64,000 nucleotides of DNA, from positions 372,001 to 436,000 of the forward strand of contig NZ_JARRAE010000001.1 of the NCBI RefSeq assembly GCF_030376605.1, written 5' to 3'. A program made the translations under genes and the position numbers. Under the pieces are notes generated by a model. That model searched no databases. It had not been told where the DNA came from and was given only the letters and a program-made list of their open reading frames with translations. The DNA comes from Pseudochrobactrum sp. sp1633. GTDB taxonomy: Bacteria; Pseudomonadota; Alphaproteobacteria; Rhizobiales; Rhizobiaceae. Positions 1 to 64,000 of the stretch are shown here, piece by piece; position 1 is the first letter of the stretch, and the number at the start of each line of letters is the position of its first letter.

Positions 1-710
1 TTGGTCTCAAGCAGGCTGGTAAACCGACCGCTGAAATCAATGAACGGGTTAAGCAGGCCTCTGGCATGCTTTCATTGGAAAGCTATTTGCAGCGCCGTCC
101 GGCAGAGCTTTCGGGCGGGCAGCGTCAGCGTGTGGCGATTGGCCGTGCACTGGTGCGCGAGCCGAAACTGTTCCTTTTTGACGAGCCATTGTCCAATCTT
201 GATGCGGCCTTGCGCGTGAATACGCGACTGGAAATCGCCAAGCTGCATCGCCAACTTTCTGCCACCATGATTTATGTGACCCATGATCAGGTGGAAGCGA
301 TGACGCTGGCTGACCGGATTGTGGTGCTGAATGCCGGTAAGATTGAGCAGGTCGGTGCGCCGATGGATCTCTATAATGCACCGGATAATGAGTTCGTCGC
401 CGGATTTATCGGTTCTCCGAAAATGAATTTTGTTGATGCCGCTGCGCTGAATGACGGACAGGCAAAGCGCATTGGTATCCGGCCGGAACATATTACGCTG
501 GATAGCAATTCAGGGCAGTGGAAAGGCTCTGTCATTCATGTTGAGCAGCTCGGCGCTGATACCAATGTTTATCTGGATACAGAAAGTGCGGGTCTTTTGA
601 CTGTACGTATTTTTGGCCAGTATCGTGTTGAGCCGGGTTCGGTGATTTATGCGACGCCGGACAGTGGTAAAACGCATCGTTTTGACGGCGAGGGACGGGC
701 GATCCGGTAA
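1..710 (+). CDS. ABC transporter ATP-binding protein, MalK/UgpC type (5' end outside window)
   Basis: Only the C-terminal part is present; the reading frame is open from base 3, so the start lies upstream. It begins just before the ABC signature LSGGQ, followed by Walker B (LFLFDEP), the D-loop (SNLDA) and the switch histidine (VTHDQ). About 100 residues of TOBE-like domain follow, with the RPEH motif typical of MalK/UgpC ATPases that power uptake of sugars or glycerol-3-phosphate. Walker A is off the window. It would sit at the cytoplasmic face of a binding-protein-dependent importer, but partner genes are not visible, so the substrate is open. Confidence 0.9.
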   Translation, partial: GLKQAGKPTAEINERVKQASGMLSLESYLQRRPAELSGGQRQRVAIGRALVREPKLFLFDEPLSNLDAALRVNTRLEIAKLHRQLSATMIYVTHDQVEAMTLADRIVVLNAGKIEQVGAPMDLYNAPDNEFVAGFIGSPKMNFVDAAALNDGQAKRIGIRPEHITLDSNSGQWKGSVIHVEQLGADTNVYLDTESAGLLTVRIFGQYRVEPGSVIYATPDSGKTHRFDGEGRAIR

Positions 711-949
711 GGATTGCGATTCTTTTGTTCGGGTATTTTCTGCAGTTCAAAGCGGATATTTGAAAGCTATGCCCTCTTTATAGCGGGCAATGGCCTGTCT
801 GTTGTCATGCAAATGGCAAGGTTTGACCCAGACAGATCATAAAACTAGCTTTTAAGTGATATGAATTTGACCTTGCATCCAAAATTAACCAACATAGTGC
901 CGTATTTGCCGTTATCCTGCGGCACATCTTGAATCAGGAAATTTGAACC

Positions 950-1612
950 ATGTTGAAAAAGATTGCTATTGCAGCCGCCGCAGTTACGTTTCTGGCCGGT
1001 TGTACAACAGATCCTTATACAGGCGAACAGAAGATGTCGAATACTGCCGGTGGTGCAGGTATCGGCGCTGCTGTCGGCGCACTGGGCGGTCTGATGGTCG
1101 GCGGTTCGAGCACTGCGCAGCGTAATGCTGTACTGATCGGTGCCGGTCTTGGCGCACTGGGTGGCGGTGCAATCGGTAACTATATGGATCGTCAGGAAAA
1201 TGAACTGCGTGCGCAGCTGCAGGGAACCGGTGTATCGGTTACCCGTAATGGCGACCGCATTATCCTGAATATGCCTTCCAGCATCACTTTCAACACCGAT
1301 CAGGATGTTGTGATGCCGCAATTCTACCCGACTCTGACTTCAGTTGCGATCGTTCTGCGTAAGTTCGACAAGACACTGGTTGATATTAAAGGCCACACAG
1401 ATTCGACCGGTTCTGCTTCACATAACCAGAATCTGTCTCAGCGCCGCGCAGCTTCTGTCGGCAATTATCTGAGCGGTCAGGGCATCGACGGTCGCCGCTT
1501 TGCGATTATGGGTTTTGGTGCCACGCAGCCGGTTGCATCCAATGCAACACCGGATGGCCGTGCGCAGAACCGTCGCGTGGAAATCGAAATTTCCCCGCTC
1601 AAAGGCGTGTAA
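950..1612 (+). CDS. OmpA-family lipoprotein (YiaD-like), 220 aa
   Basis: The N-terminus is a lipoprotein signal: basic MLKK, a hydrophobic stretch and the lipobox LAGC with Cys-18, so the mature protein should be lipid-anchored. Residues about 36-85 are glycine-rich with alternating small residues (glycine-zipper type, possibly membrane-associated). The C-terminal part, about residues 100-218, is an OmpA-like peptidoglycan-binding domain with the motif DIKGHTDSTG and the conserved NxxLSxRRAxSV stretch. Role: envelope integrity, linking membrane to peptidoglycan (family knowledge). A purine-rich AGGAA lies 9 bases before the ATG. It is monocistronic, closed by a strong terminator. Confidence 0.9.
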   Translation: MLKKIAIAAAAVTFLAGCTTDPYTGEQKMSNTAGGAGIGAAVGALGGLMVGGSSTAQRNAVLIGAGLGALGGGAIGNYMDRQENELRAQLQGTGVSVTRNGDRIILNMPSSITFNTDQDVVMPQFYPTLTSVAIVLRKFDKTLVDIKGHTDSTGSASHNQNLSQRRAASVGNYLSGQGIDGRRFAIMGFGATQPVASNATPDGRAQNRRVEIEISPLKGV

Positions 1613-1639
1613 GGTCTCTAAAGACTGTATGCATAATAA

Positions 1640-1668
1640 CCGCTCCGGTCATGCCGGAGCGGTTTTTT
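1640..1668 (+). terminator. Intrinsic terminator after the OmpA-like lipoprotein gene
   Basis: Perfect 9-bp stem CCGCTCCGG/CCGGAGCGG with a 5-nt loop, followed directly by six T. Confidence 0.93.
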
Positions 1669-1808
1669 ATTGTGAGACAGGTGATGTGCAATCGGTACAA
1701 CTGGTACGCTTAAAAAGCACCTCAGGTCGAATCGGCTTTCTGTGAAATTCGTTCCCGTCTTGTTTTGATTTCGAAATCATTTTTTAGCTTTGCATTATTT
1801 ATAAATTA

Positions 1809-1823
1809 GAACAACAGAAGAAC
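1809..1823. promoter_or_regulatory. LexA (SOS) box of recA
   Basis: The sequence GAAC-AACAGAA-GAAC matches the alphaproteobacterial LexA site GAAC-N7-GAAC exactly. It lies 124 bp before the recA start and just downstream of an AT-rich TATAAA (1800-1805) that could be a -10 box. Binding by LexA is inference from the motif and its place before recA. Confidence 0.8.
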
Positions 1824-1946
1824 AAAATATGATAATTCTTTTAAATCAATGAGTTAACCATCTTGCGAATTAAGAACAAATGGGATACATATTATCCATA
1901 AAGTTTCATTCTGCGGACTTCAAGTGACACAAAGGGATGGTGTAAA

Positions 1947-3032
1947 ATGTCTCAGAATTCATTGCGACTTGTTGAGGATAAATCAGTGGACAAATCAAAG
2001 GCTCTGGACGCGGCGCTGTCACAGATCGAACGCTCATTTGGTAAGGGCTCGATCATGCGCCTTGGCCAGAATGACAAGATAGTGGAAATTGAAACTGTTC
2101 CGACCGGTTCGCTGTCTCTTGATATTGCGCTTGGCGTTGGCGGCTTGCCAAAAGGTCGTATTGTTGAAATTTACGGGCCTGAAAGCTCGGGTAAAACAAC
2201 AATGGCGCTGCACACCATTGCCGAAGCACAGAAAAAAGGCGGCATTTGCGCATTCGTTGATGCGGAACATGCGCTTGATCCTGTCTATGCCCGCAAGCTT
2301 GGTGTTGATCTGGAAAATCTTTTGATCTCGCAGCCGGATACCGGTGAGCAGGCGCTGGAAATTACCGACACGCTGGTGCGTTCCGGTGCGATTGATGTGC
2401 TGGTTGTCGACTCCGTTGCAGCTTTGACACCGCGTGCGGAAATTGAAGGCGAGATGGGCGACTCTCTTCCGGGCCTTCAGGCGCGTCTGATGAGTCAGGC
2501 ATTGCGCAAGCTGACAGCTTCGATTTCCAAGTCTAATACGATGGTAATTTTCATCAACCAGATCCGTATGAAAATCGGCGTAATGTTCGGTTCACCTGAA
2601 ACCACGACTGGTGGTAATGCGCTGAAATTCTATGCTTCTGTTCGTCTGGATATTCGTCGTATCGGTTCGATTAAAGAACGCGATGAAATTGTAGGTAACC
2701 AGACCCGCGTTAAGGTCGTTAAAAACAAGCTGGCTCCTCCGTTCAAGCAGGTTGAGTTCGACATCATGTATGGTCAGGGCGTATCCAAGACCGGTGAGCT
2801 AGTTGATCTCGGCGTGAAGGCCGGTATCGTTGAAAAGTCCGGTTCATGGTTCTCCTATAATTCTCAGCGTCTCGGTCAGGGGCGTGATAATGCGAAAAAC
2901 TTCCTGAAGGAAAATCCGGAAGTGGCCAATGAGATTGAGCTGACCCTGCGGCAGAATGCCGGTCTGATTGCTGAGCAGATGCTGGACGGCGGGCCTGAAG
3001 GTGATGATGCACCGGATGCCGCTGAAGCGTAA
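1947..3032 (+). CDS. recA: Recombinase RecA
   Basis: Full-length RecA of 361 aa. It catalyses ATP-dependent strand exchange in homologous recombination and acts as co-protease for LexA self-cleavage in the SOS response. Walker A is GPESSGKTT near residue 73 and the Walker B region is LLVVDSV; the L2 loop region around [19 protein letters not shown] is intact. The C-terminus is acidic and variable as usual. The start is supported by AGGGATG upstream. An SOS box lies upstream and a strong terminator follows, so it is probably monocistronic and damage-inducible. recA-alaS adjacency is common in Rhizobiales. Confidence 0.99.
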
Positions 3033-3060
3033 TCCTGAGGGTTTTTCCGACTGAAATTTT

Positions 3061-3097
3061 AATACCCCGTATTGCCTCTGTAATACGGGGTATTTTG
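3061..3097 (+). terminator. Intrinsic terminator of recA
   Basis: 13-bp perfect inverted repeat AATACCCCGTATT/AATACGGGGTATT with an 8-nt loop; the T-rich descending end follows. Confidence 0.9.
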
Positions 3098-3314
3098 TTG
3101 CAGATAGTCACGCAATTTATGCGAATATCTGGACAGTGCCTGATCATCTGTTTAAAAGCAGGGCAATTGCAATGGCATCTGCTGTTACAGGTCTGTCTGG
3201 GCAAGCTCCGGCTATGCCTGTCAGACTGTTGTGCAGATTGAATCCACTGCTTATTTAAGATGTTACAAGTCGTGTTTGTGCGGCTGAAAATCGGGCAGAA
3301 CCCAAAGGTGAACT

Positions 3315-5975
3315 ATGAGCGGCGTTAACGAGATCAGGTCAACATTCCTCGATTATTTTCGTAAGAATGGCCATGAAGCGGTGGCGTCAAGTCCGCTTGT
3401 CCCGCGCAATGACCCGACTTTGATGTTTACCAATGCCGGTATGGTTCAGTTCAAGAACGTATTTACCGGACTTGAAACTCGTCCTTACAGCCGCGCTGCC
3501 ACTGCGCAGAAATGCGTGCGTGCTGGCGGTAAGCATAATGATCTGGATAATGTCGGCTATACTGCACGCCACCACACATTCTTTGAAATGCTGGGGAATT
3601 TTTCCTTCGGTGATTATTTCAAGGAAGAGGCGATTACCTTTGCGTGGAATTTGCTCACCAAGGAATTTGGTCTGAACAAAGATAAGCTGCTTGTTACCGT
3701 TTATCATACGGATGATGATGCTGCGAATTACTGGAAGAAAATTGCCGGTCTGACCGACGAACGTATCATTCGCATCGCCACCAATGATAATTTCTGGTCG
3801 ATGGGTGATACCGGTCCTTGCGGCCCTTGCTCCGAGATTTTCTATGATCACGGCGATCACATCTGGGGTGGACCTCCGGGATCAGCTGATGAAGATGGTG
3901 ACCGTTTCATCGAGATCTGGAATCTCGTTTTCATGCAGTTCGAGCAGATTACGAAAGAAGAGCGCATTGATTTGCCGCGTCCGTCGATTGATACCGGCAT
4001 GGGACTGGAGCGCATCGCTGCTGTCTTGCAGGGCGTTCACGATAACTATGACATTGATCTGTTCAAAGCACTGATCCGCGCTTCGGAAGAAGCAACCGGT
4101 GTTAAAGCTGAAGGTGGCCAGCGTGCCAGCCATCGTGTGATTGCAGATCACCTGCGTTCTGCCAGCTTCCTGATTGCTGATGGCGTGCTGCCGTCGAATG
4201 AAGGTCGTGGCTATGTGCTGCGCCGTATTATGCGCCGTGCTATGCGTCATGCGCAGCTGCTCGGTGCCCGTGATCCGTTGATGTATCGTCTGCTGCCGAC
4301 ACTGGTACGTGAAATGGGGCAGGCTTATCCGGAACTGGTGCGTGCAGAAGCTCTGATTTCTGAAACACTGAAACTTGAAGAAACCCGTTTCCGCAAAACG
4401 CTGGAACGCGGTCTTGGCCTTTTGAGCGATGCCACAGAAAATATGAGCGAAGGTCAGAGCCTTGACGGTGAGACTGCGTTCAAGCTTTACGACACCTATG
4501 GTTTCCCGCTTGATCTGACACAGGATGCTTTGCGCCAGCGCGGCATTGCTGTTGATACAGATGGTTTCAGTACAGCTATGGAACGCCAGAAGGCCGAAGC
4601 ACGCGCCAACTGGTCAGGTTCGGGCGATGCTGCTACGGAAAAAGTCTGGTACTCGGTTCGTGATAAAGTCGGTGCTACAGAGTTTCTCGGCTACGATACT
4701 GAGAAAGCTGAGGGCGTTGTTGCGGCTCTGGTGCGCGATGGCCAGATCATTGACAAGGCTGCTCAGGGTGAAACTGTCAGCATCATTGTTAATCAGACAC
4801 CGTTTTATGCGGAATCCGGTGGTCAGCAGGGTGATACAGGCTTCATTTATGGCGATGGTTTCGTGATTGAAATCACCGATACGCTGAAAAAAGCGGACGG
4901 GGTTTTCATTCATCAGGCTGTAATCAATGAGGGTGAAATCAAGACAGGCGATGCCGTTGAGCTGGTTGTAGACGGTTCGCGCCGTACACGCATACGGTCT
5001 AACCACTCGGCAACGCATTTGCTGCATGAGGCGCTGCGCGAAACATTGGGTAGCCATGTGGCGCAGAAGGGCTCTCTTGTTGCGCCTGAGCGTCTGCGTT
5101 TCGACTTCTCGCATCCAAAACCAATCAGCGAAGATGAATTGCGCAAGGTTGAAAACATTGCCAATGAGATCATCCTGCAGAACGCTCCTGTCAGCACGCG
5201 CCTGATGGCCGTTGATGATGCGATTGAAGCCGGTGCTATGGCTCTGTTCGGCGAAAAATATGGCGACGAAGTTCGCGTGGTTTCTATGGGAACTGCTACG
5301 CAGGGCGATAAAGCAGGTAAAACCTATTCTCTGGAACTTTGCGGCGGTACGCATGTTCGCCAGACGGGTGATATTGGTCTTGTACGCATTGTGTCTGAAG
5401 GCGCTGTTGCAGCCGGCGTTCGCCGTATGGAAGCACTGACCGGTGAAGCAGCACGTCTCTATCTTGAAGAACAGGATGACCGCGTTAAAGCGATTGCATC
5501 GGCACTGAAAACAACGCCGTCAGAAGCGCTGGATCGCGTGAACAGCCTGATTGATGAGCGCCGTAAACTTGAAAAAGAACTCACAGAAGCCCGGAAAAAA
5601 CTGGCTCTGAGCGGCGGTTCATCGAAAGCTGACAATGAAACGAAGACCATTAACGGAGTTCAGTTCATGGGGCGCAGCGTAACCGGCGTTGCACCGAAAG
5701 ATCTGAAGCCGCTGGCTGATGAAGGCAAAAAGGCTCTGGGCTCGGGTATCGTTGCTTTCATCGGTGTGAGTGAAGACGGCAAGGCCAGTGCGGTTGTTGC
5801 TGTTACTGATGATCTGACATCACGTTTCAGCGCTGTTGATCTGGTGCGTGTTGCCTCGAGTGCGCTCGGCGGTCAGGGCGGGGGTGGCCGTCCGGATATG
5901 GCACAGGCAGGTGGCCCAGATGGTACCAAGGCTGATGAAGCTCTTGCTGCTTTGGCTAAAGCGATCGAAGCCTGA
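3315..5975 (+). CDS. alaS: Alanine--tRNA ligase
   Basis: Full-length class II alanyl-tRNA synthetase, 886 aa, charging tRNA-Ala in the cytoplasm. The N-terminal catalytic domain carries motif 1 around [13 protein letters not shown], the [16 protein letters not shown] stretch and motif 3 GMGLERI. The editing domain has the zinc-type motif HSATHLLH and, further on, CGGTHVR, which remove mischarged Ser or Gly. The C-terminal DHHA1-like region ends in the glycine-rich [16 protein letters not shown]. All signatures are intact. It stands alone between recA and a terminator. Confidence 0.99.
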
Positions 5976-6001
5976 TCCTTTAAATTTATATGAGCTATTG
6001 C

Positions 6002-6032
6002 AAAAGCCGCCGGATATTCCGGCGGCTTTTGT
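6002..6032 (+). terminator. Intrinsic terminator of alaS
   Basis: 12-bp perfect stem AAAAGCCGCCGG/CCGGCGGCTTTT with loop ATATT. Confidence 0.92.
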
Positions 6033-6354
6033 GTTTATGGTCACTAACACTGTCGCTGAAACATAACTTCTGTGCTGACGATGTGAGTAGGAGCAATTCA
6101 GCTATCTCACGGAAAAGAGTAAGACTTATGTGGGGAAGTCACTGTGCTGATGCTATTTAAAGCCCGCTCCGCCACGACGACAGCATGTACATAGTAACAA
6201 GCTGCAGAAGACAGGGAGGTTGCGATGGAGGCGGAGGGTCGTTTGAATACTGTCTTTTGGCTTTTCGGCAGTCGGTGCCAGATAATGCAGGCAGGGTAAT
6301 CCCAGAGTTTGTAGCCAGATATGTCTGTTTTGCCTCTGCAGTGATGCGGACACT
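6033..6354. other. Intergenic region without a recognisable gene
   Basis: Short open frames exist on both strands, but none has a convincing ribosome site, start context or recognisable protein. I see no RNA gene or repeat here. Confidence 0.6.
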
Positions 6355-6390
6355 AAAAAAATCCCTCAAGCCATTGCTGGCTTGAGGGAT
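6355..6390 (-). terminator. Intrinsic terminator of the leftward luciferase-like gene
   Basis: Read on the minus strand: 12-bp perfect stem ATCCCTCAAGCC/GGCTTGAGGGAT with a 6-nt loop, followed by six T. It lies 7 bp past the stop codon of the gene at 6397. Confidence 0.93.
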
Positions 6391-6396
6391 TGTTGG

Positions 6397-7446
6397 TTAC
6401 TTAATGATATCGCCGGTGACCGGTCCTTCCCAGTTTGGTTTCCAGCCAAGTGCGGGAGCCACATGCTTGGCAAAAGATTCCAACATATGCAAATTATACT
6501 CCGGTCCAAGCTGGTTCGGGATTGTCAGCATAAGAGTATCGGCCAGTGCAATGGCACGATCTTTCTTTAACTCTTCAATCAGCCTGTCCGGCTCGGCAGC
6601 ATAGGTACGACCGAATGTTGAACGGAAACCATCAATCATACCGACGCCGTCATATTTTTCAGATGCATTACCGAAATAAGCTGCATCCTGTTCGTTCACA
6701 ATCGGGAAAATGCTGCGGCTGACAGAAACGCGCGGAGCACCTGTATGACCAGCCTCACGATAGGCTTCGCGGAAACGAACAATCTGCTCTGCCTGAAGCT
6801 CGTCAAAAGGCATTCCTGCATCTTCAGTTAACAAGGTAGAGGACATCATGTTCAGGCCTTGTTGTCCTGTCCATTCAGCACTTTCACGGGTAGCCGAGCC
6901 CCACCAGATATGATCACGCAATGAGGCAGAGCGCGGTTCAATCGGCATCATCTGACCGCCGGTCATACTGCGTTCGCCCGCAGCCAGACGTTCGCCGTCA
7001 ATTGAACGCATGAACTGATCGAATTTTGTGCGGGCAATATCAGCGCCGCGCGGATCAGTTGAACCGGTATAACCAAAGGTTTCGTACCCGCGCACCACGG
7101 TTTCCGGTGAGCCGCGACTGATTCCCAGTGCAATACGTCCGTCAGCAAGAATGTCGAGTGCAGCAGCTTCTTCTGCCAGATATAACGGGTTCTCATAGCG
7201 CATATCGATAACGCCGGTACCGACTTCGATATGTTTTGTCTTAGCAGCAATCGTTGCCAGCAATGGCATTGGCGATGCTTGCTGACGGGCAAAGTGATGC
7301 ACGCGGAAATAGGCACCGTTCACACCAAGTTCGTCTGCACCAACGCCGATGTCGACGGCCTGTTTCAGCATATCGCTGGCTGTACGCGCCTGCGAACCCT
7401 GTGCATTCACGTAGTGACCAAAACTTAAAAAACCAAAGGCTCTCAT
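6397..7446 (-). CDS. LLM-class flavin-dependent oxidoreductase (luciferase-like), 349 aa
   Basis: A bacterial-luciferase-like TIM-barrel monooxygenase fold, expected to use reduced FMN or F420 from a partner reductase. The protein starts MRAFGFLSFGHY and contains the family stretches VHHFARQQASPMPLLA, ALGISRGSPE and the glycine-containing region near DHIWWGSATRESAEW. The length is normal. AGGAG lies 6 bases before the ATG. It is monocistronic and convergent with alaS. The substrate cannot be read from the sequence; such enzymes act on alkanesulfonates, alkanes or other xenobiotics. Confidence 0.85.
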   Translation of the reverse strand: MRAFGFLSFGHYVNAQGSQARTASDMLKQAVDIGVGADELGVNGAYFRVHHFARQQASPMPLLATIAAKTKHIEVGTGVIDMRYENPLYLAEEAAALDILADGRIALGISRGSPETVVRGYETFGYTGSTDPRGADIARTKFDQFMRSIDGERLAAGERSMTGGQMMPIEPRSASLRDHIWWGSATRESAEWTGQQGLNMMSSTLLTEDAGMPFDELQAEQIVRFREAYREAGHTGAPRVSVSRSIFPIVNEQDAAYFGNASEKYDGVGMIDGFRSTFGRTYAAEPDRLIEELKKDRAIALADTLMLTIPNQLGPEYNLHMLESFAKHVAPALGWKPNWEGPVTGDIIK

Positions 7447-7883
7447 AGAGTTCTCCTGCCGCTAAAGCGGTTTCGATAGCAATTGGTCTTGATATAGTAT
7501 GTGGGGGGAGCGGGAGCAAAGCTTGCAAATAGGACACTGTGTTCATGATGTGGCTCATAGGAGCACACGCTTATGCGAACCGGAAAGTCGCCAAATTTTG
7601 TGTTGAAAAATTATATGCTCTGGTAAGTTACGCTTTATCTGTAATCGCAAATTGCTATAAATCATTGATTTTATTGCGAAAATATTCTCCCGTCTCTGCA
7701 AGGAACTTGAGACGTATACATCCTGTACAGACATGTCGCCCCAAGTGCGCTTTGGAATTATAGAAAATGGGCTCTTGGTTTAGTGCAAAGCAAACAACAG
7801 CTTGTTTGCGACGTCTAAAACCTGTCGGTATTAGTCAAAGTGCTCGTATTAGGTGTCTCGTTACCGGTCAGCAGACTTAGTGA
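7447..7883. other. Intergenic region without a recognisable gene
   Basis: AT-rich spacer between two leftward genes. A 74-codon open frame at 7539-7763 (+) has no recognisable protein and no clear ribosome site. The inverted sequence CCGCTAAAGCGG lies just upstream of the luciferase-like gene start. Nothing else stands out. Confidence 0.55.
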
Positions 7884-8810
7884 TCAAAGATTTTCTTTGT
7901 AGAATGGGATCAGCTTCGCCAGTGCCAGACTGACCGGCTCAGGCTTGTCATAGAGGTCGTAGTGCGACCAGCCTTCGAGGGCGACTAGCTCTTTCTTCTT
8001 CGATGCGGCGCGTTCGATGATCTCGCAGCCATCACGATAGGCTCCGAATGCTCCGACTTTATCGCCGACAACGACACAGAGCGGCTGGGTCAGTAGCACC
8101 TCGGCGAGGTGGAAGGCATCCCAGCCAACCGCAGCGGCTTGGTGCGAAGGCACTGAACGGTTAAGACCGTTTGGCTTTTGACCGCGCGGCGTGCGGTAAT
8201 ATTCGGTCGCTTCCAACGGGTCGCGGTCGGTGACACCCAGACGCCCTGCCTCTTCCGGTGACGGTGGCAGCAGGTCATCAATCTTGACGTCCGCACCGCG
8301 AGCTTCTGCTGTGCGCTGCTTCGCCATCGCTTCGAGCGCGGCGATCGGGTTGAGGCCGGTGAAATTGCCGCGCATCAAGCGGCCGTAGTTCGCGCCGGTA
8401 ACAGTGCCAACCGCCTTGATGCGGCGCTCGGTCATGGCGGCGTTGATCGAATACCCGCCACCCCCGCAGATGCCGAGAACACCGATGCGATCTTCGTCGA
8501 CATAAGGAAGTGTCATCAGATAGTCAGCGACATGGCGGAAATCCTCGACACGCAGCGTTGGGTCTTCAATAAAGCGTGGCTCGCCGCCACTGGCGCCTTG
8601 GAAGCTCGCGTCAAAGGCAATGACGACAAAGCCTTCATTGGCCAGTGCTGCACCATAAACGTTGCCGGAAGTTTGCTCCTTACAGCTGCCGATGGGGTGC
8701 GCGCTGATGATGGCCGGATATTTCTTTGCTATGTCGAAGTTCGGCGGGAAGTGGATATCGGCAGCTATATCCCAATACATATCGTGATTGCGGATTTTGA
8801 CAGTTTCCAT
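7884..8810 (-). CDS. Alpha/beta hydrolase (YcjY/dienelactone-hydrolase-like), 308 aa
   Basis: Alpha/beta-hydrolase fold. The oxyanion/strand-3 region is ISAHPIGSCKEQTSG and the nucleophile elbow reads GICGGGG, which places a cysteine instead of serine at the nucleophile position, as in dienelactone hydrolases. A late acidic residue (VVGDKVG) and the histidine in EGWSHYD complete a plausible triad. AAGGAG precedes the ATG by 8 bases. It lies 65 bp downstream of the Rossmann-fold gene on the same strand, so both may be co-transcribed under the divergent LysR regulator. Substrate unknown. Confidence 0.82.
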   Translation of the reverse strand: METVKIRNHDMYWDIAADIHFPPNFDIAKKYPAIISAHPIGSCKEQTSGNVYGAALANEGFVVIAFDASFQGASGGEPRFIEDPTLRVEDFRHVADYLMTLPYVDEDRIGVLGICGGGGYSINAAMTERRIKAVGTVTGANYGRLMRGNFTGLNPIAALEAMAKQRTAEARGADVKIDDLLPPSPEEAGRLGVTDRDPLEATEYYRTPRGQKPNGLNRSVPSHQAAAVGWDAFHLAEVLLTQPLCVVVGDKVGAFGAYRDGCEIIERAASKKKELVALEGWSHYDLYDKPEPVSLALAKLIPFYKENL

Positions 8811-8875
8811 GATGCGGGCTCCTTGGTTTCAGGATTGAGAGGCGTTATCGCCAATCTGTATAGGGGTGGTGCTGT

Positions 8876-9511
8876 TTACATGAACGACGGCTTTTCACCG
8901 TCAGTACCGGGCTTGTTAATGCCGATGTTGCGGTTGCCGAGTTTGCCCGGCGCACCGATCAGGTCGACAACCACGGCAGCAACGCTTTTGCGCGCGATTT
9001 CCGTTCCCTTGAAAGGCTCGTTCCGTTCGGTCGTCTCGTAGTCGACCTCATCTATGTCAGTGAGCCATGCCGGACGCAGTATGGCATAGTCGAGGTCCGA
9101 TGCCTCGATGAGATCGGCAGCCTTGCGATAAGGCGGAAAATACTCGCCGATTTCGAGGTTGTTCCATTCGCCGAACTTGCCTGGCACTTCGTCATAGATG
9201 CCAAGGGTGGTGCAGAAGATAAGCTTGCGGACGCCAGAGGCCTTCATGGCTGCTATAATGGTTTTAGCCTGCGTATCAACATCGCCGGAGAGGTTCGCAT
9301 ATACGACATCCTGGCCGTTCATAGCCTCTTGTAATTTTGTGGTATTATGAACGTCACCTTCGATGATACGGGCATTGGCGGGAACGTCGCGCCCCAGCTT
9401 CTGTACATTCCGCAGAAACAGGGTCATTTCTGCATCATCACGTTCAGCCAGCATACCGACCACATGACGGGCAATTTGCCCGCTGGCACCAAGGATAAGA
9501 GTTTTGGTCAT
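8876..9511 (-). CDS. NAD(P)-binding Rossmann-fold protein (NmrA/SDR-like), 211 aa
   Basis: The N-terminus MTKTLILGASGQIARHV holds the glycine-rich dinucleotide site GxxGxxA of atypical short-chain dehydrogenases; a YRKAADLIEASDLDY stretch follows near the catalytic-helix position. Start: the frame is open to 9544, but GGAG sits 8 bases before the ATG at 9511 and the protein then starts at the usual place before the Rossmann motif, so I prefer 9511. It is divergent from a LysR-type regulator, a common arrangement in which the regulator controls this gene. Reaction unknown; an oxidoreductase or a redox sensor are both possible. Confidence 0.85.
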   Translation of the reverse strand: MTKTLILGASGQIARHVVGMLAERDDAEMTLFLRNVQKLGRDVPANARIIEGDVHNTTKLQEAMNGQDVVYANLSGDVDTQAKTIIAAMKASGVRKLIFCTTLGIYDEVPGKFGEWNNLEIGEYFPPYRKAADLIEASDLDYAILRPAWLTDIDEVDYETTERNEPFKGTEIARKSVAAVVVDLIGAPGKLGNRNIGINKPGTDGEKPSFM

Positions 9512-9581
9512 GTTTTGCTCCATAAGCTTTATGCATGACAGCAATATAATGCTCTGGACTGTGTAGAAAAGCAGGCTAATA

Positions 9582-9598
9582 CTTCAAAGAGTTTGAAG
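9582..9598. promoter_or_regulatory. Candidate LysR operator in the divergent promoter
   Basis: Perfect palindrome CTTCAAA-GAG-TTTGAAG. It contains TCA-N7-TGA, which fits the T-N11-A consensus of LysR-type regulators. It ends 22 bp before the regulator's ATG (9621) and 71 bp from the divergent gene, so it could serve autoregulation. Confidence 0.6.
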
Positions 9599-9620
9599 CT
9601 GTAGTTCAAAATTGGCACCT

Positions 9621-10529
9621 ATGGATCGTAATTTATTGCCTGCTATCGCTGCCTTTGTAGAAGTCGCTCGGGAGGGGAGTTACACCCGTGCCGCGAACCG
9701 GATTGGCATTTCTCCATCGGGTCTGTCACAGGCAATCCGGACTTTGGAAGGGCAACTTGGTGTCCGCTTGCTCAATCGATCGACCCGCTCGGTGTCGCTA
9801 ACTGACGATGGCAGAAAATTGCTCACACAAGTCGAGCCCGGACTTGCAATGATCTCTCATGCGGTCGTGGCGGTAGGCAATGCGCGGGAAAAGCCAAGTG
9901 GCGAAATCCGGTTGAATGTGCCACGCGTGGTCTCGCAGCATTTTATAGAGCCGCATCTGGGGGAGTTCTCCCGCCGGTATCCTGAGGTGCGTGTCGAGCT
10001 GTTCATTGATGACGGCTTGGGCGATATCGTTCGAGAAAGTTGCGACGCTGGCATACGATTGCGAGAGAGTGTCACTGAGACGATGATTGCTGTACCAATC
10101 ACACCTCCGGTTTCCTTGGCAATCGTCGGTTCTCCGGCCTATTTCGTATCTTACCCTCCACCGAAGCAATTTAAGGATCTGGCGAGCCATAATTGTCTCG
10201 GTTTTCGCCAATCAAGCAGCGGGGCAATTTTTCGTTGGGAGTTGACCGATCCAAAAACAGGTGAGCAGCAAACCTTTCAGCCTGTCGGAACATTAGCAAC
10301 GAACAATGATGACGTCATGTTGAGCGCTGTGCTTCAGGGAATTGGCCTGATAATGCATCTCGACTTCGCAGTGCGCCAGCATCTGGCTTCCGGCACCTTA
10401 GTTAAGGTCATGGGGGATTGCCCACCCTTCGATGGATTCAATATCTACGTGCCGTCCAGAGACCATATGCCAGCCAAACTGCGCGTCTTTGTTGATTTTC
10501 TTGTCGAAAAAAGGCGGCTGTTGGAGTGA
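9621..10529 (+). CDS. LysR-family transcriptional regulator, 302 aa
   Basis: Residues 1-60 form the winged HTH of LysR proteins (GSYTRAANRIGISPSGLSQAIRTLEGQLGVRLLNR). The rest is the periplasmic-binding-protein-like effector domain, ending near residue 300. Start: a TTG codon at 9612 is in frame, but the ATG at 9621 gives the usual MDRNLL-type N-terminus. It is divergent from the Rossmann-fold gene with a palindromic site between them. It most resembles the CrgA/DsdC-like group whose targets are adjacent oxidoreductases. Inducer unknown. Confidence 0.93.
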   Translation: MDRNLLPAIAAFVEVAREGSYTRAANRIGISPSGLSQAIRTLEGQLGVRLLNRSTRSVSLTDDGRKLLTQVEPGLAMISHAVVAVGNAREKPSGEIRLNVPRVVSQHFIEPHLGEFSRRYPEVRVELFIDDGLGDIVRESCDAGIRLRESVTETMIAVPITPPVSLAIVGSPAYFVSYPPPKQFKDLASHNCLGFRQSSSGAIFRWELTDPKTGEQQTFQPVGTLATNNDDVMLSAVLQGIGLIMHLDFAVRQHLASGTLVKVMGDCPPFDGFNIYVPSRDHMPAKLRVFVDFLVEKRRLLE

Positions 10530-10873
10530 TGGCTTAACATAGAAGTTTGTCGTTCAGAGTAACCGGCCTCATTTATATACGGGTGCCAGATGACGAAGCG
10601 CCCCGTATGGCGATAGCTGATTCATGCCGTAGGTATGTCAATTCATCAATGCTTGTAGCTGTACCAATCACTATATTCGTTTCAATAAAGCCGATACAGC
10701 CAAGGCAGAAGCGCTTCGTCGAGCAATGTGGACGACTTCGGAAAACCGATACGAATCCGATATTTGCTGTGTTTCTTGTCAGTAAAAATAATTGAGATAT
10801 ATTTTTATGTGAGTGTTTGGTGAGTTGGATAATTTAAACTAATTATCAAAATACTCTAACATATTGAAATTTT
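10530..10873. other. Intergenic region without a recognisable gene
   Basis: Between the LysR gene and tRNA-Arg. One 82-codon frame at 10547-10795 (+) has no homology I recognise and overlaps nothing; I do not consider it a gene. Confidence 0.5.
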
Positions 10874-10950
10874 TGGCGCACCCGACAGGATTCGAACCTG
10901 TGACCTCTGCCTTCGGAGGGCAGCACTCTATCCAGCTGAGCTACGGGTGC
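10874..10950 (-). tRNA. tRNA-Arg (anticodon CCG)
   Basis: Full cloverleaf on the minus strand: acceptor GCACCCG/CGGGTGC, D arm TAGCTCAG, anticodon stem CTGCC/GGCAG with loop CTCCGAA (anticodon CCG, reading CGG), T arm with GGTTCGAATCC, discriminator G and an encoded CCA. A hairpin CCTTGCCCC/GGGGCAAGG (10996-11021) without a T tract lies just upstream of the gene. Confidence 0.97.
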
Positions 10951-11136
10951 GCATCGGGAACATAGTCCCTAGGATATCAAAGCTTCTAACTGATGCCTTG
11001 CCCCGCATCAATGGGGCAAGGGATAAATTGTTATGGAATATGTATAAAATCTGCGAAAGCATTTGTCGCAACCGCAATGATGCAGGTCTGACTGAGAATG
11101 CTCAGCTGCTTTTTTATAATGGTGGTCTCTGCAGAA

Positions 11137-11616
11137 TTATTTGGTGTGAATATATTCCGGCAGGTTCAGCAGGAGCTGCTTCAGTCCTGACTCGTCCACA
11201 CGTTCTGCCGCTTCTGCAGGGCTAACCCATTCGCTGATACGCTGCCCGCGTTCCGGCCAGTTCTTTGCCATGCGTTTGAATTCAACCGCATAAACATTGA
11301 CCGTAAAGCTGGGAATAGCTTCAACAGGTAAATCATATTTCATATAATCAAACTGTCCAACCGGATCAGGATTAACTGTCCCGCGAATTCCAGCCTCTTC
11401 AAAGGCCTCGCGAAGAGCCATATCATGAAGGGTTTTACCGGCTTTTGGCCAGCCTTTGGGTGTAATCCAGCGGCCAGTGCCGCGACTGGTAATCAAAAGG
11501 ATTTCAGGAGAGGGGCCAGGATTTCGATAGACTAATGCTGCTACCTGCAGAAGGCGTCCTGCGGCTGTTAAAATCCGTTTATCTGTAGCGACAATTCCGG
11601 TTCCCTGTATATTCAC
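11137..11616 (-). CDS. NUDIX hydrolase (DIPP-like), 159 aa
   Basis: The Nudix box is GWPKAGKTLHDMALREAFEE, with the REAFEEAG helix that binds the metal. The usual glutamate five residues after the first glycine is a lysine here, which I recall as common in the diphosphoinositol-polyphosphate-like group of alphaproteobacterial NUDIX proteins. Length is normal for a single NUDIX domain. Likely role: hydrolysis of a nucleoside diphosphate linked to another moiety. Monocistronic, leftward; substrate unknown. Confidence 0.88.
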   Translation of the reverse strand: MNIQGTGIVATDKRILTAAGRLLQVAALVYRNPGPSPEILLITSRGTGRWITPKGWPKAGKTLHDMALREAFEEAGIRGTVNPDPVGQFDYMKYDLPVEAIPSFTVNVYAVEFKRMAKNWPERGQRISEWVSPAEAAERVDESGLKQLLLNLPEYIHTK

Positions 11617-12071
11617 TTAGTTTTCTTGCCTTTTTATAAATTTTGTTGGCCATTTTAAAATATATGGCATTGTCTTTATATGTATTTTTATAGTCGCACT
11701 TATTCTGTGCAGTTCATTATCCTCAATCAATATGGTTTTAAATTGGCCGAGGTGTGTTTTGTCTTTGGTCTGCTGGTAATGTTATTGGTTGTGTTTATAT
11801 ATGCCGCCCATTTCAGCATATAAGATCTGATAAATTTGTCTGAGTGATGCTTGCAAGCGCTCAGGCCGATTGTACACAAATAACAGTTTAGCGCACCTGC
11901 CGGTTTTACCGCGTGTTGCGAACCGGCATTTTCTTGTCGTCATTTGGCCAGAGCGTCGTGGGTTCAAATTGATCGCGGTACACGCTCCGGCTTATTGGGT
12001 TGTCTTGTCATCGCCATCCAATGATCCTGCAAGCGCGGGATGTTTCATAAGCCGGATGGCGATAAAGTTTT
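11617..12071. other. Intergenic region without a recognisable gene
   Basis: AT-rich near the NUDIX gene, more GC-rich toward gpt. Small open frames on both strands have no recognisable product. No tRNA, terminator with a clear T tract or repeat was found. Confidence 0.5.
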
Positions 12072-12569
12072 TTAGCCGCGGTGTCCTTTGGCGATAGGCT
12101 CCTGATAGGTGAAGCCCATATCCCAAGGGAAATAAATCCATGTGTCCTGCGATACTTCTGTAACAAAAGTATCAATCAGCGGACGACCCTGCGGCTTGGC
12201 GTAAACGGTTGCAAAATGTGCTTTTGGCATCATGTTGCGCACGATTTGTGCTGTCTTGCCGGTGTCAGTAAGATCGTCGATCACGAGAACGCCTTCGCCG
12301 CCGTTTTCCAGAAGCTTTTCGCCAATGGATTTAATTACACGCAATTCGCCTTGTTCACTATAGTCGTGATAAGACGCGATGCAGACGGTTTCGATCATGC
12401 GAATGCCAAGCTCACGGCAGATAATGGCCGCAGGCACCAGTCCGCCACGGGTGATGGCTACAATTGCATGCCAGTCTTTACCCTGACCGGAAATACGCCA
12501 TGCGAGTGCGCGGGCATCGCGATGAAATTGGTCCCAGGAAACCGGGAAAGCTTTATCAGGCAAGGACAT
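12072..12569 (-). CDS. gpt: Xanthine phosphoribosyltransferase
   Basis: 165-aa type I phosphoribosyltransferase. The PRPP-binding loop is [14 protein letters not shown]; the upstream [13 protein letters not shown] carries the PPi-binding loop. These features and the size match XGPRT, which converts xanthine (and guanine) with PRPP to the nucleotide in purine salvage, at the cytoplasmic membrane face. Monocistronic; a short sequence shared with the amino-acid ABC operon lies upstream at 12606-12621. Confidence 0.92.
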
Positions 12570-12605
12570 CGAAATGCTCCGTCAATTATAATAGTCGACA
12601 GGCCG

Positions 12606-12621
12606 TTTGTTTCAGGTGAAA
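12606..12621. repeat. 16-bp sequence shared with the region upstream of the amino-acid ABC operon
   Basis: TTTGTTTCAGGTGAAA here is the exact reverse complement of 26065-26080. Relative to the downstream gene (gpt, leftward) the orientation is the same as at the second copy. The core TTTCA-CC-TGAAA is an inverted repeat. The rest of 12570-12964 holds no gene I can see. Confidence 0.6.
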
Positions 12622-12929
12622 GCACCGACGGCTCTGAGGGATTGTTTCGTTTCAGTATCGCTCAAACCGCTCTGAGGTTTGAAGATGGCATAATATCCGC
12701 CGAGGGCAGTTTTATCACCCTGTTGTATATAAAAGGCGGGCGATGACATCTCAACGGGCAATAAGACCTTAAATTCAGCGAAACACTAAAGATTTGCCGA
12801 TTTAAGTGATTTACCGTGATAAACGAAAAAACACTTTTCTGGCAATATTAAGTTTGCCACAGACGCAGATAAATCTGCATCATGATGTGTCTTTCGGTTA
12901 TTTTCGTTTGTTTTCGTTTTCTGCGGAGT

Positions 12930-12956
12930 TTTGCAAAGCTGTTTGTGCTTTGCAAA
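12930..12956 (-). terminator. Hairpin after the universal stress protein gene
   Basis: Perfect 10-bp stem TTTGCAAAGC/GCTTTGCAAA with a 7-nt loop, 9 bp past the stop codon. There is no clear T tract, so termination is uncertain. Confidence 0.45.
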
Positions 12957-12964
12957 AACGCTAC

Positions 12965-13861
12965 TCAGCGCGAAAACAGTGTCATGCAGGGCATATTCGC
13001 CAGAAATGACCGCGTGACACCGCCAAATATAAGCTCTTTCAGCCGTGACTGGCTATAAGCCCCCATAATCAGCACATCAATTTCATTTTCTTCCACATAG
13101 TGGCGTAACCGATCCTGAACAGTTTGGCCTTCAGACGGGATCAGATCAATCGTGGCTGTAATATCGTGGCGCTGATAAGCCTGTTGCAGGCGACGGGCAA
13201 TTTCGGGAGCCTCGCGCGGGGCATTCGGGTCGTGTGGCCGTGCGGGTATAACGGTTGTCGCGGCTTCTTCGCTTTCCGGTTTCGGAGCGTTAACCCATAC
13301 AATGCTCACTGTTGCGCAGTGACGTGCCAGTGGCATTGCATCAAATGCAGCGCTTGAGGCTTCATATTTGCCGTTGAAAGCGATAGCAAGTTTGCGGATG
13401 CTGCGGGGCGGATGAAAATTATACGGCACAATGAGTGTCGGCGTTTTGGTGTTGTAAACGAGCTGATCCAGCGGTGTAATCTGGGTGTCCGGGTCATCCG
13501 GGTCTGCTTGTCCGGCCAGAATAAGATCTGCTGCCATACCGAATTCGTTGACAGTCTGGCTGGCATTGTCACTTTCTGATCGCACAATCAGGAACTCAAA
13601 TGTTGTGGCATAGCGTGCAATTTGCTCTTGAAAAAAATGAGCCACGTTTTCAGCATTTTTTTGATGGTATTTGAGGTGGCCTTCATAAAAACTGGCATCT
13701 ATGAAACCGCTGGCATCAGAATAAATAACCGGCGTGGGAATAACATAGAGACCCGTAACATGCATTGGTTCTCCGTCTTGCGCCAATAGCGCAAGAGCCT
13801 TGAAGATCCTCTGTAACTCCTGCGTGCTGCGGATATAGGCGATGACGGTACGATAGGACAT
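12965..13861 (-). CDS. Universal stress protein, two UspA domains, 298 aa
   Basis: Two tandem Usp folds: an N-terminal half (MSYRTVIAYIRSTQE to about residue 145) and a C-terminal half ending with the nucleotide-binding motif VLIMGAYSQSRLKELIFGG-TR, the G-2x-G-9x-G type signature of ATP-binding Usp domains. The N-terminal half has LILAGQADPDD in the corresponding place, so ATP binding there is less sure. Role: stress survival, cytoplasmic. A single gene with no evident operon partners. Confidence 0.9.
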   Translation of the reverse strand: MSYRTVIAYIRSTQELQRIFKALALLAQDGEPMHVTGLYVIPTPVIYSDASGFIDASFYEGHLKYHQKNAENVAHFFQEQIARYATTFEFLIVRSESDNASQTVNEFGMAADLILAGQADPDDPDTQITPLDQLVYNTKTPTLIVPYNFHPPRSIRKLAIAFNGKYEASSAAFDAMPLARHCATVSIVWVNAPKPESEEAATTVIPARPHDPNAPREAPEIARRLQQAYQRHDITATIDLIPSEGQTVQDRLRHYVEENEIDVLIMGAYSQSRLKELIFGGVTRSFLANMPCMTLFSR

Positions 13862-13930
13862 GGTAACACTCCATATTCGTTACGCGTGAAAGCTGCGCAA
13901 TTTAAGATCGGTTTAAATTTTGTATCAAAG

Positions 13931-13950
13931 ACCCCGCAAATACGCGGGGT
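13931..13950 (-). terminator. Hairpin after the CinA-domain gene
   Basis: ACCCCGC/GCGGGGT stem (7 bp) with a 6-nt loop, between the leftward CinA-like gene and the Usp gene. The T tract on the minus strand is poor. Confidence 0.5.
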
Positions 13951-14040
13951 TCGTCTCATATTATAGCGTCCGTCTTGACCAGAGTGGCTTATGGATATTA
14001 TAACGCATATTATGTCAGGAATAAACGCAAATGCTTGCAA

Positions 14041-14787
14041 TTATTGCTGAATATCTGCCAGCATTTTTTCAACGGCGATGGCTGCGGCCTTCATTTTTTG
14101 CTCATCGCGCGCACGAACCACCAGCTCTGTCGAGAATTTTCCTTCCTCAAATTTAGGGTATGAGCCGATAATCGTATCCGGATGGGCGTCCTGTACGTCA
14201 CGCAGGGGGATGCCGATCACACCTTCACCGAACGGGCAGAGAATTGTGCGCGAATAATAGCGGCTGCCTGTGCGTAGTTCCGGCAGAATATTACCGACCA
14301 TTGCCTGAAAAACAGAAGGCACACCGGCCATAACAAAGACATTGCCGACAATAAAACCGGGAGCCACAGAAACAGGATTGTCGATATGCCGCGCGCCTTG
14401 GGGCATGCGTGCCATACGCTGACGCGACGGTGTGAACTCGACTTCTCTACTTTTATAATGCGCACCGAGAATGTTCATTGCTTTATCATCATAGATGCAT
14501 GGCAGGTCAAAAGCGGCGGAAACAGCATCTGCTGTGATATCGTCATGGGTCGGGCCGATGCCGCCGGAGGTGAACAGATAATCGTAATCTCTGCTCAGTT
14601 CGCGCACGGCCTTAACAATAGCAGGCTGATCATCGGCAACAATGCGGACTTCGGTCAGGTCAATGCCTGCCTCATAAAGCCGGTCTGCCATATAGCCGAT
14701 ATTTTTATCTTTGGTGCGTCCGGACAAAAGCTCATCGCCGATTGCCAGCATTGCCGCACGTATAATCACAGGTTCTTTGTTCGTCAT
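14041..14787 (-). CDS. CinA/MoaB-type molybdopterin-binding domain protein, 248 aa
   Basis: A MoaB/Mog-like domain: AAMLAIGDELLSGRTKDKN at the start, then TSGGIGPTHDDITADAV, the nucleotide/molybdopterin-binding signature. It lacks the C-terminal nicotinamide-deamidase domain of full CinA, as is usual for the 250-aa alphaproteobacterial version. Start: ATG 14787 has GGAG 6 bases upstream; an in-frame ATG at 14799 is the alternative. Function in this short form is not settled; the domain is often annotated as competence/damage-inducible protein A. Confidence 0.88.
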   Translation of the reverse strand: MTNKEPVIIRAAMLAIGDELLSGRTKDKNIGYMADRLYEAGIDLTEVRIVADDQPAIVKAVRELSRDYDYLFTSGGIGPTHDDITADAVSAAFDLPCIYDDKAMNILGAHYKSREVEFTPSRQRMARMPQGARHIDNPVSVAPGFIVGNVFVMAGVPSVFQAMVGNILPELRTGSRYYSRTILCPFGEGVIGIPLRDVQDAHPDTIIGSYPKFEEGKFSTELVVRARDEQKMKAAAIAVEKMLADIQQ

Positions 14788-15049
14788 GGGAGACTCCATT
14801 CACAGGCAGAACATGACCGGACAGAGCAGGGGTCGTCAAGTGATCCTGAGGTCATCATTTGTTGCGCAGAAAGATCATAACGGACTGCAAGGTCAGCGTT
14901 ATTGTCCTGAATATTGAACAGTGCGTCCTGTAAGTCGTGACTGGTGCATTAAAAATCCTGCATTAAATTACAGCTATAGATTTGATTGAGACTGCACTGC
15001 GCCTTTTTATCTGGCTTTGTGCAAAACACATAAACGGAGATTTTTGAAT

Positions 15050-15649
15050 ATGGCTAAGGTTCTCGTACTGTACTATTCCGCTTACGGTCACATGGAACAG
15101 ATGGCAAAGGCTGCTGCCGAAGGTGCGCGCGAAGCCGGTGCTCAGGTGGATATTAAGCGCGTTGCAGAACTGGTGCCTGCAGAAGTTGCCAAGGCTTCCG
15201 GCTTTAAGCTGGATCAGGATGCTGAAATTGCGACCCCTGCTGATCTTGAAAACTACGATGCGATTATCGTTGGTGTGTCTTCCCGTTTCGGTATCATGTC
15301 TTCACAGATGAAAAACTTCTTTGACCAGACCGGTGGTCTGTGGGCCAAGGGCGCACTGGTGAATAAGATCGGTTCTGTTATGGCTTCTTCTGCCACACAG
15401 CACGGTGGTCAGGAATTGGCGCTGATTTCGACGCAGTGGCAGCTTCAGCATCACGGCATGATTATTGTGCCGCTTTCCTATGCCTATCAGGGTCAGCTCG
15501 GTAATGATGTTGTTCGTGGCGGCGCTCCATACGGAATGACCACAACTGCTGATGGTGATGGTTCGCGCCAGCCTTCCGAGCAGGAGCTGGACGGCGCCCG
15601 CTTCCAGGGTAAGCGCGTTGCTGAAATCGCAGCAAAAGTACACGGCTGA
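15050..15649 (+). CDS. wrbA: NAD(P)H:quinone oxidoreductase WrbA
   Basis: 199-aa flavodoxin-like protein. [19 protein letters not shown] is the FMN phosphate-binding loop of Wrb[23 protein letters not shown] and [10 protein letters not shown] are also typical. It reduces quinones by two electrons using NAD(P)H, protecting from semiquinone stress. Start: the frame is open to 15017, but the ATG at 15050 has GGAG upstream and yields the normal 198-200 aa size. A terminator follows. Confidence 0.96.
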
Positions 15650-15691
15650 TTTTAAACTGCGGGCAATAGTTGCTCCGACTGCAAAATGAAG

Positions 15692-15714
15692 AAAGCGGCT
15701 CCGGCCGCTTTTTT
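15692..15714 (+). terminator. Intrinsic terminator of wrbA
   Basis: Stem AAGCGGC/GCCGCTT followed by five further T. Confidence 0.88.
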
Positions 15715-15997
15715 ATTGCGCGGATTTTGCTGTTTCCGGCAGCTCCGGTAGGGACATTTATCAGCTGTCTTACAGATTCGCAGCAAGGGCCTTTTTGGGC
15801 TTGTGAAGCGCTCAGTGGCAGTGTCGCAGGTGCTTCTGGATGGAAAATGCCGATTTTCAGGGGTTATTTCTGTGTTTAACCGTCTTTTTGACGGGGTTAG
15901 AGAGAAAACTTAGCTTGGTTCGCCGCTTTCTTTGAATAAACTTCGCCAATCCGGCTGAGTCGTAACCAGCGGAAAAAAACGTGAAAGGAATTACCTC

Positions 15998-16273
15998 ATG
16001 AACAAGAATGAACTGGTTGCTGCCGTTGCAGAAAAATCAGGTCTCACCAAGACCGATGCTGCTTCAGCTGTTGACGCTGTGCTTGAATCTGTCACCGGTG
16101 CATTGAAAGACGGCGGCGAAGTTCGCCTGCCAGGTTTTGGTATTTTCTCCGTATCGCATCGTGCAGCTTCCACAGGCCGTAATCCTTCGACCGGTAAGGA
16201 AGTTGAAATTGCTGCCCGTAACGTACCAAAGTTTTCGGCCGGTAAAGGTCTGAAAGACGCTGTAAACAGCTAA
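15998..16273 (+). CDS. hup: DNA-binding protein HU
   Basis: 91-aa HU-beta-type histone-like protein: MNKNELVAAVAEKSGLTK, the dimer core, then GFGIFSVSHRAASTGRNPSTGKEVEI, which is the DNA-intercalating arm with the RNPxTG motif. It bends and compacts DNA non-specifically in the nucleoid. GAAAGGA lies before the ATG. Single gene ended by a terminator shared with the convergent gene. Confidence 0.97.
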   Translation: MNKNELVAAVAEKSGLTKTDAASAVDAVLESVTGALKDGGEVRLPGFGIFSVSHRAASTGRNPSTGKEVEIAARNVPKFSAGKGLKDAVNS

Positions 16274-16390
16274 TCATTCTATACCAAAAGCAGGAGAGTT
16301 TTTGATTGCTCCTGTTATGCAGAAATATCAAAAAGGTCTGTCGCACTTTGTTTTAATGCGGCCGGCACCGGTAAAAACTCTGCACTTTAA

Positions 16391-16436
16391 TGAAAAAAAA
16401 GCCGCAAGACTGCCCAGTCTTTGCGGCTTTTATTTT
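16391..16436. terminator. Bidirectional terminator between HU and the convergent secreted-protein gene
   Basis: Stem GCCGCAA-GACTG/CAGTC-TTTGCGGC with a single bulge and 2-nt loop, flanked by an A8 run on the left and TTTTATTTT on the right, so it can act for both strands. Confidence 0.85.
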
Positions 16437-16461
16437 ATGCTCTATCGCTAGCCCGATGTGG

Positions 16462-16767
16462 TTATTTTTGACTTGCCGAACTGGTGCCGACATCCACAAT
16501 AACTGAACCGCTGATTTTCACTCTGGTTTTGCCAACCATGAAACTACCGTCAGGATTGGCACGCAGGTGCTCTTCATCCGGCTCCGCCTGCGGAGGCGTT
16601 ACAATCGGTTTGGCGGGCTTCACTCCGGGCAGACTGTAGGCCGGAGATTGCTGCTCTTGTGTGCTTGTGTTTTTGAGGCTGTTCTGATCTGCAAGCACAG
16701 GCAAGGCGAAGCATAATGTGGCGCCTGACAAGAGTGCGGAAAAAATGACCGGTCGTGTTTTTCTCAT
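16462..16767 (-). CDS. Small secreted protein, 101 aa, unknown function
   Basis: MRKTRPVIF followed by a hydrophobic stretch and PVLADQ looks like a Sec signal peptide cleaved near Ala-26. The mature part of about 75 aa is proline- and charge-rich and ends in ISGSVIVDVGTSSASQK. No known domain recognised. The frame is open to 16887, but the ATG at 16767 is the only one that gives a signal peptide. Convergent with HU. Confidence 0.7.
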   Translation of the reverse strand: MRKTRPVIFSALLSGATLCFALPVLADQNSLKNTSTQEQQSPAYSLPGVKPAKPIVTPPQAEPDEEHLRANPDGSFMVGKTRVKISGSVIVDVGTSSASQK

Positions 16768-17406
16768 AATGAAAGCATAGTCCGTTTCATAATAATCTGA
16801 AATGTTTTTCCCGTCAGGGTCTGCAAAACATCGCTTTCGGGCAGGAAACTCAGTCTGCCGGGCTGCATTCCTGCGGAATATCTGCATTCATCTTCAGCAA
16901 TGAATCATGGCGTAATATTGTACAGTAAAGGATTTCCGGCGCATTTATGGTGCTGCTCAGGCCGAATAGCTGATTAAAATTCATAACAATTTCGTGAGTG
17001 ATATTAATAAATAAGTGCGCGATAATATAGGATGAAAAATCCCGTTTTTTAGTCTAAGCTTTGAACAATCTTGATAAATGTCGCAGAATTTGTGCTAATC
17101 AGAGTTGAGTTGGTCGTTTCTTAACAAAATCTTGTGCTTATATCGGGCGAAAGCAGATAATCCTGACCGGAATATCTCGTGTTGAAGATAAATCAAGCCT
17201 GAGACTGTTGTGCAGGGCAAGCTGATATTAACCGGTAATTCCTTTGTCGGACAAAGCAGATGACCATAGCGTGACCAGAGCATGTGTTGACAAGTTTCTG
17301 CTTAACGTACAGTTATCGCACCCTATTTAGTATTAACGTGTGTCCAGCCATGCCGATTGGACATTCTTCGTTCTGTATCCATTCTGCGGCAGGAGTGCCA
17401 CATAAG
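16768..17406. other. Long intergenic region upstream of the efflux operon
   Basis: 639 bp with low GC in the middle. Small frames on both strands lack ribosome sites and recognisable products. It must contain the promoters of the leftward small gene and the rightward RND operon; no regulator gene is adjacent, and I could not identify an operator. Confidence 0.5.
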
Positions 17407-18567
17407 ATGATTAAGCGTTTCATCATCGCGATTATATTGCTTGTTCTGGTCTGCGGAGGCCTGATCGGGTTCAACCTTTACCGCGCGCAGTCGATCAAGG
17501 ATTTCTTTGCCAATATGAAGCAGCCTTCCCAAGCTGTTTCGACAGTTGAGATTAAGCCGGGGCAGTGGATGCCGGGCGTAGAAGCAATCGGGTCGGCCCG
17601 CGCTGAAGACGGCGTTAATCTGACATTCCAGATTGACGGTATTGTTAAAGAAATTCTGTTCAAGCCAAACCAGCAGGTCAAAAAAGGCGATCTGCTGGTG
17701 CAGCTGGATGACGAAATTCAGAAGGCAGATCTGGTTGCCACCAAAGCGGAAGCTGAGCTGAGCGAGCAGAACTACAAGCGTGCACAGACTTTGCGTACAC
17801 AAGGCGTTGGTGCCGTATCGAATGTTGATACAACAGCTGCTGCTTTGTCATCTGCCAAGGCAAATGTTGCCAAAGCGCAGGCGACCCTTGATCTCAAGCG
17901 GCTTATTGCACCTTTCTCCGGTGTAATCGGTATTTCGCGCGTGGATATCGGTCAGTTCATGGCACCGGGCACAGTTGTTGCCACTTTGCAGAATGTTGAC
18001 ACGATGCGCGTTGACTTTACCATTCCTGAGCAGGAACTGAAAAACTTGTCGATCGGACAGGAAGTTCAGATCGGTGAATCTGCTGCGGATTATGCTTTCA
18101 AGGGTAAAATCATCGGTATTGATCCGAAGATTGATCCTGCGAGCCGTCTGGTTTCAATTCAGGCGCAGGTTGATAATTCTGAGAAGTCACTGGTTCCGGG
18201 TCAGTTCGTACAGGTTCGTGTTGTGCTGCCGGAAGAAGACAATGTGATTGTTCTGCCGCTGACAACTGTCGTGACCAGCCTTTACGGCGACTATGTTTTC
18301 ACGGTTGTGAAAAAAGAAGCTGAGAAGACCGATGCCGCAAAAGCGGCTGATGCTCCTAAGGATGAGGCAGCTGCGAAAGCTGATAATCTGACCCTGCATC
18401 AGGTGTTTGTGAAACTCGGCCGCCGTACCGGTAATAATGTTGAAGTTCTGAGTGGTGTGAAGGAAGGCGACATTGTTGTGACTTCCGGTCAGAACCGCCT
18501 GAGCAACGGGATGAGCGCGCATATTGACAATAAGGTCAATCCTGCTGATGCCCAGAAGAAACCATAA
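17407..18567 (+). CDS. RND efflux periplasmic adaptor (membrane fusion protein), 386 aa
   Basis: Start MIKRF with a single N-terminal membrane anchor (about residues 4-24). Next come the barrel-sandwich/lipoyl half-motif (VEAIGSARAEDGVNLTFQIDGIV with QQVKKGDLLVQLDD), a coiled-coil hairpin with ALSSAKANVAKAQATLDLKRLIAPFSGVIG and the beta-barrel and membrane-proximal domains. The family bridges inner-membrane RND pump and outer-membrane channel. The upstream in-frame extension to 17284 has no ribosome site; AGGAG precedes 17407. It lies 9 bp before the pump gene. The C-terminal Ala/Lys/Asp-rich insert near residues 305-325 is variable. Confidence 0.93.
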   Translation: MIKRFIIAIILLVLVCGGLIGFNLYRAQSIKDFFANMKQPSQAVSTVEIKPGQWMPGVEAIGSARAEDGVNLTFQIDGIVKEILFKPNQQVKKGDLLVQLDDEIQKADLVATKAEAELSEQNYKRAQTLRTQGVGAVSNVDTTAAALSSAKANVAKAQATLDLKRLIAPFSGVIGISRVDIGQFMAPGTVVATLQNVDTMRVDFTIPEQELKNLSIGQEVQIGESAADYAFKGKIIGIDPKIDPASRLVSIQAQVDNSEKSLVPGQFVQVRVVLPEEDNVIVLPLTTVVTSLYGDYVFTVVKKEAEKTDAAKAADAPKDEAAAKADNLTLHQVFVKLGRRTGNNVEVLSGVKEGDIVVTSGQNRLSNGMSAHIDNKVNPADAQKKP

Positions 18568-18576
18568 GGTCGAGAG

Positions 18577-21500
18577 ATGAGCTTTTCTGATAGTTTTATA
18601 CGCAGGCCGGTTCTTTCGATTGTTGTTGCGCTGATGATTATCCTGCTTGGTTTGCAGGGTATTTTCAATCTGTCAGTGCGGCAGTATCCGGAAGTGGACG
18701 AAACGGTGATTACCGTTACGACCGCCTATGCCGGTGCGAGCGCGGAGCTCATTCAGGGCTTCATCACTGCGCCTATCGCGAAAGCGGTGGCGACTACCGA
18801 AAATGTTGACTATGTAACTTCCAAAAGTAGCCAGTCAATCAGTACTGTTACAGTTCAGATGAAGCTCGGGGCTAATCCTGATGCGGCTCTGACTGAGGTT
18901 ATCTCCAAGGTTAATCAGGTTCGCGGTGATCTGCCGAGTGAAGCTGAAGATCCGGTGATTTCCAAAGGTACAGGTCAGTCTTTTGCGACCATGTATCTGG
19001 CTGTACAAAATCCGAATATGACCAATGAGCAGATCACGGAATATATTGATCGCGTGATCCGTCCTCGCATGTCCACCATTGAAGGTGTGGCCGATGCGCA
19101 GATTCTCGGTGGTCAGGAATATTCCATGCGCGTATGGGTTGATCCTATCCGTATGGCTGCCCGTAATGTGACTGCTTCGGAAGTTCTGGCGGCGATTAAA
19201 GCATCCAACTTCCTGTCGGCACCGGGTAAGACTAAAAACGAATATTTCGCAACTTCAATTACGCTGCGCTCAACATTGCAGACACCTGAAGCCTTTGCGG
19301 AAATGCCGATCCGTGCGGATGGCGCAGACATTATTCGTATGCGCGATGTTGCCAGTGTGGAACTGGCTGCGAAAAGCACAGATACAGTTGTGACCTTCAA
19401 TGGTTCCAGCGGTACGTTTATTGGTGTGTTCCCGACGCCTTCGGCTAACCCGATTGATATGGCGAACGCTGTTACCAAAGAACTGCCAAGCATTCAGGGA
19501 AGCCTGCCGCAGGGCATGGATATCGTATTGGTTTACGATGCCACCGAGCAGATTTCTTCTTCGATTGTTGAAGTTTTCAAAACAATTGCTGAAGCGATGA
19601 TCATCGTTGTGATCGTGATTCTGCTGTTCCTTGGTTCGTTCCGTTCGGTTCTGATCCCGATTGTTACCATTCCGATCTCGCTGATCGGTGTGTGTTTCTT
19701 CCTGTTCATTCTCGGTTTCTCGATCAATCTTCTTTCTCTGCTTGCGATGGTTCTGGCCATTGGTCTTGTGGTGGATGATGCGATCGTTGTGCTTGAGAAT
19801 ATCCACCGTCATATTGAAGAGGGCCTGACCCCGATCCATGCTTCTTTTGTGGGCATGAAGGAGATCACGTCTTCCATCGTGGCGATGACCATTACGCTGG
19901 CTGCGGTGTTTGCACCGCTCGGCTTTACCGGTGGTCTGACCGGTTCGCTGTTCCGTGAATTTGCGTTCACACTGGCCGGTGCTGTTATTCTCTCCGGTGT
20001 GGCGGCGTTGACCATCTCTCCGATGATGTGTTCGCGCATGCTCAAGCATGGTGAATCCAGCAGGTTTGCCCAGTTCGTGGATCGTCTATTCTCGCGTTTT
20101 GAAAACGGCTATGAGCGTTGGGTTTCAGGCTCGCTGAACTATCGTCCGGTTACTATGCTGGTTGTTGTGTCACTGGTCGGCGTTATGGCATTCCTGTTCG
20201 TCAACACCTCATCGGAGCTCGCTCCGGAGGAAGATTCAGGCGCGCTGTTCTCACTTATCAGTGGTCCTAAATATGCGACAACGGATTATACCAAGCTTTA
20301 CGCAGACCAGCTTGATGAGCTGACCAAAGATCTGCCAGAGCTGAAAGCACGTTTTAACATTGTCGGTTTCGGCAATGCGACAAACGAAGGTATTGCGCTT
20401 TGGGCCCTGAAAGACTGGTCTGAACGCACCCGCTCGCAGAAAGAGATTCAGCAGGATCTGACCAACCGTATTAAAGACATAACCGGTGTGCAGGCGTTTA
20501 TCTTTGCACCGCCGTCTTTGCCGGGTACCGGTGGTGGTCTGCCTATCTCGATTGCTATTCAGTCGACGGGTTCGTCTGATCAGGTTTTCGAGCTTTCTGA
20601 GGAAATCAAGAATGAAGCACAGGCTTCAGGACAGTTCATCATTGTTCAGAACTCCCTGTCGTTCAATTCTCCGCAGACAACGATTGAAGTTGACCGTGAG
20701 CGTGCATCCGCAATGGGCGTAACTGTCAGCGAAATCGGTGCGACACTCGGTCTGATGACCGGTGGCGGTAAGGTTGCTCAGTTTGACCGTGATAATAACA
20801 GCTATGATATTATCATGCAGGTTCCTGATGAGTATCGTCGCAATCCGTCCAAGCTCGGTGAATTCTATGTTCGCAGTGCTTCGAATGAGATGGTGCCGCT
20901 GTCTGCTGTGGTGAAGATTGTTGATCAGGCTTCTCCGACCGCGATTGAGCAGTTTAACCAGCTGAACTCTTCAACGATTTCCGCTTTGCCATTGCCTGGT
21001 GTTACAACCGGTGACGGTCTGAAAACGATCCTTGATATTGCCAATGCCAAACTGCCGGAAGGTTTCTTCATCGACTATTCGGGTCAGTCCCGTCTGGAAG
21101 TTGAGCAGGGCAATACAATTCTGATCGCGTTCTCGCTGGCGGTTGTTGTGATCTATCTCGTGCTTGCTGCACAGTTCGAAAGCTTCCGCGATCCGTTCAT
21201 CATTATGATGACCGTTCCGCTGTCGATTTTCGGTGCGATTGTGCCGCTGAACCTTGGTCTCGGTACGCTGAACATCTATACGCAGGTTGGTCTGATTACC
21301 CTTGTGGGGTTGATTACCAAGCATGGTATTTTGATGGTGGAGTTCGCCAATCAGCAGCGCCATGAGCATGGATTGAGCCGTCATGATGCGATTATTGCCT
21401 CGGCAAAAACCCGTCTGCGTCCGATCCTGATGACAACTGCGGCTATGGCGCTCGGCGTTGTACCATTGATGATGGCAACCGGTGCCGGTGCGGCAGCCCG

Positions 21501-21669
21501 TTACTCGATGGGTCTGGTGATTTTCACCGGTCTGATCGTCGGTACGATGTTCACACTGTTCGTGGTGCCGATGTTCTACACTCTGATTTCTGCTAAAACT
21601 GTCAAACCTCTGGTTTCAGTTCCGACGGAAGAAGAGCTCAAGGCAGAAGTGCAATCTGCCCATCATTGA
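18577..21669 (+). CDS. RND multidrug efflux pump (HAE-1 family), 1030 aa
   Basis: Full-length inner-membrane RND transporter, 12 membrane helices in two repeats (helices near residues 10-30, 335-490, 525-545 and 865-1010) separated by large periplasmic loops. The proton relay is seen as the Asp pair in VLAIGLVVDDAIVVLENI (helix 4) and the Lys in VGLITKHGILMVEFAN (helix 10). It exports drugs or other amphiphiles with the upstream adaptor and an outer-membrane channel encoded elsewhere. I recall similar pumps (Bep) in Brucella, but do not assign the symbol. A strong terminator follows. Confidence 0.95.
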   Translation: MSFSDSFIRRPVLSIVVALMIILLGLQGIFNLSVRQYPEVDETVITVTTAYAGASAELIQGFITAPIAKAVATTENVDYVTSKSSQSISTVTVQMKLGANPDAALTEVISKVNQVRGDLPSEAEDPVISKGTGQSFATMYLAVQNPNMTNEQITEYIDRVIRPRMSTIEGVADAQILGGQEYSMRVWVDPIRMAARNVTASEVLAAIKASNFLSAPGKTKNEYFATSITLRSTLQTPEAFAEMPIRADGADIIRMRDVASVELAAKSTDTVVTFNGSSGTFIGVFPTPSANPIDMANAVTKELPSIQGSLPQGMDIVLVYDATEQISSSIVEVFKTIAEAMIIVVIVILLFLGSFRSVLIPIVTIPISLIGVCFFLFILGFSINLLSLLAMVLAIGLVVDDAIVVLENIHRHIEEGLTPIHASFVGMKEITSSIVAMTITLAAVFAPLGFTGGLTGSLFREFAFTLAGAVILSGVAALTISPMMCSRMLKHGESSRFAQFVDRLFSRFENGYERWVSGSLNYRPVTMLVVVSLVGVMAFLFVNTSSELAPEEDSGALFSLISGPKYATTDYTKLYADQLDELTKDLPELKARFNIVGFGNATNEGIALWALKDWSERTRSQKEIQQDLTNRIKDITGVQAFIFAPPSLPGTGGGLPISIAIQSTGSSDQVFELSEEIKNEAQASGQFIIVQNSLSFNSPQTTIEVDRERASAMGVTVSEIGATLGLMTGGGKVAQFDRDNNSYDIIMQVPDEYRRNPSKLGEFYVRSASNEMVPLSAVVKIVDQASPTAIEQFNQLNSSTISALPLPGVTTGDGLKTILDIANAKLPEGFFIDYSGQSRLEVEQGNTILIAFSLAVVVIYLVLAAQFESFRDPFIIMMTVPLSIFGAIVPLNLGLGTLNIYTQVGLITLVGLITKHGILMVEFANQQRHEHGLSRHDAIIASAKTRLRPILMTTAAMALGVVPLMMATGAGAAARYSMGLVIFTGLIVGTMFTLFVVPMFYTLISAKTVKPLVSVPTEEELKAEVQSAHH

Positions 21670-21690
21670 TGTGACAGAGAATAAGAACTG

Positions 21691-21722
21691 AAAAGGCCGG
21701 TCTTTTGACCGGCCTTTTTGTT
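21691..21722 (+). terminator. Intrinsic terminator of the efflux operon
   Basis: 12-bp stem AAAAGGCCGGTC/GACCGGCCTTTT with a TTTT loop, ending in TTTTTG. Confidence 0.92.
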
Positions 21723-21826
21723 TGAGGATATTGCATCCGGAGTTATTCAGACAAAAAATACAAAATTATTCAGTCTGATGATTGCAGCCTCTGGTATTGT
21801 GTAGTCATTGCTATATATATCATTGC

Positions 21827-22822
21827 ATGACCAAATATTCCGTACTCGATCTCGCGCCGATCACACTCGGCAGCACCGCAGCGCAAGCCATGCAAAACAC
21901 TGTTGAGCTTGCACAACATACTGAGAAACTCGGCTTCCGGCGTTATTGGCTGGCCGAGCATCATAATATGCCGGGCATTGCCAGTGCGGCGACAGCCGTG
22001 CTGATCGGCCATGTGGCCGGAGCCACAAAATCCATCCGTGTCGGGGCAGGCGGTATTATGCTGCCGAACCATTCGCCTCTGGTAATTGCCGAACAATTTG
22101 GCACGCTGGCCTCGCTTTATCCTGACCGTATTGATTTAGGCCTTGGCCGCGCACCGGGCACGGATCAGGTGACATCCTATGCCTTGCGGCGCAATTCCAG
22201 TTCGGATGCGCAATCCTTTCCGCAGGATGTGGTGGAGTTGCTGAGCTATTTCGGGCAACCGACCACTGATCAGCGGGTGCGCGCCTATCCGGGTTCCGGC
22301 CTCAATGTGCCGGTTTGGATTCTGGGCTCCAGCCTGTTTGGTGCGCAACTGGCGGCAATGCTTGGCCTGCCTTATGCTTTCGCTTCACACTTTGCGCCGG
22401 GTGATCTGGATGATGCAATTGCACTTTACCGGCACCGGTTTGAGCCATCGCAATATCTCGACAAGCCGTATGTCATGGCCGGTTTCAATGTTTTCGCTGC
22501 CGACACGGATGATGAGGCGAAACTGCTTTTCACATCCATCCAGCAGGCCTTTGTGAATTTGCGCACCAACAATGCGGGGCAATTGCCGCCGCCGGTAGAG
22601 GGCTATGAGGAAAATCTCGACCCGCGCTTTGTGCCGATCATCAAGGCCGCGCTTGCCTGCTCGGCTGTTGGCAATGTTGAGACTGTACGTAAGGGCATTG
22701 ATGCTTTTGTTGCGCGTACCGGTGTTGACGAACTGATGATTACAGCGCAGATTTTCGACCATCAGGCGCGCTTGCATTCTTTTGAATTGCTGGCGGAAGC
22801 CGTTGGGTTGAAACCGGAATAA
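21827..22822 (+). CDS. LLM-class flavin-dependent oxidoreductase (MsnO8/YhbW-like), 331 aa
   Basis: Luciferase-like fold: [50 protein letters not shown] and [14 protein letters not shown] are family stretches around the flavin pocket. Substrate unknown. Start: the frame is open to 21782, but similar proteins start at MTKYS (21827). There is no purine-rich ribosome site; an AT-rich TATATAT lies 10-15 bases before the ATG, so a leaderless or near-leaderless mRNA is possible. The next gene begins 4 bp after the stop. Confidence 0.88.
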
Positions 22823-22826
22823 GAGC

Positions 22827-23252
22827 ATGGTTGGATTAGCAGTACGAACCAGAGAAACAGGCGCAGTGGCAATATTGCAGGGGCAGGAGAAGCCGGTAAT
22901 CCACTCGCTGACCGGCGGTGAACTGACACTGGAGAACACTGTCTCCGGTGCGGGTTTCAACGCGATTGATCTGCTTTATGCCTCTCTCTCGGCTTGTCTG
23001 GTGATGAGTGCACGCATAGCCGCACGCAAGCTTGGTTTGGTTGAGCGGATCAGCAGCTATGAGGTTAAGGTCAGCGGTGAGAAGACGGAGCATGAGCCAT
23101 ATCGCATCACGCGGTTTGATGTGCAGTTTCTCTTTGCCGGTGATCTTTCTGAGGTTGAACGCCATGAGCTGGCAGAAACAGCCGAAGCCATGTGCACGGT
23201 CAGCAATACGCTGAAAGCTAATGCCGAAGTGGCTTTTACGGTCTCTGGATAA
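22827..23252 (+). CDS. OsmC-family protein, 141 aa
   Basis: OsmC/Ohr fold with the two conserved cysteines: the first in YASLSACLVMSARIAARKLG, the second in MCTVSNTLKANAEV. The family reduces organic hydroperoxides via a reactive cysteine, or acts on other small thiol-reactive compounds. It follows the luciferase-like gene by 4 bp, so they form a two-gene operon, perhaps for oxidative stress or xenobiotic metabolism (inference). Confidence 0.88.
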   Translation: MVGLAVRTRETGAVAILQGQEKPVIHSLTGGELTLENTVSGAGFNAIDLLYASLSACLVMSARIAARKLGLVERISSYEVKVSGEKTEHEPYRITRFDVQFLFAGDLSEVERHELAETAEAMCTVSNTLKANAEVAFTVSG

Positions 23253-23260
23253 ATTAAGAA

Positions 23261-23298
23261 AAAGCCTGCAGCGATTATCACGGCAGGCTTTATTTTTT
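23261..23298. terminator. Bidirectional terminator between OsmC gene and P1-peptidase gene
   Basis: Stem AAAGCCTGC/GCAGGCTTT with a 13-nt loop; T-rich on the right for the + strand, and A-rich on the left (T tract for the minus strand). Confidence 0.82.
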
Positions 23299-23307
23299 AT
23301 CGTTTTT

Positions 23308-24339
23308 TTAGCTATTCAACTTCAGCCAGTCTGCCAGCGATTTACGGCTGTTGCCGTCGCGGCCGGTAAAGCTTTCAGCAGCGCACATGGAGTTGAGAAT
23401 GGCTTCCTGTGTGGATTCTGTTGCCGCGCGGAACAGCTGATCAATCTTGTCTTCATTCAGTGCCTGCATGGTCACCAAATCCGATTTCTGATCATGATCA
23501 ATGGTTACGCCGGTGGTAAAGCCGATAACAATATCACCACTGCCATGACCCCAAAATGCACCAAGACGTGCAATACCTGCACCGCAGCGGCGAATGACGC
23601 GCTGCAACTGGCGGTGTTCCAGCGGGATATCCGTTGCCATAATCATCATGATCGAACCTTTTTCCGGTTGATCAGGGAAGTCCGGCGTCGGATGGCGGCC
23701 ATCCGGCAGTGTCAGATCGCCTTTACGGCCGAAATTGGAAAGCACCAAAGTGCCCAGATGATAGTCTTTGCCGTCCAGCTTGATGCGGCGGGAAGAGGTG
23801 CCGATACCGCCTTTAAACCCGAAGCACGTCATGCCTGTACCAGCGCCCACATTGCCCTGTACCACCGCGCCGGAAGTTGCTGCATCAAGTGCCGCGAAGG
23901 CGTGCTCCTCAGTAACGGCCATCGCCTGAATGTCGTTAAGCGGGCCGTCATTACATTCACCGACAACTGCATTGACGGTTGAAGTGGTGCGGCCAATATC
24001 GCTGTTAGCAGCAATGGCACGCTTGATCAGCGCGTTCACGCAAGTGCCGGTGCTGAGAGTGTTGGTCAACAGGATCGGGGTTTCAAGTGAGCCAAGTTCA
24101 TTGACCTGCACAAGACCGGCGCTTTTGCCGAAACCGTTGATGGATTCAGAAGCAGCCAGAACTTTCTTTCGGAACAGATTGCCATCATGGGGCAGAATGG
24201 CGGTAACGCCGGTATTCACATTGCCTTCACGGATAGTAGTGTGGCCGACTTTAACGCCCGGAACATCGGTAATGGCATTATGCGCGCCGGTCGGCATGAT
24301 GCCGCAAACAATACCAAAATCGCGTGCTGAAGCTGACAT
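23308..24339 (-). CDS. P1-family peptidase (DmpA/aminopeptidase-like), 343 aa
   Basis: Opens with FGIVCGIMPTGAHNAITDVPGVKVGHTTI, the N-terminal signature of the S58/P1 family. A Gly-Ser pair in QPEKGSIMMIMATDIPL corresponds to the self-cleavage point and N-terminal nucleophile serine of DmpA, so the precursor probably splits into alpha and beta chains. Role: aminopeptidase or D-aminopeptidase/amidase. The frame is open to 24483, but AGGA before the ATG at 24339 and family alignment favour the shorter start. The neighbouring D-amino-acid transaminase may hint at D-residue metabolism (inference). Confidence 0.88.
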   Translation of the reverse strand: MSASARDFGIVCGIMPTGAHNAITDVPGVKVGHTTIREGNVNTGVTAILPHDGNLFRKKVLAASESINGFGKSAGLVQVNELGSLETPILLTNTLSTGTCVNALIKRAIAANSDIGRTTSTVNAVVGECNDGPLNDIQAMAVTEEHAFAALDAATSGAVVQGNVGAGTGMTCFGFKGGIGTSSRRIKLDGKDYHLGTLVLSNFGRKGDLTLPDGRHPTPDFPDQPEKGSIMMIMATDIPLEHRQLQRVIRRCGAGIARLGAFWGHGSGDIVIGFTTGVTIDHDQKSDLVTMQALNEDKIDQLFRAATESTQEAILNSMCAAESFTGRDGNSRKSLADWLKLNS

Positions 24340-24485
24340 GGGGAAATCCTGTAAAATCCGTAATTGCGGGTCGGTAGGAGATGGGTAGAGCCGATAAGCT
24401 CTTGATAAAGCCAATAAGCCCTTAATAAAGAATGACAGCCCGACCGGATTCCGGTGGGCTGTCAGCGCATTGTCATCAGGCATTA
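24340..24485. other. Upstream region of the P1-peptidase gene with a strong hairpin
   Basis: 24434-24463 folds as GACAGCCC/GGGCTGTC enclosing ACCGG/CCGGT with a 3-nt loop. It has no T tract and lies 95 bp before the start codon. It could be a leader structure; no gene seen. Confidence 0.45.
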
Positions 24486-24527
24486 AAAAGAAACGGCAAT
24501 ATCACTTCTGCGGCGGTATTGCCGTTT
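24486..24527 (-). terminator. Intrinsic terminator of the D-amino-acid transaminase gene
   Basis: Minus strand: perfect 11-bp stem AAACGGCAATA/TATTGCCGTTT, 15-nt loop, followed by CTTTTTAATG. It lies 230 bp past the stop codon. Between 24528 and 24736 I see only an inverted repeat AAACGGT/ACCGTTT (24573-24615), no gene. Confidence 0.75.
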
Positions 24528-24736
24528 CAGTGTGGTGCTAATGCCTGACATATGATCAGTGCCAAGGAATTAAAACGGTCTTTTCCGGGGGAGGCCCAAA
24601 AGATCAGAACCGTTTCATGGGGCGCTTGCGATCATTACGGTATCCGGCCAGAATTGCGAAATTATGGCCGGACGAAATTTATATATTCAGAGCAGTCAAT
24701 TAAGATGAAAGCTTTTTGAAACGCAGTTTTTAACGA

Positions 24737-24769
24737 AAAACCGGTTCCCGCTTTTTCTAAGCTGCTTTA
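24737..24769. repeat. Short interspersed repeat, copy 1, overlapping the end of the transaminase gene
   Basis: 33 bp beginning AAAACCG and ending TGCTTTA, with a CTTTTTCTAAG centre. It matches the copy at 30807-30840 in both ends and in the middle. It resembles a short dispersed sequence I remember from Rhizobiales intergenic regions. It supplies the last four codons and the stop of the leftward gene. Confidence 0.6.
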
Positions 24770-25605
24770 GCAATCTCGATATATTTTTCCTGCAGGCTGC
24801 GAGTAATTGCACCCGGTTTGCCATCGGCAATGACAGTTCCTGCGATTTTCACAACAGGCGTTACAAAGCCGGAGGCACTGGTCTGGAACGCTTCTTTGGC
24901 TTTAAAGGCTTCTTCAAGCGTAAAGCGGCGTTCTTCAATCTTCAGGTTCTGCTCTTCTGCAATTTTCAGCATGGCAAGACGTGTGCAGCCCGGCAGAATT
25001 GCATTGGAGTTCGGGCGCACGATCAGTGTGCCTTCTGCGGTGATGATGAATGCGCTGGAAGAGGCACCTTCAGTGATATAGCCGTCTTCCTGCATCCATG
25101 CGTCCTGACAACCATGAGCGGTTGCTTCCTGTTTGGCAATAACCTGTGCCAGCAACATCACAGTTTTAATGTCGCGGCGCTGCCAGCGGATGTCTTCCAC
25201 AACATGAATAGCAATGCCATTTTTCTGACCCGCTGAAGATGTCAGGTTTTTGACCTGAGTGTAAGCAACCAGCGTAGGTGCCATATCTTTACTGTAAACA
25301 AAGTCACGATCAGCAGCACCGCGGGTGATCTGCATATAAACCACACCTTCGGTGAGGTTGTTACGCTTGATCAGCTCTTTCTGCATGGCGATGATGTCTT
25401 CGTCGCTCATCGGCGCCGGTACATCAATCATTTTCAGCGAACGGCCGAGACGCGCCATATGGGCATCATTGTCAACCAGCTTGCCATCGATCACTGCACT
25501 GACTTCATAGATCCCGTCAGCAAAAACAAATCCGCGGTCGAATACCGAAATTTTGGCTTCTTCTTCAGGGACATAGGCACCGTTTACATATACAATTCGG
25601 CTCAC
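24757..25605 (-). CDS. dat: D-amino-acid transaminase (class IV), 282 aa
   Basis: Fold-type IV PLP enzyme: MSRIVYVNGAYVPEEEAKISVFDRGFVFADGIYE is the typical N-terminus, the PLP lysine lies in LLAQVIAKQEA, and EDGYITEGASSSAFII is the cofactor-phosphate region. The match is closest to D-alanine transaminases, which exchange amino groups between D-amino acids and 2-oxoacids to supply D-Glu or degrade D-Ala. The start is GTG with AAGGAATG upstream. A branched-chain or 4-amino-4-deoxychorismate role is less likely from the N-terminal sequence. Confidence 0.9.
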   Translation of the reverse strand: MSRIVYVNGAYVPEEEAKISVFDRGFVFADGIYEVSAVIDGKLVDNDAHMARLGRSLKMIDVPAPMSDEDIIAMQKELIKRNNLTEGVVYMQITRGAADRDFVYSKDMAPTLVAYTQVKNLTSSAGQKNGIAIHVVEDIRWQRRDIKTVMLLAQVIAKQEATAHGCQDAWMQEDGYITEGASSSAFIITAEGTLIVRPNSNAILPGCTRLAMLKIAEEQNLKIEERRFTLEEAFKAKEAFQTSASGFVTPVVKIAGTVIADGKPGAITRSLQEKYIEIAKAA

Positions 25606-26063
25606 AACGCATTCCTTAGCGTTAAAATTTTATGGGAATCTGTTGTGGGTGAAGCTATGAAAAAAACACCTGCGGAACCAATGCTTTGTTTTTTGAATGT
25701 TATGCAAGATTTGCATATTCAGAAAGAAAAATTCCCGATGGGTCTGTATGCGACATATAATGCTGCATAATCCGCTTTATGGTCGTAAATTGAGCAATAA
25801 CTTTTAAGCACTGCTACCTCATAATCAGAGGTTATGGATACCCTCAATTTTTATACTCTCGCTGCACCGGCCAGTTTGCCTAAGCTGTTCTTTCAGGAAT
25901 AAAACGGGCGGATGGCGGGATGTCTTCTGTCATGTATAAAAGACGATGCTGTGCAGTCTCAGGAGCGCTTTTTGCTGAAACTGCTAGCTTTTTGAATGAT
26001 TGCAGGTTTTGCCGGAGGGCCGTAGGCACTTTTGCGAAGCCTGTTTAGGGGAAAAAGGCGTCA
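25606..26063. other. Intergenic region without a recognisable gene
   Basis: Low-GC spacer between divergent dat and the ABC operon. Short frames continue antisense into dat but show no independent gene. No tRNA or clear terminator was found. Confidence 0.5.
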
Positions 26064-26080
26064 GTTTCACCTGAAACAAA
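26064..26080. repeat. Inverted repeat GTTTCA-CC-TGAAAC shared with the gpt upstream region
   Basis: GTTTCACCTGAAAC is an inverted repeat; TTTCACCTGAAACAAA (26065-26080) is identical to the complement of 12606-12621. It lies 93 bp before the ABC operon. It could be an operator or part of a dispersed repeat. Confidence 0.55.
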
Positions 26081-26172
26081 AGAACGCTGTAATCCGTTGA
26101 AATATCATGGTTTTAACTTTTTCTGCTCGTGCAGAATTAAGCCGTGAGACTGCGTAAGGGGAGAAGCTGCGG

Positions 26173-26934
26173 GTGAAAACCAGTCAGAAAACCGTTATCC
26201 GGCTTGAAAAACTGCAAAAGCATTATGGCGCGCATATTGTTCTCAAAGAGATTGATCTGACAGTAACCTCCGGCGAGGTACTGGCGATCATCGGGCCGTC
26301 AGGTTCGGGCAAAAGCACATTGCTGCGTTGCATCAATTATATCGAGCCGCCGGATGCCGGCATTGTCACGGTTGGCGATGTGACCCTGCATGCCGAGAAA
26401 AAAGCCTCTGCCAAACAATTGCATGATCTGCGCCATTCTATCGGCATGGTGTTTCAGTCGTTTAACCTGTTTCCGCATATGAGCGTGCTGCGCAATGTCA
26501 GTTTGGCGCAGGAGCGCGTGCTTGGCCGCTCTAAAAAAGAAGCAGATGAACGCTCAATGGATTTGCTGGAGAAGGTCGGCCTTGCCGATAAAGCTGCGCA
26601 ATATCCGATGCGTTGCTCCGGCGGGCAGCAGCAGCGTATCGCGATTGCACGTTCACTGGCGCTTGATCCTAAAGTGATGCTGTTTGACGAGCCGACCTCG
26701 GCGCTTGACCCTGAACTGGGGCTGGAAGTGCTGAGTGTGATGCGCAGGCTTGCAGACAGCGGCATGACGATGATTGTCGTGACCCATGAAATGGGCTTTG
26801 CGGAGAACGTCTCCGACACAGTGATGGTGATGGCTGATGGCAAGGTGATCGAAAGCGGTGCCAGCCGCGATGTGATGCGCAATCCGCAGACAGAGCGGGC
26901 ACAGCGCTTCCTCAAAGCGGTGAATGAGCGTTAA
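26173..26934 (+). CDS. Amino-acid ABC transporter ATP-binding protein (GlnQ type), 253 aa
   Basis: Complete polar-amino-acid-type ABC ATPase: Walker A GPSGSGKST, Q-loop MVFQSFNLFPHM, signature RCSGGQQQR (Cys-Ser-Gly-Gly-Gln rather than LSGGQ), Walker B VMLFDEPTSALDPE and switch VTHEMGFA. It powers uptake through the two permeases that follow directly. The start is a GTG with GGGGAGA 10 bases upstream. First gene of a four-gene operon. Confidence 0.94.
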   Translation: MKTSQKTVIRLEKLQKHYGAHIVLKEIDLTVTSGEVLAIIGPSGSGKSTLLRCINYIEPPDAGIVTVGDVTLHAEKKASAKQLHDLRHSIGMVFQSFNLFPHMSVLRNVSLAQERVLGRSKKEADERSMDLLEKVGLADKAAQYPMRCSGGQQQRIAIARSLALDPKVMLFDEPTSALDPELGLEVLSVMRRLADSGMTMIVVTHEMGFAENVSDTVMVMADGKVIESGASRDVMRNPQTERAQRFLKAVNER

Positions 26935-27576
26935 ATGCTGGCAGATTTCTCTTATATCATTCGCGGATTGCCCTGGACTGTAGCGCTTACGGTCTCTGCT
27001 CTGGCCGTTGGCACAGTGCTCGGCCTGATCCTGATGCTGATGCGCCGCTCTAAATTCTGGCCGCTTCGCCTTCTTGCGGTGGCTTATATCAATCTGGTGC
27101 GTGGCATCCCGCCACTGGTCTGGCTGTTCGTGATTTTTTTCGGTCTTGGCACCGGCACCATTACCATCAGTCCGTTTATGGCGGCGCTGACCGGTTTCGG
27201 CATGATTGCCGGAGCCAATATGGCGGAGATTTTTCGCGGTGGTATGATGGCTGTCCATCACGGACAGTTCGAGGCGGCGGAAGCGCTTAATCTCAACCGT
27301 TATCACGCTTTTAAAGATGTGATTGCACCGCAGATGCTGCGTGTATCGCTGCCTTCTGCTGCCAGCTATGCCATTGGCTTGCTCAAAGACAGCGCGATTG
27401 CCTCGGCAATTGGTGTGACAGAGCTGGCCTATCAGGGCAGTCAGTTGTCGCAGATGACCTTCCGTGGTCTTGAGGTGTTTGCTGTGGTGGCATTGCTTTA
27501 CATTCTACTCAGCCTGCCTGTTGCATGGCTGTCACGGACTGCAGATCTCTATCTGCGGGCGAAGGTGGCACGATGA
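26935..27576 (+). CDS. Amino-acid ABC transporter permease (HisM/GlnP type), 213 aa
   Basis: Membrane protein with about five helices. The permease signature with the EAA motif is FEAAEALNLNRYHAFKDVIAPQMLRVSLPS, where it contacts the ATPase. The ATG follows the ATPase stop codon immediately, and the last bases overlap the next permease, so translation is coupled. Forms a heterodimeric channel with the next gene product. Confidence 0.92.
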   Translation: MLADFSYIIRGLPWTVALTVSALAVGTVLGLILMLMRRSKFWPLRLLAVAYINLVRGIPPLVWLFVIFFGLGTGTITISPFMAALTGFGMIAGANMAEIFRGGMMAVHHGQFEAAEALNLNRYHAFKDVIAPQMLRVSLPSAASYAIGLLKDSAIASAIGVTELAYQGSQLSQMTFRGLEVFAVVALLYILLSLPVAWLSRTADLYLRAKVAR

Positions 27577-28235
27577 TTGATTTTCCGATTGATGATGTCA
27601 TTTCATGGATGCCGGAACTGCTGGGCGGGCTGGCGCTGAGCCTGAAAGTTACACTTGCCAGTCTGGCGATCGGTATTCCGTTCGGATTGATGCTGGCATT
27701 GGGTGTGCAGGCAAAGTCGAAATTGATGCGTGCGCTCAGTCTGGTGGTTGTTGAGGTCGGGCGTGGCGCACCGGCGCTGATCCTGCTGCAATTCATCTAT
27801 TTCGGATTGCCGAGTGCCGGAATTACCATGACTTCGATTGTAGCGGCGATTGCAGCTCTGAGCTGGAATACCGGTGCCTATACCAGCGAGATCATTCGTG
27901 CTGGGCTTGAATCCGTACCCGCGGGGCAGAAAGAAGCGGTGATGGCGCTGAATATGAGCCGCATCGACGGCTTGCGCTATGTGATCCTGCCGCAAGGATT
28001 GCGGGTGGCTGTGCCTGCCTTGCTCGGCTTTTCGATCCTGATTTTTCAGGCGACGTCTTTGTGCTTTACCATTGCCATGCCGGAGCTGATCAGCCGTGCC
28101 TATGAAATCGGTTCAACAACATTCCTGTATTTTCCGGCTTTGCTGGCGGCAGGCATTCTCTATGCCATGATCTGCATTCCGGCATCCATGCTGGTGAGTT
28201 GGGTTGAAAAACGGGCAGATCGTTTCTCGCGATAA
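27573..28235 (+). CDS. Amino-acid ABC transporter permease (HisQ/GlnP type), 220 aa
   Basis: Second permease, with EAA loop AGQKEAVMALNMSRIDGLRYVILPQ and about five helices. Start: the ATG at 27573 overlaps the upstream stop as ATGA, the usual coupling; a longer frame from 27525 lies inside the preceding gene and is unlikely. Confidence 0.92.
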   Translation: MIDFPIDDVISWMPELLGGLALSLKVTLASLAIGIPFGLMLALGVQAKSKLMRALSLVVVEVGRGAPALILLQFIYFGLPSAGITMTSIVAAIAALSWNTGAYTSEIIRAGLESVPAGQKEAVMALNMSRIDGLRYVILPQGLRVAVPALLGFSILIFQATSLCFTIAMPELISRAYEIGSTTFLYFPALLAAGILYAMICIPASMLVSWVEKRADRFSR

Positions 28236-28271
28236 ATATAACAATAAACATAAACAGTAAGGGGTAATATT

Positions 28272-29111
28272 ATGAAATCAATGGGTAAAATGATCATCGC
28301 GGCATCGGTTCTGGCCGGTGCGACAGCTCTGGTAACGATGCAGGCCAATGCGCAGAGCTGCACACCGAAAAACAGTTTTAAAACTGTTGAAGAAGGTGTG
28401 CTGACCATCGCTGTGACCACTTATGCACCTTATTCCTATCTTTCGCCGGAAGGTGAAGCTAAAGGCGTTGACGGCGACATCGCCAATAAAATCGCCGAGA
28501 TGGAATGCCTGAAGGTTAAAGCTGTTGCCGTGGATACTGCTGCGGGTATTCAATATGTGCTGTCTGGCAAAGCCGATATTACCACCGGTGACTGGTACCG
28601 CACGGCTGAACGCGCCAAGGTGATGAACCTGTCCTGGCCGCTCTATAATGACCAGATGGGTATTTATACCAAGGAAGGTTTTGAAGAGGTCAAGGATATT
28701 GAGGGCAAAAGCGTTGGTACAGTGCAAGGCTATCTCTGGGTTGCTGACCTGAAGAAACTGCTCGGCAGCAATCTCAAGCTTTATCCGAATTCCGTGAGCA
28801 TGCAGCAGGATCTGGCAGCCGGTCGTATTGCTGTGGGTATTGACGGTTTCTCAACCGGTGTTGTCGCTAAGAAGGCCGGAGCTATGCCGGATATTGAAGT
28901 GAAAGTTGCCAAGAGCGATGATCGTGTGAAAGCGACGACTGAGGCCGGACAGGGCAGTTTCCCTTACTCCAAGAAAAACCCTGAACTTGGCGCCGCACTT
29001 GATGCAGATATCAAAGTGCTGCATGAGGATGGTACAATCAAGGCTATTCTGACTGCCAATGGCATGGAAGCTTCAGCCGGTGATGTCGGTGAGCCACGTC
29101 TGATTGACTAA
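28272..29111 (+). CDS. Amino-acid ABC transporter substrate-binding protein (SBP family 3), 279 aa
   Basis: Signal peptide MKSMGKMIIAASVLAGATA with cleavage after ANA near residue 28. The mature protein is a family-3 solute-binding protein: LTIAVTTYAPYSYLSPEGEAKGVDGDIANKIAEMEC is the first lobe signature. It captures a polar amino acid or related cationic compound in the periplasm and delivers it to the two permeases upstream. AAGGGG precedes the ATG. Ligand not predictable from the sequence. Confidence 0.93.
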   Translation: MKSMGKMIIAASVLAGATALVTMQANAQSCTPKNSFKTVEEGVLTIAVTTYAPYSYLSPEGEAKGVDGDIANKIAEMECLKVKAVAVDTAAGIQYVLSGKADITTGDWYRTAERAKVMNLSWPLYNDQMGIYTKEGFEEVKDIEGKSVGTVQGYLWVADLKKLLGSNLKLYPNSVSMQQDLAAGRIAVGIDGFSTGVVAKKAGAMPDIEVKVAKSDDRVKATTEAGQGSFPYSKKNPELGAALDADIKVLHEDGTIKAILTANGMEASAGDVGEPRLID

Positions 29112-29120
29112 AATAATGTT

Positions 29121-29154
29121 GAGACCGGATGATCGAAAGTCCGGTCTCTCTTTT
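29121..29154 (+). terminator. Intrinsic terminator of the amino-acid ABC operon
   Basis: 9-bp stem GAGACCGGA/TCCGGTCTC with a 10-nt loop, followed by TCTTTTG. It separates the operon from the aldo/keto reductase gene. Confidence 0.85.
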
Positions 29155-29169
29155 GCAGAAAGTAAGCTC

Positions 29170-30306
29170 ATGGCGCTGGATCATTATTATACGCTCGGTC
29201 GTTCAGGTCTGCGGGTCAGTCGGATGGCACTCGGCACTATGACTTTCGGCAATGCAGCTATTCGCGGTATCAGCGGCAGCTGGGGCAGCGCCGATGAAAC
29301 ATCCCGCGCGATATTTGACCATTATACGGATACGGGCGGTAATTTTATTGATACAGCCAATTCCTATGGTGCGGGTGCCAGTGAAAGCCTGATCGGGCAG
29401 TTTATGCGTGAGAAAGGCAATCGCGAGCGGCTGGTGCTGGCAACGAAATACAGTAATAGTCTTGAGCCAGGTAATCCCAATGCAGGCGGCAACAGCCGCA
29501 AAGCCATGATGCGGGCGGTTGAGGATTCTCTGCGCCGTCTGGGTACGGATTATATCGATCTTTATATGGTGCATACATGGGATCGCATAACGCCTGCGGA
29601 AGAGGTGGTGCGCACGCTGGATGATCTGGTACGAACGGGAAAAATCCGTTACGGCGGGCTGTCTGATGTGCCTGCATGGTATGCGGCGCGGGCGCAGACA
29701 TGGGCGGAATGTCATGCACTGACACCGCTGATCAGTCTGCAACTGCCATATTCGCTTACTGAACGGAATATTGAGCAGGAATTTGTGCCGCTGGCGCAGA
29801 ATATGGGGTTAGGCATTACTGTCTGGAGCCCGCTGTCTATGGGGCTACTTTCGGGTAAATACCGCGTTGAGGGTGATCGCTGGGCTGGGAAAGGTCGCCT
29901 GACTACGGATGCTTCCGGCAAAGGTATGGGGCTGTTTACTCCACGCAATCACGCCATTCTCTCGGCCTTGCAGGATGTGGCAGCAGAGCTTGAGCGTCCG
30001 ATGGCGCAAGTGGCTTTGAGCTGGGTGCTGAACCGGCCTTCTATCGCGGCGCTGATTATCGGCGCGAGTAAGCTCTCGCAGTTGCAGGATAATATTGCGG
30101 CTTTTGAGTTGCATCTGCCAGCGGAACTGAGCGCAAAGCTGGATGCCGCAAGTGCTCTGCCTTCACCGCAACCTTATGCTTTGTTTGATGCGGATTATCA
30201 GGCAGGGGTATTGAATACCGGTGCGTCGGTTGGTGATAAGCCTGCCTCTTACGCGCCGCCACAATGGATGCCGAAGGTGGATGATTTCACCTATGGCAAA
30301 GGCTGA
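29170..30306 (+). CDS. Aldo/keto reductase, 378 aa
   Basis: AKR TIM barrel. YTLGRSGLRVSRMALGTMTFG is the first strand; catalytic residues are Asp and Tyr in FIDTANSYGAGASE, Lys in LATKYS and His in YMVHTWD. GLSDVPAW and the later IIGASKLSQLQDNI bind NADP(H). It reduces aldehydes or ketones; substrate unknown. Start chosen at 29170 because the region before it is the terminator of the preceding operon; the frame is open to 29104. Confidence 0.92.
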   Translation: MALDHYYTLGRSGLRVSRMALGTMTFGNAAIRGISGSWGSADETSRAIFDHYTDTGGNFIDTANSYGAGASESLIGQFMREKGNRERLVLATKYSNSLEPGNPNAGGNSRKAMMRAVEDSLRRLGTDYIDLYMVHTWDRITPAEEVVRTLDDLVRTGKIRYGGLSDVPAWYAARAQTWAECHALTPLISLQLPYSLTERNIEQEFVPLAQNMGLGITVWSPLSMGLLSGKYRVEGDRWAGKGRLTTDASGKGMGLFTPRNHAILSALQDVAAELERPMAQVALSWVLNRPSIAALIIGASKLSQLQDNIAAFELHLPAELSAKLDAASALPSPQPYALFDADYQAGVLNTGASVGDKPASYAPPQWMPKVDDFTYGKG

Positions 30307-30322
30307 TTTTTATTATTATGAG

Positions 30323-30347
30323 AGCGGTATATACTACCGCTTTTTTT
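30323..30347 (+). terminator. Intrinsic terminator of the aldo/keto reductase gene
   Basis: 7-bp stem AGCGGTA/TACCGCT with 5-nt loop, then a run of T. Confidence 0.87.
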
Positions 30348-30598
30348 AAATTTATAGTTTAAGAAATTAAAATAAAATCATGAATTATCATAATTAATGA
30401 TGTTTCATTTGCTTGGCGCGATACGCAAAATAATAGCGTTTTATATATGAGATTTTTATATCTCTCCTCATTTCCCTCTCTCGAACCACTATGCACTTTG
30501 GCGCCATAGTTCCGCCTGATTTCAGCATGTCGCGATGCGCGGTTTTGCTGGAGGTGGCTCTTGCACATATGCGGGGCTGAATTTCAGGAGTTCGAAAA
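30348..30598 (+). promoter_or_regulatory. Upstream region of the kdp operon
   Basis: A very AT-rich spacer that must contain the kdp promoter. It holds a 13-bp palindrome AATTAT-C-ATAATT (30383-30395) and a second inverted repeat GAGAT/ATCTC near 30450-30465. KdpE should bind here, but I cannot say which sequence is its site. Confidence 0.45.
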
Positions 30599-30679
30599 AT
30601 GGATGTCATCATGATTGCTATAGGCGCCGGATTTATCGGCCTGTCCTATTTCTACGCCCTTGTTTGTGACCGGCTGTGA
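30599..30679 (+). CDS. 26-aa membrane peptide at the head of the kdp operon
   Basis: Reads MDVIMIAIGAGFIGLSYFYA and ends ALVCDRL: one hydrophobic helix and a short charged tail. AGGAG lies 9 bases before the ATG. It ends 9 bp before kdpF. I recall similar tiny ORFs ending in CDRL just before kdpF in many bacteria, so it is likely real. It may be a KdpFABC-associated peptide; function unknown. Confidence 0.7.
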   Translation: MDVIMIAIGAGFIGLSYFYALVCDRL

Positions 30680-30688
30680 GGGTGCGTC

Positions 30689-30778
30689 ATGTGGTTTGAT
30701 TATGTTCTCGGCGGCTCGGTAGCCGCATTGCTCAGCCTCTATCTGCTTTATGCACTGGCCAGACCTGAGCGCTTCTAA
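30689..30778 (+). CDS. kdpF: K+-transporting ATPase subunit KdpF, 29 aa
   Basis: [20 protein letters not shown] followed by YALARPERF: a single membrane helix with the conserved ARPERF-type end of KdpF, the small lipid-like stabiliser of the KdpABC complex. Position immediately upstream of kdpA supports it. Confidence 0.9.
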
Positions 30779-30806
30779 CACTTTGTTTTGTCGCATTGTC
30801 CTACGC

Positions 30807-30840
30807 AAAACCGTTTCACACTTTTGCTGGAAATGCTTTA
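30807..30840. repeat. Short interspersed repeat, copy 2, between kdpF and kdpA
   Basis: 34 bp with AAAACCG at the left end, CACTTTTGCTGG in the middle and TGCTTTA at the right; matches copy 1 at 24737-24769. It fills the kdpF-kdpA gap and ends 21 bp before the kdpA ATG. Confidence 0.65.
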
Positions 30841-30861
30841 AAAGACAGAAAGTATCTTCCA

Positions 30862-32559
30862 ATGACTTTCAACGGAATATTGCAGATTGCGATCCTGTTC
30901 GGGCTCACAATTCTGCTGGTTAAACCGGTCGGCGGGTATCTGACCCGCGTGTTCACCGGTGAACGGACTTTGCTCTCGCCGGTTATCGCACCGGTTGAGC
31001 GCGGCCTCTACAGGCTTGCGGGTACCCACGAAAAAGAAGAACAACACTGGACAGTTTATGCGGCTTCGCTGCTAATGTTCAGCATTGCCGGTTTTGTGGC
31101 ACTTTATCTGTTGCAGCGCCTGCAGGGCGCATTGCCCTATAATCCTGCGGGTATGCAGGCTGTGGAGCCGACATCTGCCTTCAATACGGCTGTCAGCTTT
31201 ATGACCAATACCAACTGGCAGGGCTATGCCGGTGAAAGCACGATGAGCTATTTCACCCAGATGGCCGGTATCACTGTGCAGAACTTTGTTTCTGCTGCGG
31301 TGGGGATTGCCGGTGCTATGGCGATTACCCGAGGTTTCTCCCGGTCTTCAAGCAATACAATCGGCAATTTCTGGGTCGATCTGACCCGTGCCACGCTCTA
31401 TGTGCTGTTGCCGATCTGCATTGTCGGCACGCTTGTGCTGGTTTGGCAGGGTGTACCGCAGAACCTGAGCGATTATACGATTGCGACCACGCTTGAAGGC
31501 GCACAGCAGACCATTGCGCAGGGGCCTGTGGCCTCGCAGATGATTATCAAACATCTGGGTACCAATGGCGGCGGTTTCTTCAATGCCAACTCTGCGCATC
31601 CGTTTGAAAACCCGACTGCACTGACTAACCTTATCCATCTGCTGTCGATTTTCGTGATTTCTACCGCTATGACCAATGTGTTTGGCCGTATGGTTGGCAA
31701 TCAGCGTCAGGGCTGGATATTGTTTGCGGTCTTTGGCGTTTTGGTAGTTGCAGGTACGACAGTGCTTTACTGGGCGGAAGCCGGTGGTAATCCGCTGATG
31801 CAGGCTCTGGGTGTTGCCGGTGGTAACATGGAGGGCAAGGAAGCGCGCTTTGGTATTGCACTGTCTGCACTGTTCTCTGAAGTGACGACTGCGGCCTCTA
31901 CCGGTGCGGTCAATAATATGCATGACAGCCTGATGCCGCTTGGCGGACTGGTGCCGATGTTCAACATGCAGATCCCTAATCTCGGCGGTATCGGTGCCGG
32001 TATCTATGGCATGTTGCTGTTCTTCATTCTGGCGATCTTTATTGCTGGTTTGATGGTTGGCCGCACACCGGAATATCTGGGCAAGAAAATCGAGGCCAAA
32101 GAGGTCAAGATGAGCCTGCTGGCTACGCTTGGACCTTCACTTGCCATTCTTGGTTTTGCTGCATTAGCTGTGGTTCTGCCGCAGGGATTGTCGAGCATTC
32201 AGGATGCAGGCCCGCATGGCTTCAGCGAAGTGCTTTATGCTTATTCTTCGGGTGCCAACAATAACGGCAGTGCCTTTGCCGGTCTCAATGCCAATACGCC
32301 TTTCTATAATCTCACCATTGGTTTTGCGATGTTGATGGGGCGTTTCCTGCTGATCGTACCGGTGCTGGCCATTGCCGGTTCTCTGGCAGCCAAAAAGACA
32401 GTTCCGGTTTCCGCAGGCACATTGCCGACTACGGGTCCGCTGTTTGTCGGTCTGGTTGTTGGTGTGACGATGATAGTCGGTGGCCTGACCTTCTTCCCCG
32501 CGCTGGCTCTTGGCCCTGTTGTCGAGCATTTCGCAGTGCTCTCTGGTCAGCTCTTTTAA
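30862..32559 (+). CDS. kdpA: K+-transporting ATPase potassium-binding subunit KdpA
   Basis: 565-aa membrane protein related to K+ channels, with ten helices and four selectivity-filter-like regions, e.g. [18 protein letters not shown] and [20 protein letters not shown]. It binds and conducts K+ in the Kdp pump of the inner membrane. Start: the frame is open to a TTG at 30796, but that extension only translates the interspersed repeat; [14 protein letters not shown] at 30862 is the normal N-terminus. Confidence 0.97.
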
Positions 32560-32568
32560 AGGTGAGAC

Positions 32569-32745
32569 ATGGCTAAAAGTTCTTTTCTGATGAGGCAGCT
32601 GTTTCAAAACCGTGCGGCGAAACCGGCGAAAAATATGCTGGTAAGTGACGCGAAAAAAGAGGGTTGCCCGAAACTGACCAGCCTTGTGCTGATCCTTGTT
32701 CTGGCAATGCTGGGCGGAGTTTTCCTTGTGAAAGCACTGGTTTGA
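32569..32745 (+). CDS. 58-aa basic single-helix membrane protein between kdpA and kdpB
   Basis: Starts MAKSSFLMRQLFQNRAAKPA; the first 35 residues are basic, then LTSLVLILVLAMLGGVFLV forms one membrane helix. AAAGGTGAG lies 4 bases before the ATG, 9 bp after the kdpA stop, so it appears coupled. No kdp protein of this kind is known to me; it might be an accessory subunit, by analogy with KdpF. By the positive-inside rule the basic part should be cytoplasmic. Confidence 0.72.
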   Translation: MAKSSFLMRQLFQNRAAKPAKNMLVSDAKKEGCPKLTSLVLILVLAMLGGVFLVKALV

Positions 32746-32840
32746 AACTTAAGTCTGAACATTAATTTATCACCCTATATTATTGTAAATACTATGTGGT
32801 TTATAAATATTCCGCATAAGATTTAAGACGGAGTGCTCTC

Positions 32841-34901
32841 ATGAGCCAGTCAAAATCTACGAGCATTCTCGATGCCCGTATCCTGCTGCCCGCCATCGGC
32901 GGTGCATTTCGAAAACTTGATCCGCGAAGCCTTGCCAAAAATCCGGTGATGTTTGTCGTTGCTGTTGTAACCATGCTGACCACGGTGCTTTTTCTCCGCG
33001 ATCTGGCAGGCGGCGGATCTGATCTGGGCTTTTCTTTCCAGATCATTCTGTGGCTGTGGTTTACCATTCTGTTTGCCAATTTTGCGGAAGCGGTGGCTGA
33101 AGGGCGCGGTAAAGCGCAGGCGGAATCCCTGCGCCGCACCCGCACCGAAACGGAAGCCAAGCTGCTCAGCGGTGACAGTAAAACCAATTACACCATCGTT
33201 GCAGGCAATAGCCTCAAAGTTGGTGATGTGGTTCTGGTAGAAGCCGGAGATATCATCCCTTCCGATGGTGAAGTGATTGAAGGTGTGGCCTCGGTCAATG
33301 AAGCGGCGATCACCGGTGAATCGGCTCCGGTTATCCGCGAGTCCGGTGGTGATCGCTCTGCGGTGACCGGTGGCACGCAGGTGCTGTCCGACTGGATACG
33401 CGTGCGTATTACTGCGGCTGCCGGTTCCACCTTTATTGACCGCATGATCTCACTGGTGGAAGGCGCAGAACGCCAAAAGACACCAAACGAAATTGCACTG
33501 AATATTCTGCTCGCCGGGATGACGCTGATCTTCGTGCTCGCTGTTGTGACAATTCCGAGCTTTGCCACTTATGCAGGTGGTTCCGTGCCGGTGATTGTGC
33601 TGGTGGCCTTGTTCGTTACGCTGATCCCGACCACGATCGGCGCACTGCTCTCAGCCATTGGTATTGCCGGTATGGATCGTCTGGTTCGTTTCAACGTGCT
33701 GGCTATGTCCGGCCGTGCGGTGGAAGCTGCCGGTGACGTGGATACGCTGCTGCTCGATAAAACCGGCACCATTACGCTCGGTAATCGTCAGGCGACTGAG
33801 TTCAAGCCTGTGAAAGGTGTGAGTGAGCAGCAACTGGCCGATGCCGCGCAGCTCGCCTCATTGGCTGATGAAACACCGGAAGGTCGTTCCATCGTTGTGC
33901 TGGCTAAGGAGAAATATGGCATCCGTGCCCGTGATATGGCCGATTTGCATGCGGTATTTGTGCCCTTTACTGCGCAAAGCCGGATGAGCGGTGTGGATGT
34001 GGATGGCAGCTCTATCCGCAAAGGTGCCGTGGATGCCGTGCTGAAATATGTGCAGTCACAGCATGCTCAGGCATCAGGCGCGGCGGGTACAGAAGAAATA
34101 CAGGGTATTGCCGCATCAATCGCCAAGGCAGGCGGCACACCGCTGGCTGTGGTGAAAGACGGCAAGCTGATGGGCATTGTCGCGCTGAAAGATATTGTCA
34201 AAGGCGGCATCCGTGAGCGTTTTGCTGAACTGCGCCGCATGGGTATCCGCACAGTGATGATTACTGGTGATAATCCGATGACTGCTGCCGCGATTGCTGC
34301 GGAAGCCGGTGTGGATGATTTTCTGGCGCAGGCAACACCGGAGAACAAGCTGTCGCTGATCCGCGAAGAGCAGGCCAAGGGCAAGCTGGTGGCAATGTGC
34401 GGAGACGGTACTAACGATGCTCCGGCACTGGCGCAGGCCGATGTGGGCGTGGCGATGAATACCGGTACGGTGGCTGCGCGTGAAGCGGGCAATATGGTCG
34501 ATCTTGATAGTGATCCGACCAAGCTGATCGAGATTGTGGAAATCGGCAAGCAATTGCTGATGACACGCGGTGCGCTGACAACCTTCTCGATTGCCAATGA
34601 TATTGCCAAATATTTCGCGATTATTCCGGCAATGTTCCTCGCTTTCTATCCGCAGCTTGGTGTGCTGAATATTATGGGGCTGCATAGTCCGCAGAGCGCC
34701 ATTCTCTCGGCAATCATCTTCAATGCCCTGATTATTGTGGCGCTGATCCCGTTGTCGCTGCGCGGTGTGAAATATCGTGCCGTCGGTGCCGGTGCGCTGC
34801 TGAGCCGTAATCTGATGATCTATGGTCTTGGCGGGATTATCGTGCCTTTCGTTGCCATTAAGCTGATTGATATGGCGATTGCTGCTCTGGGTCTGGTGTA
34901 A
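32841..34901 (+). CDS. kdpB: K+-transporting ATPase ATP-binding subunit KdpB
   Basis: 686-aa P-type ATPase. Phosphorylation motif DKTGT in [17 protein letters not shown] in the actuator domain ([10 protein letters not shown]), hinge [21 protein letters not shown]. Seven membrane helices as in class IA. It hydrolyses ATP to drive K+ through KdpA. AGACGGAG precedes the ATG. The 95-bp spacer before it is AT-rich and could hold an internal promoter. Confidence 0.98.
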
Positions 34902-34912
34902 GGAATAAACGC

Positions 34913-35476
34913 ATGTTGAAACAATTACGTCCTGCTGTGGTGATGATTGTCAGTCTGACAGTAATCACCGGTATTGCTTATCCACTGGCTATGACCAGCG
35001 TGGCGCAGACCCTGTTTCCCTCTCAGGCTAATGGCAGTTTGATTGTGAAGGAGAATAAGGTGATCGGCTCATCACTGATCGGCCAGCAATTCACTTCTGA
35101 GCGTTATTTTCATGGTCGGCCGAGTGCTGCGGGGGATGGTTATAATGCTGCATCCTCCGGCGGCTCCAATCTGGCGCCAAGCAGTGCGGCATTGCTGGAG
35201 CGGGTGAAAGCCGATGTGGCAAAGCTGCAAGCGGAAAACCCCGGCCAGTCGTTGCCGGTTGATCTGGTCACCGCATCCGGCAGCGGGCTTGATCCGCATC
35301 TGACGCCGGAAGCAGCCTTGTTCCAGATCCCGCGCATTGCCAAAGCGCGCAGCATGGATGAGGCACGGCTGAAAACACTGGTCGAGGCGCATATTGAGGA
35401 AAGAATGCTGGGGCTGATCGGTGAGCCGGTGGTGAATGTACTTGCGCTTAATCTCGCGCTGGATCAGGTTAAGTGA
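34913..35476 (+). CDS. kdpC: K+-transporting ATPase subunit KdpC
   Basis: 187 aa. One N-terminal membrane helix (about residues 8-28, [20 protein letters not shown]) and a periplasmic domain with [27 protein letters not shown], typical of KdpC, which raises ATP affinity of the complex. It starts 11 bp after kdpB. Confidence 0.97.
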
Positions 35477-35503
35477 GCAATATAACAGGCAGGATAGCTC
35501 TGT

Positions 35504-38254
35504 ATGAATGACGACAGTTCGCGCACCGGCGATAACAGACCGTTGCCGGAAGCCTTGCTTGCCAAAGCCGAACAGGAAACACGTGGCCGCCTCAAGATAT
35601 TTCTCGGGGCGGCTCCGGGCGTTGGTAAGACCTATGAAATGCTGATGTCCGGCCGCGCTCTGCTGACAGACGGTGTTGATGTGGTGATCGGTGTGGTGGA
35701 AACCCACGGGCGGCAGGAAACACTGGCGCTGACAGAAGGCTATGAGATTATCCCGCGGGCGCGTATCGACTATAAAGGACACGTGCTTGAGGAGATGGAT
35801 CTGGATGCGGTGCTGGAACGCAAGCCGCAGCTGGTGCTGGTGGATGAGCTTGCCCATAGCAATGCTGCTGGCAGTCGCCATCCCAAGCGCTATCTTGATG
35901 TTGAAGAGCTGCTGGCCAACGGCATTGACGTTTATACCACGCTGAATATTCAGCATGTGGAGAGCCTTAATGATGTTGTGGCGCAGATCACCCGCATCCG
36001 CGTGCGCGAAACCGTGCCGGACAGCATTATCGACCGCGCCGATGATATCGAGATTGTTGATATTACGCCGGAAGACCTGATTAAGCGCCTGAAAGAAGGC
36101 AAGGTCTATCTACCCAAGACTGCGAAACGCGCGACACAGAATTACTTCTCTGCGGGTAATCTCACCGCTTTGCGTGAACTTGCGCTGCGGCGCACGGCGC
36201 AGCGTGTGGACGACCAGCTCCTTAGCCATATGCAGGCCAATGCCATATCGGGGCCGTGGTCGGCAGGCGAGCGTGTGCTGGTTTGTATTGATGAGCAGCC
36301 GCACTGTGCGGCGCTGATCCGCTATGCCCGCAGGCAGGCAGACCGGCTGCGAACACCGTGGACAGCGCTCTATGTGGAGACATCGCGTGCTGCCGCACTC
36401 TCCGAGGAAGAGAAAGATCGTATTGCAGCCACCTCGCGGTTAGCAGAACAACTGGGCGGTGAAATCATCACGCTGACCGGTCATGATGTGGCGCAGGATA
36501 TTATAAACTACGCGCTGACTCATAATTTCAGTCATATCGTTATCGGCAAGCCGAATAAATCCCGTCTGCGGGAGATTTTTGAAGGTTCGGTCTCTCATGA
36601 CCTGATCCGCAAGGCAGGCAATCTCAGCATTCACATCATTTCCGGTGCGCAGCAAGTTGTGCCGCCCGTGCGGCAGGTGGCTGTGGCACAGGATAAGGCA
36701 TTTTCGCTGCGGCCTTATTTGCTCAGTCTCGGCTATATTGTGATCGCGCTGGTTGCCGGTACATTGCTTGATCATGTGCTGGACGTGCGTAATATCGCGC
36801 TGGTGTTTCTGATGGCGGTGCTGGCGACAGCTGTGGCTTCAGGTCTGCGGCCTGCCTTATTTGCTTCGCTGGTTAGTGCATTCGCTTTCAATTTCTTCTT
36901 CTTGCCGCCGCTCTATACGTTGCACATTGCAGGGCCGGAGAGCGTGATTGCTCTGGCGTTTTTCATCTGTGTGGCGCTGGTCGCCAGCAATCTGACTGCG
37001 CGGGTACAACGTCAGGCTCTGGCGGCACGCAACCGCGCCAGAACCACGGAAGGGCTCTATCAGTTCAGCAAAAAGCTGGCTGGTGCCGGAACTCTGGAGG
37101 ATGTGCTCTGGGCAACGGTTTATCAGATCGCGGCCATGCTCAAAGTGCGCGTGGTTGTGCTGTTGCCGGATGAAGGCGTGGCCAATACCAGTATTTCCGT
37201 GCGTGCCGGTTATCCGCCAGATGACACACTGGTCGATGCGGATATTGCCGCTGCACGCTGGGCATGGGAGCACGACCGCCCCGCAGGACGCGGCGCGGAC
37301 ACGTTGCCGGGTGCCAAGCGGCTTTATATGCCTCTACGCACCGGTGGCAATACAATCGGCGTTGTAGGGCTGGATGATGACCGCCAAGGGCCGCTTCTGA
37401 CGCCGGAGCAGCAAAGACTGTTCGATGCGCTGGCAGAGCAGGCAGCGTTGGCGATTGCCCGTATTCAGCTGGTGGATGATCTGGATCGCGCCCAGCTTGC
37501 TGTTGAGGCTGATCGTTTGCGCTCGGCCTTGTTGACCTCTATCTCTCATGATCTCAAGACGCCGCTGGCAGCCATTCTCGGTGCTGCCGGTACACTCAAG
37601 GATTATTCCGGCTCATTGCCTGATCAGGATCGCGGGGAGCTTTTGACCACTGTTGTTGATGAGTCTGAGCGCCTCAACCGCTTTATCGCCAATTTGCTGG
37701 ATATGACGCGGATTGAATCCGGTGCCATGCAGCCGAATAAGTCATTGCAATATCTGGGCGATATTGTCGGCAGCGCATTGAAGCGCGCTGCAAAAATCTT
37801 GTCGCATCACCATGTTGAGACGGACATTGCTGCTGATTTGCCGATGCTGAAACTTGATCCGGTGCTGTTTGAGCAGGTCTTGTTCAATCTTCTTGATAAT
37901 GCTGCGAAATATGCGCCGGAAGGCACGCTAATCAAAATTCAGGCAGGCTCCGAGCAGGGCGATGTGGTGCTGCGTATCGTGGATGAGGGCGGGGGTATCC
38001 CTGTTGGCGATGAGAGGCGGGTTTTTGACAGTTTCTACCGTGTGCGCAAGTCCGATCAGGTGCGTGCCGGTACGGGGCTGGGGCTGGCGATCTGTAAAGG
38101 CTTTACAGAAGCAATGGGCGGAACAATTACAGCAGGAAACCGCAGCGACGATTCCGGCCGCAGCGGTGCCGTTTTTACAATCAGATTACCGTTGAACACT
38201 TGTGCCGAGGCTATGAGTGACATTGGCAGTACAGAAGAAAGATCATTTTCCTGA
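35504..38254 (+). CDS. kdpD: Osmosensitive K+-channel sensor histidine kinase KdpD
   Basis: 916 aa. Order: N-terminal KdpD domain with Walker-A-like GAAPGVGKTYEM (residues about 33-44) and VDELAHSN; a Usp-like domain (about 250-370, ending VIGKPNKSRLREIFEGSVS); four close membrane helices (about 405-505); a GAF-like domain; HisKA with SISHDLKTPLAAILGAAGTL; HATPase_c with NLLDNAAKYAP and GTGLGLAICKG. It senses K+/ionic conditions and phosphorylates KdpE. 27 bp after kdpC. Confidence 0.98.
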   Translation: MNDDSSRTGDNRPLPEALLAKAEQETRGRLKIFLGAAPGVGKTYEMLMSGRALLTDGVDVVIGVVETHGRQETLALTEGYEIIPRARIDYKGHVLEEMDLDAVLERKPQLVLVDELAHSNAAGSRHPKRYLDVEELLANGIDVYTTLNIQHVESLNDVVAQITRIRVRETVPDSIIDRADDIEIVDITPEDLIKRLKEGKVYLPKTAKRATQNYFSAGNLTALRELALRRTAQRVDDQLLSHMQANAISGPWSAGERVLVCIDEQPHCAALIRYARRQADRLRTPWTALYVETSRAAALSEEEKDRIAATSRLAEQLGGEIITLTGHDVAQDIINYALTHNFSHIVIGKPNKSRLREIFEGSVSHDLIRKAGNLSIHIISGAQQVVPPVRQVAVAQDKAFSLRPYLLSLGYIVIALVAGTLLDHVLDVRNIALVFLMAVLATAVASGLRPALFASLVSAFAFNFFFLPPLYTLHIAGPESVIALAFFICVALVASNLTARVQRQALAARNRARTTEGLYQFSKKLAGAGTLEDVLWATVYQIAAMLKVRVVVLLPDEGVANTSISVRAGYPPDDTLVDADIAAARWAWEHDRPAGRGADTLPGAKRLYMPLRTGGNTIGVVGLDDDRQGPLLTPEQQRLFDALAEQAALAIARIQLVDDLDRAQLAVEADRLRSALLTSISHDLKTPLAAILGAAGTLKDYSGSLPDQDRGELLTTVVDESERLNRFIANLLDMTRIESGAMQPNKSLQYLGDIVGSALKRAAKILSHHHVETDIAADLPMLKLDPVLFEQVLFNLLDNAAKYAPEGTLIKIQAGSEQGDVVLRIVDEGGGIPVGDERRVFDSFYRVRKSDQVRAGTGLGLAICKGFTEAMGGTITAGNRSDDSGRSGAVFTIRLPLNTCAEAMSDIGSTEERSFS

Positions 38255-38949
38255 TGACGCAGAACATTATCAAAATCCTCGTCGTGGATGATGAGCCACC
38301 AATCCGCAAACTATTGCGCGTGGGGCTGGGAACAGAAGGGTTTTCCATCCTTGAAGCACCCTCCGCGACAATCGCTAAGGAAATTATGCGTGATGACCGG
38401 CCTGATCTGGTGCTGCTGGATTTAGGCCTGCCGGACATCTCCGGCCATGATTTGCTGGCGCAATGGCGCTCGGAGCTGATTGATCTGCCGGTGATTATTC
38501 TCTCAAACCGCACGGATGAGGGTGGGATCGTGAAAGCGCTGGAGCTTGGTGCGGATGATTATGTGACCAAGCCGTTCGGTATGAAGGAGCTTGCCGCACG
38601 AATCCGCGTGGCACTGCGCCACAAGCTGCAAGAGCAGGGCGAGAAGCCGGTCTTCCAGACGGGTGAGCTATCGGTTGATCTGGTGAAGCGCATTGTGCGA
38701 CTTAAAGGGCAGGAGATTAAGCTTTCGCCTAAGGAATATGATATTTTACGTATCATGGTGCAGCACGCAGGCAAGGTGCTGACCCATTCATACATACTCA
38801 ATCAGATTTGGGGCGGTATGAGCGATGTGCAATATTTACGCGTCTATGTGCGCCAGTTGCGTCAGAAGCTCGAAGAATCGCCGGATCAGCCGTTTTATAT
38901 TCTGACAGAAACAGGCGTTGGCTATCGCTTGCGCGAAGGGGATATTTGA
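38254..38949 (+). CDS. kdpE: Two-component response regulator KdpE
   Basis: 231 aa, OmpR/PhoB type. Receiver domain: DDE acids in LVVDDEPP, phospho-acceptor Asp in LVLLDLGLPD, Lys in YVTKPFG. C-terminal winged helix from about residue 130. It overlaps the kdpD stop by one base (ATGA arrangement). It should activate the kdp promoter near 30348-30598. Confidence 0.97.
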   Translation: MTQNIIKILVVDDEPPIRKLLRVGLGTEGFSILEAPSATIAKEIMRDDRPDLVLLDLGLPDISGHDLLAQWRSELIDLPVIILSNRTDEGGIVKALELGADDYVTKPFGMKELAARIRVALRHKLQEQGEKPVFQTGELSVDLVKRIVRLKGQEIKLSPKEYDILRIMVQHAGKVLTHSYILNQIWGGMSDVQYLRVYVRQLRQKLEESPDQPFYILTETGVGYRLREGDI

Positions 38950-38955
38950 CTGAGA

Positions 38956-38990
38956 GTTTCGTCAGGGGTTTCTATAATCTCTGACGAAAC
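38956..38990 (+). terminator. Hairpin after kdpE
   Basis: Perfect 10-bp stem GTTTCGTCAG/CTGACGAAAC with 15-nt loop, 6 bp after the stop. No T tract, so it may be a processing or weak termination element. Confidence 0.5.
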
Positions 38991-39085
38991 GTAATCATAT
39001 GCGTGTCAAAGTGTTCTGCATCAGCAGTGCGTTACGATAATTTGTTTTGGTGAAGTGTGCAGACTTATGAACTCTTAAAGAAGAG

Positions 39086-39160
39086 TGGCTCCCCGGGCCG
39101 GATTCGAACCAGCGACCAACCGGTTAACAGCCGGTTGCTCTACCGCTGAGCTACCGAGGA
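39086..39160 (-). tRNA. tRNA-Asn (anticodon GTT), copy 1
   Basis: Minus-strand cloverleaf: acceptor TCCTCGG/CCGGGGA, D arm TAGCTCAGCGGTAGAGC, anticodon loop CTGTTAA, T arm TGGTTCGAATCC, discriminator G and encoded CCA. Confidence 0.97.
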
Positions 39161-39431
39161 ACAGTTGCTCTGCATTTGCATGACAGCCGTATAGCAACGC
39201 AAAATGATCTTGCCAAGCCCTAATTTTGATATTCTACAGGTAAAAAGCAGATTTATGACGGAAGCGGATATTTCCTGTGCGGACAGAGCAGCAGCCGCGC
39301 AACGAAAACAATAATAATCAGTGATTTCAGATAATTAAGAGATGCGAATGAAAAGCATGCAAGTATCCCGCTAGAGATATTTCTTTTGCATTTTAGTTTT
39401 GAAAAATTGCACGCTCTTTATGAGAAAAGAG

Positions 39432-39506
39432 TGGCTCCCCGGGCCGGATTCGAACCAGCGACCAACCGGTTAACAGCCGGTTGCTCTACCGCTGAGCTAC
39501 CGAGGA
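39432..39506 (-). tRNA. tRNA-Asn (anticodon GTT), copy 2
   Basis: Sequence identical over all 75 positions to the copy at 39086-39160, as far as I can read. Flanks are partly alike (AGAGTGGC at the 3' side), which suggests a local duplication. Confidence 0.97.
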
Positions 39507-39871
39507 ACAGGTGCTCTTGCTTTCAGCGATTTGGCGTATAGCAAAAGCTTTTCGGTTTTGCCAAGCCCTTTTTCGCTTTTTTATCAGGATTCTAGCGGAA
39601 TAGTTGGTGAGAGGCATATTTCAGGCATTAAAAGGCCTGATATGGGACTCATAGTTTTTTGAATTGGCAGATTTCAACGTCTTAAAATTGCAGATTTGAT
39701 TGCTGCACGCATAAAAATAAACGGAATCAAACATATCGGGTGGAATCTCAGGATTGATTCCGGGTTAAAATAAAAATGTCGCTTTGCGGGCTGCGGTGTT
39801 TTTTTGAAAGAAACGCCACTTATATAATAGCGCTATAAACATACGATATAACTGAAAACAGGACTGACAGA
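39507..39871. other. Intergenic region without a recognisable gene
   Basis: Low-GC spacer; only shadow frames of the following gene on the other strand. No RNA gene seen. Confidence 0.5.
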
Positions 39872-40210
39872 TTGTACAATCCAGATGCCGATCCAAAAGT
39901 GGCAGCAGAACAACCGGATATTGAGAAGGGAGTCGATGGGAAACATCGGATAAAGCTGTTTGGCAAAACCTTACCGCTTCCGCAGTCGGTCTGGTTGCGA
40001 CGAATTCTGGGTGGCGGTTTGATCGTTGGTGGCGTGTTCAGTTTTCTACCAGTGCTGGGTGTCTGGATGCTGCCGCTCGGGCTGATTATTCTTTCGCGCG
40101 ATTCCAAACGTATAAGGCGGATCAGACGGAAATCTGAAGTCGGCTTGATGCGCCGTTGGCGGGAATACCGTGCGCGGAAAAAAGCTGAGAAAGCGGAACT
40201 GCCGGAATAA
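39872..40210 (+). CDS. Small membrane protein, 112 aa, unknown function
   Basis: Start is TTG (no upstream ATG in frame), with AGGAC 8 bases before it. Residues 1-40 are polar and contain RIKLFGKTLPLPQS; two hydrophobic segments follow (about 45-60 and 63-73, rich in Gly, Val, Leu) around FLPVLGVWMLPLGLIILS, then a very basic tail RIRRIRRKSEVGLMRRWREY. I recall similar short proteins in Brucellaceae, function unknown. It precedes tRNA-Cys. Confidence 0.78.
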   Translation: MYNPDADPKVAAEQPDIEKGVDGKHRIKLFGKTLPLPQSVWLRRILGGGLIVGGVFSFLPVLGVWMLPLGLIILSRDSKRIRRIRRKSEVGLMRRWREYRARKKAEKAELPE

Positions 40211-40365
40211 CCGGTTTTGTTGGTGCGTGAGCCCGCATATAATGCGCAGAAATATCCGCTATCTGTATTATTTTGATAAGAAATTTAATTTTTCACAGAA
40301 AGCACGGTCGGGACACTTGACGAGTCATCTGGCTTAACCTATTCAGCACTCAACCACATACGGAT

Positions 40366-40439
40366 GGCCTCGTGGCGGAGTGGTTACGCAGAGGACTGCA
40401 AATCCTTGCACGGGGGTTCGATTCCCTCCGAGGCCTCCA
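40366..40439 (+). tRNA. tRNA-Cys (anticodon GCA), insertion site of the satellite
   Basis: Acceptor GGCCTCG/CGAGGCC, anticodon loop CTGCAAA, T stem GGGGG/CCCTC around TTCGATT, discriminator T, encoded CCA. The 3' half from the anticodon loop on has been supplied by the inserted element; a second 3' half lies at 51079-51122. Confidence 0.97.
40396..40410 (+). repeat. attL core of the satellite
   Basis: CTGCAAATCCTTGCA, the anticodon loop and 3' stem of tRNA-Cys, repeated exactly at 51079-51093. Tyrosine integrases often cross over at anticodon loops. Confidence 0.85.
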
Positions 40440-40501
40440 CCTTTAAAATCAAGCACTTAACTCAGTTTTTGATGTAGAAGATTTTTAGACTAAAGCGGCT
40501 C

Positions 40502-40522
40502 TGGTGACTCATTGGTGACTCA
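40502..40522. promoter_or_regulatory. Two TGGTGACTCA repeats (candidate integrase/Xis arm sites, left end)
   Basis: TGGTGACTCA occurs at 40502-40511 and 40513-40522, and inverted at 50952-50961 at the other end. Near both ends also AATACATTTT(T)GAATGT and GTAGTCCCG are shared. This symmetry is expected of integrase arm-type sites. The rest of 40440-40671 has no gene. Confidence 0.55.
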
Positions 40523-40671
40523 CTAAATACATTTTTGAATGTAGTCCCGCTCGAAACGCCCCTCTTTATTCCAGCCGTAGAAGACCCCTGAAGAGCGTTT
40601 GATTCGAGCTGGTGCATGGCGCTGAAAACAATGCCGCGCTTGCTGGTGGGGCAGGTTAAGGGAATGCGGCG

Positions 40672-41070
40672 CTATCTGATCTCAACCAGCTGAAACACAA
40701 TCCGGCTCATACCGTCGCGTCTTGCGCTGACGATCTCAAAGGAGCGAGGGTCACCGCTTATGCTGATCCGGTCGGCCTGTTTGGCTTCGTCGGCCAGTGG
40801 ATAGCTCACACGGTCAACGCTAAGTTCGAAAGTATGCCCTGTCGCAAGGGTGTGAAGGTCGTTGCCGCTGCGTTCGCGTTTTCCAATTTCAACAGCTTGA
40901 TAAACGTCATTTTCCTCAAAGACAGCTTTTCCCGTCCAGCTCACTCGATTTGGGTCTGCAACCGGTCGGCCATTAGGGCTACGCAGAGCCGGGCTGCAAG
41001 TGAACTCATTTGCAAACTGCCGGTCGATTGTTCGGCTCAGCGTCTGTTCTAGGCGGTCGAAAATGGACAT
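40672..41070 (-). CDS. Phage head-completion/head-tail-joining-like protein, 132 aa
   Basis: Begins MSIFDRLEQTLSRTIDRQF and continues with SPNGRPVADPNRVSWTGKAVFEEN and IGKRERSGND. This resembles the small structural protein that follows the capsid gene in many tailed phages and fills the head-tail interface; the assignment is from recalled family style, not a solid motif. Start: AGAGGAAC before the ATG at 41070; a longer frame to 41142 has no such site. It is last in the satellite's leftward capsid operon. Confidence 0.6.
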   Translation of the reverse strand: MSIFDRLEQTLSRTIDRQFANEFTCSPALRSPNGRPVADPNRVSWTGKAVFEENDVYQAVEIGKRERSGNDLHTLATGHTFELSVDRVSYPLADEAKQADRISISGDPRSFEIVSARRDGMSRIVFQLVEIR

Positions 41071-41090
41071 GGCAGTTCCTCTGTGAAAAT

Positions 41091-41123
41091 GCCCTTGCAC
41101 CGGGTTGTGCTCGGTACAAGGGC
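41091..41123 (-). other. Intercistronic hairpin before the head-completion gene
   Basis: GCCCTTG/CAAGGGC enclosing ACCG/CGGT. It lies 21 bp upstream of the start of the gene at 41070, on its mRNA; no T tract. Confidence 0.5.
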
Positions 41124-41220
41124 TGGATGCCACCACTGCCACGGAGCGGCAGCTGGCTTGTGGGGTGATTATTTTGAATACTCACGATCACCGGCGCGAG
41201 CCCCAATCGCTTGGGAAGCA

Positions 41221-41244
41221 CCCCACCGCCGCAAAGTGGTGGGG
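41221..41244 (-). other. Hairpin after the capsid gene
   Basis: CCCCACC/GGTGGGG stem with 10-nt loop, 13 bp past the capsid stop codon. It may protect the abundant capsid mRNA or trim read-through. Confidence 0.5.
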
Positions 41245-41256
41245 ATCTCATTGACC

Positions 41257-43146
41257 TTAGAGGCCAGCGTTTTTATAGGCACCTCTGAAGTCGATCACGC
41301 CGGCGCCGAAATCCAAATGAACACGGAAGTCAGTGCCCAAGGACTCAAACCCTTCGCGGTAAGCAATCTGCGGCCCCGGAGCACTGGAAAGATGCGCCCA
41401 TTCGATAACTGGCGCATTCGATGGTGCGGCAAACACATAGAAGGATTTGTCATCTATACGCGGCTCAACCAGAAGCTCGAGACGTCCACCGAATGGGTTG
41501 ACGTCGCTGGTTGTTGCAGCTGCCAGAGTTGCGAGGATCTTTTCCGCCTCAGTCTCCAGCTCTGGGCCGACAAGCAAGAATGACGGCGTTACACCAGCGA
41601 TAAGTTTGCCGCCAAAAGCCTTCTGCTTGCGCATGGACTTACGGGCTTCCGATAAGGCTGCAACATCCAATGCGCTACCGGCTGCAGCCAAGTTCTTATG
41701 GTCAGCGTGGAACAGCGCCTTCGAGTCCTCACCCACCTTTGGATTGGACAGCAGTAGACCGACGACGATCTGATTTTCGGTTTCAGCGGCTGAACGTCCG
41801 GCAGCACGAGACCAGTCAGCAAGGCCGGACAAGTCATCGTTGATTTGCGCATTGCGGCTCAGGCTGAAGATTCTGGCAAACGTGGACAAACCATAGCTTT
41901 CGGCTGCTTCACTGCGTGAAGTGGCTTTGATCTCACCAGATTCATTCAATGGCGCAAGTGTGTCGATATCACCGATTTTGATCTTCTGCGCCTTACGGAA
42001 ATCGCTCATGGTCGTGGAGCGGCAAAGGTGCTGCTTAATCGGGCTTTGCGCGGCCTCATATTGCGCCATTAGAATGCGCTCGCCAGCGCTCTGCAGAAGA
42101 AGCGGGAAATCGCTCGTGGTGTGCTGTCCGTATGAGCGCGTACTACCGCCGCCGAACACCGCGTCACGCGAAAGGTTCTGGGTGCTTATGCCGGCTGCTT
42201 CAAGCGAGGCACGGGCATGCTGCTCAAGTGTCCAGGACATGTACTGTCGAGCGCGTTCTGAAGGCTTATCGCCGCTCATACGGCAAGTCAGAGCCTCAAT
42301 GCGGGCTTCGGCTTCATCACTGCGCCCATCCATGCCTTGGGTTTTTACATGGGGAAATGTAGGTGATTTATTTTGGTGCTCCACCAGAATACTCAGAAGC
42401 TCTGAGCGGACATCGGCCTCGGTCATGCCACGTTTGATTTTGGCTTGCAGCTGGTCAGAATATTGTGTGTTGCCGGTGGTAGTGGCTAATTCAACGGCAA
42501 ACCCACGGACTTCACGTAGGTTCATGCTGCGATTTGAGGATTCATCGTTATTGCGCTGCTCATCATTTTCAGTTTCATGCTGGTCATTACGAATATAATT
42601 GCGTTTGGCTGGGTGTGTCATGTTGTTTTCCTTAAGGGATCTCGTTTTAGCAGTCGGATCTGCGGGTACGGGCACGACTGAGATTTCCATTGGTTGCCAG
42701 CGAGTTGCGGTAACGGTCGCAATGCTGCCCTGCTGAGGCTCGGTGCGTTCGGTTGTTAGAATTTTGTAGCCAACTGAGATTGGTAAGGCGTGACCGTCCT
42801 TCAGATCTTGGAGCAATTCTTCTGCTTTGGCGCGGCGGCTCAGCTTGACGGTCGCGGTCACTTGGCCAAGCTCAAACTTGATGGAGTTTGGCAATACCGT
42901 GCCTAAACGATCATCAAGGCTGTAAGCGCCGTGGCTGTCCAAAAGGCTCATGTTGTCGGCGCGGCTCAGATCGAGATTGTCACGGCCACACAGTAGGATC
43001 TCATCATAATGGCCCTCATCCCAAGAGTAGCGACGTACGGGCTGCTCACTGGCGAAAACCACTTGAACTGTGCGATCTTCGACATTCAGAGAACCGGTTA
43101 CAGCGGCAGCACGTGTGAGCATTTCAGGCTGCTGATGTCTGCTCAT
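41257..43146 (-). CDS. Prohead protease-major capsid protein fusion, 629 aa
   Basis: Residues about 1-175 are a HK97-type (U35) prohead protease: catalytic His in SLLDSHGAYS and Ser in ALPISVGYK, then WQPMEISVVPVPADP typical of its end. About 175-330 are a charged, helical linker rich in Asn, Glu and Arg, probably a scaffold (delta) domain. The remaining 300 residues are HK97-fold capsid-like, e.g. GKLIAGVTPSFLLVGPELETEAEKIL and LELLVEPRIDDKSFYVFAAPS. Protease, scaffold and shell protein are thus one chain that would cut itself. It overlaps the upstream HTH gene by 4 bp. Confidence 0.88.
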   Translation of the reverse strand: MSRHQQPEMLTRAAAVTGSLNVEDRTVQVVFASEQPVRRYSWDEGHYDEILLCGRDNLDLSRADNMSLLDSHGAYSLDDRLGTVLPNSIKFELGQVTATVKLSRRAKAEELLQDLKDGHALPISVGYKILTTERTEPQQGSIATVTATRWQPMEISVVPVPADPTAKTRSLKENNMTHPAKRNYIRNDQHETENDEQRNNDESSNRSMNLREVRGFAVELATTTGNTQYSDQLQAKIKRGMTEADVRSELLSILVEHQNKSPTFPHVKTQGMDGRSDEAEARIEALTCRMSGDKPSERARQYMSWTLEQHARASLEAAGISTQNLSRDAVFGGGSTRSYGQHTTSDFPLLLQSAGERILMAQYEAAQSPIKQHLCRSTTMSDFRKAQKIKIGDIDTLAPLNESGEIKATSRSEAAESYGLSTFARIFSLSRNAQINDDLSGLADWSRAAGRSAAETENQIVVGLLLSNPKVGEDSKALFHADHKNLAAAGSALDVAALSEARKSMRKQKAFGGKLIAGVTPSFLLVGPELETEAEKILATLAAATTSDVNPFGGRLELLVEPRIDDKSFYVFAAPSNAPVIEWAHLSSAPGPQIAYREGFESLGTDFRVHLDFGAGVIDFRGAYKNAGL

Positions 43147-43568
43147 GCCGCTTCCTTCCGAGCTAAGATTGCTTTCATCGCCGCAAGACGCTCAGAAGCA
43201 CGGGCAACAAATTCATGTAGCGCCAGAACAATGCTCATCGGGTGCACGTCGAGAACTGCCTCAAGATGTCGGCCTGTCAGTGTTGGGACTATGACGTCGC
43301 GTTTTGTGCCTTCGATGAAAACCAACCAAGCACGGCGTGAATTGTCACCAGCTGCATAACGGACTTCACTTGAAAAGCGCGAAACCAGCTCACAAGCTCG
43401 ATTAGTAACCAGCCCAGCATGCTGGAGCTCTGCGGCTGTAAGGATCATCACGCACGCTTGATCAGATAGCGCCTGATCTCCAATGTGCATGGCCTTGCGC
43501 AGTCTGTGCACTGACATTTCGGAAATGCCGAGTTCACGAGCAATGTCTGCTTGGCGTATTTGCCCCAT
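43143..43568 (-). CDS. HTH protein upstream of the capsid gene, 141 aa
   Basis: RQADIARELGISEMSVHRLRKA is an N-terminal helix-turn-helix (MerR/Xre-like). The rest is helical with no domain I recognise. It overlaps the capsid gene by 4 bp, so it is made with the capsid. It diverges from the tape-measure gene across a 109-bp promoter region with a palindrome, so it may regulate the structural genes of the satellite. Confidence 0.65.
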   Translation of the reverse strand: MGQIRQADIARELGISEMSVHRLRKAMHIGDQALSDQACVMILTAAELQHAGLVTNRACELVSRFSSEVRYAAGDNSRRAWLVFIEGTKRDVIVPTLTGRHLEAVLDVHPMSIVLALHEFVARASERLAAMKAILARKEAA

Positions 43569-43649
43569 CGTAGTTTTTCCTTATCGAATACACTGTGTTG
43601 ATAACATAAATCGGTGTAATCTGATAGTATAAATTAGAATGCAAATATA

Positions 43650-43664
43650 AATACGATACGTATT
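43650..43664. promoter_or_regulatory. Palindromic operator AATACG-ATA-CGTATT
   Basis: Perfect 6-bp arms around 3 bases, 13 bp before the tape-measure ATG and within the divergent promoter region. The same arms recur at about 49681-49696, so they probably bind one satellite regulator. Confidence 0.65.
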
Positions 43665-43677
43665 AGAGGTATTACTT

Positions 43678-46431
43678 ATGACCACAAGAACAGCGGCACT
43701 TAGACTTCAACTGATCGATGCCATTTCAGGGCCTGCAAAAGGGTCATCAAAGGCGCTTAGCGGCCTTGAGGGCTCAATCTCAAAGCTCGGCAAGGGTGGC
43801 ATGAAGGGCGCTAAAAACCTTGTTAACCAGCTGGAACACCTAAGACAAAAGTCCGCTGCTGTTGGACGGTTCTCAGCGTTGCGCCGTGGCACGGCTGCAG
43901 CCTTTGGTGAGTTTCGATCCGCTCGCGCTAATGTTAAGGCGCTCGAGGCAGCTCTCTCCTCTGCCACCAAGCCAACCGCCAAAATGGCGTCGGATTTGAA
44001 AACAGCCCGAGCTGCTCTGACAATGACGTCGGCCGCATTCAATCAACAGCGCACTGCTGCTCGCAATGCGGAGACCTCGCTGAGAACGTTCGGACTCAAT
44101 AGCCGAACCGCAATCAGCACATCTCAAGGCGAGATCCGTCGTCAAATGGCGCTGACTATTAGCAAAATGCGCCAAATGCGAACTGAAGCTGCAAAGCCGA
44201 TGCCAATTCGTAAACAAGCAATAGCGGCCAGCAATCGTTCTGGTGGCTACGGGTTTGCGGGAACCGCCGCTGGTGCATATGCGGCAGGAGCAGTCATAGC
44301 GAATCCCGTTCGCAAGGCCCTTTCTTACGATGAGCGACTGACGTACTTGGCTGGTACTATGGCTGATGACGGTAGCGCTGCGGACAAGCAACTCGCAAAA
44401 CAGGAAGCCTCTGACGCTATTCAGCGTGCTATTCAGATCGGTGGCGGTCGTCGTGATGATGCACTGGCTGGTCTGGATACGCTCGTCGCGTCCGGCGTTA
44501 TGGCTAAAGATGCCGCAATGCGTGTCTTGCCTACCGTCCAGAAAGCGGCTTTTGCGAGCGGTGCAAACACGGAAGACATTGCAAAATCAGTTGTCGCGAT
44601 GATCGTCAATGGCGTCGAGCAGGCAGACATTCCCTTCGCTTTGGACAAGATGCTCAGGGCGGGACAATCTGGCGGATTCGAGCTGAAAGATCTTTCGCGA
44701 TGGCTTCCAGCCCAAATGGCTTTGCTTCGCGGTAGCGGCATGACAGGTATCGACGCAGTCGAGTATCTTTCGGCTGCTAACCAGACGCAGCTGAAAACAG
44801 CTGGCAGTACCGATGAAGCCGCAAATAATCTGATCAATGTTCTTCAAAAGCTGAATAGCCGCGAACTGCAGAAAACAATGTCAGACCAAGTGAAGGCACG
44901 CCCGGGAGATCCGACGCTGACAGACGGCGGCTTTGACTGGCAAGGCTACATGATCCGACGGCGGCAGGAAGGTGTTGCTGCACCGGAGGCGTTGACTGAA
45001 ATTCTTAATCGCCAACTCGAAGATGATAAGAGATATCAGGCCCTTCTGGCAGATGCTCGCAATGCAAAAACTCAAAGCGAACGTATAAAAAATATCGACG
45101 GCGCCACCTCCATCGCAGAAGGCTCCGCGTTTGGCGCCCTGTTTGCAGACCGCCAGGCGTTGTTTGCTTCGATCGCGCTGCAAGTCTACAAGTCTGAGCA
45201 AAAGGCAATCGAGGCGAAGCTGGCTACCGCTCGTGGTGCGGTTGATGTCGAGTCCCAGTTCGTTCGTTCACAAACGTGGAGCAAGACGCAGGATTCGAGC
45301 AGCGCTCTCGACCTAGCAAATGAGAAAACTTTCGATGCCGTTTCAGGGCCGCTTGGATCACTCGCTGAGAAGATTGCCGAAACGAGTCGTGCATTTCCGG
45401 CGCTAACCACGGCAGTCTATGGAATTGCCACAACGTTGGGTGCCGTTGCCGGGGCCGGGATTGTGGGTGGCGTTGTCGGCGGCCGGTTAGCAGGTGGACG
45501 AGCTGGCCTCCTTGGCGCTGGCGGCGGTGCTACATCGCGGCTTGTTCGGACTACGAGGGTACTTGGCCCTGCGGCCGTGATAGCTGGCACCGGTCTGGAT
45601 GTTTATGACGCTGCCAATGATCCGAAACTCACGCAAGCCCAGAAGTCGGAACGGTACACGCGAGCCGGTACCGGTGCCGGTGGCGCTTTGGCCGGCGCAA
45701 AAGCCGGAGCTGCGCTTGGAGCATATGGCGGACCATGGGGTGCTGCAATTGGTGGTGCGGCTGGTGGCGTTGGTGGTTACTTCGTGGGCGATGCTGTCGG
45801 GGAATATCTGAGCGGGGCATTCACCTCAAAGGATCCAACGCGAGCAGCTGGTGACCAGCTCGCTCAGGAAACTATGAAATGGCACATCGCTGCACAGCAA
45901 GGGATGAGGGATTACGTCCACGCCCTCGCACAAGGTGGGGATGAGGCAGAGGCCAAGGCCGCGGTTATTGCCGCAGAAATAGAGCGGATTATGTCGTTCG
46001 AAGCTAATCCAACTGTTGCAACCGCAAGCCTAGAGCGAGCTCTTGGTCTGGCCCGACAGGTCGCGGCCGTCATCAGTGGCAATCCGGCAGTGGCAGCTCC
46101 TCCTTCCGGTGGCGGTGCGTCTATCAAGGTCGATGGTGCGAGAGCCAAAGGTGGTCCAGTCCGCAAGGGTGGCGTCTACCGTGTCAACGAGGAAGGCGAA
46201 GAGCTGTTTGTGCCAGGCACTGACGGCACCATCATTCCGCACGGCGCAAGCCTCAGCAGCGGTCGTCGCAGCGGTGGGCCAGTTTCAGTGGTCAATCACA
46301 ATAAATTTGAGATCAATGTGTATGGCGGTGGCGATGAAAAAGCGGCTCACCGATTGGCACAGATTATCGAGGGAAAACTTTCGCGGTCAGCACAGACGTT
46401 GTTCGGTGGTCTGAAGTTCGGAGATTTCTGA
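43678..46431 (+). CDS. Phage tail tape measure protein, 917 aa
   Basis: Helical N-terminus rich in Ala, Lys and Arg (about 1-180), TP901-type core with SYDERLTYLAGTMADDGSAADKQ and DDALAGLDTLVASGVM, hydrophobic Gly/Ala-rich segments (about 575-600 and 660-705), and a C-terminus with KGGPVRKGGVYRVNEEGEE and FVPGTDGTIIPH typical of tape measure proteins. Such proteins set tail length and help DNA injection. It is the only tail gene of the element and the only one on the + strand. Its GC and codon use do not look out of place beside its neighbours. Confidence 0.9.
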   Translation: MTTRTAALRLQLIDAISGPAKGSSKALSGLEGSISKLGKGGMKGAKNLVNQLEHLRQKSAAVGRFSALRRGTAAAFGEFRSARANVKALEAALSSATKPTAKMASDLKTARAALTMTSAAFNQQRTAARNAETSLRTFGLNSRTAISTSQGEIRRQMALTISKMRQMRTEAAKPMPIRKQAIAASNRSGGYGFAGTAAGAYAAGAVIANPVRKALSYDERLTYLAGTMADDGSAADKQLAKQEASDAIQRAIQIGGGRRDDALAGLDTLVASGVMAKDAAMRVLPTVQKAAFASGANTEDIAKSVVAMIVNGVEQADIPFALDKMLRAGQSGGFELKDLSRWLPAQMALLRGSGMTGIDAVEYLSAANQTQLKTAGSTDEAANNLINVLQKLNSRELQKTMSDQVKARPGDPTLTDGGFDWQGYMIRRRQEGVAAPEALTEILNRQLEDDKRYQALLADARNAKTQSERIKNIDGATSIAEGSAFGALFADRQALFASIALQVYKSEQKAIEAKLATARGAVDVESQFVRSQTWSKTQDSSSALDLANEKTFDAVSGPLGSLAEKIAETSRAFPALTTAVYGIATTLGAVAGAGIVGGVVGGRLAGGRAGLLGAGGGATSRLVRTTRVLGPAAVIAGTGLDVYDAANDPKLTQAQKSERYTRAGTGAGGALAGAKAGAALGAYGGPWGAAIGGAAGGVGGYFVGDAVGEYLSGAFTSKDPTRAAGDQLAQETMKWHIAAQQGMRDYVHALAQGGDEAEAKAAVIAAEIERIMSFEANPTVATASLERALGLARQVAAVISGNPAVAAPPSGGGASIKVDGARAKGGPVRKGGVYRVNEEGEELFVPGTDGTIIPHGASLSSGRRSGGPVSVVNHNKFEINVYGGGDEKAAHRLAQIIEGKLSRSAQTLFGGLKFGDF

Positions 46432-46433
46432 AT

Positions 46434-46473
46434 CGAAAATGGCGCCTCTGCATTTCACAGGGCGCCATTTTCG
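46434..46473. terminator. Bidirectional terminator between tape measure and terS
   Basis: 13-bp perfect stem CGAAAATGGCGCC/GGCGCCATTTTCG with 14-nt loop, located directly between the two convergent stop codons. Confidence 0.82.
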
Positions 46474-47082
46474 TTATGCCGCTGGGGCTTCGTTCGTGGC
46501 CTTTTTCGATCTCCGAGCCCGCGTTTGCTTCGTACCAAATCCAACAGGGCCCGCCGGTGGCGATGCATGTGAATTGAACAGGTGAACTCGTACATCGTCG
46601 GCGGTAGCACCACGCCGGATCATGTCGATGGCGACGTTCATCCAAGCGCAGAATGTCGCTTCAGCCCCATCCAGGGCGCGGTTTACAAGCGCTAGGTCCT
46701 TTTTCCCTTGGGGCCAAAGCGTATTGATAAGTGCTCGCTCAGTGCTCTGGATTGATTTCCGGCCAGCTAATTCGATGGCTGAAATTGCGTGATGGAATGC
46801 CTCAATTGAGATTGCGTCGCCTCGTTCAATCGCGAGTTTTTCCAAAAAGCGTGCATGTTCTGCTTGCTCACGATGCTCACGGCGTTGTCGTGCCGGCGAG
46901 TTGGTTTCAGCTTCACGATGAAGGTTATACGCCCTGAGGCTGTCAGCGAGCTTGTACTGGCCGCGCTTTGATCCGCGTACGAGACAACCGGCCTGAGCAA
47001 GCTGACGGACACGCGGCTCAGACAAGTCCAGCATTGCAGCAATTTGCGCTGAAGTTACTTGGATTTCATTGAAATCATTCAT
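46474..47082 (-). CDS. Small terminase subunit (Nu1-like TerS) of the satellite, 202 aa
   Basis: N-terminal winged helix VTSAQIAAMLDLSEPRVRQLAQAGCLVRG, followed by KRGQYKLADSLRAYNLH as in Nu1; a coiled-coil region; then a helical part with MNVAIDMIRRGATADDVR and a basic tail RARRSKKAT. TerS recognises the packaging site and recruits the large subunit. The layout matches the prophage TerS at 61353. In PICIs a private TerS redirects helper packaging. A GC-rich cos-like sequence lies 73 bp upstream. Confidence 0.78.
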   Translation of the reverse strand: MNDFNEIQVTSAQIAAMLDLSEPRVRQLAQAGCLVRGSKRGQYKLADSLRAYNLHREAETNSPARQRREHREQAEHARFLEKLAIERGDAISIEAFHHAISAIELAGRKSIQSTERALINTLWPQGKKDLALVNRALDGAEATFCAWMNVAIDMIRRGATADDVRVHLFNSHASPPAGPVGFGTKQTRARRSKKATNEAPAA

Positions 47083-47154
47083 TTTTTAGCTCCAATGATA
47101 ATGATAATAGATTTGTTTTGCGTGGCACGAGTGTCACATCACACGGTGCCGCCG

Positions 47155-47171
47155 ACCCGCGGTACCGCCCC
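47155..47171 (-). promoter_or_regulatory. Candidate cos (packaging) site of the satellite
   Basis: Minus strand GGGGCGGTACCGCGGGT. It resembles the lambda left end GGGCGGCGACCTCGCGGGT and shares ACCGCGGGT with 61235-61243 before the prophage terS, in the same orientation. The 129-bp gap around it is GC-rich and has no gene. Confidence 0.45.
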
Positions 47172-47211
47172 TCCCCCCGAAAGAACCTATGCCCTACGGG
47201 GGTGCTGTGGC

Positions 47212-47472
47212 TCATACAGGACCGATGCGGGGTATTGCCCCAGGCTGGGCATTCAAGAATGAAACCAATTCGCGTTGAGCTCTGCGTGCCTCGTGCTCGG
47301 TGGTAAACAGCCTTGATGAGGTCAGTTTCCCATTAAGGCGAACTGCCACCAGATGGGCCCCCCATGGCTCACATGGGACTGTCAGGCTTGTGCCGTCGAT
47401 CTCAACCGCGTGCCCTGTGACTGTCGCGATGATCGTCTGTATGCTGAATGTGGGGCCAAGGGGGGCGGTCAT
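47212..47472 (-). CDS. Satellite protein of unknown function, 86 aa
   Basis: Last gene of the 4-bp-overlap operon. MTAPLGPTFSIQTIIATVTG, then EPWGAHLVAVRLNGKLTSSRLF and an EARRAQRELVSFLN helix. No domain recognised; the overlap with the gene before it supports expression. Confidence 0.6.
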   Translation of the reverse strand: MTAPLGPTFSIQTIIATVTGHAVEIDGTSLTVPCEPWGAHLVAVRLNGKLTSSRLFTTEHEARRAQRELVSFLNAQPGAIPRIGPV

Positions 47473-47654
47473 GGCTGCAACCTCTCGCCTTCGGCTCTAG
47501 CCTCTGCCTGTCCCTCTATGGGCTCTGATATGGTGCCTGTTTGATTTTCTATGGTGGGTGGCCTTTTTCTCTGAAGGGGTGGCATGTCATTTTCACGGGC
47601 TACGAGCTGCATGGCGCAAGCAAATGTTCGGATGATGCTGCATGGCTGGGTCAT
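47469..47654 (-). CDS. Satellite protein of unknown function, 61 aa
   Basis: Short, with a polar, Pro/Glu-rich C-terminus (PPLQRKRPPTIENQTG). It overlaps both neighbours by 4 bp (ATGA), which is the main reason to consider it real. Confidence 0.5.
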   Translation of the reverse strand: MTQPCSIIRTFACAMQLVARENDMPPLQRKRPPTIENQTGTISEPIEGQAEARAEGERLQP

Positions 47655-47941
47655 GATGCACCTCCCGCTGTCTTGCGGTCGAATGACAGGACGCGGCTAT
47701 GTCCACGGGACAGGCAATCGAGTTCGGTGATCCGCTCATTCAGAGCTGACAGAAAATCATCTGCACGTTTGAAGGCTTCCCATCTCTTCAGTCCTGCTCT
47801 GGCGGCTTCTGAGATGATCTGTGTCTCAAGCTGTCGAATACGTTTTGCTCTGTGAGCTGGCCTTATTTTGCGGATCTCGGCAGCCTCTAGACGAATAATA
47901 ACCTCGTAATCATGCGGGAACATATGAATTATACATTTCAT
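47651..47941 (-). CDS. Satellite protein of unknown function, 96 aa
   Basis: Predicted mainly helical and basic: LEAAEIRKIRPAHRAKRIRQ and an AFKRADDFLSALNERITELD helix. Overlaps both neighbours by 4 bp. No domain recognised. Confidence 0.6.
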   Translation of the reverse strand: MKCIIHMFPHDYEVIIRLEAAEIRKIRPAHRAKRIRQLETQIISEAARAGLKRWEAFKRADDFLSALNERITELDCLSRGHSRVLSFDRKTAGGAS

Positions 47942-48771
47942 GCGATTGCCTCCATGTGCCTAGAGCCAAGTCCTGGACCATCAGTGCATTGTATAGACCT
48001 ATCAACCTGCACAACGATAACCGGATGAGTTATATGATTGGATGAAATCCCGCGAAGCGGTGTATTGTTATGTTCTCTGTTAAGTGACTCCCCACAGGAA
48101 CCTTCAAGGGTTCCTCCCAGGAACCTGTTGCTGTTTTGCAACGCATTAAATTGAGCGGCTTCTTCATTCCATTTATCGATCGGATTAAGCCTGTAAGCGG
48201 TGCCTCTAAGTGATCTTCGACTGACATTCACGGCGAGCTTTCGCTGCTCTTCAGGCAGGTTTTTAACTTTGACCGGGCTTAGAGCTCCAATCTCAAATGA
48301 GCGACGGAGTGCCTTGCCAAAGTTTGAACCTCGGGAGTATCCAAGCTCTGCAGCAATGCGCTCCTGCGACGGCCATGCATAGCGGTGCTGATGATTTATG
48401 TGCGACCAGATACGCAGTGCGGCGATCTTTTCGTGTGCGGTCATTTCTGGATGAATGATAATGCTATCGTGCCATTGCTTGAGCACAGCATAGCCAGAGG
48501 CCACCTGTTGCTTCTCAAACTTGCGAACAATCTTGATTATTTGACCTTGATCGAGCCCGGATTGCTCAGCGAAAGTGTTAACATCCCAGCGAAGGAACTG
48601 CTCAGCATCAAAACCCGGCTGTTGGAAAAGCTGGTGCAGCTTAGCCTGCGCTAAATCTTGTGGGCTTGCCTGATCAGAGTAGCCCTGATACATTTCGGAT
48701 TGATTGAACTTGCTATCTGCCTCTGCTCCGGCTGCTACCGGGCAGGGGCGTTTCTTTGCGGTGGCGGTCAT
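47938..48771 (-). CDS. Putative satellite replication protein with winged helix, 277 aa
   Basis: The middle part has a helix-turn-helix of initiator/primosomal type: AHEKIAALRIWSHINHQHRYAWPSQERIAAELGYSRGSNFGKALRR. The N-terminal third is Gln-rich. The C-terminal part loses recognisable structure and carries a DNA repeat cluster (48096-48125). By position (after AlpA, before TerS) it corresponds to the replication gene of PICIs. It could instead be only a regulator. Confidence 0.6.
   Translation of the reverse strand: MTATAKKRPCPVAAGAEADSKFNQSEMYQGYSDQASPQDLAQAKLHQLFQQPGFDAEQFLRWDVNTFAEQSGLDQGQIIKIVRKFEKQQVASGYAVLKQWHDSIIIHPEMTAHEKIAALRIWSHINHQHRYAWPSQERIAAELGYSRGSNFGKALRRSFEIGALSPVKVKNLPEEQRKLAVNVSRRSLRGTAYRLNPIDKWNEEAAQFNALQNSNRFLGGTLEGSCGESLNREHNNTPLRGISSNHITHPVIVVQVDRSIQCTDGPGLGSRHMEAIA
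48096..48125. repeat. Triple AGGAACC repeat inside the putative replication gene
   Basis: AGGAACC at 48096-48102, inverted GGTTCCT at 48109-48115, direct again at 48119-48125. The first two form a hairpin with a 6-nt loop. It could be an iteron-like origin within the replication gene (inference). Confidence 0.45.
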
Positions 48772-49031
48772 ATGCGAGCCCCCCGTTTCTTGGCAATGAG
48801 GTCATTCAAAAGTTCTTCCGCTTGCCAATCACACAAACCCGGACCCGCGATCAGCGTACCGTATGTGTTGCAGTCTATTGTCCAGCCCCCAGTCGCAAGA
48901 CGAGTTTTGCTCGCATATAATCCGAGGCGCTGGGCCTTCCGGCGAATGCGCATTTCTGTGGCAACCTGACCGCGCCGGCCTTTCTCGTTGAAGTTCAGCA
49001 ATGTGGATTTCGAGAGGTGGGGCGTTCTCAT
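48768..49031 (-). CDS. Satellite protein of unknown function, 87 aa
   Basis: Basic N-terminus (GRRGQVATEMRIRRKAQRLG) then a more polar half ending CDWQAEELLNDLIAKKRGARI. Overlaps both neighbours by 4 bp. No domain recognised. Confidence 0.6.
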   Translation of the reverse strand: MRTPHLSKSTLLNFNEKGRRGQVATEMRIRRKAQRLGLYASKTRLATGGWTIDCNTYGTLIAGPGLCDWQAEELLNDLIAKKRGARI

Positions 49032-49237
49032 CGGGCTTCTCCTTCCGACAACTCGCAGACGCGGCGTTCCATATCGCGAGCGAGCAAGTGAATTCGCTCG
49101 GCGTGTTTCGCCGAAATGATGATGACTTGCTGGCCGTTGAGGTCTGAGACGATGCTCAGGTGATCACTCACGAGATTCCCTATAAGCCCGGATACGGTCT
49201 TGAGATCTTCTATGCGCTCGACGTGATTGAGGGTCAT
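49028..49237 (-). CDS. Satellite protein of unknown function, 69 aa
   Basis: MTLNHVERIEDLKTVSGLIG, then NGQQVIIISAKHAERIHLLA: one short strand-helix unit, mostly acidic. Overlaps both neighbours by 4 bp. No domain recognised. Confidence 0.6.
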   Translation of the reverse strand: MTLNHVERIEDLKTVSGLIGNLVSDHLSIVSDLNGQQVIIISAKHAERIHLLARDMERRVCELSEGEAR

Positions 49238-49476
49238 CGGGCCGCCCTCACTTCACGGGCTGCAGGGTCAACGATGCGACTGCGGGCGAACTCAACAAGC
49301 CATTCGCGGCGGTAGAACACGCGACGGCCAATTTTGAGAAACCGGGGGCCTTTGGATTGGGTGCGCCACACGGTTAACGTGCGTGGCACGAGCTTCAAAA
49401 GATCTGCTGCTTCTTCTTCGGAGAGAAGGCCGTCTAGATCGTCGAAGTGTTCTGTACTACTATTTGGGGTGTTCAT
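49234..49476 (-). CDS. AlpA/Xis-like helix-turn-helix regulator, 80 aa
   Basis: EEEAADLLKLVPRTLTVWRTQ is the first part of a MerR-like HTH, then KGPRFLKIGRRVFYRREWLV as wing: the excisionase/AlpA family. In satellites AlpA switches on excision and replication. It is the first gene of a seven-gene operon with 4-bp overlaps down to 47212. Its ribosome site (AAAGGA) is inside a long hairpin (49483-49532). Confidence 0.8.
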   Translation of the reverse strand: MNTPNSSTEHFDDLDGLLSEEEAADLLKLVPRTLTVWRTQSKGPRFLKIGRRVFYRREWLVEFARSRIVDPAAREVRAAR

Positions 49477-49482
49477 TGTTTA

Positions 49483-49532
49483 GCATCCTTTAGTTGTTAT
49501 TCGTGAAGAACCTCGAATAACAACTAAGATGC
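49483..49532 (-). promoter_or_regulatory. Long hairpin over the ribosome site of the AlpA operon
   Basis: 14-bp perfect arms TTAGTTGTTATTCG/CGAATAACAACTAA with 10-nt loop, extended by GCATC/GATGC across a 2-nt bulge. On the mRNA the descending arm contains CTAAAGGATGC, the likely ribosome site, 8-14 bases before the AlpA start. Confidence 0.6.
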
Positions 49533-49680
49533 CTTAAACATGCTGTGACCAACCAGAAGATTCGTAAATATTAGCTTTGGCAAATTTCATATTTGATGAA
49601 ATTATATTGGTCAGATATTGATTTTATTGAGCATAAATCCTGTGGATAACTTTCGACTTGTATTGCTTATCTAATAACTA

Positions 49681-49696
49681 AATACGTTGCGTATTG
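49681..49696. promoter_or_regulatory. Palindromic operator AATACG-TTG-CGTATT
   Basis: Same 6-bp arms as at 43650-43664. It lies between the AlpA operon promoter and the end of the integrase gene; a degenerate copy TATACG-TTT-CGTACT follows and overlaps the integrase stop. My position here may be off by one base. Confidence 0.6.
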
Positions 49697-49701
49697 TATT
49701 T

Positions 49702-50934
49702 CTATACGTTTCGTACTTTCCGAGGCTTGCTTGGTGACGTTGTTGCTTGCTTCCGGATAGGTGTTGCACCTTGTTTTTCGACTGCTCCAGCCATTGCTGC
49801 GGCCATGCGGTCGCCAACATCCTGCGATGCTTTCGAAGCTGGGGCGTCAGTTAGATGGACATATCTCTGAGTTGTGGCGGCCACGGTGTGCCCGAGCAGA
49901 GCGCCAATCATCGGCAGGTTATGACCAGCCAAGGCGGCTTCAGACGCGAACGTGTGACGTGCATCGTATAGCCTCACGTCATCTAGTCCGGCCAATTTGC
50001 GAACATCACCCCAAGAGTTTGTGAGGCGGGCCATTGGCTTGTTTTTGTCACGACCAGCGAAGACGAACTTGCCAAACCGCGGCATGGCGGTCATCACCGT
50101 CCAAGCGGCGAGATTTGTATAAAGGATCCTCTGTCGATTTGCCTTAGAGTCCGGCAGGACGACACGTTGCCGGTCATGGTCTAGGTGCGTCCATTCGATG
50201 GCGGTGATCTCGGCAGGGCGGGCACCGGTCAGAATGGCGAAGCGCAATGCCCCAGCTATCCAGACGGATATTTTTTGGTCGCCCTCAGCCTTTTGGATGG
50301 CGACAAAGACACGCTCCAGCTCTTGGGGCGACATAATCCTCTCGCGTTGGGTCTCTCGGTAACGCTTAATACCTGCGGTGATACCTGAGTGATCATTGAA
50401 CGCACAGATTGTGCTCAGCGTGGTCAGGTAATAGTTCGCCCTGCGCTTGGTCGCGGACATGGCTGCATGAAGCTCCAGGGCGTCGGCTTTGCTGATGCTC
50501 TCCAGAGATCGGCCTGTGAAACGTTCTTTCAGAGCATCCGATATTTTTTCGTAATCTCGGATCGTCAGAGGTTTCAGTTTTGTGCGGACATGCAGATTGA
50601 GCCAACGCTCGACAGCGTCGGCAAAACTGAGGGGTGGGGTTGCTTCCGGCTCTTCGGAGCGGATCTCCCGCCGTGGGTCACTACCTTGACTCATATCGAG
50701 CAGGAGCTTACGGGCCTCGTCTCGAGCTTTCAGAACTGAGATATCAGGGAACCGGCCAATGGTGACGCGAAGCCCTTTTCCGGCTACCCGACGTTGGGCA
50801 ATGAAAATCTTAGAGCCTGATTTCGTCGTCCGGATGCCGAACCCCTTCACGAGGTCGTCAAAAATGATTCTGTCTTTGCCGTCTATCGGCAGATCCTTGA
50901 CAAACTCGGCTGTCAGTCGAACTTGAGTCCCCAC
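49702..50934 (-). CDS. Tyrosine integrase of the satellite, 410 aa
   Basis: N-terminal arm-binding domain of DUF4102 type (LVKGFGIRTTKSGSKIFIAQRRV, LRVTIGRFPDISVLKARDEARKLL), core-binding domain, then the catalytic domain: Arg in AILTGARPAEITAIEW, Arg in YDARHTFAS, His in LLGHTVAATTQ and Tyr in QRYVHL. The first His of the usual HxLR box is Tyr here (LYDAR). Start is GTG at 50934. Located at the right end, 145 bp from attR. Confidence 0.93.
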   Translation of the reverse strand: MGTQVRLTAEFVKDLPIDGKDRIIFDDLVKGFGIRTTKSGSKIFIAQRRVAGKGLRVTIGRFPDISVLKARDEARKLLLDMSQGSDPRREIRSEEPEATPPLSFADAVERWLNLHVRTKLKPLTIRDYEKISDALKERFTGRSLESISKADALELHAAMSATKRRANYYLTTLSTICAFNDHSGITAGIKRYRETQRERIMSPQELERVFVAIQKAEGDQKISVWIAGALRFAILTGARPAEITAIEWTHLDHDRQRVVLPDSKANRQRILYTNLAAWTVMTAMPRFGKFVFAGRDKNKPMARLTNSWGDVRKLAGLDDVRLYDARHTFASEAALAGHNLPMIGALLGHTVAATTQRYVHLTDAPASKASQDVGDRMAAAMAGAVEKQGATPIRKQATTSPSKPRKVRNV

Positions 50935-50951
50935 GTCCTTTGCACCTCCAT

Positions 50952-50961
50952 TGAGTCACCA
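50952..50961 (-). promoter_or_regulatory. Inverted TGGTGACTCA (candidate arm site, right end)
   Basis: Exact reverse complement of the repeats at 40502-40522, just upstream of the integrase start; followed by AATACATTTTGAATGT as at the left end. Confidence 0.5.
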
Positions 50962-51078
50962 GGAATACATTTTGAATGTGTTTTTCATAAAGGTGCAAGG
51001 AACTTTGGTCAATCTAAATGCTTGCAAATAAAGGGTTTCAGTGTAGTCCCGAACCCTCCCTAATAGCCCCCTTGGAGC

Positions 51079-51122
51079 CTGCAAATCCTTGCACCCCGGT
51101 TCGATTCCGGGCGAGGCCTCCA
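51079..51122 (+). repeat. attR: displaced 3' half of a tRNA-Cys gene
   Basis: 44 bp from the anticodon loop to CCA. It differs from the intact tRNA-Cys (40396-40439) at six positions, all in the T stem (CCCGG/CCGGG instead of GGGGG/CCCTC), so pairing is kept. It is probably attL of the neighbouring prophage as well. Confidence 0.85.
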
Positions 51123-51241
51123 TCTAAATTCTAAGCATTTGTTATATATGATTTATTTTGCTTAAATCCCTTACTAATGAACGAGGTGAGGGCAAAGTGC
51201 GTATATAATCTCTGAATTTCTATCATGAAAAACAATGAAAT

Positions 51242-51269
51242 AAAAAAGCCAGCTAGAGAATTAGCTGGC
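51242..51269 (-). terminator. Intrinsic terminator of the prophage integrase gene
   Basis: 8-bp stem GCCAGCTA/TAGCTGGC with 6-nt loop; six T follow on the minus strand. Confidence 0.9.
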
Positions 51270-51293
51270 ATTTATGGTTGTAAAATTCCATTT

Positions 51294-52382
51294 TTAATCG
51301 GCTTGTTTTTTATTTTTTCTTCTTGAGCGGGTGAGAGCGATTTCACTCTCAATCTGGTCTGCAACGCGTCTGGAGTTTTTAATGCCTAGGCGCACTCTGT
51401 CTGCGCCTTTGGTGTAAAGTTCTGCCTGTTTAACATTTGACCAGCCATATTGTGCCATTAGCTCATGTGTGGCTGCACCGGCTTCTGCAGATAGAGTTGC
51501 AGAAAGTTTGCGCAACCCGTGTGCGCTTTTCTTGATGCCGGCATCATTACATCTGTCTCTGAACCAGTTTCCAAAACTGGCAACTTCAAATGCATTACCA
51601 GCTTCACTGATGAGGAATGTGTTGATTCCGGTTTCAGTAACGGAAATCACATCCAGCAACGCCTTAGGAAACTCTACGGTAATCTGGGAACCGGTTTTTT
51701 GAGTTTTAATGCTGAAAATATTGCCGCGCATGTGCTGGCGGCCAGCGCGCACAACGTCAGATCGACGCAATCCGGTATGCAGTAACAATTCTACCGCAAG
51801 ACGAGCTTTGGTCCCTACTGGCCATCGATCATAGAACTGTAGCAGATCTTCCATTGTCCAGGGCGCGAAACCAACGGTTTTGTATTTTAACGGCAATACG
51901 CCTGCAGTTGGATCAATGGTCACATAATCATTTTGGAGTGCCCAGCTGAAGAGACCTCGCATTGCTTTCAGGAAGTGATTAGCTTGGGCAGGCGTGTCAG
52001 CTCGTGCTTCAAGAGCCATAACCATCGAGCGGCGGTCAATTGCTGTGTAGCGGGTATTATTGGAGCGTTTGATTGCCTCAATAAAAATGTTCTCTCGTTG
52101 GCGCTGTGTTGCAATCGAAAATGCTCTCCATGTGGAACTTTCACGATACCGGTCAATAAGCCATCGCAAGCTATAGGGCTGGGTAGGAATACCACGCGGG
52201 GCTTCTTCGATTTTATAGCCCATTACAGCTTGCTTGTAGCCTTCTTTGAATTCCCGTGAGTTCACATCATCGGGCAGACGCACGCGTAAACCTTTCCCGA
52301 TCCGGTAAAAATATTTCACTTTGCCGTGTCTGCTCACTTCACGCACAACATGAGGTGGGAGTTTACGTCTCAGTTTGGTCAT
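51294..52382 (-). CDS. Tyrosine integrase of the prophage, 362 aa
   Basis: Tyrosine recombinase with SAM-like core-binding domain (about 60-160) and catalytic domain: Arg in LLLHTGLRRSDVVRA, HGLR in KKSAHGLRKLSATLSAEAG, Trp in MAQYGWSN (at the usual His/Trp place) and Tyr in AELYTKGAD. It differs clearly from the satellite integrase, although both elements appear to use tRNA-Cys. Its 3' end faces the att site. Confidence 0.93.
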   Translation of the reverse strand: MTKLRRKLPPHVVREVSRHGKVKYFYRIGKGLRVRLPDDVNSREFKEGYKQAVMGYKIEEAPRGIPTQPYSLRWLIDRYRESSTWRAFSIATQRQRENIFIEAIKRSNNTRYTAIDRRSMVMALEARADTPAQANHFLKAMRGLFSWALQNDYVTIDPTAGVLPLKYKTVGFAPWTMEDLLQFYDRWPVGTKARLAVELLLHTGLRRSDVVRAGRQHMRGNIFSIKTQKTGSQITVEFPKALLDVISVTETGINTFLISEAGNAFEVASFGNWFRDRCNDAGIKKSAHGLRKLSATLSAEAGAATHELMAQYGWSNVKQAELYTKGADRVRLGIKNSRRVADQIESEIALTRSRRKNKKQAD

Positions 52383-52570
52383 TACAGCCGCACTATATTT
52401 TTATGTTCAATCAAATGAGGATAGGTATCTGTGAGTGGTGCAGGTTGCACTGATAAAGAGCCGTCAGCTTCTAGGCGCACACTCACGCCCTGCTCTTTGG
52501 CAATGATCGCTGCACTGCGGATTTGCGCGCGGGTGTAACGCATTTTCTCTCTTTCGGCTTTGTGATCCAT
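52382..52570 (-). CDS. Small prophage protein, 62 aa, unknown function
   Basis: Contains RYTRAQIRSAAIIAKEQGVSV, a possible HTH-like helix pair, and overlaps the integrase start by one base. A strong GGAGGTGAG lies 5 bases before the ATG. It might be an excisionase-like factor by position next to int; no clear motif. Confidence 0.6.
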   Translation of the reverse strand: MDHKAEREKMRYTRAQIRSAAIIAKEQGVSVRLEADGSLSVQPAPLTDTYPHLIEHKNIVRL

Positions 52571-52572
52571 GC

Positions 52573-53346
52573 TTACTCACCTCCCTGTGCCAAAGCGGCA
52601 CGCATTCCCGGCCATTGTCTGATTAATAGATCGGCCGGTATCTCCGCTTTTCGTGACATTTGCTTCATGAAGAACGACCGGTTAAGGCTGGCGCATTGAT
52701 GCTTCAGCGATCGAAACCATTCCGGATTCGCGTATCGCGCTTTATGAGCGCCCTGATCTGTTTCTCCACCGGTGATAATCCAGTCCGGCGCGTGCGCATC
52801 CAGTCGTATAGGACTGAGCAGGGGTTCGAAGCTGCCAAAGGTGAATACAGGCTCCCGCCGCTCCTTTACCTCCTTAAGCTTCCAGTTATCCCGATCGTAT
52901 TCCTCTTGGTTCGCAATGGTCGCGCCGATCGCCACATTATTCGGCAGAAGAGGGTTGCCGCGCATTGGATCTGTCATTTTGATAACATTGCCAATGCGCT
53001 TAGTCAGCAGCAGCCACGTAAGGTTCGGTGTTGCCTCGATCAGCTTAAACAGATCTCGCCGCCAAAGGTCATCAACTTCATTGTCGAACACATCGGCAAG
53101 TGATGCGCAAAACACGAATGACGCGCCGGTTAGGCCAGATGCTGCTTTGTCCCATGCCAAAGGCTTGCGCCAATTGCTTTCGCTGGTGCGTCGCCTGTCT
53201 TCGCCGGCACCCCATTCAACACGACCGAGACGATTTGCCATGAGGTTTTCAGCATAGCAGCCGTCACATGCAGGGGAAACTTTGGTACAACCAATCCACG
53301 GATTGAACGTGTGATCAGTCCATTCGATTCTACTGTTTTCAGCCAT
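52573..53346 (-). CDS. DUF5131 (phage Gp37/Gp68-type) protein, 257 aa
   Basis: Starts AENSRIEWTDHTFNPWIGCTKVSPACDGCYAE: the N-terminal Cys cluster (CTKVSPACDGC) and the WxxNPWxGC pattern are typical of the Gp37/Gp68 family found in phages. The family has a radical-SAM-like look, but its activity is not known to me. AGGAG lies 9 bases before ATG 53346; an ATG at 53352 is the alternative. Part of the leftward early operon. Confidence 0.8.
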   Translation of the reverse strand: MAENSRIEWTDHTFNPWIGCTKVSPACDGCYAENLMANRLGRVEWGAGEDRRRTSESNWRKPLAWDKAASGLTGASFVFCASLADVFDNEVDDLWRRDLFKLIEATPNLTWLLLTKRIGNVIKMTDPMRGNPLLPNNVAIGATIANQEEYDRDNWKLKEVKERREPVFTFGSFEPLLSPIRLDAHAPDWIITGGETDQGAHKARYANPEWFRSLKHQCASLNRSFFMKQMSRKAEIPADLLIRQWPGMRAALAQGGE

Positions 53347-53581
53347 TACCATAATCTCCTTGCGCCAAGGCTGTGCGGCCTGAGAGGCTTAATACACATG
53401 GATACTGGTTAAGCGTGTCGTTACGCTGCCCCCATGTAGCCAAACCCATTGCAATTAAACGTCCAACAACCTGAGGGCTTGCGACATTTATACGCCATGC
53501 TGCATACCCATGATTTGCGCGGTAGACCTCACCGTTATCGATCAGTAAAAGCGTTTCCTTCTGTGCGATTGTCAGTTTCAC
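53339..53581 (-). CDS. Small prophage protein, 80 aa, unknown function
   Basis: LTIAQKETLLLIDNGEVYRA and VVGRLIAMGLATW suggest a compact winged-helix-like fold. It overlaps both neighbours (4 bp with the gene before it, 8 bp with DUF5131), indicating one coupled operon. Confidence 0.6.
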   Translation of the reverse strand: MKLTIAQKETLLLIDNGEVYRANHGYAAWRINVASPQVVGRLIAMGLATWGQRNDTLNQYPCVLSLSGRTALAQGDYGNG

Positions 53582-53778
53582 TTGCCTGCCTCCAATAGTG
53601 CTGCATGGCCTGTGAATAGCTGGGAGAGAGCTGTTTTTGCGGCCTTATAAACGGACAAAATCAAATATTTGTAGCAAGATTGGCGGTGATGAATCGCGCT
53701 GGAACGCGATCCATCACCTCTCATTCCTTCATGGAAACAGCACAAAGGAACGGTCTGAATGAATAGAAATCTTGTCAT
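53578..53778 (-). CDS. Doubtful small prophage ORF, 66 aa
   Basis: It overlaps both neighbours by 4 bp, which speaks for translation. The sequence is unusual (Cys- and His-rich) and is largely taken up by a perfect RNA hairpin at 53685-53718, which speaks for a non-coding role. I keep it with low confidence. Confidence 0.4.
   Translation of the reverse strand: MTRFLFIQTVPLCCFHEGMRGDGSRSSAIHHRQSCYKYLILSVYKAAKTALSQLFTGHAALLEAGK
53685..53718 (-). other. Strong RNA hairpin in the early leftward transcript
   Basis: On the minus strand GGTGATGG-ATCGCG pairs with CGCGAT-TCATCACC over 14 bp (one G-U) with a TTCCAG loop. No T tract, so not an ordinary terminator. Confidence 0.55.
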
Positions 53779-53981
53779 GGCCGCACTAACTCAAACAGGT
53801 CGTTTGGCTGGCAGTTTAATATCTGGCATAATGTAGCCATCTGCTTGTAGGAAATGGATTTGGACTTGCCATTTATGAGCAAGGAGACATTTGGCTCCGT
53901 GATATTGAGCAGTGGTGCCAATTGGCGGCCGCGGATGCCTGCTTGAGCCATACGAGCTTTGATATTGACCTTAATTTGCAT
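53775..53981 (-). CDS. XRE-family HTH protein, 68 aa
   Basis: Almost only a Cro/C1-type HTH: IKARMAQAGIRGRQLAPLLN, then ITEPNVSLLINGKSKSISYK. First recognisable regulator of the leftward operon; could be Cro-like or control of the integrase operon. Confidence 0.8.
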   Translation of the reverse strand: MQIKVNIKARMAQAGIRGRQLAPLLNITEPNVSLLINGKSKSISYKQMATLCQILNCQPNDLFELVRP

Positions 53982-54101
53982 GCAAGTTCTCCTTCTGCCG
54001 GAGGGTGCGGCAGTTGTGGCAGTGTCAGATTGTTGGGGTGGCTTAGTCAGGTTCGGTTCTGCAATTCAGAATAATCTGAATGATTGCCGTTTCTAAGTCG
54101 C

Positions 54102-54320
54102 TCACATCACCGTTTTAACTGAGCGCTTGCGGGCAAGGTTGGCGGCTTTGAGGCCGTAACGGGAAATGTCGCCCATATTGTAGCCACGTCCGCGCAAGTT
54201 CTCCGGTGTTACGGCTTCACCTGCAGCGTCCATATCCTGCATAGTCGCGGCCATACCAGAGACGATGCACAATTCTTGAATTGATGGTGCCGGAGCAGGG
54301 CGGGTTTCATAAATGATCAT
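54102..54320 (-). CDS. Small prophage protein, 72 aa, unknown function
   Basis: MIIYETRPAPAPSIQELCIV at the N-terminus, GYNMGDISRYGLKAANLARK near the C-terminus, which looks like a small DNA-binding or adaptor helix pair. GAGGTTATAATC precedes the ATG. Its promoter region carries two copies of the repressor operator, so it is probably repressor-controlled. Confidence 0.6.
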   Translation of the reverse strand: MIIYETRPAPAPSIQELCIVSGMAATMQDMDAAGEAVTPENLRGRGYNMGDISRYGLKAANLARKRSVKTVM

Positions 54321-54398
54321 GATTATAACCTCTGGTGATCATAGCTTTGATTTTGTAGCCGTTTTGAAATGGCAAACAGAATGCTAGATACAGAGATA

Positions 54399-54443
54399 GA
54401 GGTAAAATTACCGCTAGTCAATCGTATACGGTAAAAAAACCTC
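54399..54443. promoter_or_regulatory. Two repressor operators left of the repressor gene
   Basis: GAGGT-AAAATT-ACCGC (54399-54414) and ACGGT-AAAAAA-ACCTC (54428-54443), both close to GCGGT-N6-ACCGC, 79-123 bp before the leftward gene at 54320. Confidence 0.65.
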
Positions 54444-54544
54444 TTTTAGTGTGTGATGATGAGATGAAAAATATCACTCTGAACTTGCTGCTTTATGCAG
54501 CATAGTTCAGTTGCTTATAAATTATTACAATTGATGTTGAATGA

Positions 54545-55186
54545 TTACATGTCGATAATTGATCGACGAACGCGACCTATAACGGTGATGGTGCCGTCTA
54601 GCTTTGGTGCAGGAATATCTTTGTAAGATGCCGGTTGGAATGGTGGATCATCATTGGGGCGATAACGCTTATATGTAGCTTGCCCTGTTTCGTCAGTGAT
54701 AACGTAGCATCCGTTTGTAACCAGTCTTTTGTCGGCGCGATTTACAAGAATGATTGAGTCAGGTGGGGATATCTTGTTCATAGATGGCCCATCAACACGC
54801 AGAGCAATCCAATCCCCCTCCGGAAGGTCGGCGGTTGCGACTGTTGGATAGCCGTTGAAGTCCTCAACCCCGTCTTGGTGGCCTAATTCACCAGCGCTTA
54901 CCCATGATATGAGCGGCACATAGTTTAATATCGATTGTTTAACTTCATGGATTGCTTCTTCTGGTTCAGTTCCATCAAGAAGCCATGCCGGTGTTGTTTG
55001 AAGGATGGGTGCTAAGGCAGCAATGGTGCCTGTGGATACGCCCTTGCGTCCGTTGTTGGCTTTTACTGCGCGCTGAATATTGCGAATTGCATCCCGGCTC
55101 AGCCCTGCCTTTAAAGAGGCGGCTGTGGCTGATAAATTTACTTTATCAAGGCGGATTTGAATTCGATCAATGACATCATTTAGCAT
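54545..55186 (-). CDS. Prophage repressor, XRE-S24 (CI/LexA-like), 213 aa
   Basis: N-terminal HTH (KAGLSRDAIRNIQRAVKANNG) and C-terminal S24 peptidase-type domain: catalytic Ser in LRVDGPSMNKI and Lys in QATYKRYRPN, with the cleavage region around SAGELG. Such proteins keep lysogeny and are cut under RecA*. Start at 55186 rather than 55291, because the operators lie upstream of 55186. It is flanked on both sides by operator repeats. Confidence 0.9.
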   Translation of the reverse strand: MLNDVIDRIQIRLDKVNLSATAASLKAGLSRDAIRNIQRAVKANNGRKGVSTGTIAALAPILQTTPAWLLDGTEPEEAIHEVKQSILNYVPLISWVSAGELGHQDGVEDFNGYPTVATADLPEGDWIALRVDGPSMNKISPPDSIILVNRADKRLVTNGCYVITDETGQATYKRYRPNDDPPFQPASYKDIPAPKLDGTITVIGRVRRSIIDM

Positions 55187-55189
55187 AAT

Positions 55190-55268
55190 GCGGTAATATG
55201 ACCGCTTTTGATGGGTTTTGTTAGCGGTATTAATACCATTGACATAAGCGGTAAAATAACCGCTTATG
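55190..55268. promoter_or_regulatory. Right operator region with three repeats
   Basis: GCGGT-AATATG-ACCGC (55190-55205), GCGGT-ATTAAT-ACCAT (55224-55239) and GCGGT-AAAATA-ACCGC (55248-55263; arms extend to 10 bp as CATAAGCGGT/ACCGCTTATG, 55243-55268). They are centred 24-34 bp apart between the divergent repressor and Cro-like genes, much as lambda OR. Confidence 0.8.
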
Positions 55269-55273
55269 TCCGT

Positions 55274-55519
55274 ATGTTGAAAATCACTCATCTATTAGAC
55301 CTTGCTGACAGATATCAGGCTGTTGAGTTTTGTGCTGACAAAACTCTCAGTAATCGACTGTTTAGTGATACCAAAAAACTCTCAGCCCTTAGAAATGGGG
55401 CTGATATTACTGTTTCTCGTTTCAATGACGCAGTTCTGTGGTTTTCCCATAACTGGCCGGATAAGGCGGCATGGCCTGATAATATCATGCGTCCTTGTAC
55501 TGATGAGGTGGTGCAATGA
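55274..55519 (+). CDS. Cro-like prophage regulator, 81 aa
   Basis: MLKITHLLDLADRYQAVEFC, then an HTH-like TLSNRLFSDTKKLSALRNGA and a conserved-looking WFSHNWP end. I recall similar small regulators next to repressors in Rhizobiales prophages. It starts just right of the third operator. The frame is open to 55208, but that part contains the operators. Confidence 0.7.
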   Translation: MLKITHLLDLADRYQAVEFCADKTLSNRLFSDTKKLSALRNGADITVSRFNDAVLWFSHNWPDKAAWPDNIMRPCTDEVVQ

Positions 55520-55689
55520 TCGCTTTGCCTCACAGAGCACGACTGCATTGCAGTTGTCACCGAAAATCACACAATAGTTTTTTCCCTTATCTCTGCCGGT
55601 ACCTCCCACGGCAGATGCTGGCCTGTCTTCGTGCTTTGGCTCCCGTGAGCGCGAAGACTGGTCTTTTTTATGAGGTTCTGTCATGGTGA
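55516..55689 (+). CDS. Possible 57-aa ORF linking Cro-like and CII-like genes
   Basis: ATG overlaps the Cro-like stop (ATGA) and its stop overlaps the start of the next gene; GAGGTGG lies 6 bases before the ATG. The protein is Arg/His/Leu-rich, without a known domain. The overlap pattern supports it; composition does not. Confidence 0.4.
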   Translation: MIALPHRARLHCSCHRKSHNSFFPYLCRYLPRQMLACLRALAPVSAKTGLFYEVLSW

Positions 55690-56171
55690 AAATTCGCCCC
55701 ACAACTGAGCAAGATCGGCAGGCTCTCAAGGCTGCTGTACGTCGATTGCTGCCGATGGCTGGCGGTGTTTCTGCTTTTGAAAAGGTGACGCGGGTCAATG
55801 CTTCGGCGCTTTCGCGTTATGGTGCGCCGGATGAGGCGATCAACCATATGCCGATTGATGTGGCTATGGATTTAATGCTCGACACGCGCTCGAACGGTAT
55901 TGTTTCCATTATGGCCGCACAGCTTGGCTATAAACTGGTGTCGCTTGGCAATCAGAATTTCGGCAACACCTTGCCGGATATCGGGGATATGTCCCGCCTG
56001 AGTAAGTCTGTATCTGATGTGATGCAGGAATACGCGCAGGCGATTGCAGACGGTTCAATCACGCCCCGTGAAAAGCAGCAAATTGACATTGAAATTGAGG
56101 AAGCCGTGCAAATGCTTCGAGCATTTCAACGGAAGGTTGATGGCGCGCTTTCAAAAGGCGGTGACGCATGA
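55683..56171 (+). CDS. Phage regulatory CII-like protein, 162 aa
   Basis: AFEKVTRVNASALSRYGAPDEAINHMPIDVAMDLM is an HTH-type region found in phage CII (CP76) regulators; the C-terminal half is a coiled coil (SDVMQEYAQAIADGSITPREKQQIDIEIEEAVQ). First clear gene of the rightward early operon, with GAGG before the ATG. Confidence 0.68.
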   Translation: MVKIRPTTEQDRQALKAAVRRLLPMAGGVSAFEKVTRVNASALSRYGAPDEAINHMPIDVAMDLMLDTRSNGIVSIMAAQLGYKLVSLGNQNFGNTLPDIGDMSRLSKSVSDVMQEYAQAIADGSITPREKQQIDIEIEEAVQMLRAFQRKVDGALSKGGDA

Positions 56172-56368
56172 TGTGCCACTTTCGCTTCCACGGCTCCGAA
56201 CCGTTTGTTTCCCACTCTCGATATGGTGCGGCCAAATCTAAAGCTGTGCTGGAAAAATTTCCTAATAATGCTGACCGGCTGGCGCGGCTGACCATAGAAG
56301 GACGTTTGCCGCGGCTTTGTCTCGTGCCGGTTCGTTCCGATAAAAAGCGGAGGCAAGATCATGACTGA
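56168..56368 (+). CDS. Small prophage protein, 66 aa, unknown function
   Basis: Overlaps the previous gene by 4 bp. Basic C-terminus ([13 protein letters not shown]); middle has [13 protein letters not shown]. No domain recognised. Confidence 0.6.
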
Positions 56369-56642
56369 CGATGTTGGAGAAGACAGCTCGCAGACCATCG
56401 CAGTGGGGCAACTTCGTGCTTTTATTGAACGAATTGAGCGTCTTGAGGAAGAAAAGAAAACTGTCGGTGATGATATCAAAGAGGTTTTTGCCGAACTGAA
56501 AGGCTCCGGCTTCGACACGAAGGCTGTACGCACGATCATCCGGTTACGCAAAAAAGAGGATCATGAGCGGCAGGAAGAGGAGGCCATGGTGCAGCTCTAT
56601 GCTGATGCGCTTGGCATGCCTTTGTTTCGGGGGCTGCTATGA
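56361..56642 (+). CDS. GapR/DUF2312 family DNA-binding protein, 93 aa
   Basis: [27 protein letters not shown] and [23 protein letters not shown] are the hallmark of GapR (DUF2312), which in Caulobacter binds overtwisted AT-rich DNA ahead of replication. A phage copy might aid phage replication. Overlaps the genes on both sides. Confidence 0.9.
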
Positions 56643-57037
56643 ATTTCAATCCTGCAGTTATTGCGATGCGCAATGCGACAGCCGTCAAATTCGAGCGGTT
56701 TATTGCTTCAATTGTAAATGACGCGGCCCTCATTGCACAAATGCCAGGCGATAAGGGTTATAGGCCGCGTCTTGATAAGATTGCGCACCGGTTCTGCCGT
56801 GTGTTCAACGTAAGCTTAACGGAAGTCCGTTCTCAACGCCGTGATAGTGAAGTCTCTATGGCACGGCAGGCCATCTATTATTGGGCTTGGCGCCTGACCG
56901 AGCTTTCATCCTCCCAGATCGGCCGTCGCATGGGCAATCGTGATCACACCACGGTTTTGTATGGGATTAGAACCTACCGGCGCAAACGGGCTGCTATGGG
57001 GCGGAATTTGCGCGAGCTGCGGAGGGCTGCACAATGA
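56639..57037 (+). CDS. DnaA domain IV (C-terminal) like protein, 132 aa
   Basis: The end [28 protein letters not shown] corresponds to the DnaA-box-binding signature of the initiator DnaA (RDHTTVLY-type). There is no AAA+ domain. It may bind DnaA boxes of the phage origin or compete with host DnaA. Overlaps neighbours by 4 bp. Confidence 0.82.
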
Positions 57038-58200
57038 GCATTGCAGTCATGTCGCGTCTTTTCAAGGCACAGATCGGTTCTCCAAGCCGCAAGATACTTG
57101 CGATCCGGCTAGGTGACTTCGCTGATGATGAGGGGCGCGGAATTTGGCCGACTGTTGGCCGGTTGGCAAACGAAACTGAGCTGTCAGAGCGTACCGTGCA
57201 GCGCCTTCTGAAAGAGTTTGTTGATGAGGGTCTGTTGATCGTGGTCGCTGAGGGCGGCGGTCGCCCCGGACAGGCCACACGATACGACTTTGATATGATG
57301 AAATTGGAAGCTCTTGTGAGGGGTAAAACTGTGTCTGACGGGTGTCACCATGTCACGGGTGACACCACGACACCCGTGACACTGGATGCAGAGACGGGTG
57401 ACATTGACGACATAGACGGGTGTCACCATGTCACCCAAACCGTAATAGAACCATTAAATAAACCATCACTTGAGAGAGGGCGCGCAAGCGAACTTGAAAA
57501 CAAGGAAATCCGTAAGGCAAACGAACGGGCTTTCAAAAAAGCTTACCGGCAATGGCCAACATTCGTGACGGATAGTGAGCCAAAGGCGTTCAAAGCATGG
57601 ATGCGTCTGAGCGCCGATGAGCAACAGCAGGCTTTTGAGGAATTAGGCCGCTATCTTGAGGCTTCCAAGGTTTCTGGTCGGAGCAAGTTTTGTACGTTTG
57701 CGGTTTATCTCAGCGAAAAGCGTTGGGAAAAGCTTCCAGCACCAGCGCAAGTTGCTGCAAATGCTCCGGCTCAGGTTCAAGCTGCGCCTTTCGGCAAAAT
57801 GTGGGCTGCACGGGTTTATGAGCTTTTACTTGCCGGTGCTACGCATGTCGGTCAGCTGACAGCTTTGGAGCGGAAGATGGTTGAGGCTGGTCAATTCACG
57901 GTTGAGTATCTGTTGGCCGATAAGCATGTGAAGCTTGGTTTCCCAGCAGTGAATGATTTGTTTGAACGGGCTTCAAACCGCCGTGGCGATCTTGTTCCTG
58001 CTTATTTGCAGCCGGTGGCTGGGCGCATGGTTGCGATGAAGGTTGGTGGCGATCTGTGGCAGGCGTGGATTGATGCTCATGCTGCGCGTGGCTGGCCTTG
58101 GCTGCCTAACACCGGAACGCTGGAATATGTCTACCTGCCGGAAGGCGGTCCCGATGCATTGAATGAATTACAGGCTCTGTTGCGAGGAATTGAAAAATGA
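57034..58200 (+). CDS. Winged-helix replication-type protein, 388 aa
   Basis: N-terminal helix-turn-helix as in phage replisome organisers: SPSRKILAIRLGDFADDEGRG then LANETELSERTVQRLLKEF. Later a Trp-rich helical domain (WPTFVTDSEPKAFKAWMRLSADEQQ) and a C-terminal region of unknown type. A short DNA repeat GGGTGTCACCATGTCAC occurs twice (57340-57356 and 57419-57435). Likely loads or organises replication (inference). Confidence 0.72.
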   Translation: MSIAVMSRLFKAQIGSPSRKILAIRLGDFADDEGRGIWPTVGRLANETELSERTVQRLLKEFVDEGLLIVVAEGGGRPGQATRYDFDMMKLEALVRGKTVSDGCHHVTGDTTTPVTLDAETGDIDDIDGCHHVTQTVIEPLNKPSLERGRASELENKEIRKANERAFKKAYRQWPTFVTDSEPKAFKAWMRLSADEQQQAFEELGRYLEASKVSGRSKFCTFAVYLSEKRWEKLPAPAQVAANAPAQVQAAPFGKMWAARVYELLLAGATHVGQLTALERKMVEAGQFTVEYLLADKHVKLGFPAVNDLFERASNRRGDLVPAYLQPVAGRMVAMKVGGDLWQAWIDAHAARGWPWLPNTGTLEYVYLPEGGPDALNELQALLRGIEK

Positions 58201-58847
58201 TGATGCCAAATAACAGACCATTTGAGGAAGCGCGTATCTTGGAAACAGCACGACAGCTCGATGAGCGCGATCCAGATCGTATCAAAATACGGATGCAAGA
58301 GAAATTTTTGGCTATTGCTGCCGGTAATGAGCAGTCTGAAAAACAATGGTTTGTTCTCAAAACTGCGAACAAACAAGAGAAAGCTGTTAGTAAATCGGTG
58401 AGTAACTTTGGAATTGAGACATGGTTGCCTTTGAAAAAAGCCTTGCAGCCACGTCGATATACCCGTCCTGCAAAGGAGATTGAGGTGCCAGTATTTGGCG
58501 GATATCTCTTTGTTAAAGCTGTTCCGTGTGCTGAAAGTTGGGTAGGCCTGTCGCGTATTGATGGTGCTATTTCTGTTGTGTTTGGCCAATGTGGCGCTTT
58601 GGTTGTTAGCGATAAATATATGAATGATCTCAAATGTTTGAATGACGTTGGTTCATTTAATGATTTAAGGAATTTCCCACGTTACAAAAACGGTGAACGC
58701 GTATCGTTTCCGGTTGGCTCTGCAGGTGTTTTTGAGGGCGTCATAGAAGGCTATGTCGGGGCAAGAGCAGCCCGTGTTCTTGCCTTCATATTTGGTCAAG
58801 AGCGGACAATAGAAGTGCCTCTTGCCAATTTGATCAAATCGGCATAG
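58197..58847 (+). CDS. NusG-like (NGN-KOW) transcription antiterminator, 216 aa
   Basis: About 40 extra residues at the N-terminus, then an NGN domain (QWFVLKTANKQEKAVSKSVS, IETWLPLKKALQ, VPVFGGYLFVKAV) and a C-terminal KOW-like domain (FPVGSAGVFEGVIEGYVG). Specialised NusG paralogues such as RfaH or LoaP allow RNA polymerase to pass terminators. It closes the early operon, ahead of the late genes, so it may switch on late transcription. Overlaps the previous gene by 4 bp. Confidence 0.82.
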   Translation: MMMPNNRPFEEARILETARQLDERDPDRIKIRMQEKFLAIAAGNEQSEKQWFVLKTANKQEKAVSKSVSNFGIETWLPLKKALQPRRYTRPAKEIEVPVFGGYLFVKAVPCAESWVGLSRIDGAISVVFGQCGALVVSDKYMNDLKCLNDVGSFNDLRNFPRYKNGERVSFPVGSAGVFEGVIEGYVGARAARVLAFIFGQERTIEVPLANLIKSA

Positions 58848-58971
58848 CCATAGTCGCAGAGACGACTGTGGACTGTGGAGCGTAGTGCTTCCGATACCCT
58901 GTAGCAGCCTATATGGCAGAGCTCGGCACAGACCTCGGAGAAGCTACCGGAAGACCGGCAACCGCTTCTCC
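58848..58971 (+). ncRNA. Two strong hairpins directly after the NusG-like gene
   Basis: Hairpin A (58848-58871): CCATAGTCG/CGACTGTGG with a CAGAGA loop, starting right after the stop codon. Hairpin B (58937-58971): GGAGAAGC/GCTTCTCC enclosing CCGG-AAGA-CCGG. Neither has a T tract. They are candidates for an RNA element read by the NusG-like protein. The following bases up to 59156 show no gene. Confidence 0.5.
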
Positions 58972-59156
58972 CCAAGTGCGAAGCTATGAGGAAATTTCGA
59001 GCCCTAAGAAATTACTAAAACTGCATCATACCTGAGTTGTGGATTATATTCGTATGATGCACAAATGTTGGTGTTTCTGAAATCCATATCGGTAAAACTG
59101 CATGGCGGATTAAAAAGCTAGATTGCAGTTTTTTTAATAAGATATGATCCCGGAAG

Positions 59157-59870
59157 GTGGGGCGGTTGTTATCGAAGTTTGTGTTGAAACGAACGGCAAT
59201 AGTCGCAGTATTTGCAGCGGCTATTTCAATATCATTTTCAACTGGTATTCGAATAATCACGGGAACAGAGTCCGATTTAATAACGGTCTTTGTTAGATTG
59301 ACGCTACCATTTCTGATCGCAATACCGATTGGTATTTATTGGTTTTCTCGTCTGGAAAAACTGGAACTCTCTTATCGTAGCGCCATCCGCAGAGCCAATG
59401 AGCTTACGCGCATCGCGAGTGTGGACCCTTTAACCGGTATCCTTAACCGCCGTAGTTTTATCGAGCAGTTTAATGCAGCAAGTGCCGCGGGTGTTCGAGG
59501 CTGGTTTATGTTAGCTGATATTGATTATCTGAAAGTGATAAATGACAAATATGGTCACCTTGTTGGTGATGATGCTGTTGTTTCTGTCGCTCAGGCAATG
59601 GTCAACGTATTGCCGACAGATAGTTTGATTGCGCGTATTGGTGGGGATGAGTTTTGCGCTTTCATACCAAAGGCTTCATGTGCTGATGTTGATGATGCAA
59701 TTGAGCAGATGAATGCGAAAGCGCATGATGAGTTTCAGCAGCGACAGACTGGTATTACGCATGTTTTATCGCTTTCTGTTGGATATATGCCATTAAAATC
59801 TAATCAGAAATTCAAAGATATTATGTCTCTTGCTGATGAGCGAATGTATCGCAAGAAAAGAGCAAGATAG
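59157..59870 (+). CDS. Membrane GGDEF diguanylate cyclase, 237 aa (prophage cargo)
   Basis: Two membrane helices (about 12-32 and 42-62), then a GGDEF domain: DPLTGILNRRSF, DIDYLKVINDKYGHLVGDDA and RIGGDEF, all complete, so it should make c-di-GMP. The product-inhibition site RxxD before GGDEF reads LPTD, so feedback may be lost. Start is GTG 59157 or TTG 59166 (AGGTGGGG lies just before the latter). Not a usual phage function; it may change the lysogen's biofilm or motility. Confidence 0.9.
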   Translation: MGRLLSKFVLKRTAIVAVFAAAISISFSTGIRIITGTESDLITVFVRLTLPFLIAIPIGIYWFSRLEKLELSYRSAIRRANELTRIASVDPLTGILNRRSFIEQFNAASAAGVRGWFMLADIDYLKVINDKYGHLVGDDAVVSVAQAMVNVLPTDSLIARIGGDEFCAFIPKASCADVDDAIEQMNAKAHDEFQQRQTGITHVLSLSVGYMPLKSNQKFKDIMSLADERMYRKKRAR

Positions 59871-59952
59871 CGGCTCTATGGCAGGCACAAACCAGATAAT
59901 GAAGGTGCTTAGTGATGGGTGCTGCTGGCTGGGGCAAGGGCGTGACTCTTCC

Positions 59953-60078
59953 CTAAAAGTTAAAGGAAAGCTGATTAGGATGTGAGCGAAAATGCGCACA
60001 TACATATTCTAACTTTCCATATCGCTTACGAACATAAGCCCGAACGGCGACTAACTTGCGTTTCAACTTTGTTTCCAT
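59953..60078 (-). CDS. 41-aa basic ORF, minus strand
   Basis: METKLKRKLVAVRAYVRKRY at the start and GKLEYVCAHFRSHPNQ later; very basic. GGAG lies 10 bases before the ATG. It looks like a compact protein rather than noise, but it is alone on this strand. The remainder of 59871-60373 has no gene I recognise. Confidence 0.4.
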   Translation of the reverse strand: METKLKRKLVAVRAYVRKRYGKLEYVCAHFRSHPNQLSFNF

Positions 60079-60373
60079 TGTATTCACACTCCGGTACAGA
60101 CGGGGTCGAGCTCGTCACTCAAGCCACGTTCTAGTCGTGACCTTGCCCCACGGAAGTACAATAGAAATTGCCGACCGGATTATTTTCCCCGCCAGCAGCA
60201 TCTTTCACTAATCATGCGAATATTATTCCGTCAAATGCGTATGAATTAATGTAGTGCGCGGTAAAATGCGTGCGGACCATGAGTGTTGAGATTCATGCAC
60301 ATTTCAACATGCGCGAATATTTGGCGGTCAGGACTGAGTATTGCTGATCTCTCTTTCACTGGAATAATTGACC

Positions 60374-61162
60374 ATGCTGAATGTCACCTCATTATTGAGT
60401 GGACCATTGTTATCTGATGGTCCATCCGTGTTCATGAGTTTTGACACGAAGGGGTGGGAGCAGGAGCTTGACCGGTTCGAGCAGGAAGTAGTTCCAAAGG
60501 CAACGATCAGTGCATTGAACAGAACCGCGGCAGTTGGTCGATTGGCTGTGCAGGATGAGATGGAGGCTAAGCTTGATCGAGTGACACCTTTTGCAAAACG
60601 GGGTGTTGCCTATGAGCAGGCAAGTAGTTCTAGTCTTTCAGCAGCTGTTATCATTGCAGGAAAGTCATGGGCTAAGAATTCAACGCCGCCTGCTAATTTT
60701 CTGACGCCGCAATTTTTCGGTGGTCAGCGCAATCTCAAATCCTTTGAGCGCCAGCTGATCTCCGCAGGGCATATGGACAAGGGGCTTTATGCCGTTCCTT
60801 CAAAGGATTGTCCTCTTGATCAGTATGGCAATGTTCGCGTGGCATTGATTGTACGCATTCTGGCTGATTTGCAAATTGCTGAACGTACTGTTGGTTATAA
60901 TCGTAAGCGAACGGCAGCTTCAACCAGGCGCAATGCGCGATACAAGAATGCTCGCTTCTTTGTGCCAGAGCGCGGATCACATTTGCATCCGGGGGTATGG
61001 CAGCGAAACCCCATGGATAAGTTAATAAAACCCATGCTGCTCTTTGTTCGTATGCGCTCCTATGTTCAAACCGTTAACTTCCATGAGACAGTAAAGCGCG
61101 TGGCAGAAGAACGTTTCGCCCGATACTTCGCGGAAGAGGTCGGCAAGCGAAGCCACCGATAG
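60374..61162 (+). CDS. Phage minor tail protein Z-like protein, 262 aa
   Basis: Middle-N region VVPKATISALNRTAAVGRLAVQDEM and the pattern VTPFAKRGV resemble tail-completion protein Z of lambdoid phages; no strong motif. Starts at ATG 60374 or TTG 60368. Its place before terS is unusual for a tail gene, so other structural roles are possible. Confidence 0.5.
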   Translation: MLNVTSLLSGPLLSDGPSVFMSFDTKGWEQELDRFEQEVVPKATISALNRTAAVGRLAVQDEMEAKLDRVTPFAKRGVAYEQASSSSLSAAVIIAGKSWAKNSTPPANFLTPQFFGGQRNLKSFERQLISAGHMDKGLYAVPSKDCPLDQYGNVRVALIVRILADLQIAERTVGYNRKRTAASTRRNARYKNARFFVPERGSHLHPGVWQRNPMDKLIKPMLLFVRMRSYVQTVNFHETVKRVAEERFARYFAEEVGKRSHR

Positions 61163-61234
61163 TTGGTCAGTCGATATGGATCATTTCTAACATTTCGGGT
61201 CCTTCCTGACGCACCTTGCCTGCGGGTATTTCGC

Positions 61235-61243
61235 ACCGCGGGT
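61235..61243 (+). promoter_or_regulatory. Candidate cos site of the prophage
   Basis: ACCGCGGGT followed by TTT, i.e. CACCGCGGGTTTT, like the lambda cosN right half CCTCGCGGGTTTT. It lies 109 bp before terS. A related TGCGGGTATTTCGC precedes it. The 9-mer recurs before the satellite terS. Confidence 0.4.
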
Positions 61244-61352
61244 TTTGGTCAGTCTGAGCGTGAAATCAAAGCCTAAAGTCGAAGGCTAAAGAACTAAAGT
61301 CAGGCACTAAACTCAGAGGATTAAATATCCGGCTGTATTCTCAGGAAAAGTT

Positions 61353-62045
61353 ATGACGGCCATCCAGTCAGATCAGACGATGAGCAAGGGCGAGTTTGCC
61401 AAGCTGATCAATGTCTCTGCCGGACGAATATCTCAATATATTGCGTCCGGCCAGATTGGACCGGATGCTTTGCAAGGCGAAGGACGAAGCGCCCGTATTG
61501 TAGTGGAACGCGCCAAGCGCCACTTGAGCGGGCGCCTTGATGTCTCACAGCGTGTAGGCATTAATGGTCTAGGCACGCGAATATCTGTTTCACCGGTACC
61601 ACGCGCTGCAGTCGAACAAACGGATGCACCTTTACTGCAGAATGCAGAAAAGCGGCCACCGGAAGTGTTTCAGACACCAAGTGATCTGGTTGCTGACCAG
61701 ATAGCCCGCGAAAAGCTTGAACAAGCCAAAATGCAGACAGCGCGTGCCAAACGCGAAGAAGCATTAGCATCTGGCCGGTTCATGTTGGCGGATGAAGCCA
61801 GATCAGAAATCACGCGATCAGTGGCGATGGCTTACCGTGTGATGGAGGGCGGGCTGGCTGATATGGCAACGCATCTGGCCGGCCAGTTTGAACTACCACA
61901 ACGCGACATCCTACATCACCTGCAGCAAGCTTTCCGCAAAGTACGTGAGCGAGCAGCACAGGGTTTCATAGAGCAACAGGCTTCAGAGCCGGAAAACGTG
62001 ATTGATCCTGATTTATTTGAAAGTGAGGATCAACACCCAGACTGA
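61353..62045 (+). CDS. Small terminase subunit (TerS) of the prophage, 230 aa
   Basis: N-terminal HTH (MSKGEFAKLINVSAGRISQYIASGQIG), a charged coiled coil (DQIAREKLEQAKMQTARAKREE) and a helical C-terminal oligomerisation part (MATHLAGQFELPQRDILHHLQQAFRKVRERA). Together with the GpA-type gene after it, this is the packaging initiator. Same layout as the satellite's TerS. Confidence 0.85.
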   Translation: MTAIQSDQTMSKGEFAKLINVSAGRISQYIASGQIGPDALQGEGRSARIVVERAKRHLSGRLDVSQRVGINGLGTRISVSPVPRAAVEQTDAPLLQNAEKRPPEVFQTPSDLVADQIAREKLEQAKMQTARAKREEALASGRFMLADEARSEITRSVAMAYRVMEGGLADMATHLAGQFELPQRDILHHLQQAFRKVRERAAQGFIEQQASEPENVIDPDLFESEDQHPD

Positions 62046-62056
62046 ATGGTTGGTAC

Positions 62057-64000
62057 ATGACACTGCTTTGCAATCCGGCATGGCTGACATATTCCATTCT
62101 GGCACAGGAGACGATGCCACCGCCACCGGTTGATTATCTAGCTTGGGCAAAACAGAATATTGTCTTTTCTGATCGTATCACACAGTTTCCTGGTCCCTAT
62201 AATGAAACGCTGTTTCCGTTCTTCTCGGAGATATTGAAAGCTATTTCACCGGAAGACCCGTGCCGGATTGTGACTATTGCCAAATCGGCACAGGTCGGCG
62301 GCACGGTGCTGGCGAATATCTTCACGCTCGGCACTATGGATATGGATCCGTGCGATTTTCTGTATGTGCATCCGACAGAGGAAAATGCCTCTCGTTGGTC
62401 GAAACAGAAGCTGATGCCGCTGATCCGCGAAACTACGTCTTTGACGGCACTGTTTCCTGAGAAAAGCCGCGAGGGTGGTAATTCCATCCACTATAAGGAG
62501 CGTGCAGACGGGCGCGGGGCTATTCAGGCAGCGGGTGCCAATTCACCTTCCGGCTTGTCGATGATCTCACCGCGTAAGCAGGTGCAGGATGATCTGTCGA
62601 AATGGCAAAACAATGAGGCAGGTGATCCGGAAAGTCAGGCAGAGAGCCGGTCAAAAGCATTCATCGCGGCGAAGATCCTGAAAATCTCAACGCCGCTGAT
62701 TGCGCCGGGCTGCCGTATCAGCTCCAACTTTGAGCAGGGCACGCAGGAGCGTTACCATGTGCCGTGTCCGCATTGTTTGGAGTTGCAACCGCTCGAATGG
62801 GAGCAGATGCGTGATCACATTGATCCGGAGCATCCTGAGAAAGCGTGTTTTTACTGCGTTAAATGTGGCGGCGAAATCAAGGAGCATCATCGCGCATGGA
62901 TGGTAGCAAGAGAGAATGGTGCCAAATGGATTGCTAAATATCCGGAACGAGCACGCTATCATCGCTCATTCCATATCTGGGTTGCCTATTCGCCGTTGGA
63001 AAGTTGGGAGGCGCTGGCGCGTGCCTATCTCAATGTGCAGCGCGGCGGTCCCGATGATAAAGGCAAGAAGGCCGGTGCTGAGCAGGTATTTTTCAATGAC
63101 TGGCTCGGCCAACCCTTTGAGACTGACGGGGAATCTATTGGCTGGGAAGTGTTGCGCGATAGGGCAGCGCAAACTGGCCTGCCGCGTGGAATTATCCCAT
63201 CAAAGGCACTGATCCTGACAATTGGCATAGACGTGCAGGGGGATCGTGTTGAATGGCTGCTGGTTGGTTATGGCAAGAACCGTTACCGCGTGGTGATAGA
63301 TCGCGGGACATTTGACGATAATACCGGTCGTAATCTACCGGGTTTTACAGCGCATTCCGGCCATATCTCCGAGCCTGCAGTGCAACAGGCATTGTCGCAA
63401 CTGGTTAAACGTGAATGGCTGGATTGTTGGGGTAACCGGCGCAAAGTCGATCTGACCGCGATTGATGGTAATGCCTATACCGAAGATGTCTGGGAGTGGG
63501 CGCGGCGTCATCCGATCACGGATGTGATTATGGTGCGTGGTGATAATCGCGAAGCCGCTCCAATGCTGGCGCAAGTTAAAAAAGAGAAAGACAAAAAAGG
63601 TAGGCCGCTCAAATACTCACGGCGCTTTTTTAACTTCAATGCTTCGGTGATGAAAGCAGCTCTTTATCGCTCATTCCGCAAGGAAGATCCGGGCCAGACT
63701 GGCTATATCGATTTTGTGCATGGTCTGGGGGATGACTTCTTTGAACAGGCAACATCCGAGATACGTGTTCAGCGCCGTGGCCGGTCTGGCCATCCTTATT
63801 ATGAATGGGATTTGCCAGCTGGAAAACGCAATGAGGCGTTGGATATGCTCAACCAGTCTTTGGCCGCGACCCTACGCTTAGGGATCAATTACTGGACTGA
63901 GGATGAATGGGACGCATTGGCGGAACGTCTTTCACAAGAACCGCCACCGGCACAGCTTGATCTGGAAGATCAGCTTTTACGCCAGCCTCAGGTGCCGGCA
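62057..64000 (+). CDS. Large terminase subunit, GpA family (3' end beyond window)
   Basis: Frame open from ATG 62057 to the window end (648 codons). Walker A-like TIAKSAQVGGT, zinc-like CPHC...CVKC pair (about residues 236-275), then the nuclease part with IGIDVQGDRVEWLLVGYG and DLTAIDGNAYTEDVW. It translocates DNA into the prohead and cuts cos. Starts 11 bp after terS. Would also be required to package the satellite if the latter is mobile. Confidence 0.93.
   Translation, partial: MTLLCNPAWLTYSILAQETMPPPPVDYLAWAKQNIVFSDRITQFPGPYNETLFPFFSEILKAISPEDPCRIVTIAKSAQVGGTVLANIFTLGTMDMDPCDFLYVHPTEENASRWSKQKLMPLIRETTSLTALFPEKSREGGNSIHYKERADGRGAIQAAGANSPSGLSMISPRKQVQDDLSKWQNNEAGDPESQAESRSKAFIAAKILKISTPLIAPGCRISSNFEQGTQERYHVPCPHCLELQPLEWEQMRDHIDPEHPEKACFYCVKCGGEIKEHHRAWMVARENGAKWIAKYPERARYHRSFHIWVAYSPLESWEALARAYLNVQRGGPDDKGKKAGAEQVFFNDWLGQPFETDGESIGWEVLRDRAAQTGLPRGIIPSKALILTIGIDVQGDRVEWLLVGYGKNRYRVVIDRGTFDDNTGRNLPGFTAHSGHISEPAVQQALSQLVKREWLDCWGNRRKVDLTAIDGNAYTEDVWEWARRHPITDVIMVRGDNREAAPMLAQVKKEKDKKGRPLKYSRRFFNFNASVMKAALYRSFRKEDPGQTGYIDFVHGLGDDFFEQATSEIRVQRRGRSGHPYYEWDLPAGKRNEALDMLNQSLAATLRLGINYWTEDEWDALAERLSQEPPPAQLDLEDQLLRQPQVPA

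Follow-up and report, generated by a model that had tools for sequence, protein, structure and literature searches.

A tape measure gene divergent from the capsid gene in a Pseudochrobactrum phage satellite, with a mosaic product and a putative role in chimeric tails

Why would a phage satellite carry a tape measure protein (TMP) gene as its sole tail gene? The locus that raises this question lies in a 64-kb window, the whole stretch of DNA analyzed here (Pseudochrobactrum sp. sp1633, contig NZ_JARRAE010000001.1, positions 372,001-436,000, forward strand); coordinates below are window positions, and the element within the window is referred to as the sp1633 satellite. Its TMP gene (43678-46431, +) starts with ATG and encodes 917 aa with no internal stops. 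The product matched Pfam PhageMin_Tail (PF10145; E 6.7e-15, 55.9 bits, cut-off 33.2) and, over residues 80-712, the PHROGs tape measure family phrog_794 (E 2.7e-113), a profile match across the core that bears out the initial annotation of a tape measure gene in a satellite.

The element occupies ~10.7 kb (40396-51094) within a tRNA-Cys gene, with a 16-bp att core repeated in the tRNA-Cys (40396) and at 51079, and joining its flanks by script restored a tRNA-Cys. Intact tRNA-Cys genes of six congeners have a 3' half corresponding to the sequence at 51079-51124, not to that at 40396; hence, the satellite entered the tRNA-Cys bringing its own 3' half, and the 3' half of the gene now at 40366-40439 is satellite-supplied. 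As a bounded integrative element devoid of autonomous-virion genes, it falls among the phage satellites. Its features are as follows.

40396-40411, +, attL core CTGCAAATCCTTGCAC, within tRNA-Cys gene 40366-40439, repeated at 51079
40672-41070, -, predicted neck stopper/head-completion protein, lambda gpFII-like, 132 aa from an internal ATG, placed by fold comparison
41257-43146, -, prohead protease-major capsid protein fusion, 629 aa (phrog_4523, 2.3e-165)
43143-43568, -, small HTH regulator candidate, MerR-like fold, 141 aa (AlphaFold2 pLDDT 94)
43650-43664, +, palindrome AATACGATACGTATT, AATACG-N3-CGTATT (6+3+6), in the TMP promoter region
43678-46431, +, TMP, 917 aa: N module 1-178, phage-like core ~206-582, glycine-rich stretch, C module 728-916
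46434-46473, no strand, 13-bp perfect inverted repeat separating the convergent TMP and TerS genes, possibly a two-way terminator
46474-47082, -, terminase small subunit (TerS), 202 aa (phrog_57, 8.2e-10; 35% to the Agrobacterium rubi satellite TerS)
47212-47941, -, three small genes of no assigned function (86, 61, and 96 aa; ORF calls)
47938-48771, -, replication-initiation-like HTH protein, 277 aa (HTH_36, 4.7e-6; phrog_270, weak)
48768-49237, -, two small genes of no assigned function (87 and 69 aa; ORF calls)
49234-49476, -, AlpA-like excisionase/regulator, 80 aa (HTH_17, 2e-7; phrog_66, 1e-7)
49681-49695, +, second exact palindrome copy AATACGTTGCGTATT, beside the integrase gene, between integrase and alpA
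49703-49717, degenerate third palindrome copy, beside the second
49702-50934, -, tyrosine integrase, 410 aa (Phage_integrase, 1.8e-19; Arm-DNA-bind_3, 2.3e-12)
51079-51094, +, attR core; the 3' end of the host tRNA-Cys, now displaced, spans 51079-51124

The capsid fusion also matched Pfam Phage_capsid_4, Mu-like_gpT, and Peptidase_S78. The 156-aa ORF at 40672 gave no match in a phage sequence search and was placed by fold comparison only: its AlphaFold2 model (pLDDT 80) matched the lambda neck protein 8k37_M with Foldseek (E 9e-6) and VIA (Z 12.2, rmsd 2.4 over 105), and its homologues adjoin the capsid gene in relatives. Since the model has the fold of lambda gpFII and of stoppers in general, the satellite is predicted to provide its own neck protein. 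For the 141-aa protein between the capsid and TMP genes, the HTH fold was predicted with confidence and the MerR-like assignment is borderline, with CvkR, a MerR-type regulator, as the best and single fold match (E 1e-3), and an HTH_23 match falling under the Pfam cut-off. The 277-aa HTH protein is 49% identical to its A. rubi satellite homologue, and the gene at 47651-47941 also has a homologue there. Searches with Pfam and PHROGs found no gene matching a large terminase or portal in 40396-51094, and the remaining unassigned genes, at 61-96 aa, are too short for either. Among the proteins scanned, these collections gave no further tail family, as initially claimed, and no match to a tail assembly chaperone, although a divergent one among the 61-96-aa genes is conceivable.

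The TMP gene indeed lies opposite (+) to all other sizeable satellite genes (-). It had been called a lone gene; that description holds insofar as it is the sole tail gene of the sp1633 satellite, but its position is a family trait, since it and the capsid gene form a divergent pair that relatives conserve. The two are parted by the 141-aa regulator candidate gene and a ~110-bp intergenic region (43569-43677). The proposed promoter region with a palindromic operator is therefore present as to region and palindrome, the operator being a candidate only. The exact arm pair occurred twice in 64 kb (43650 and 49681), both times inside the satellite, and was absent from all unrelated loci checked. 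With two mismatches allowed, the motif was not enriched (five found versus 1.9 expected), so the evidence is the exact recurrence. Divergent regions of seven relatives held no convincing equivalent recurring palindrome, which confines support for an operator to the sp1633 element, where 43650-43664 is a candidate operator of the divergent TMP and regulator-capsid promoter. A separate 14-bp perfect inverted repeat, TTAGTTGTTATTCG/CGAATAACAACTAA, lies immediately upstream of the alpA start codon (49490-49527) and is possibly an operator or hairpin.

We surveyed 297 genomes from the host family, plus viral contigs, for related elements. TMP matches at E 1e-20 occurred in five other genomes and capsid matches in 46 of the 297 in total; peptide-pattern TMP searches of the genome and viral collections returned no relatives, and capsid alignment searches did. 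The divergent capsid/TMP pair was present in nine satellites, from Rhizobiaceae sensu lato and one viral contig: sp1633, A. rubi TR3, Tianweitania populi, a Rhizobium MAG, G069, Notoacmeibacter marinus, a Rhizobiaceae MAG, Rhizobium sp. PDO1-076, and viral contig L144, in which the TMP gene runs off the contig end. Their capsids are ~37-49% identical to that of sp1633, and the mapped loci of this class yielded neither a large terminase nor a portal, sheath, tube, or hub. The Rhizobium sp. FKL33 satellite (L074) has no TMP; in the TMP-less FKL33 satellite, a 190-aa gene (phrog_1281, unknown) fills the divergent position (L050 11026-11598). In Flavimaribacter, the TMP is codirectional and accompanied by a hub-like gene. 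A second class, found in many Alphaproteobacteria, encodes TerS, large terminase, portal, capsid, and integrase, and a few of its members have a TMP. Portal-encoding satellites or satellite-like contigs with the TMP on the capsid strand were seen at L051, L149, L120, L196, and L174, the first four also with a large terminase, and in satellite-like loci L047 (7190-10375) and L058 (1661-5456) a gpD-like tail protein gene (phrog_52) came after the TMP.

In a capsid tree, a quick build with several long branches and some class labels taken from short contigs, satellites and phages occupied mostly opposite sides, with sp1633 in a seven-member group (support 99); satellite capsids thus appear to be a lineage for the most part distinct from that of phage capsids. 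L144 bears a TMP-less label in this tree, despite the TMP gene at its contig end. The no-portal class was not confined to one position, and repeated loss, exchange, or paraphyly are all possible. A remnant or frameshifted TMP, which would have undercut the initial annotation, was not what the relatives showed: they keep the frame open, and differences between satellite TMP pairs increase from second to first to third codon position, as in their capsid genes. This codon pattern points to purifying constraint, and at the sequence level, the sp1633 TMP gene is not a remnant.

The newest point of our finding is that these TMPs combine constant ends with variable cores. Within the comparison set, the first 180 residues of the sp1633 TMP matched only satellites (49% A. 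rubi, 43% Tianweitania, 37% G069, and 30% Rhizobium MAG), and matches of this module to public phages were weak (E 8e-5). Another run extended the A. rubi match, weakly, up to residue 343, so the module border is soft. The last 190 residues were likewise most similar to A. rubi (44%) and Tianweitania (43%), and the C-terminal motif is widespread among phage TMPs. The core (within residues 201-600) did not match these satellites and was 35% identical to the SuMu TMP over 385 aa. Cores of the G069 and Rhizobium MAG TMPs are of the PPF1/RR1-A type (37-40%), that of Notoacmeibacter is AmM-1-like (36%), and the PDO1-076 TMP is P2-like along its whole length, giving Mu-like, PPF1/RR1-A, P2-like, and AmM-1 core relatives. 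Sheath genes adjoin the TMP gene in SuMu, KS10, PPF1, RR1-A, and AmM-1, and neighbor it in the phages of G230, G498, G419, and G581. By sequence comparison, satellite TMPs therefore read as mosaics, with ends like those of other satellites and cores like those of phages that are nearly all contractile-tailed. At 917 aa versus 592-815 aa in the compared phages, the sp1633 TMP would predict tails roughly 10-50 nm longer.

From the element borders, intact TMP gene, gene content, divergent pair, contractile-type core, and palindrome recurrence, we infer that the TMP probably works within a capsid-encoding satellite that supplies the head itself, takes terminase, portal, and contractile tail from a helper, and assembles chimeric tails on its own tape measure. 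Upon induction, the satellite would produce its own head from the protease-capsid fusion, together with the neck stopper; its TerS would recruit the large terminase of a helper phage, which would also supply the portal. The filled head would then be joined to contractile helper tails polymerized around the satellite TMP, yielding chimeric tails whose length, and possibly DNA-delivery behavior, would be set by the satellite. The TMP gene would be fired divergently from the capsid genes, presumably through the ~110-bp region, its palindromic site, and the small HTH regulator gene alongside. The N-terminus of the phage TP901-1 TMP is thought to contact the neck and its C-terminus the baseplate (PMC5099701), which, taken with the mosaic TMPs, leads us to the tentative idea of an exchangeable adaptor, in which the constant head-proximal end fits the satellite's own neck and the core is swapped in from phages to match the available contractile helper tail. 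PDO1-076 and Notoacmeibacter have the stopper in common with sp1633, but not the N module. If the adaptor reading is true, one satellite lineage could switch between unrelated helpers. The mosaic TMPs make it testable which part suits the helper and which the head.

Satellite-built chimeric tails have so far been shown only for the PLE satellites of Vibrio cholerae, whose own TMP enters chimeric tails that are 10 nm shorter and whose tmp deletion cut transfer by 96-99.9% (PMC12987554). The initial proposal, in which the satellite may dictate the length or an injection property of helper tails, has a precedent there as regards a satellite TMP in helper tails. The sp1633 satellite resembles PLEs in having a TMP that differs from the helper's, in lacking sheath, tube, and fiber genes, and in its predicted chimeric contractile tails (PMC12987554). 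Unlike PLEs, which carry a tail assembly chaperone, in some cases a hub, and remodel helper capsids (PMC12987554), it pairs its TMP with no recognized chaperone, encodes its own capsid protein (the fusion at 41257-43146) and stopper rather than using a helper capsid protein, and keeps the TMP alone opposite the capsid operon. Predicted Escherichia coli satellites with capsid, TMP, and a baseplate part have been described (PMC10448857); those matching phages Inny, Muut, and Mt1B1_P17 likewise combine capsid protein and TMP with tRNA-side integration and few morphogenesis genes, but they encode a baseplate component as well as a decoration protein and are without terminase, protease, and alpA, whereas the sp1633 satellite has TerS, a fused protease, AlpA, and the stopper, and no hub (PMC10448857). 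As far as the gene lists given in PMC13230959 and PMC10448857 go, cf-PICIs share with the sp1633 satellite an own capsid, protease, neck protein (head-tail connector), AlpA, and TerS, and a borrowed tail; set against the same lists, it is without large terminase, portal, and HNH gene. In our capsid tree, the capsid lineage is shared with the terminase-portal satellites found here, and some cf-PICIs have putative tmp genes (PMC12987554, Extended Data Fig. 10b). The contractile phages SuMu and KS10 are comparable only through the core, as the N- and C-terminal modules have their nearest counterparts in other satellites. The sp1633 element fully matches none of PLEs, cf-PICIs, or E. coli satellites. 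It represents a further group of satellites, from Rhizobiaceae and their relatives, in which only capsid and tape measure, the two proteins that set virion dimensions, are retained along with neck and TerS, while portal and large terminase are lost.

The same chimeric tail could serve escape or delivery instead of length, which we consider rather unlikely: a TMP unlike the helper's would evade TMP-directed exclusion or tail-assembly defenses, or suit other hosts. PLE11 escapes Rta, which targets the helper TMP, through its own TMP (PMC12987554), TMPs function in genome injection (PMC5099701), and satellite cores vary widely, whereas a ruler would need length alone; however, no TMP-aimed exclusion or defense gene was identified in our analysis of sp1633. 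It is improbable that the TMP mainly poisons helper tail assembly, an excess titrating chaperone, hub, or tube and lowering helper yield with no need for the protein in satellite particles. Satellites and prophages are known to use such interference (PMC11364771; PMC12987554), and the TMP gene has its own promoter region, yet a poison would need no full-length ruler conserved end to end, and this TMP retains its two ends and an entire core; moreover, the gene is paired with capsid genes, and known tail inhibitors are other proteins.

No helper was found in the sp1633 genome. The only PF10145 matches in the sp1633 genome are in the satellite and the neighboring prophage (51294 to ~83.5 kb), a lambda-like siphophage with a GpA terminase, the sole GpA-type terminase of the genome, a lambda-type portal, and a 592-aa TMP. 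We regard it as quite doubtful that this siphophage is the helper and builds the TMP into noncontractile tails. It adjoins the satellite at the same tRNA-Cys, a related prophage without the satellite occurs in congener G230 (where the tRNA-Cys runs straight into DNA with 85% identity to 51079-52602, the prophage left end), its GpA-type terminase could be served by a Nu1-type TerS, and its TMP is ~47% identical to that of the satellite in a ~73-89-aa C-terminal stretch. That stretch is the only resemblance, however, and its motif is common across many phage TMPs; the two TMPs differ in length by 325 aa, and the satellite core is closest to contractile-phage TMPs, which makes the adjacent siphophage an unlikely tail source. 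A profile that finds most related sheaths but not all (it detects those of the RR1-A, PPF1, G230, and G419 phages and misses that of G498) found no sheath gene in the sp1633 genome, and host genomes of related satellites were mostly without one detectable by it. Congener G230 harbors a P2-like myophage whose capsid belongs, broadly, to the satellite's capsid family, and this type is the likeliest helper for chimeric contractile tails in sp1633. A decaying prophage with a leftover TMP, suggested by the absence of a portal, a large terminase, and almost every tail gene, is very improbable given that the same reduced set with an intact TMP recurs in all nine elements across the capsid divergence noted above, with a purifying codon pattern and clean borders.

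The satellite and the siphophage prophage stand in tandem at one tRNA-Cys (51079-64000 and the contig beyond), no att repeat for the prophage right end being found before the contig end. As read from sequence, the prophage region also encodes a NusG-like protein (58197-58847) and a GGDEF-motif protein, probably a diguanylate cyclase (59157-59870).
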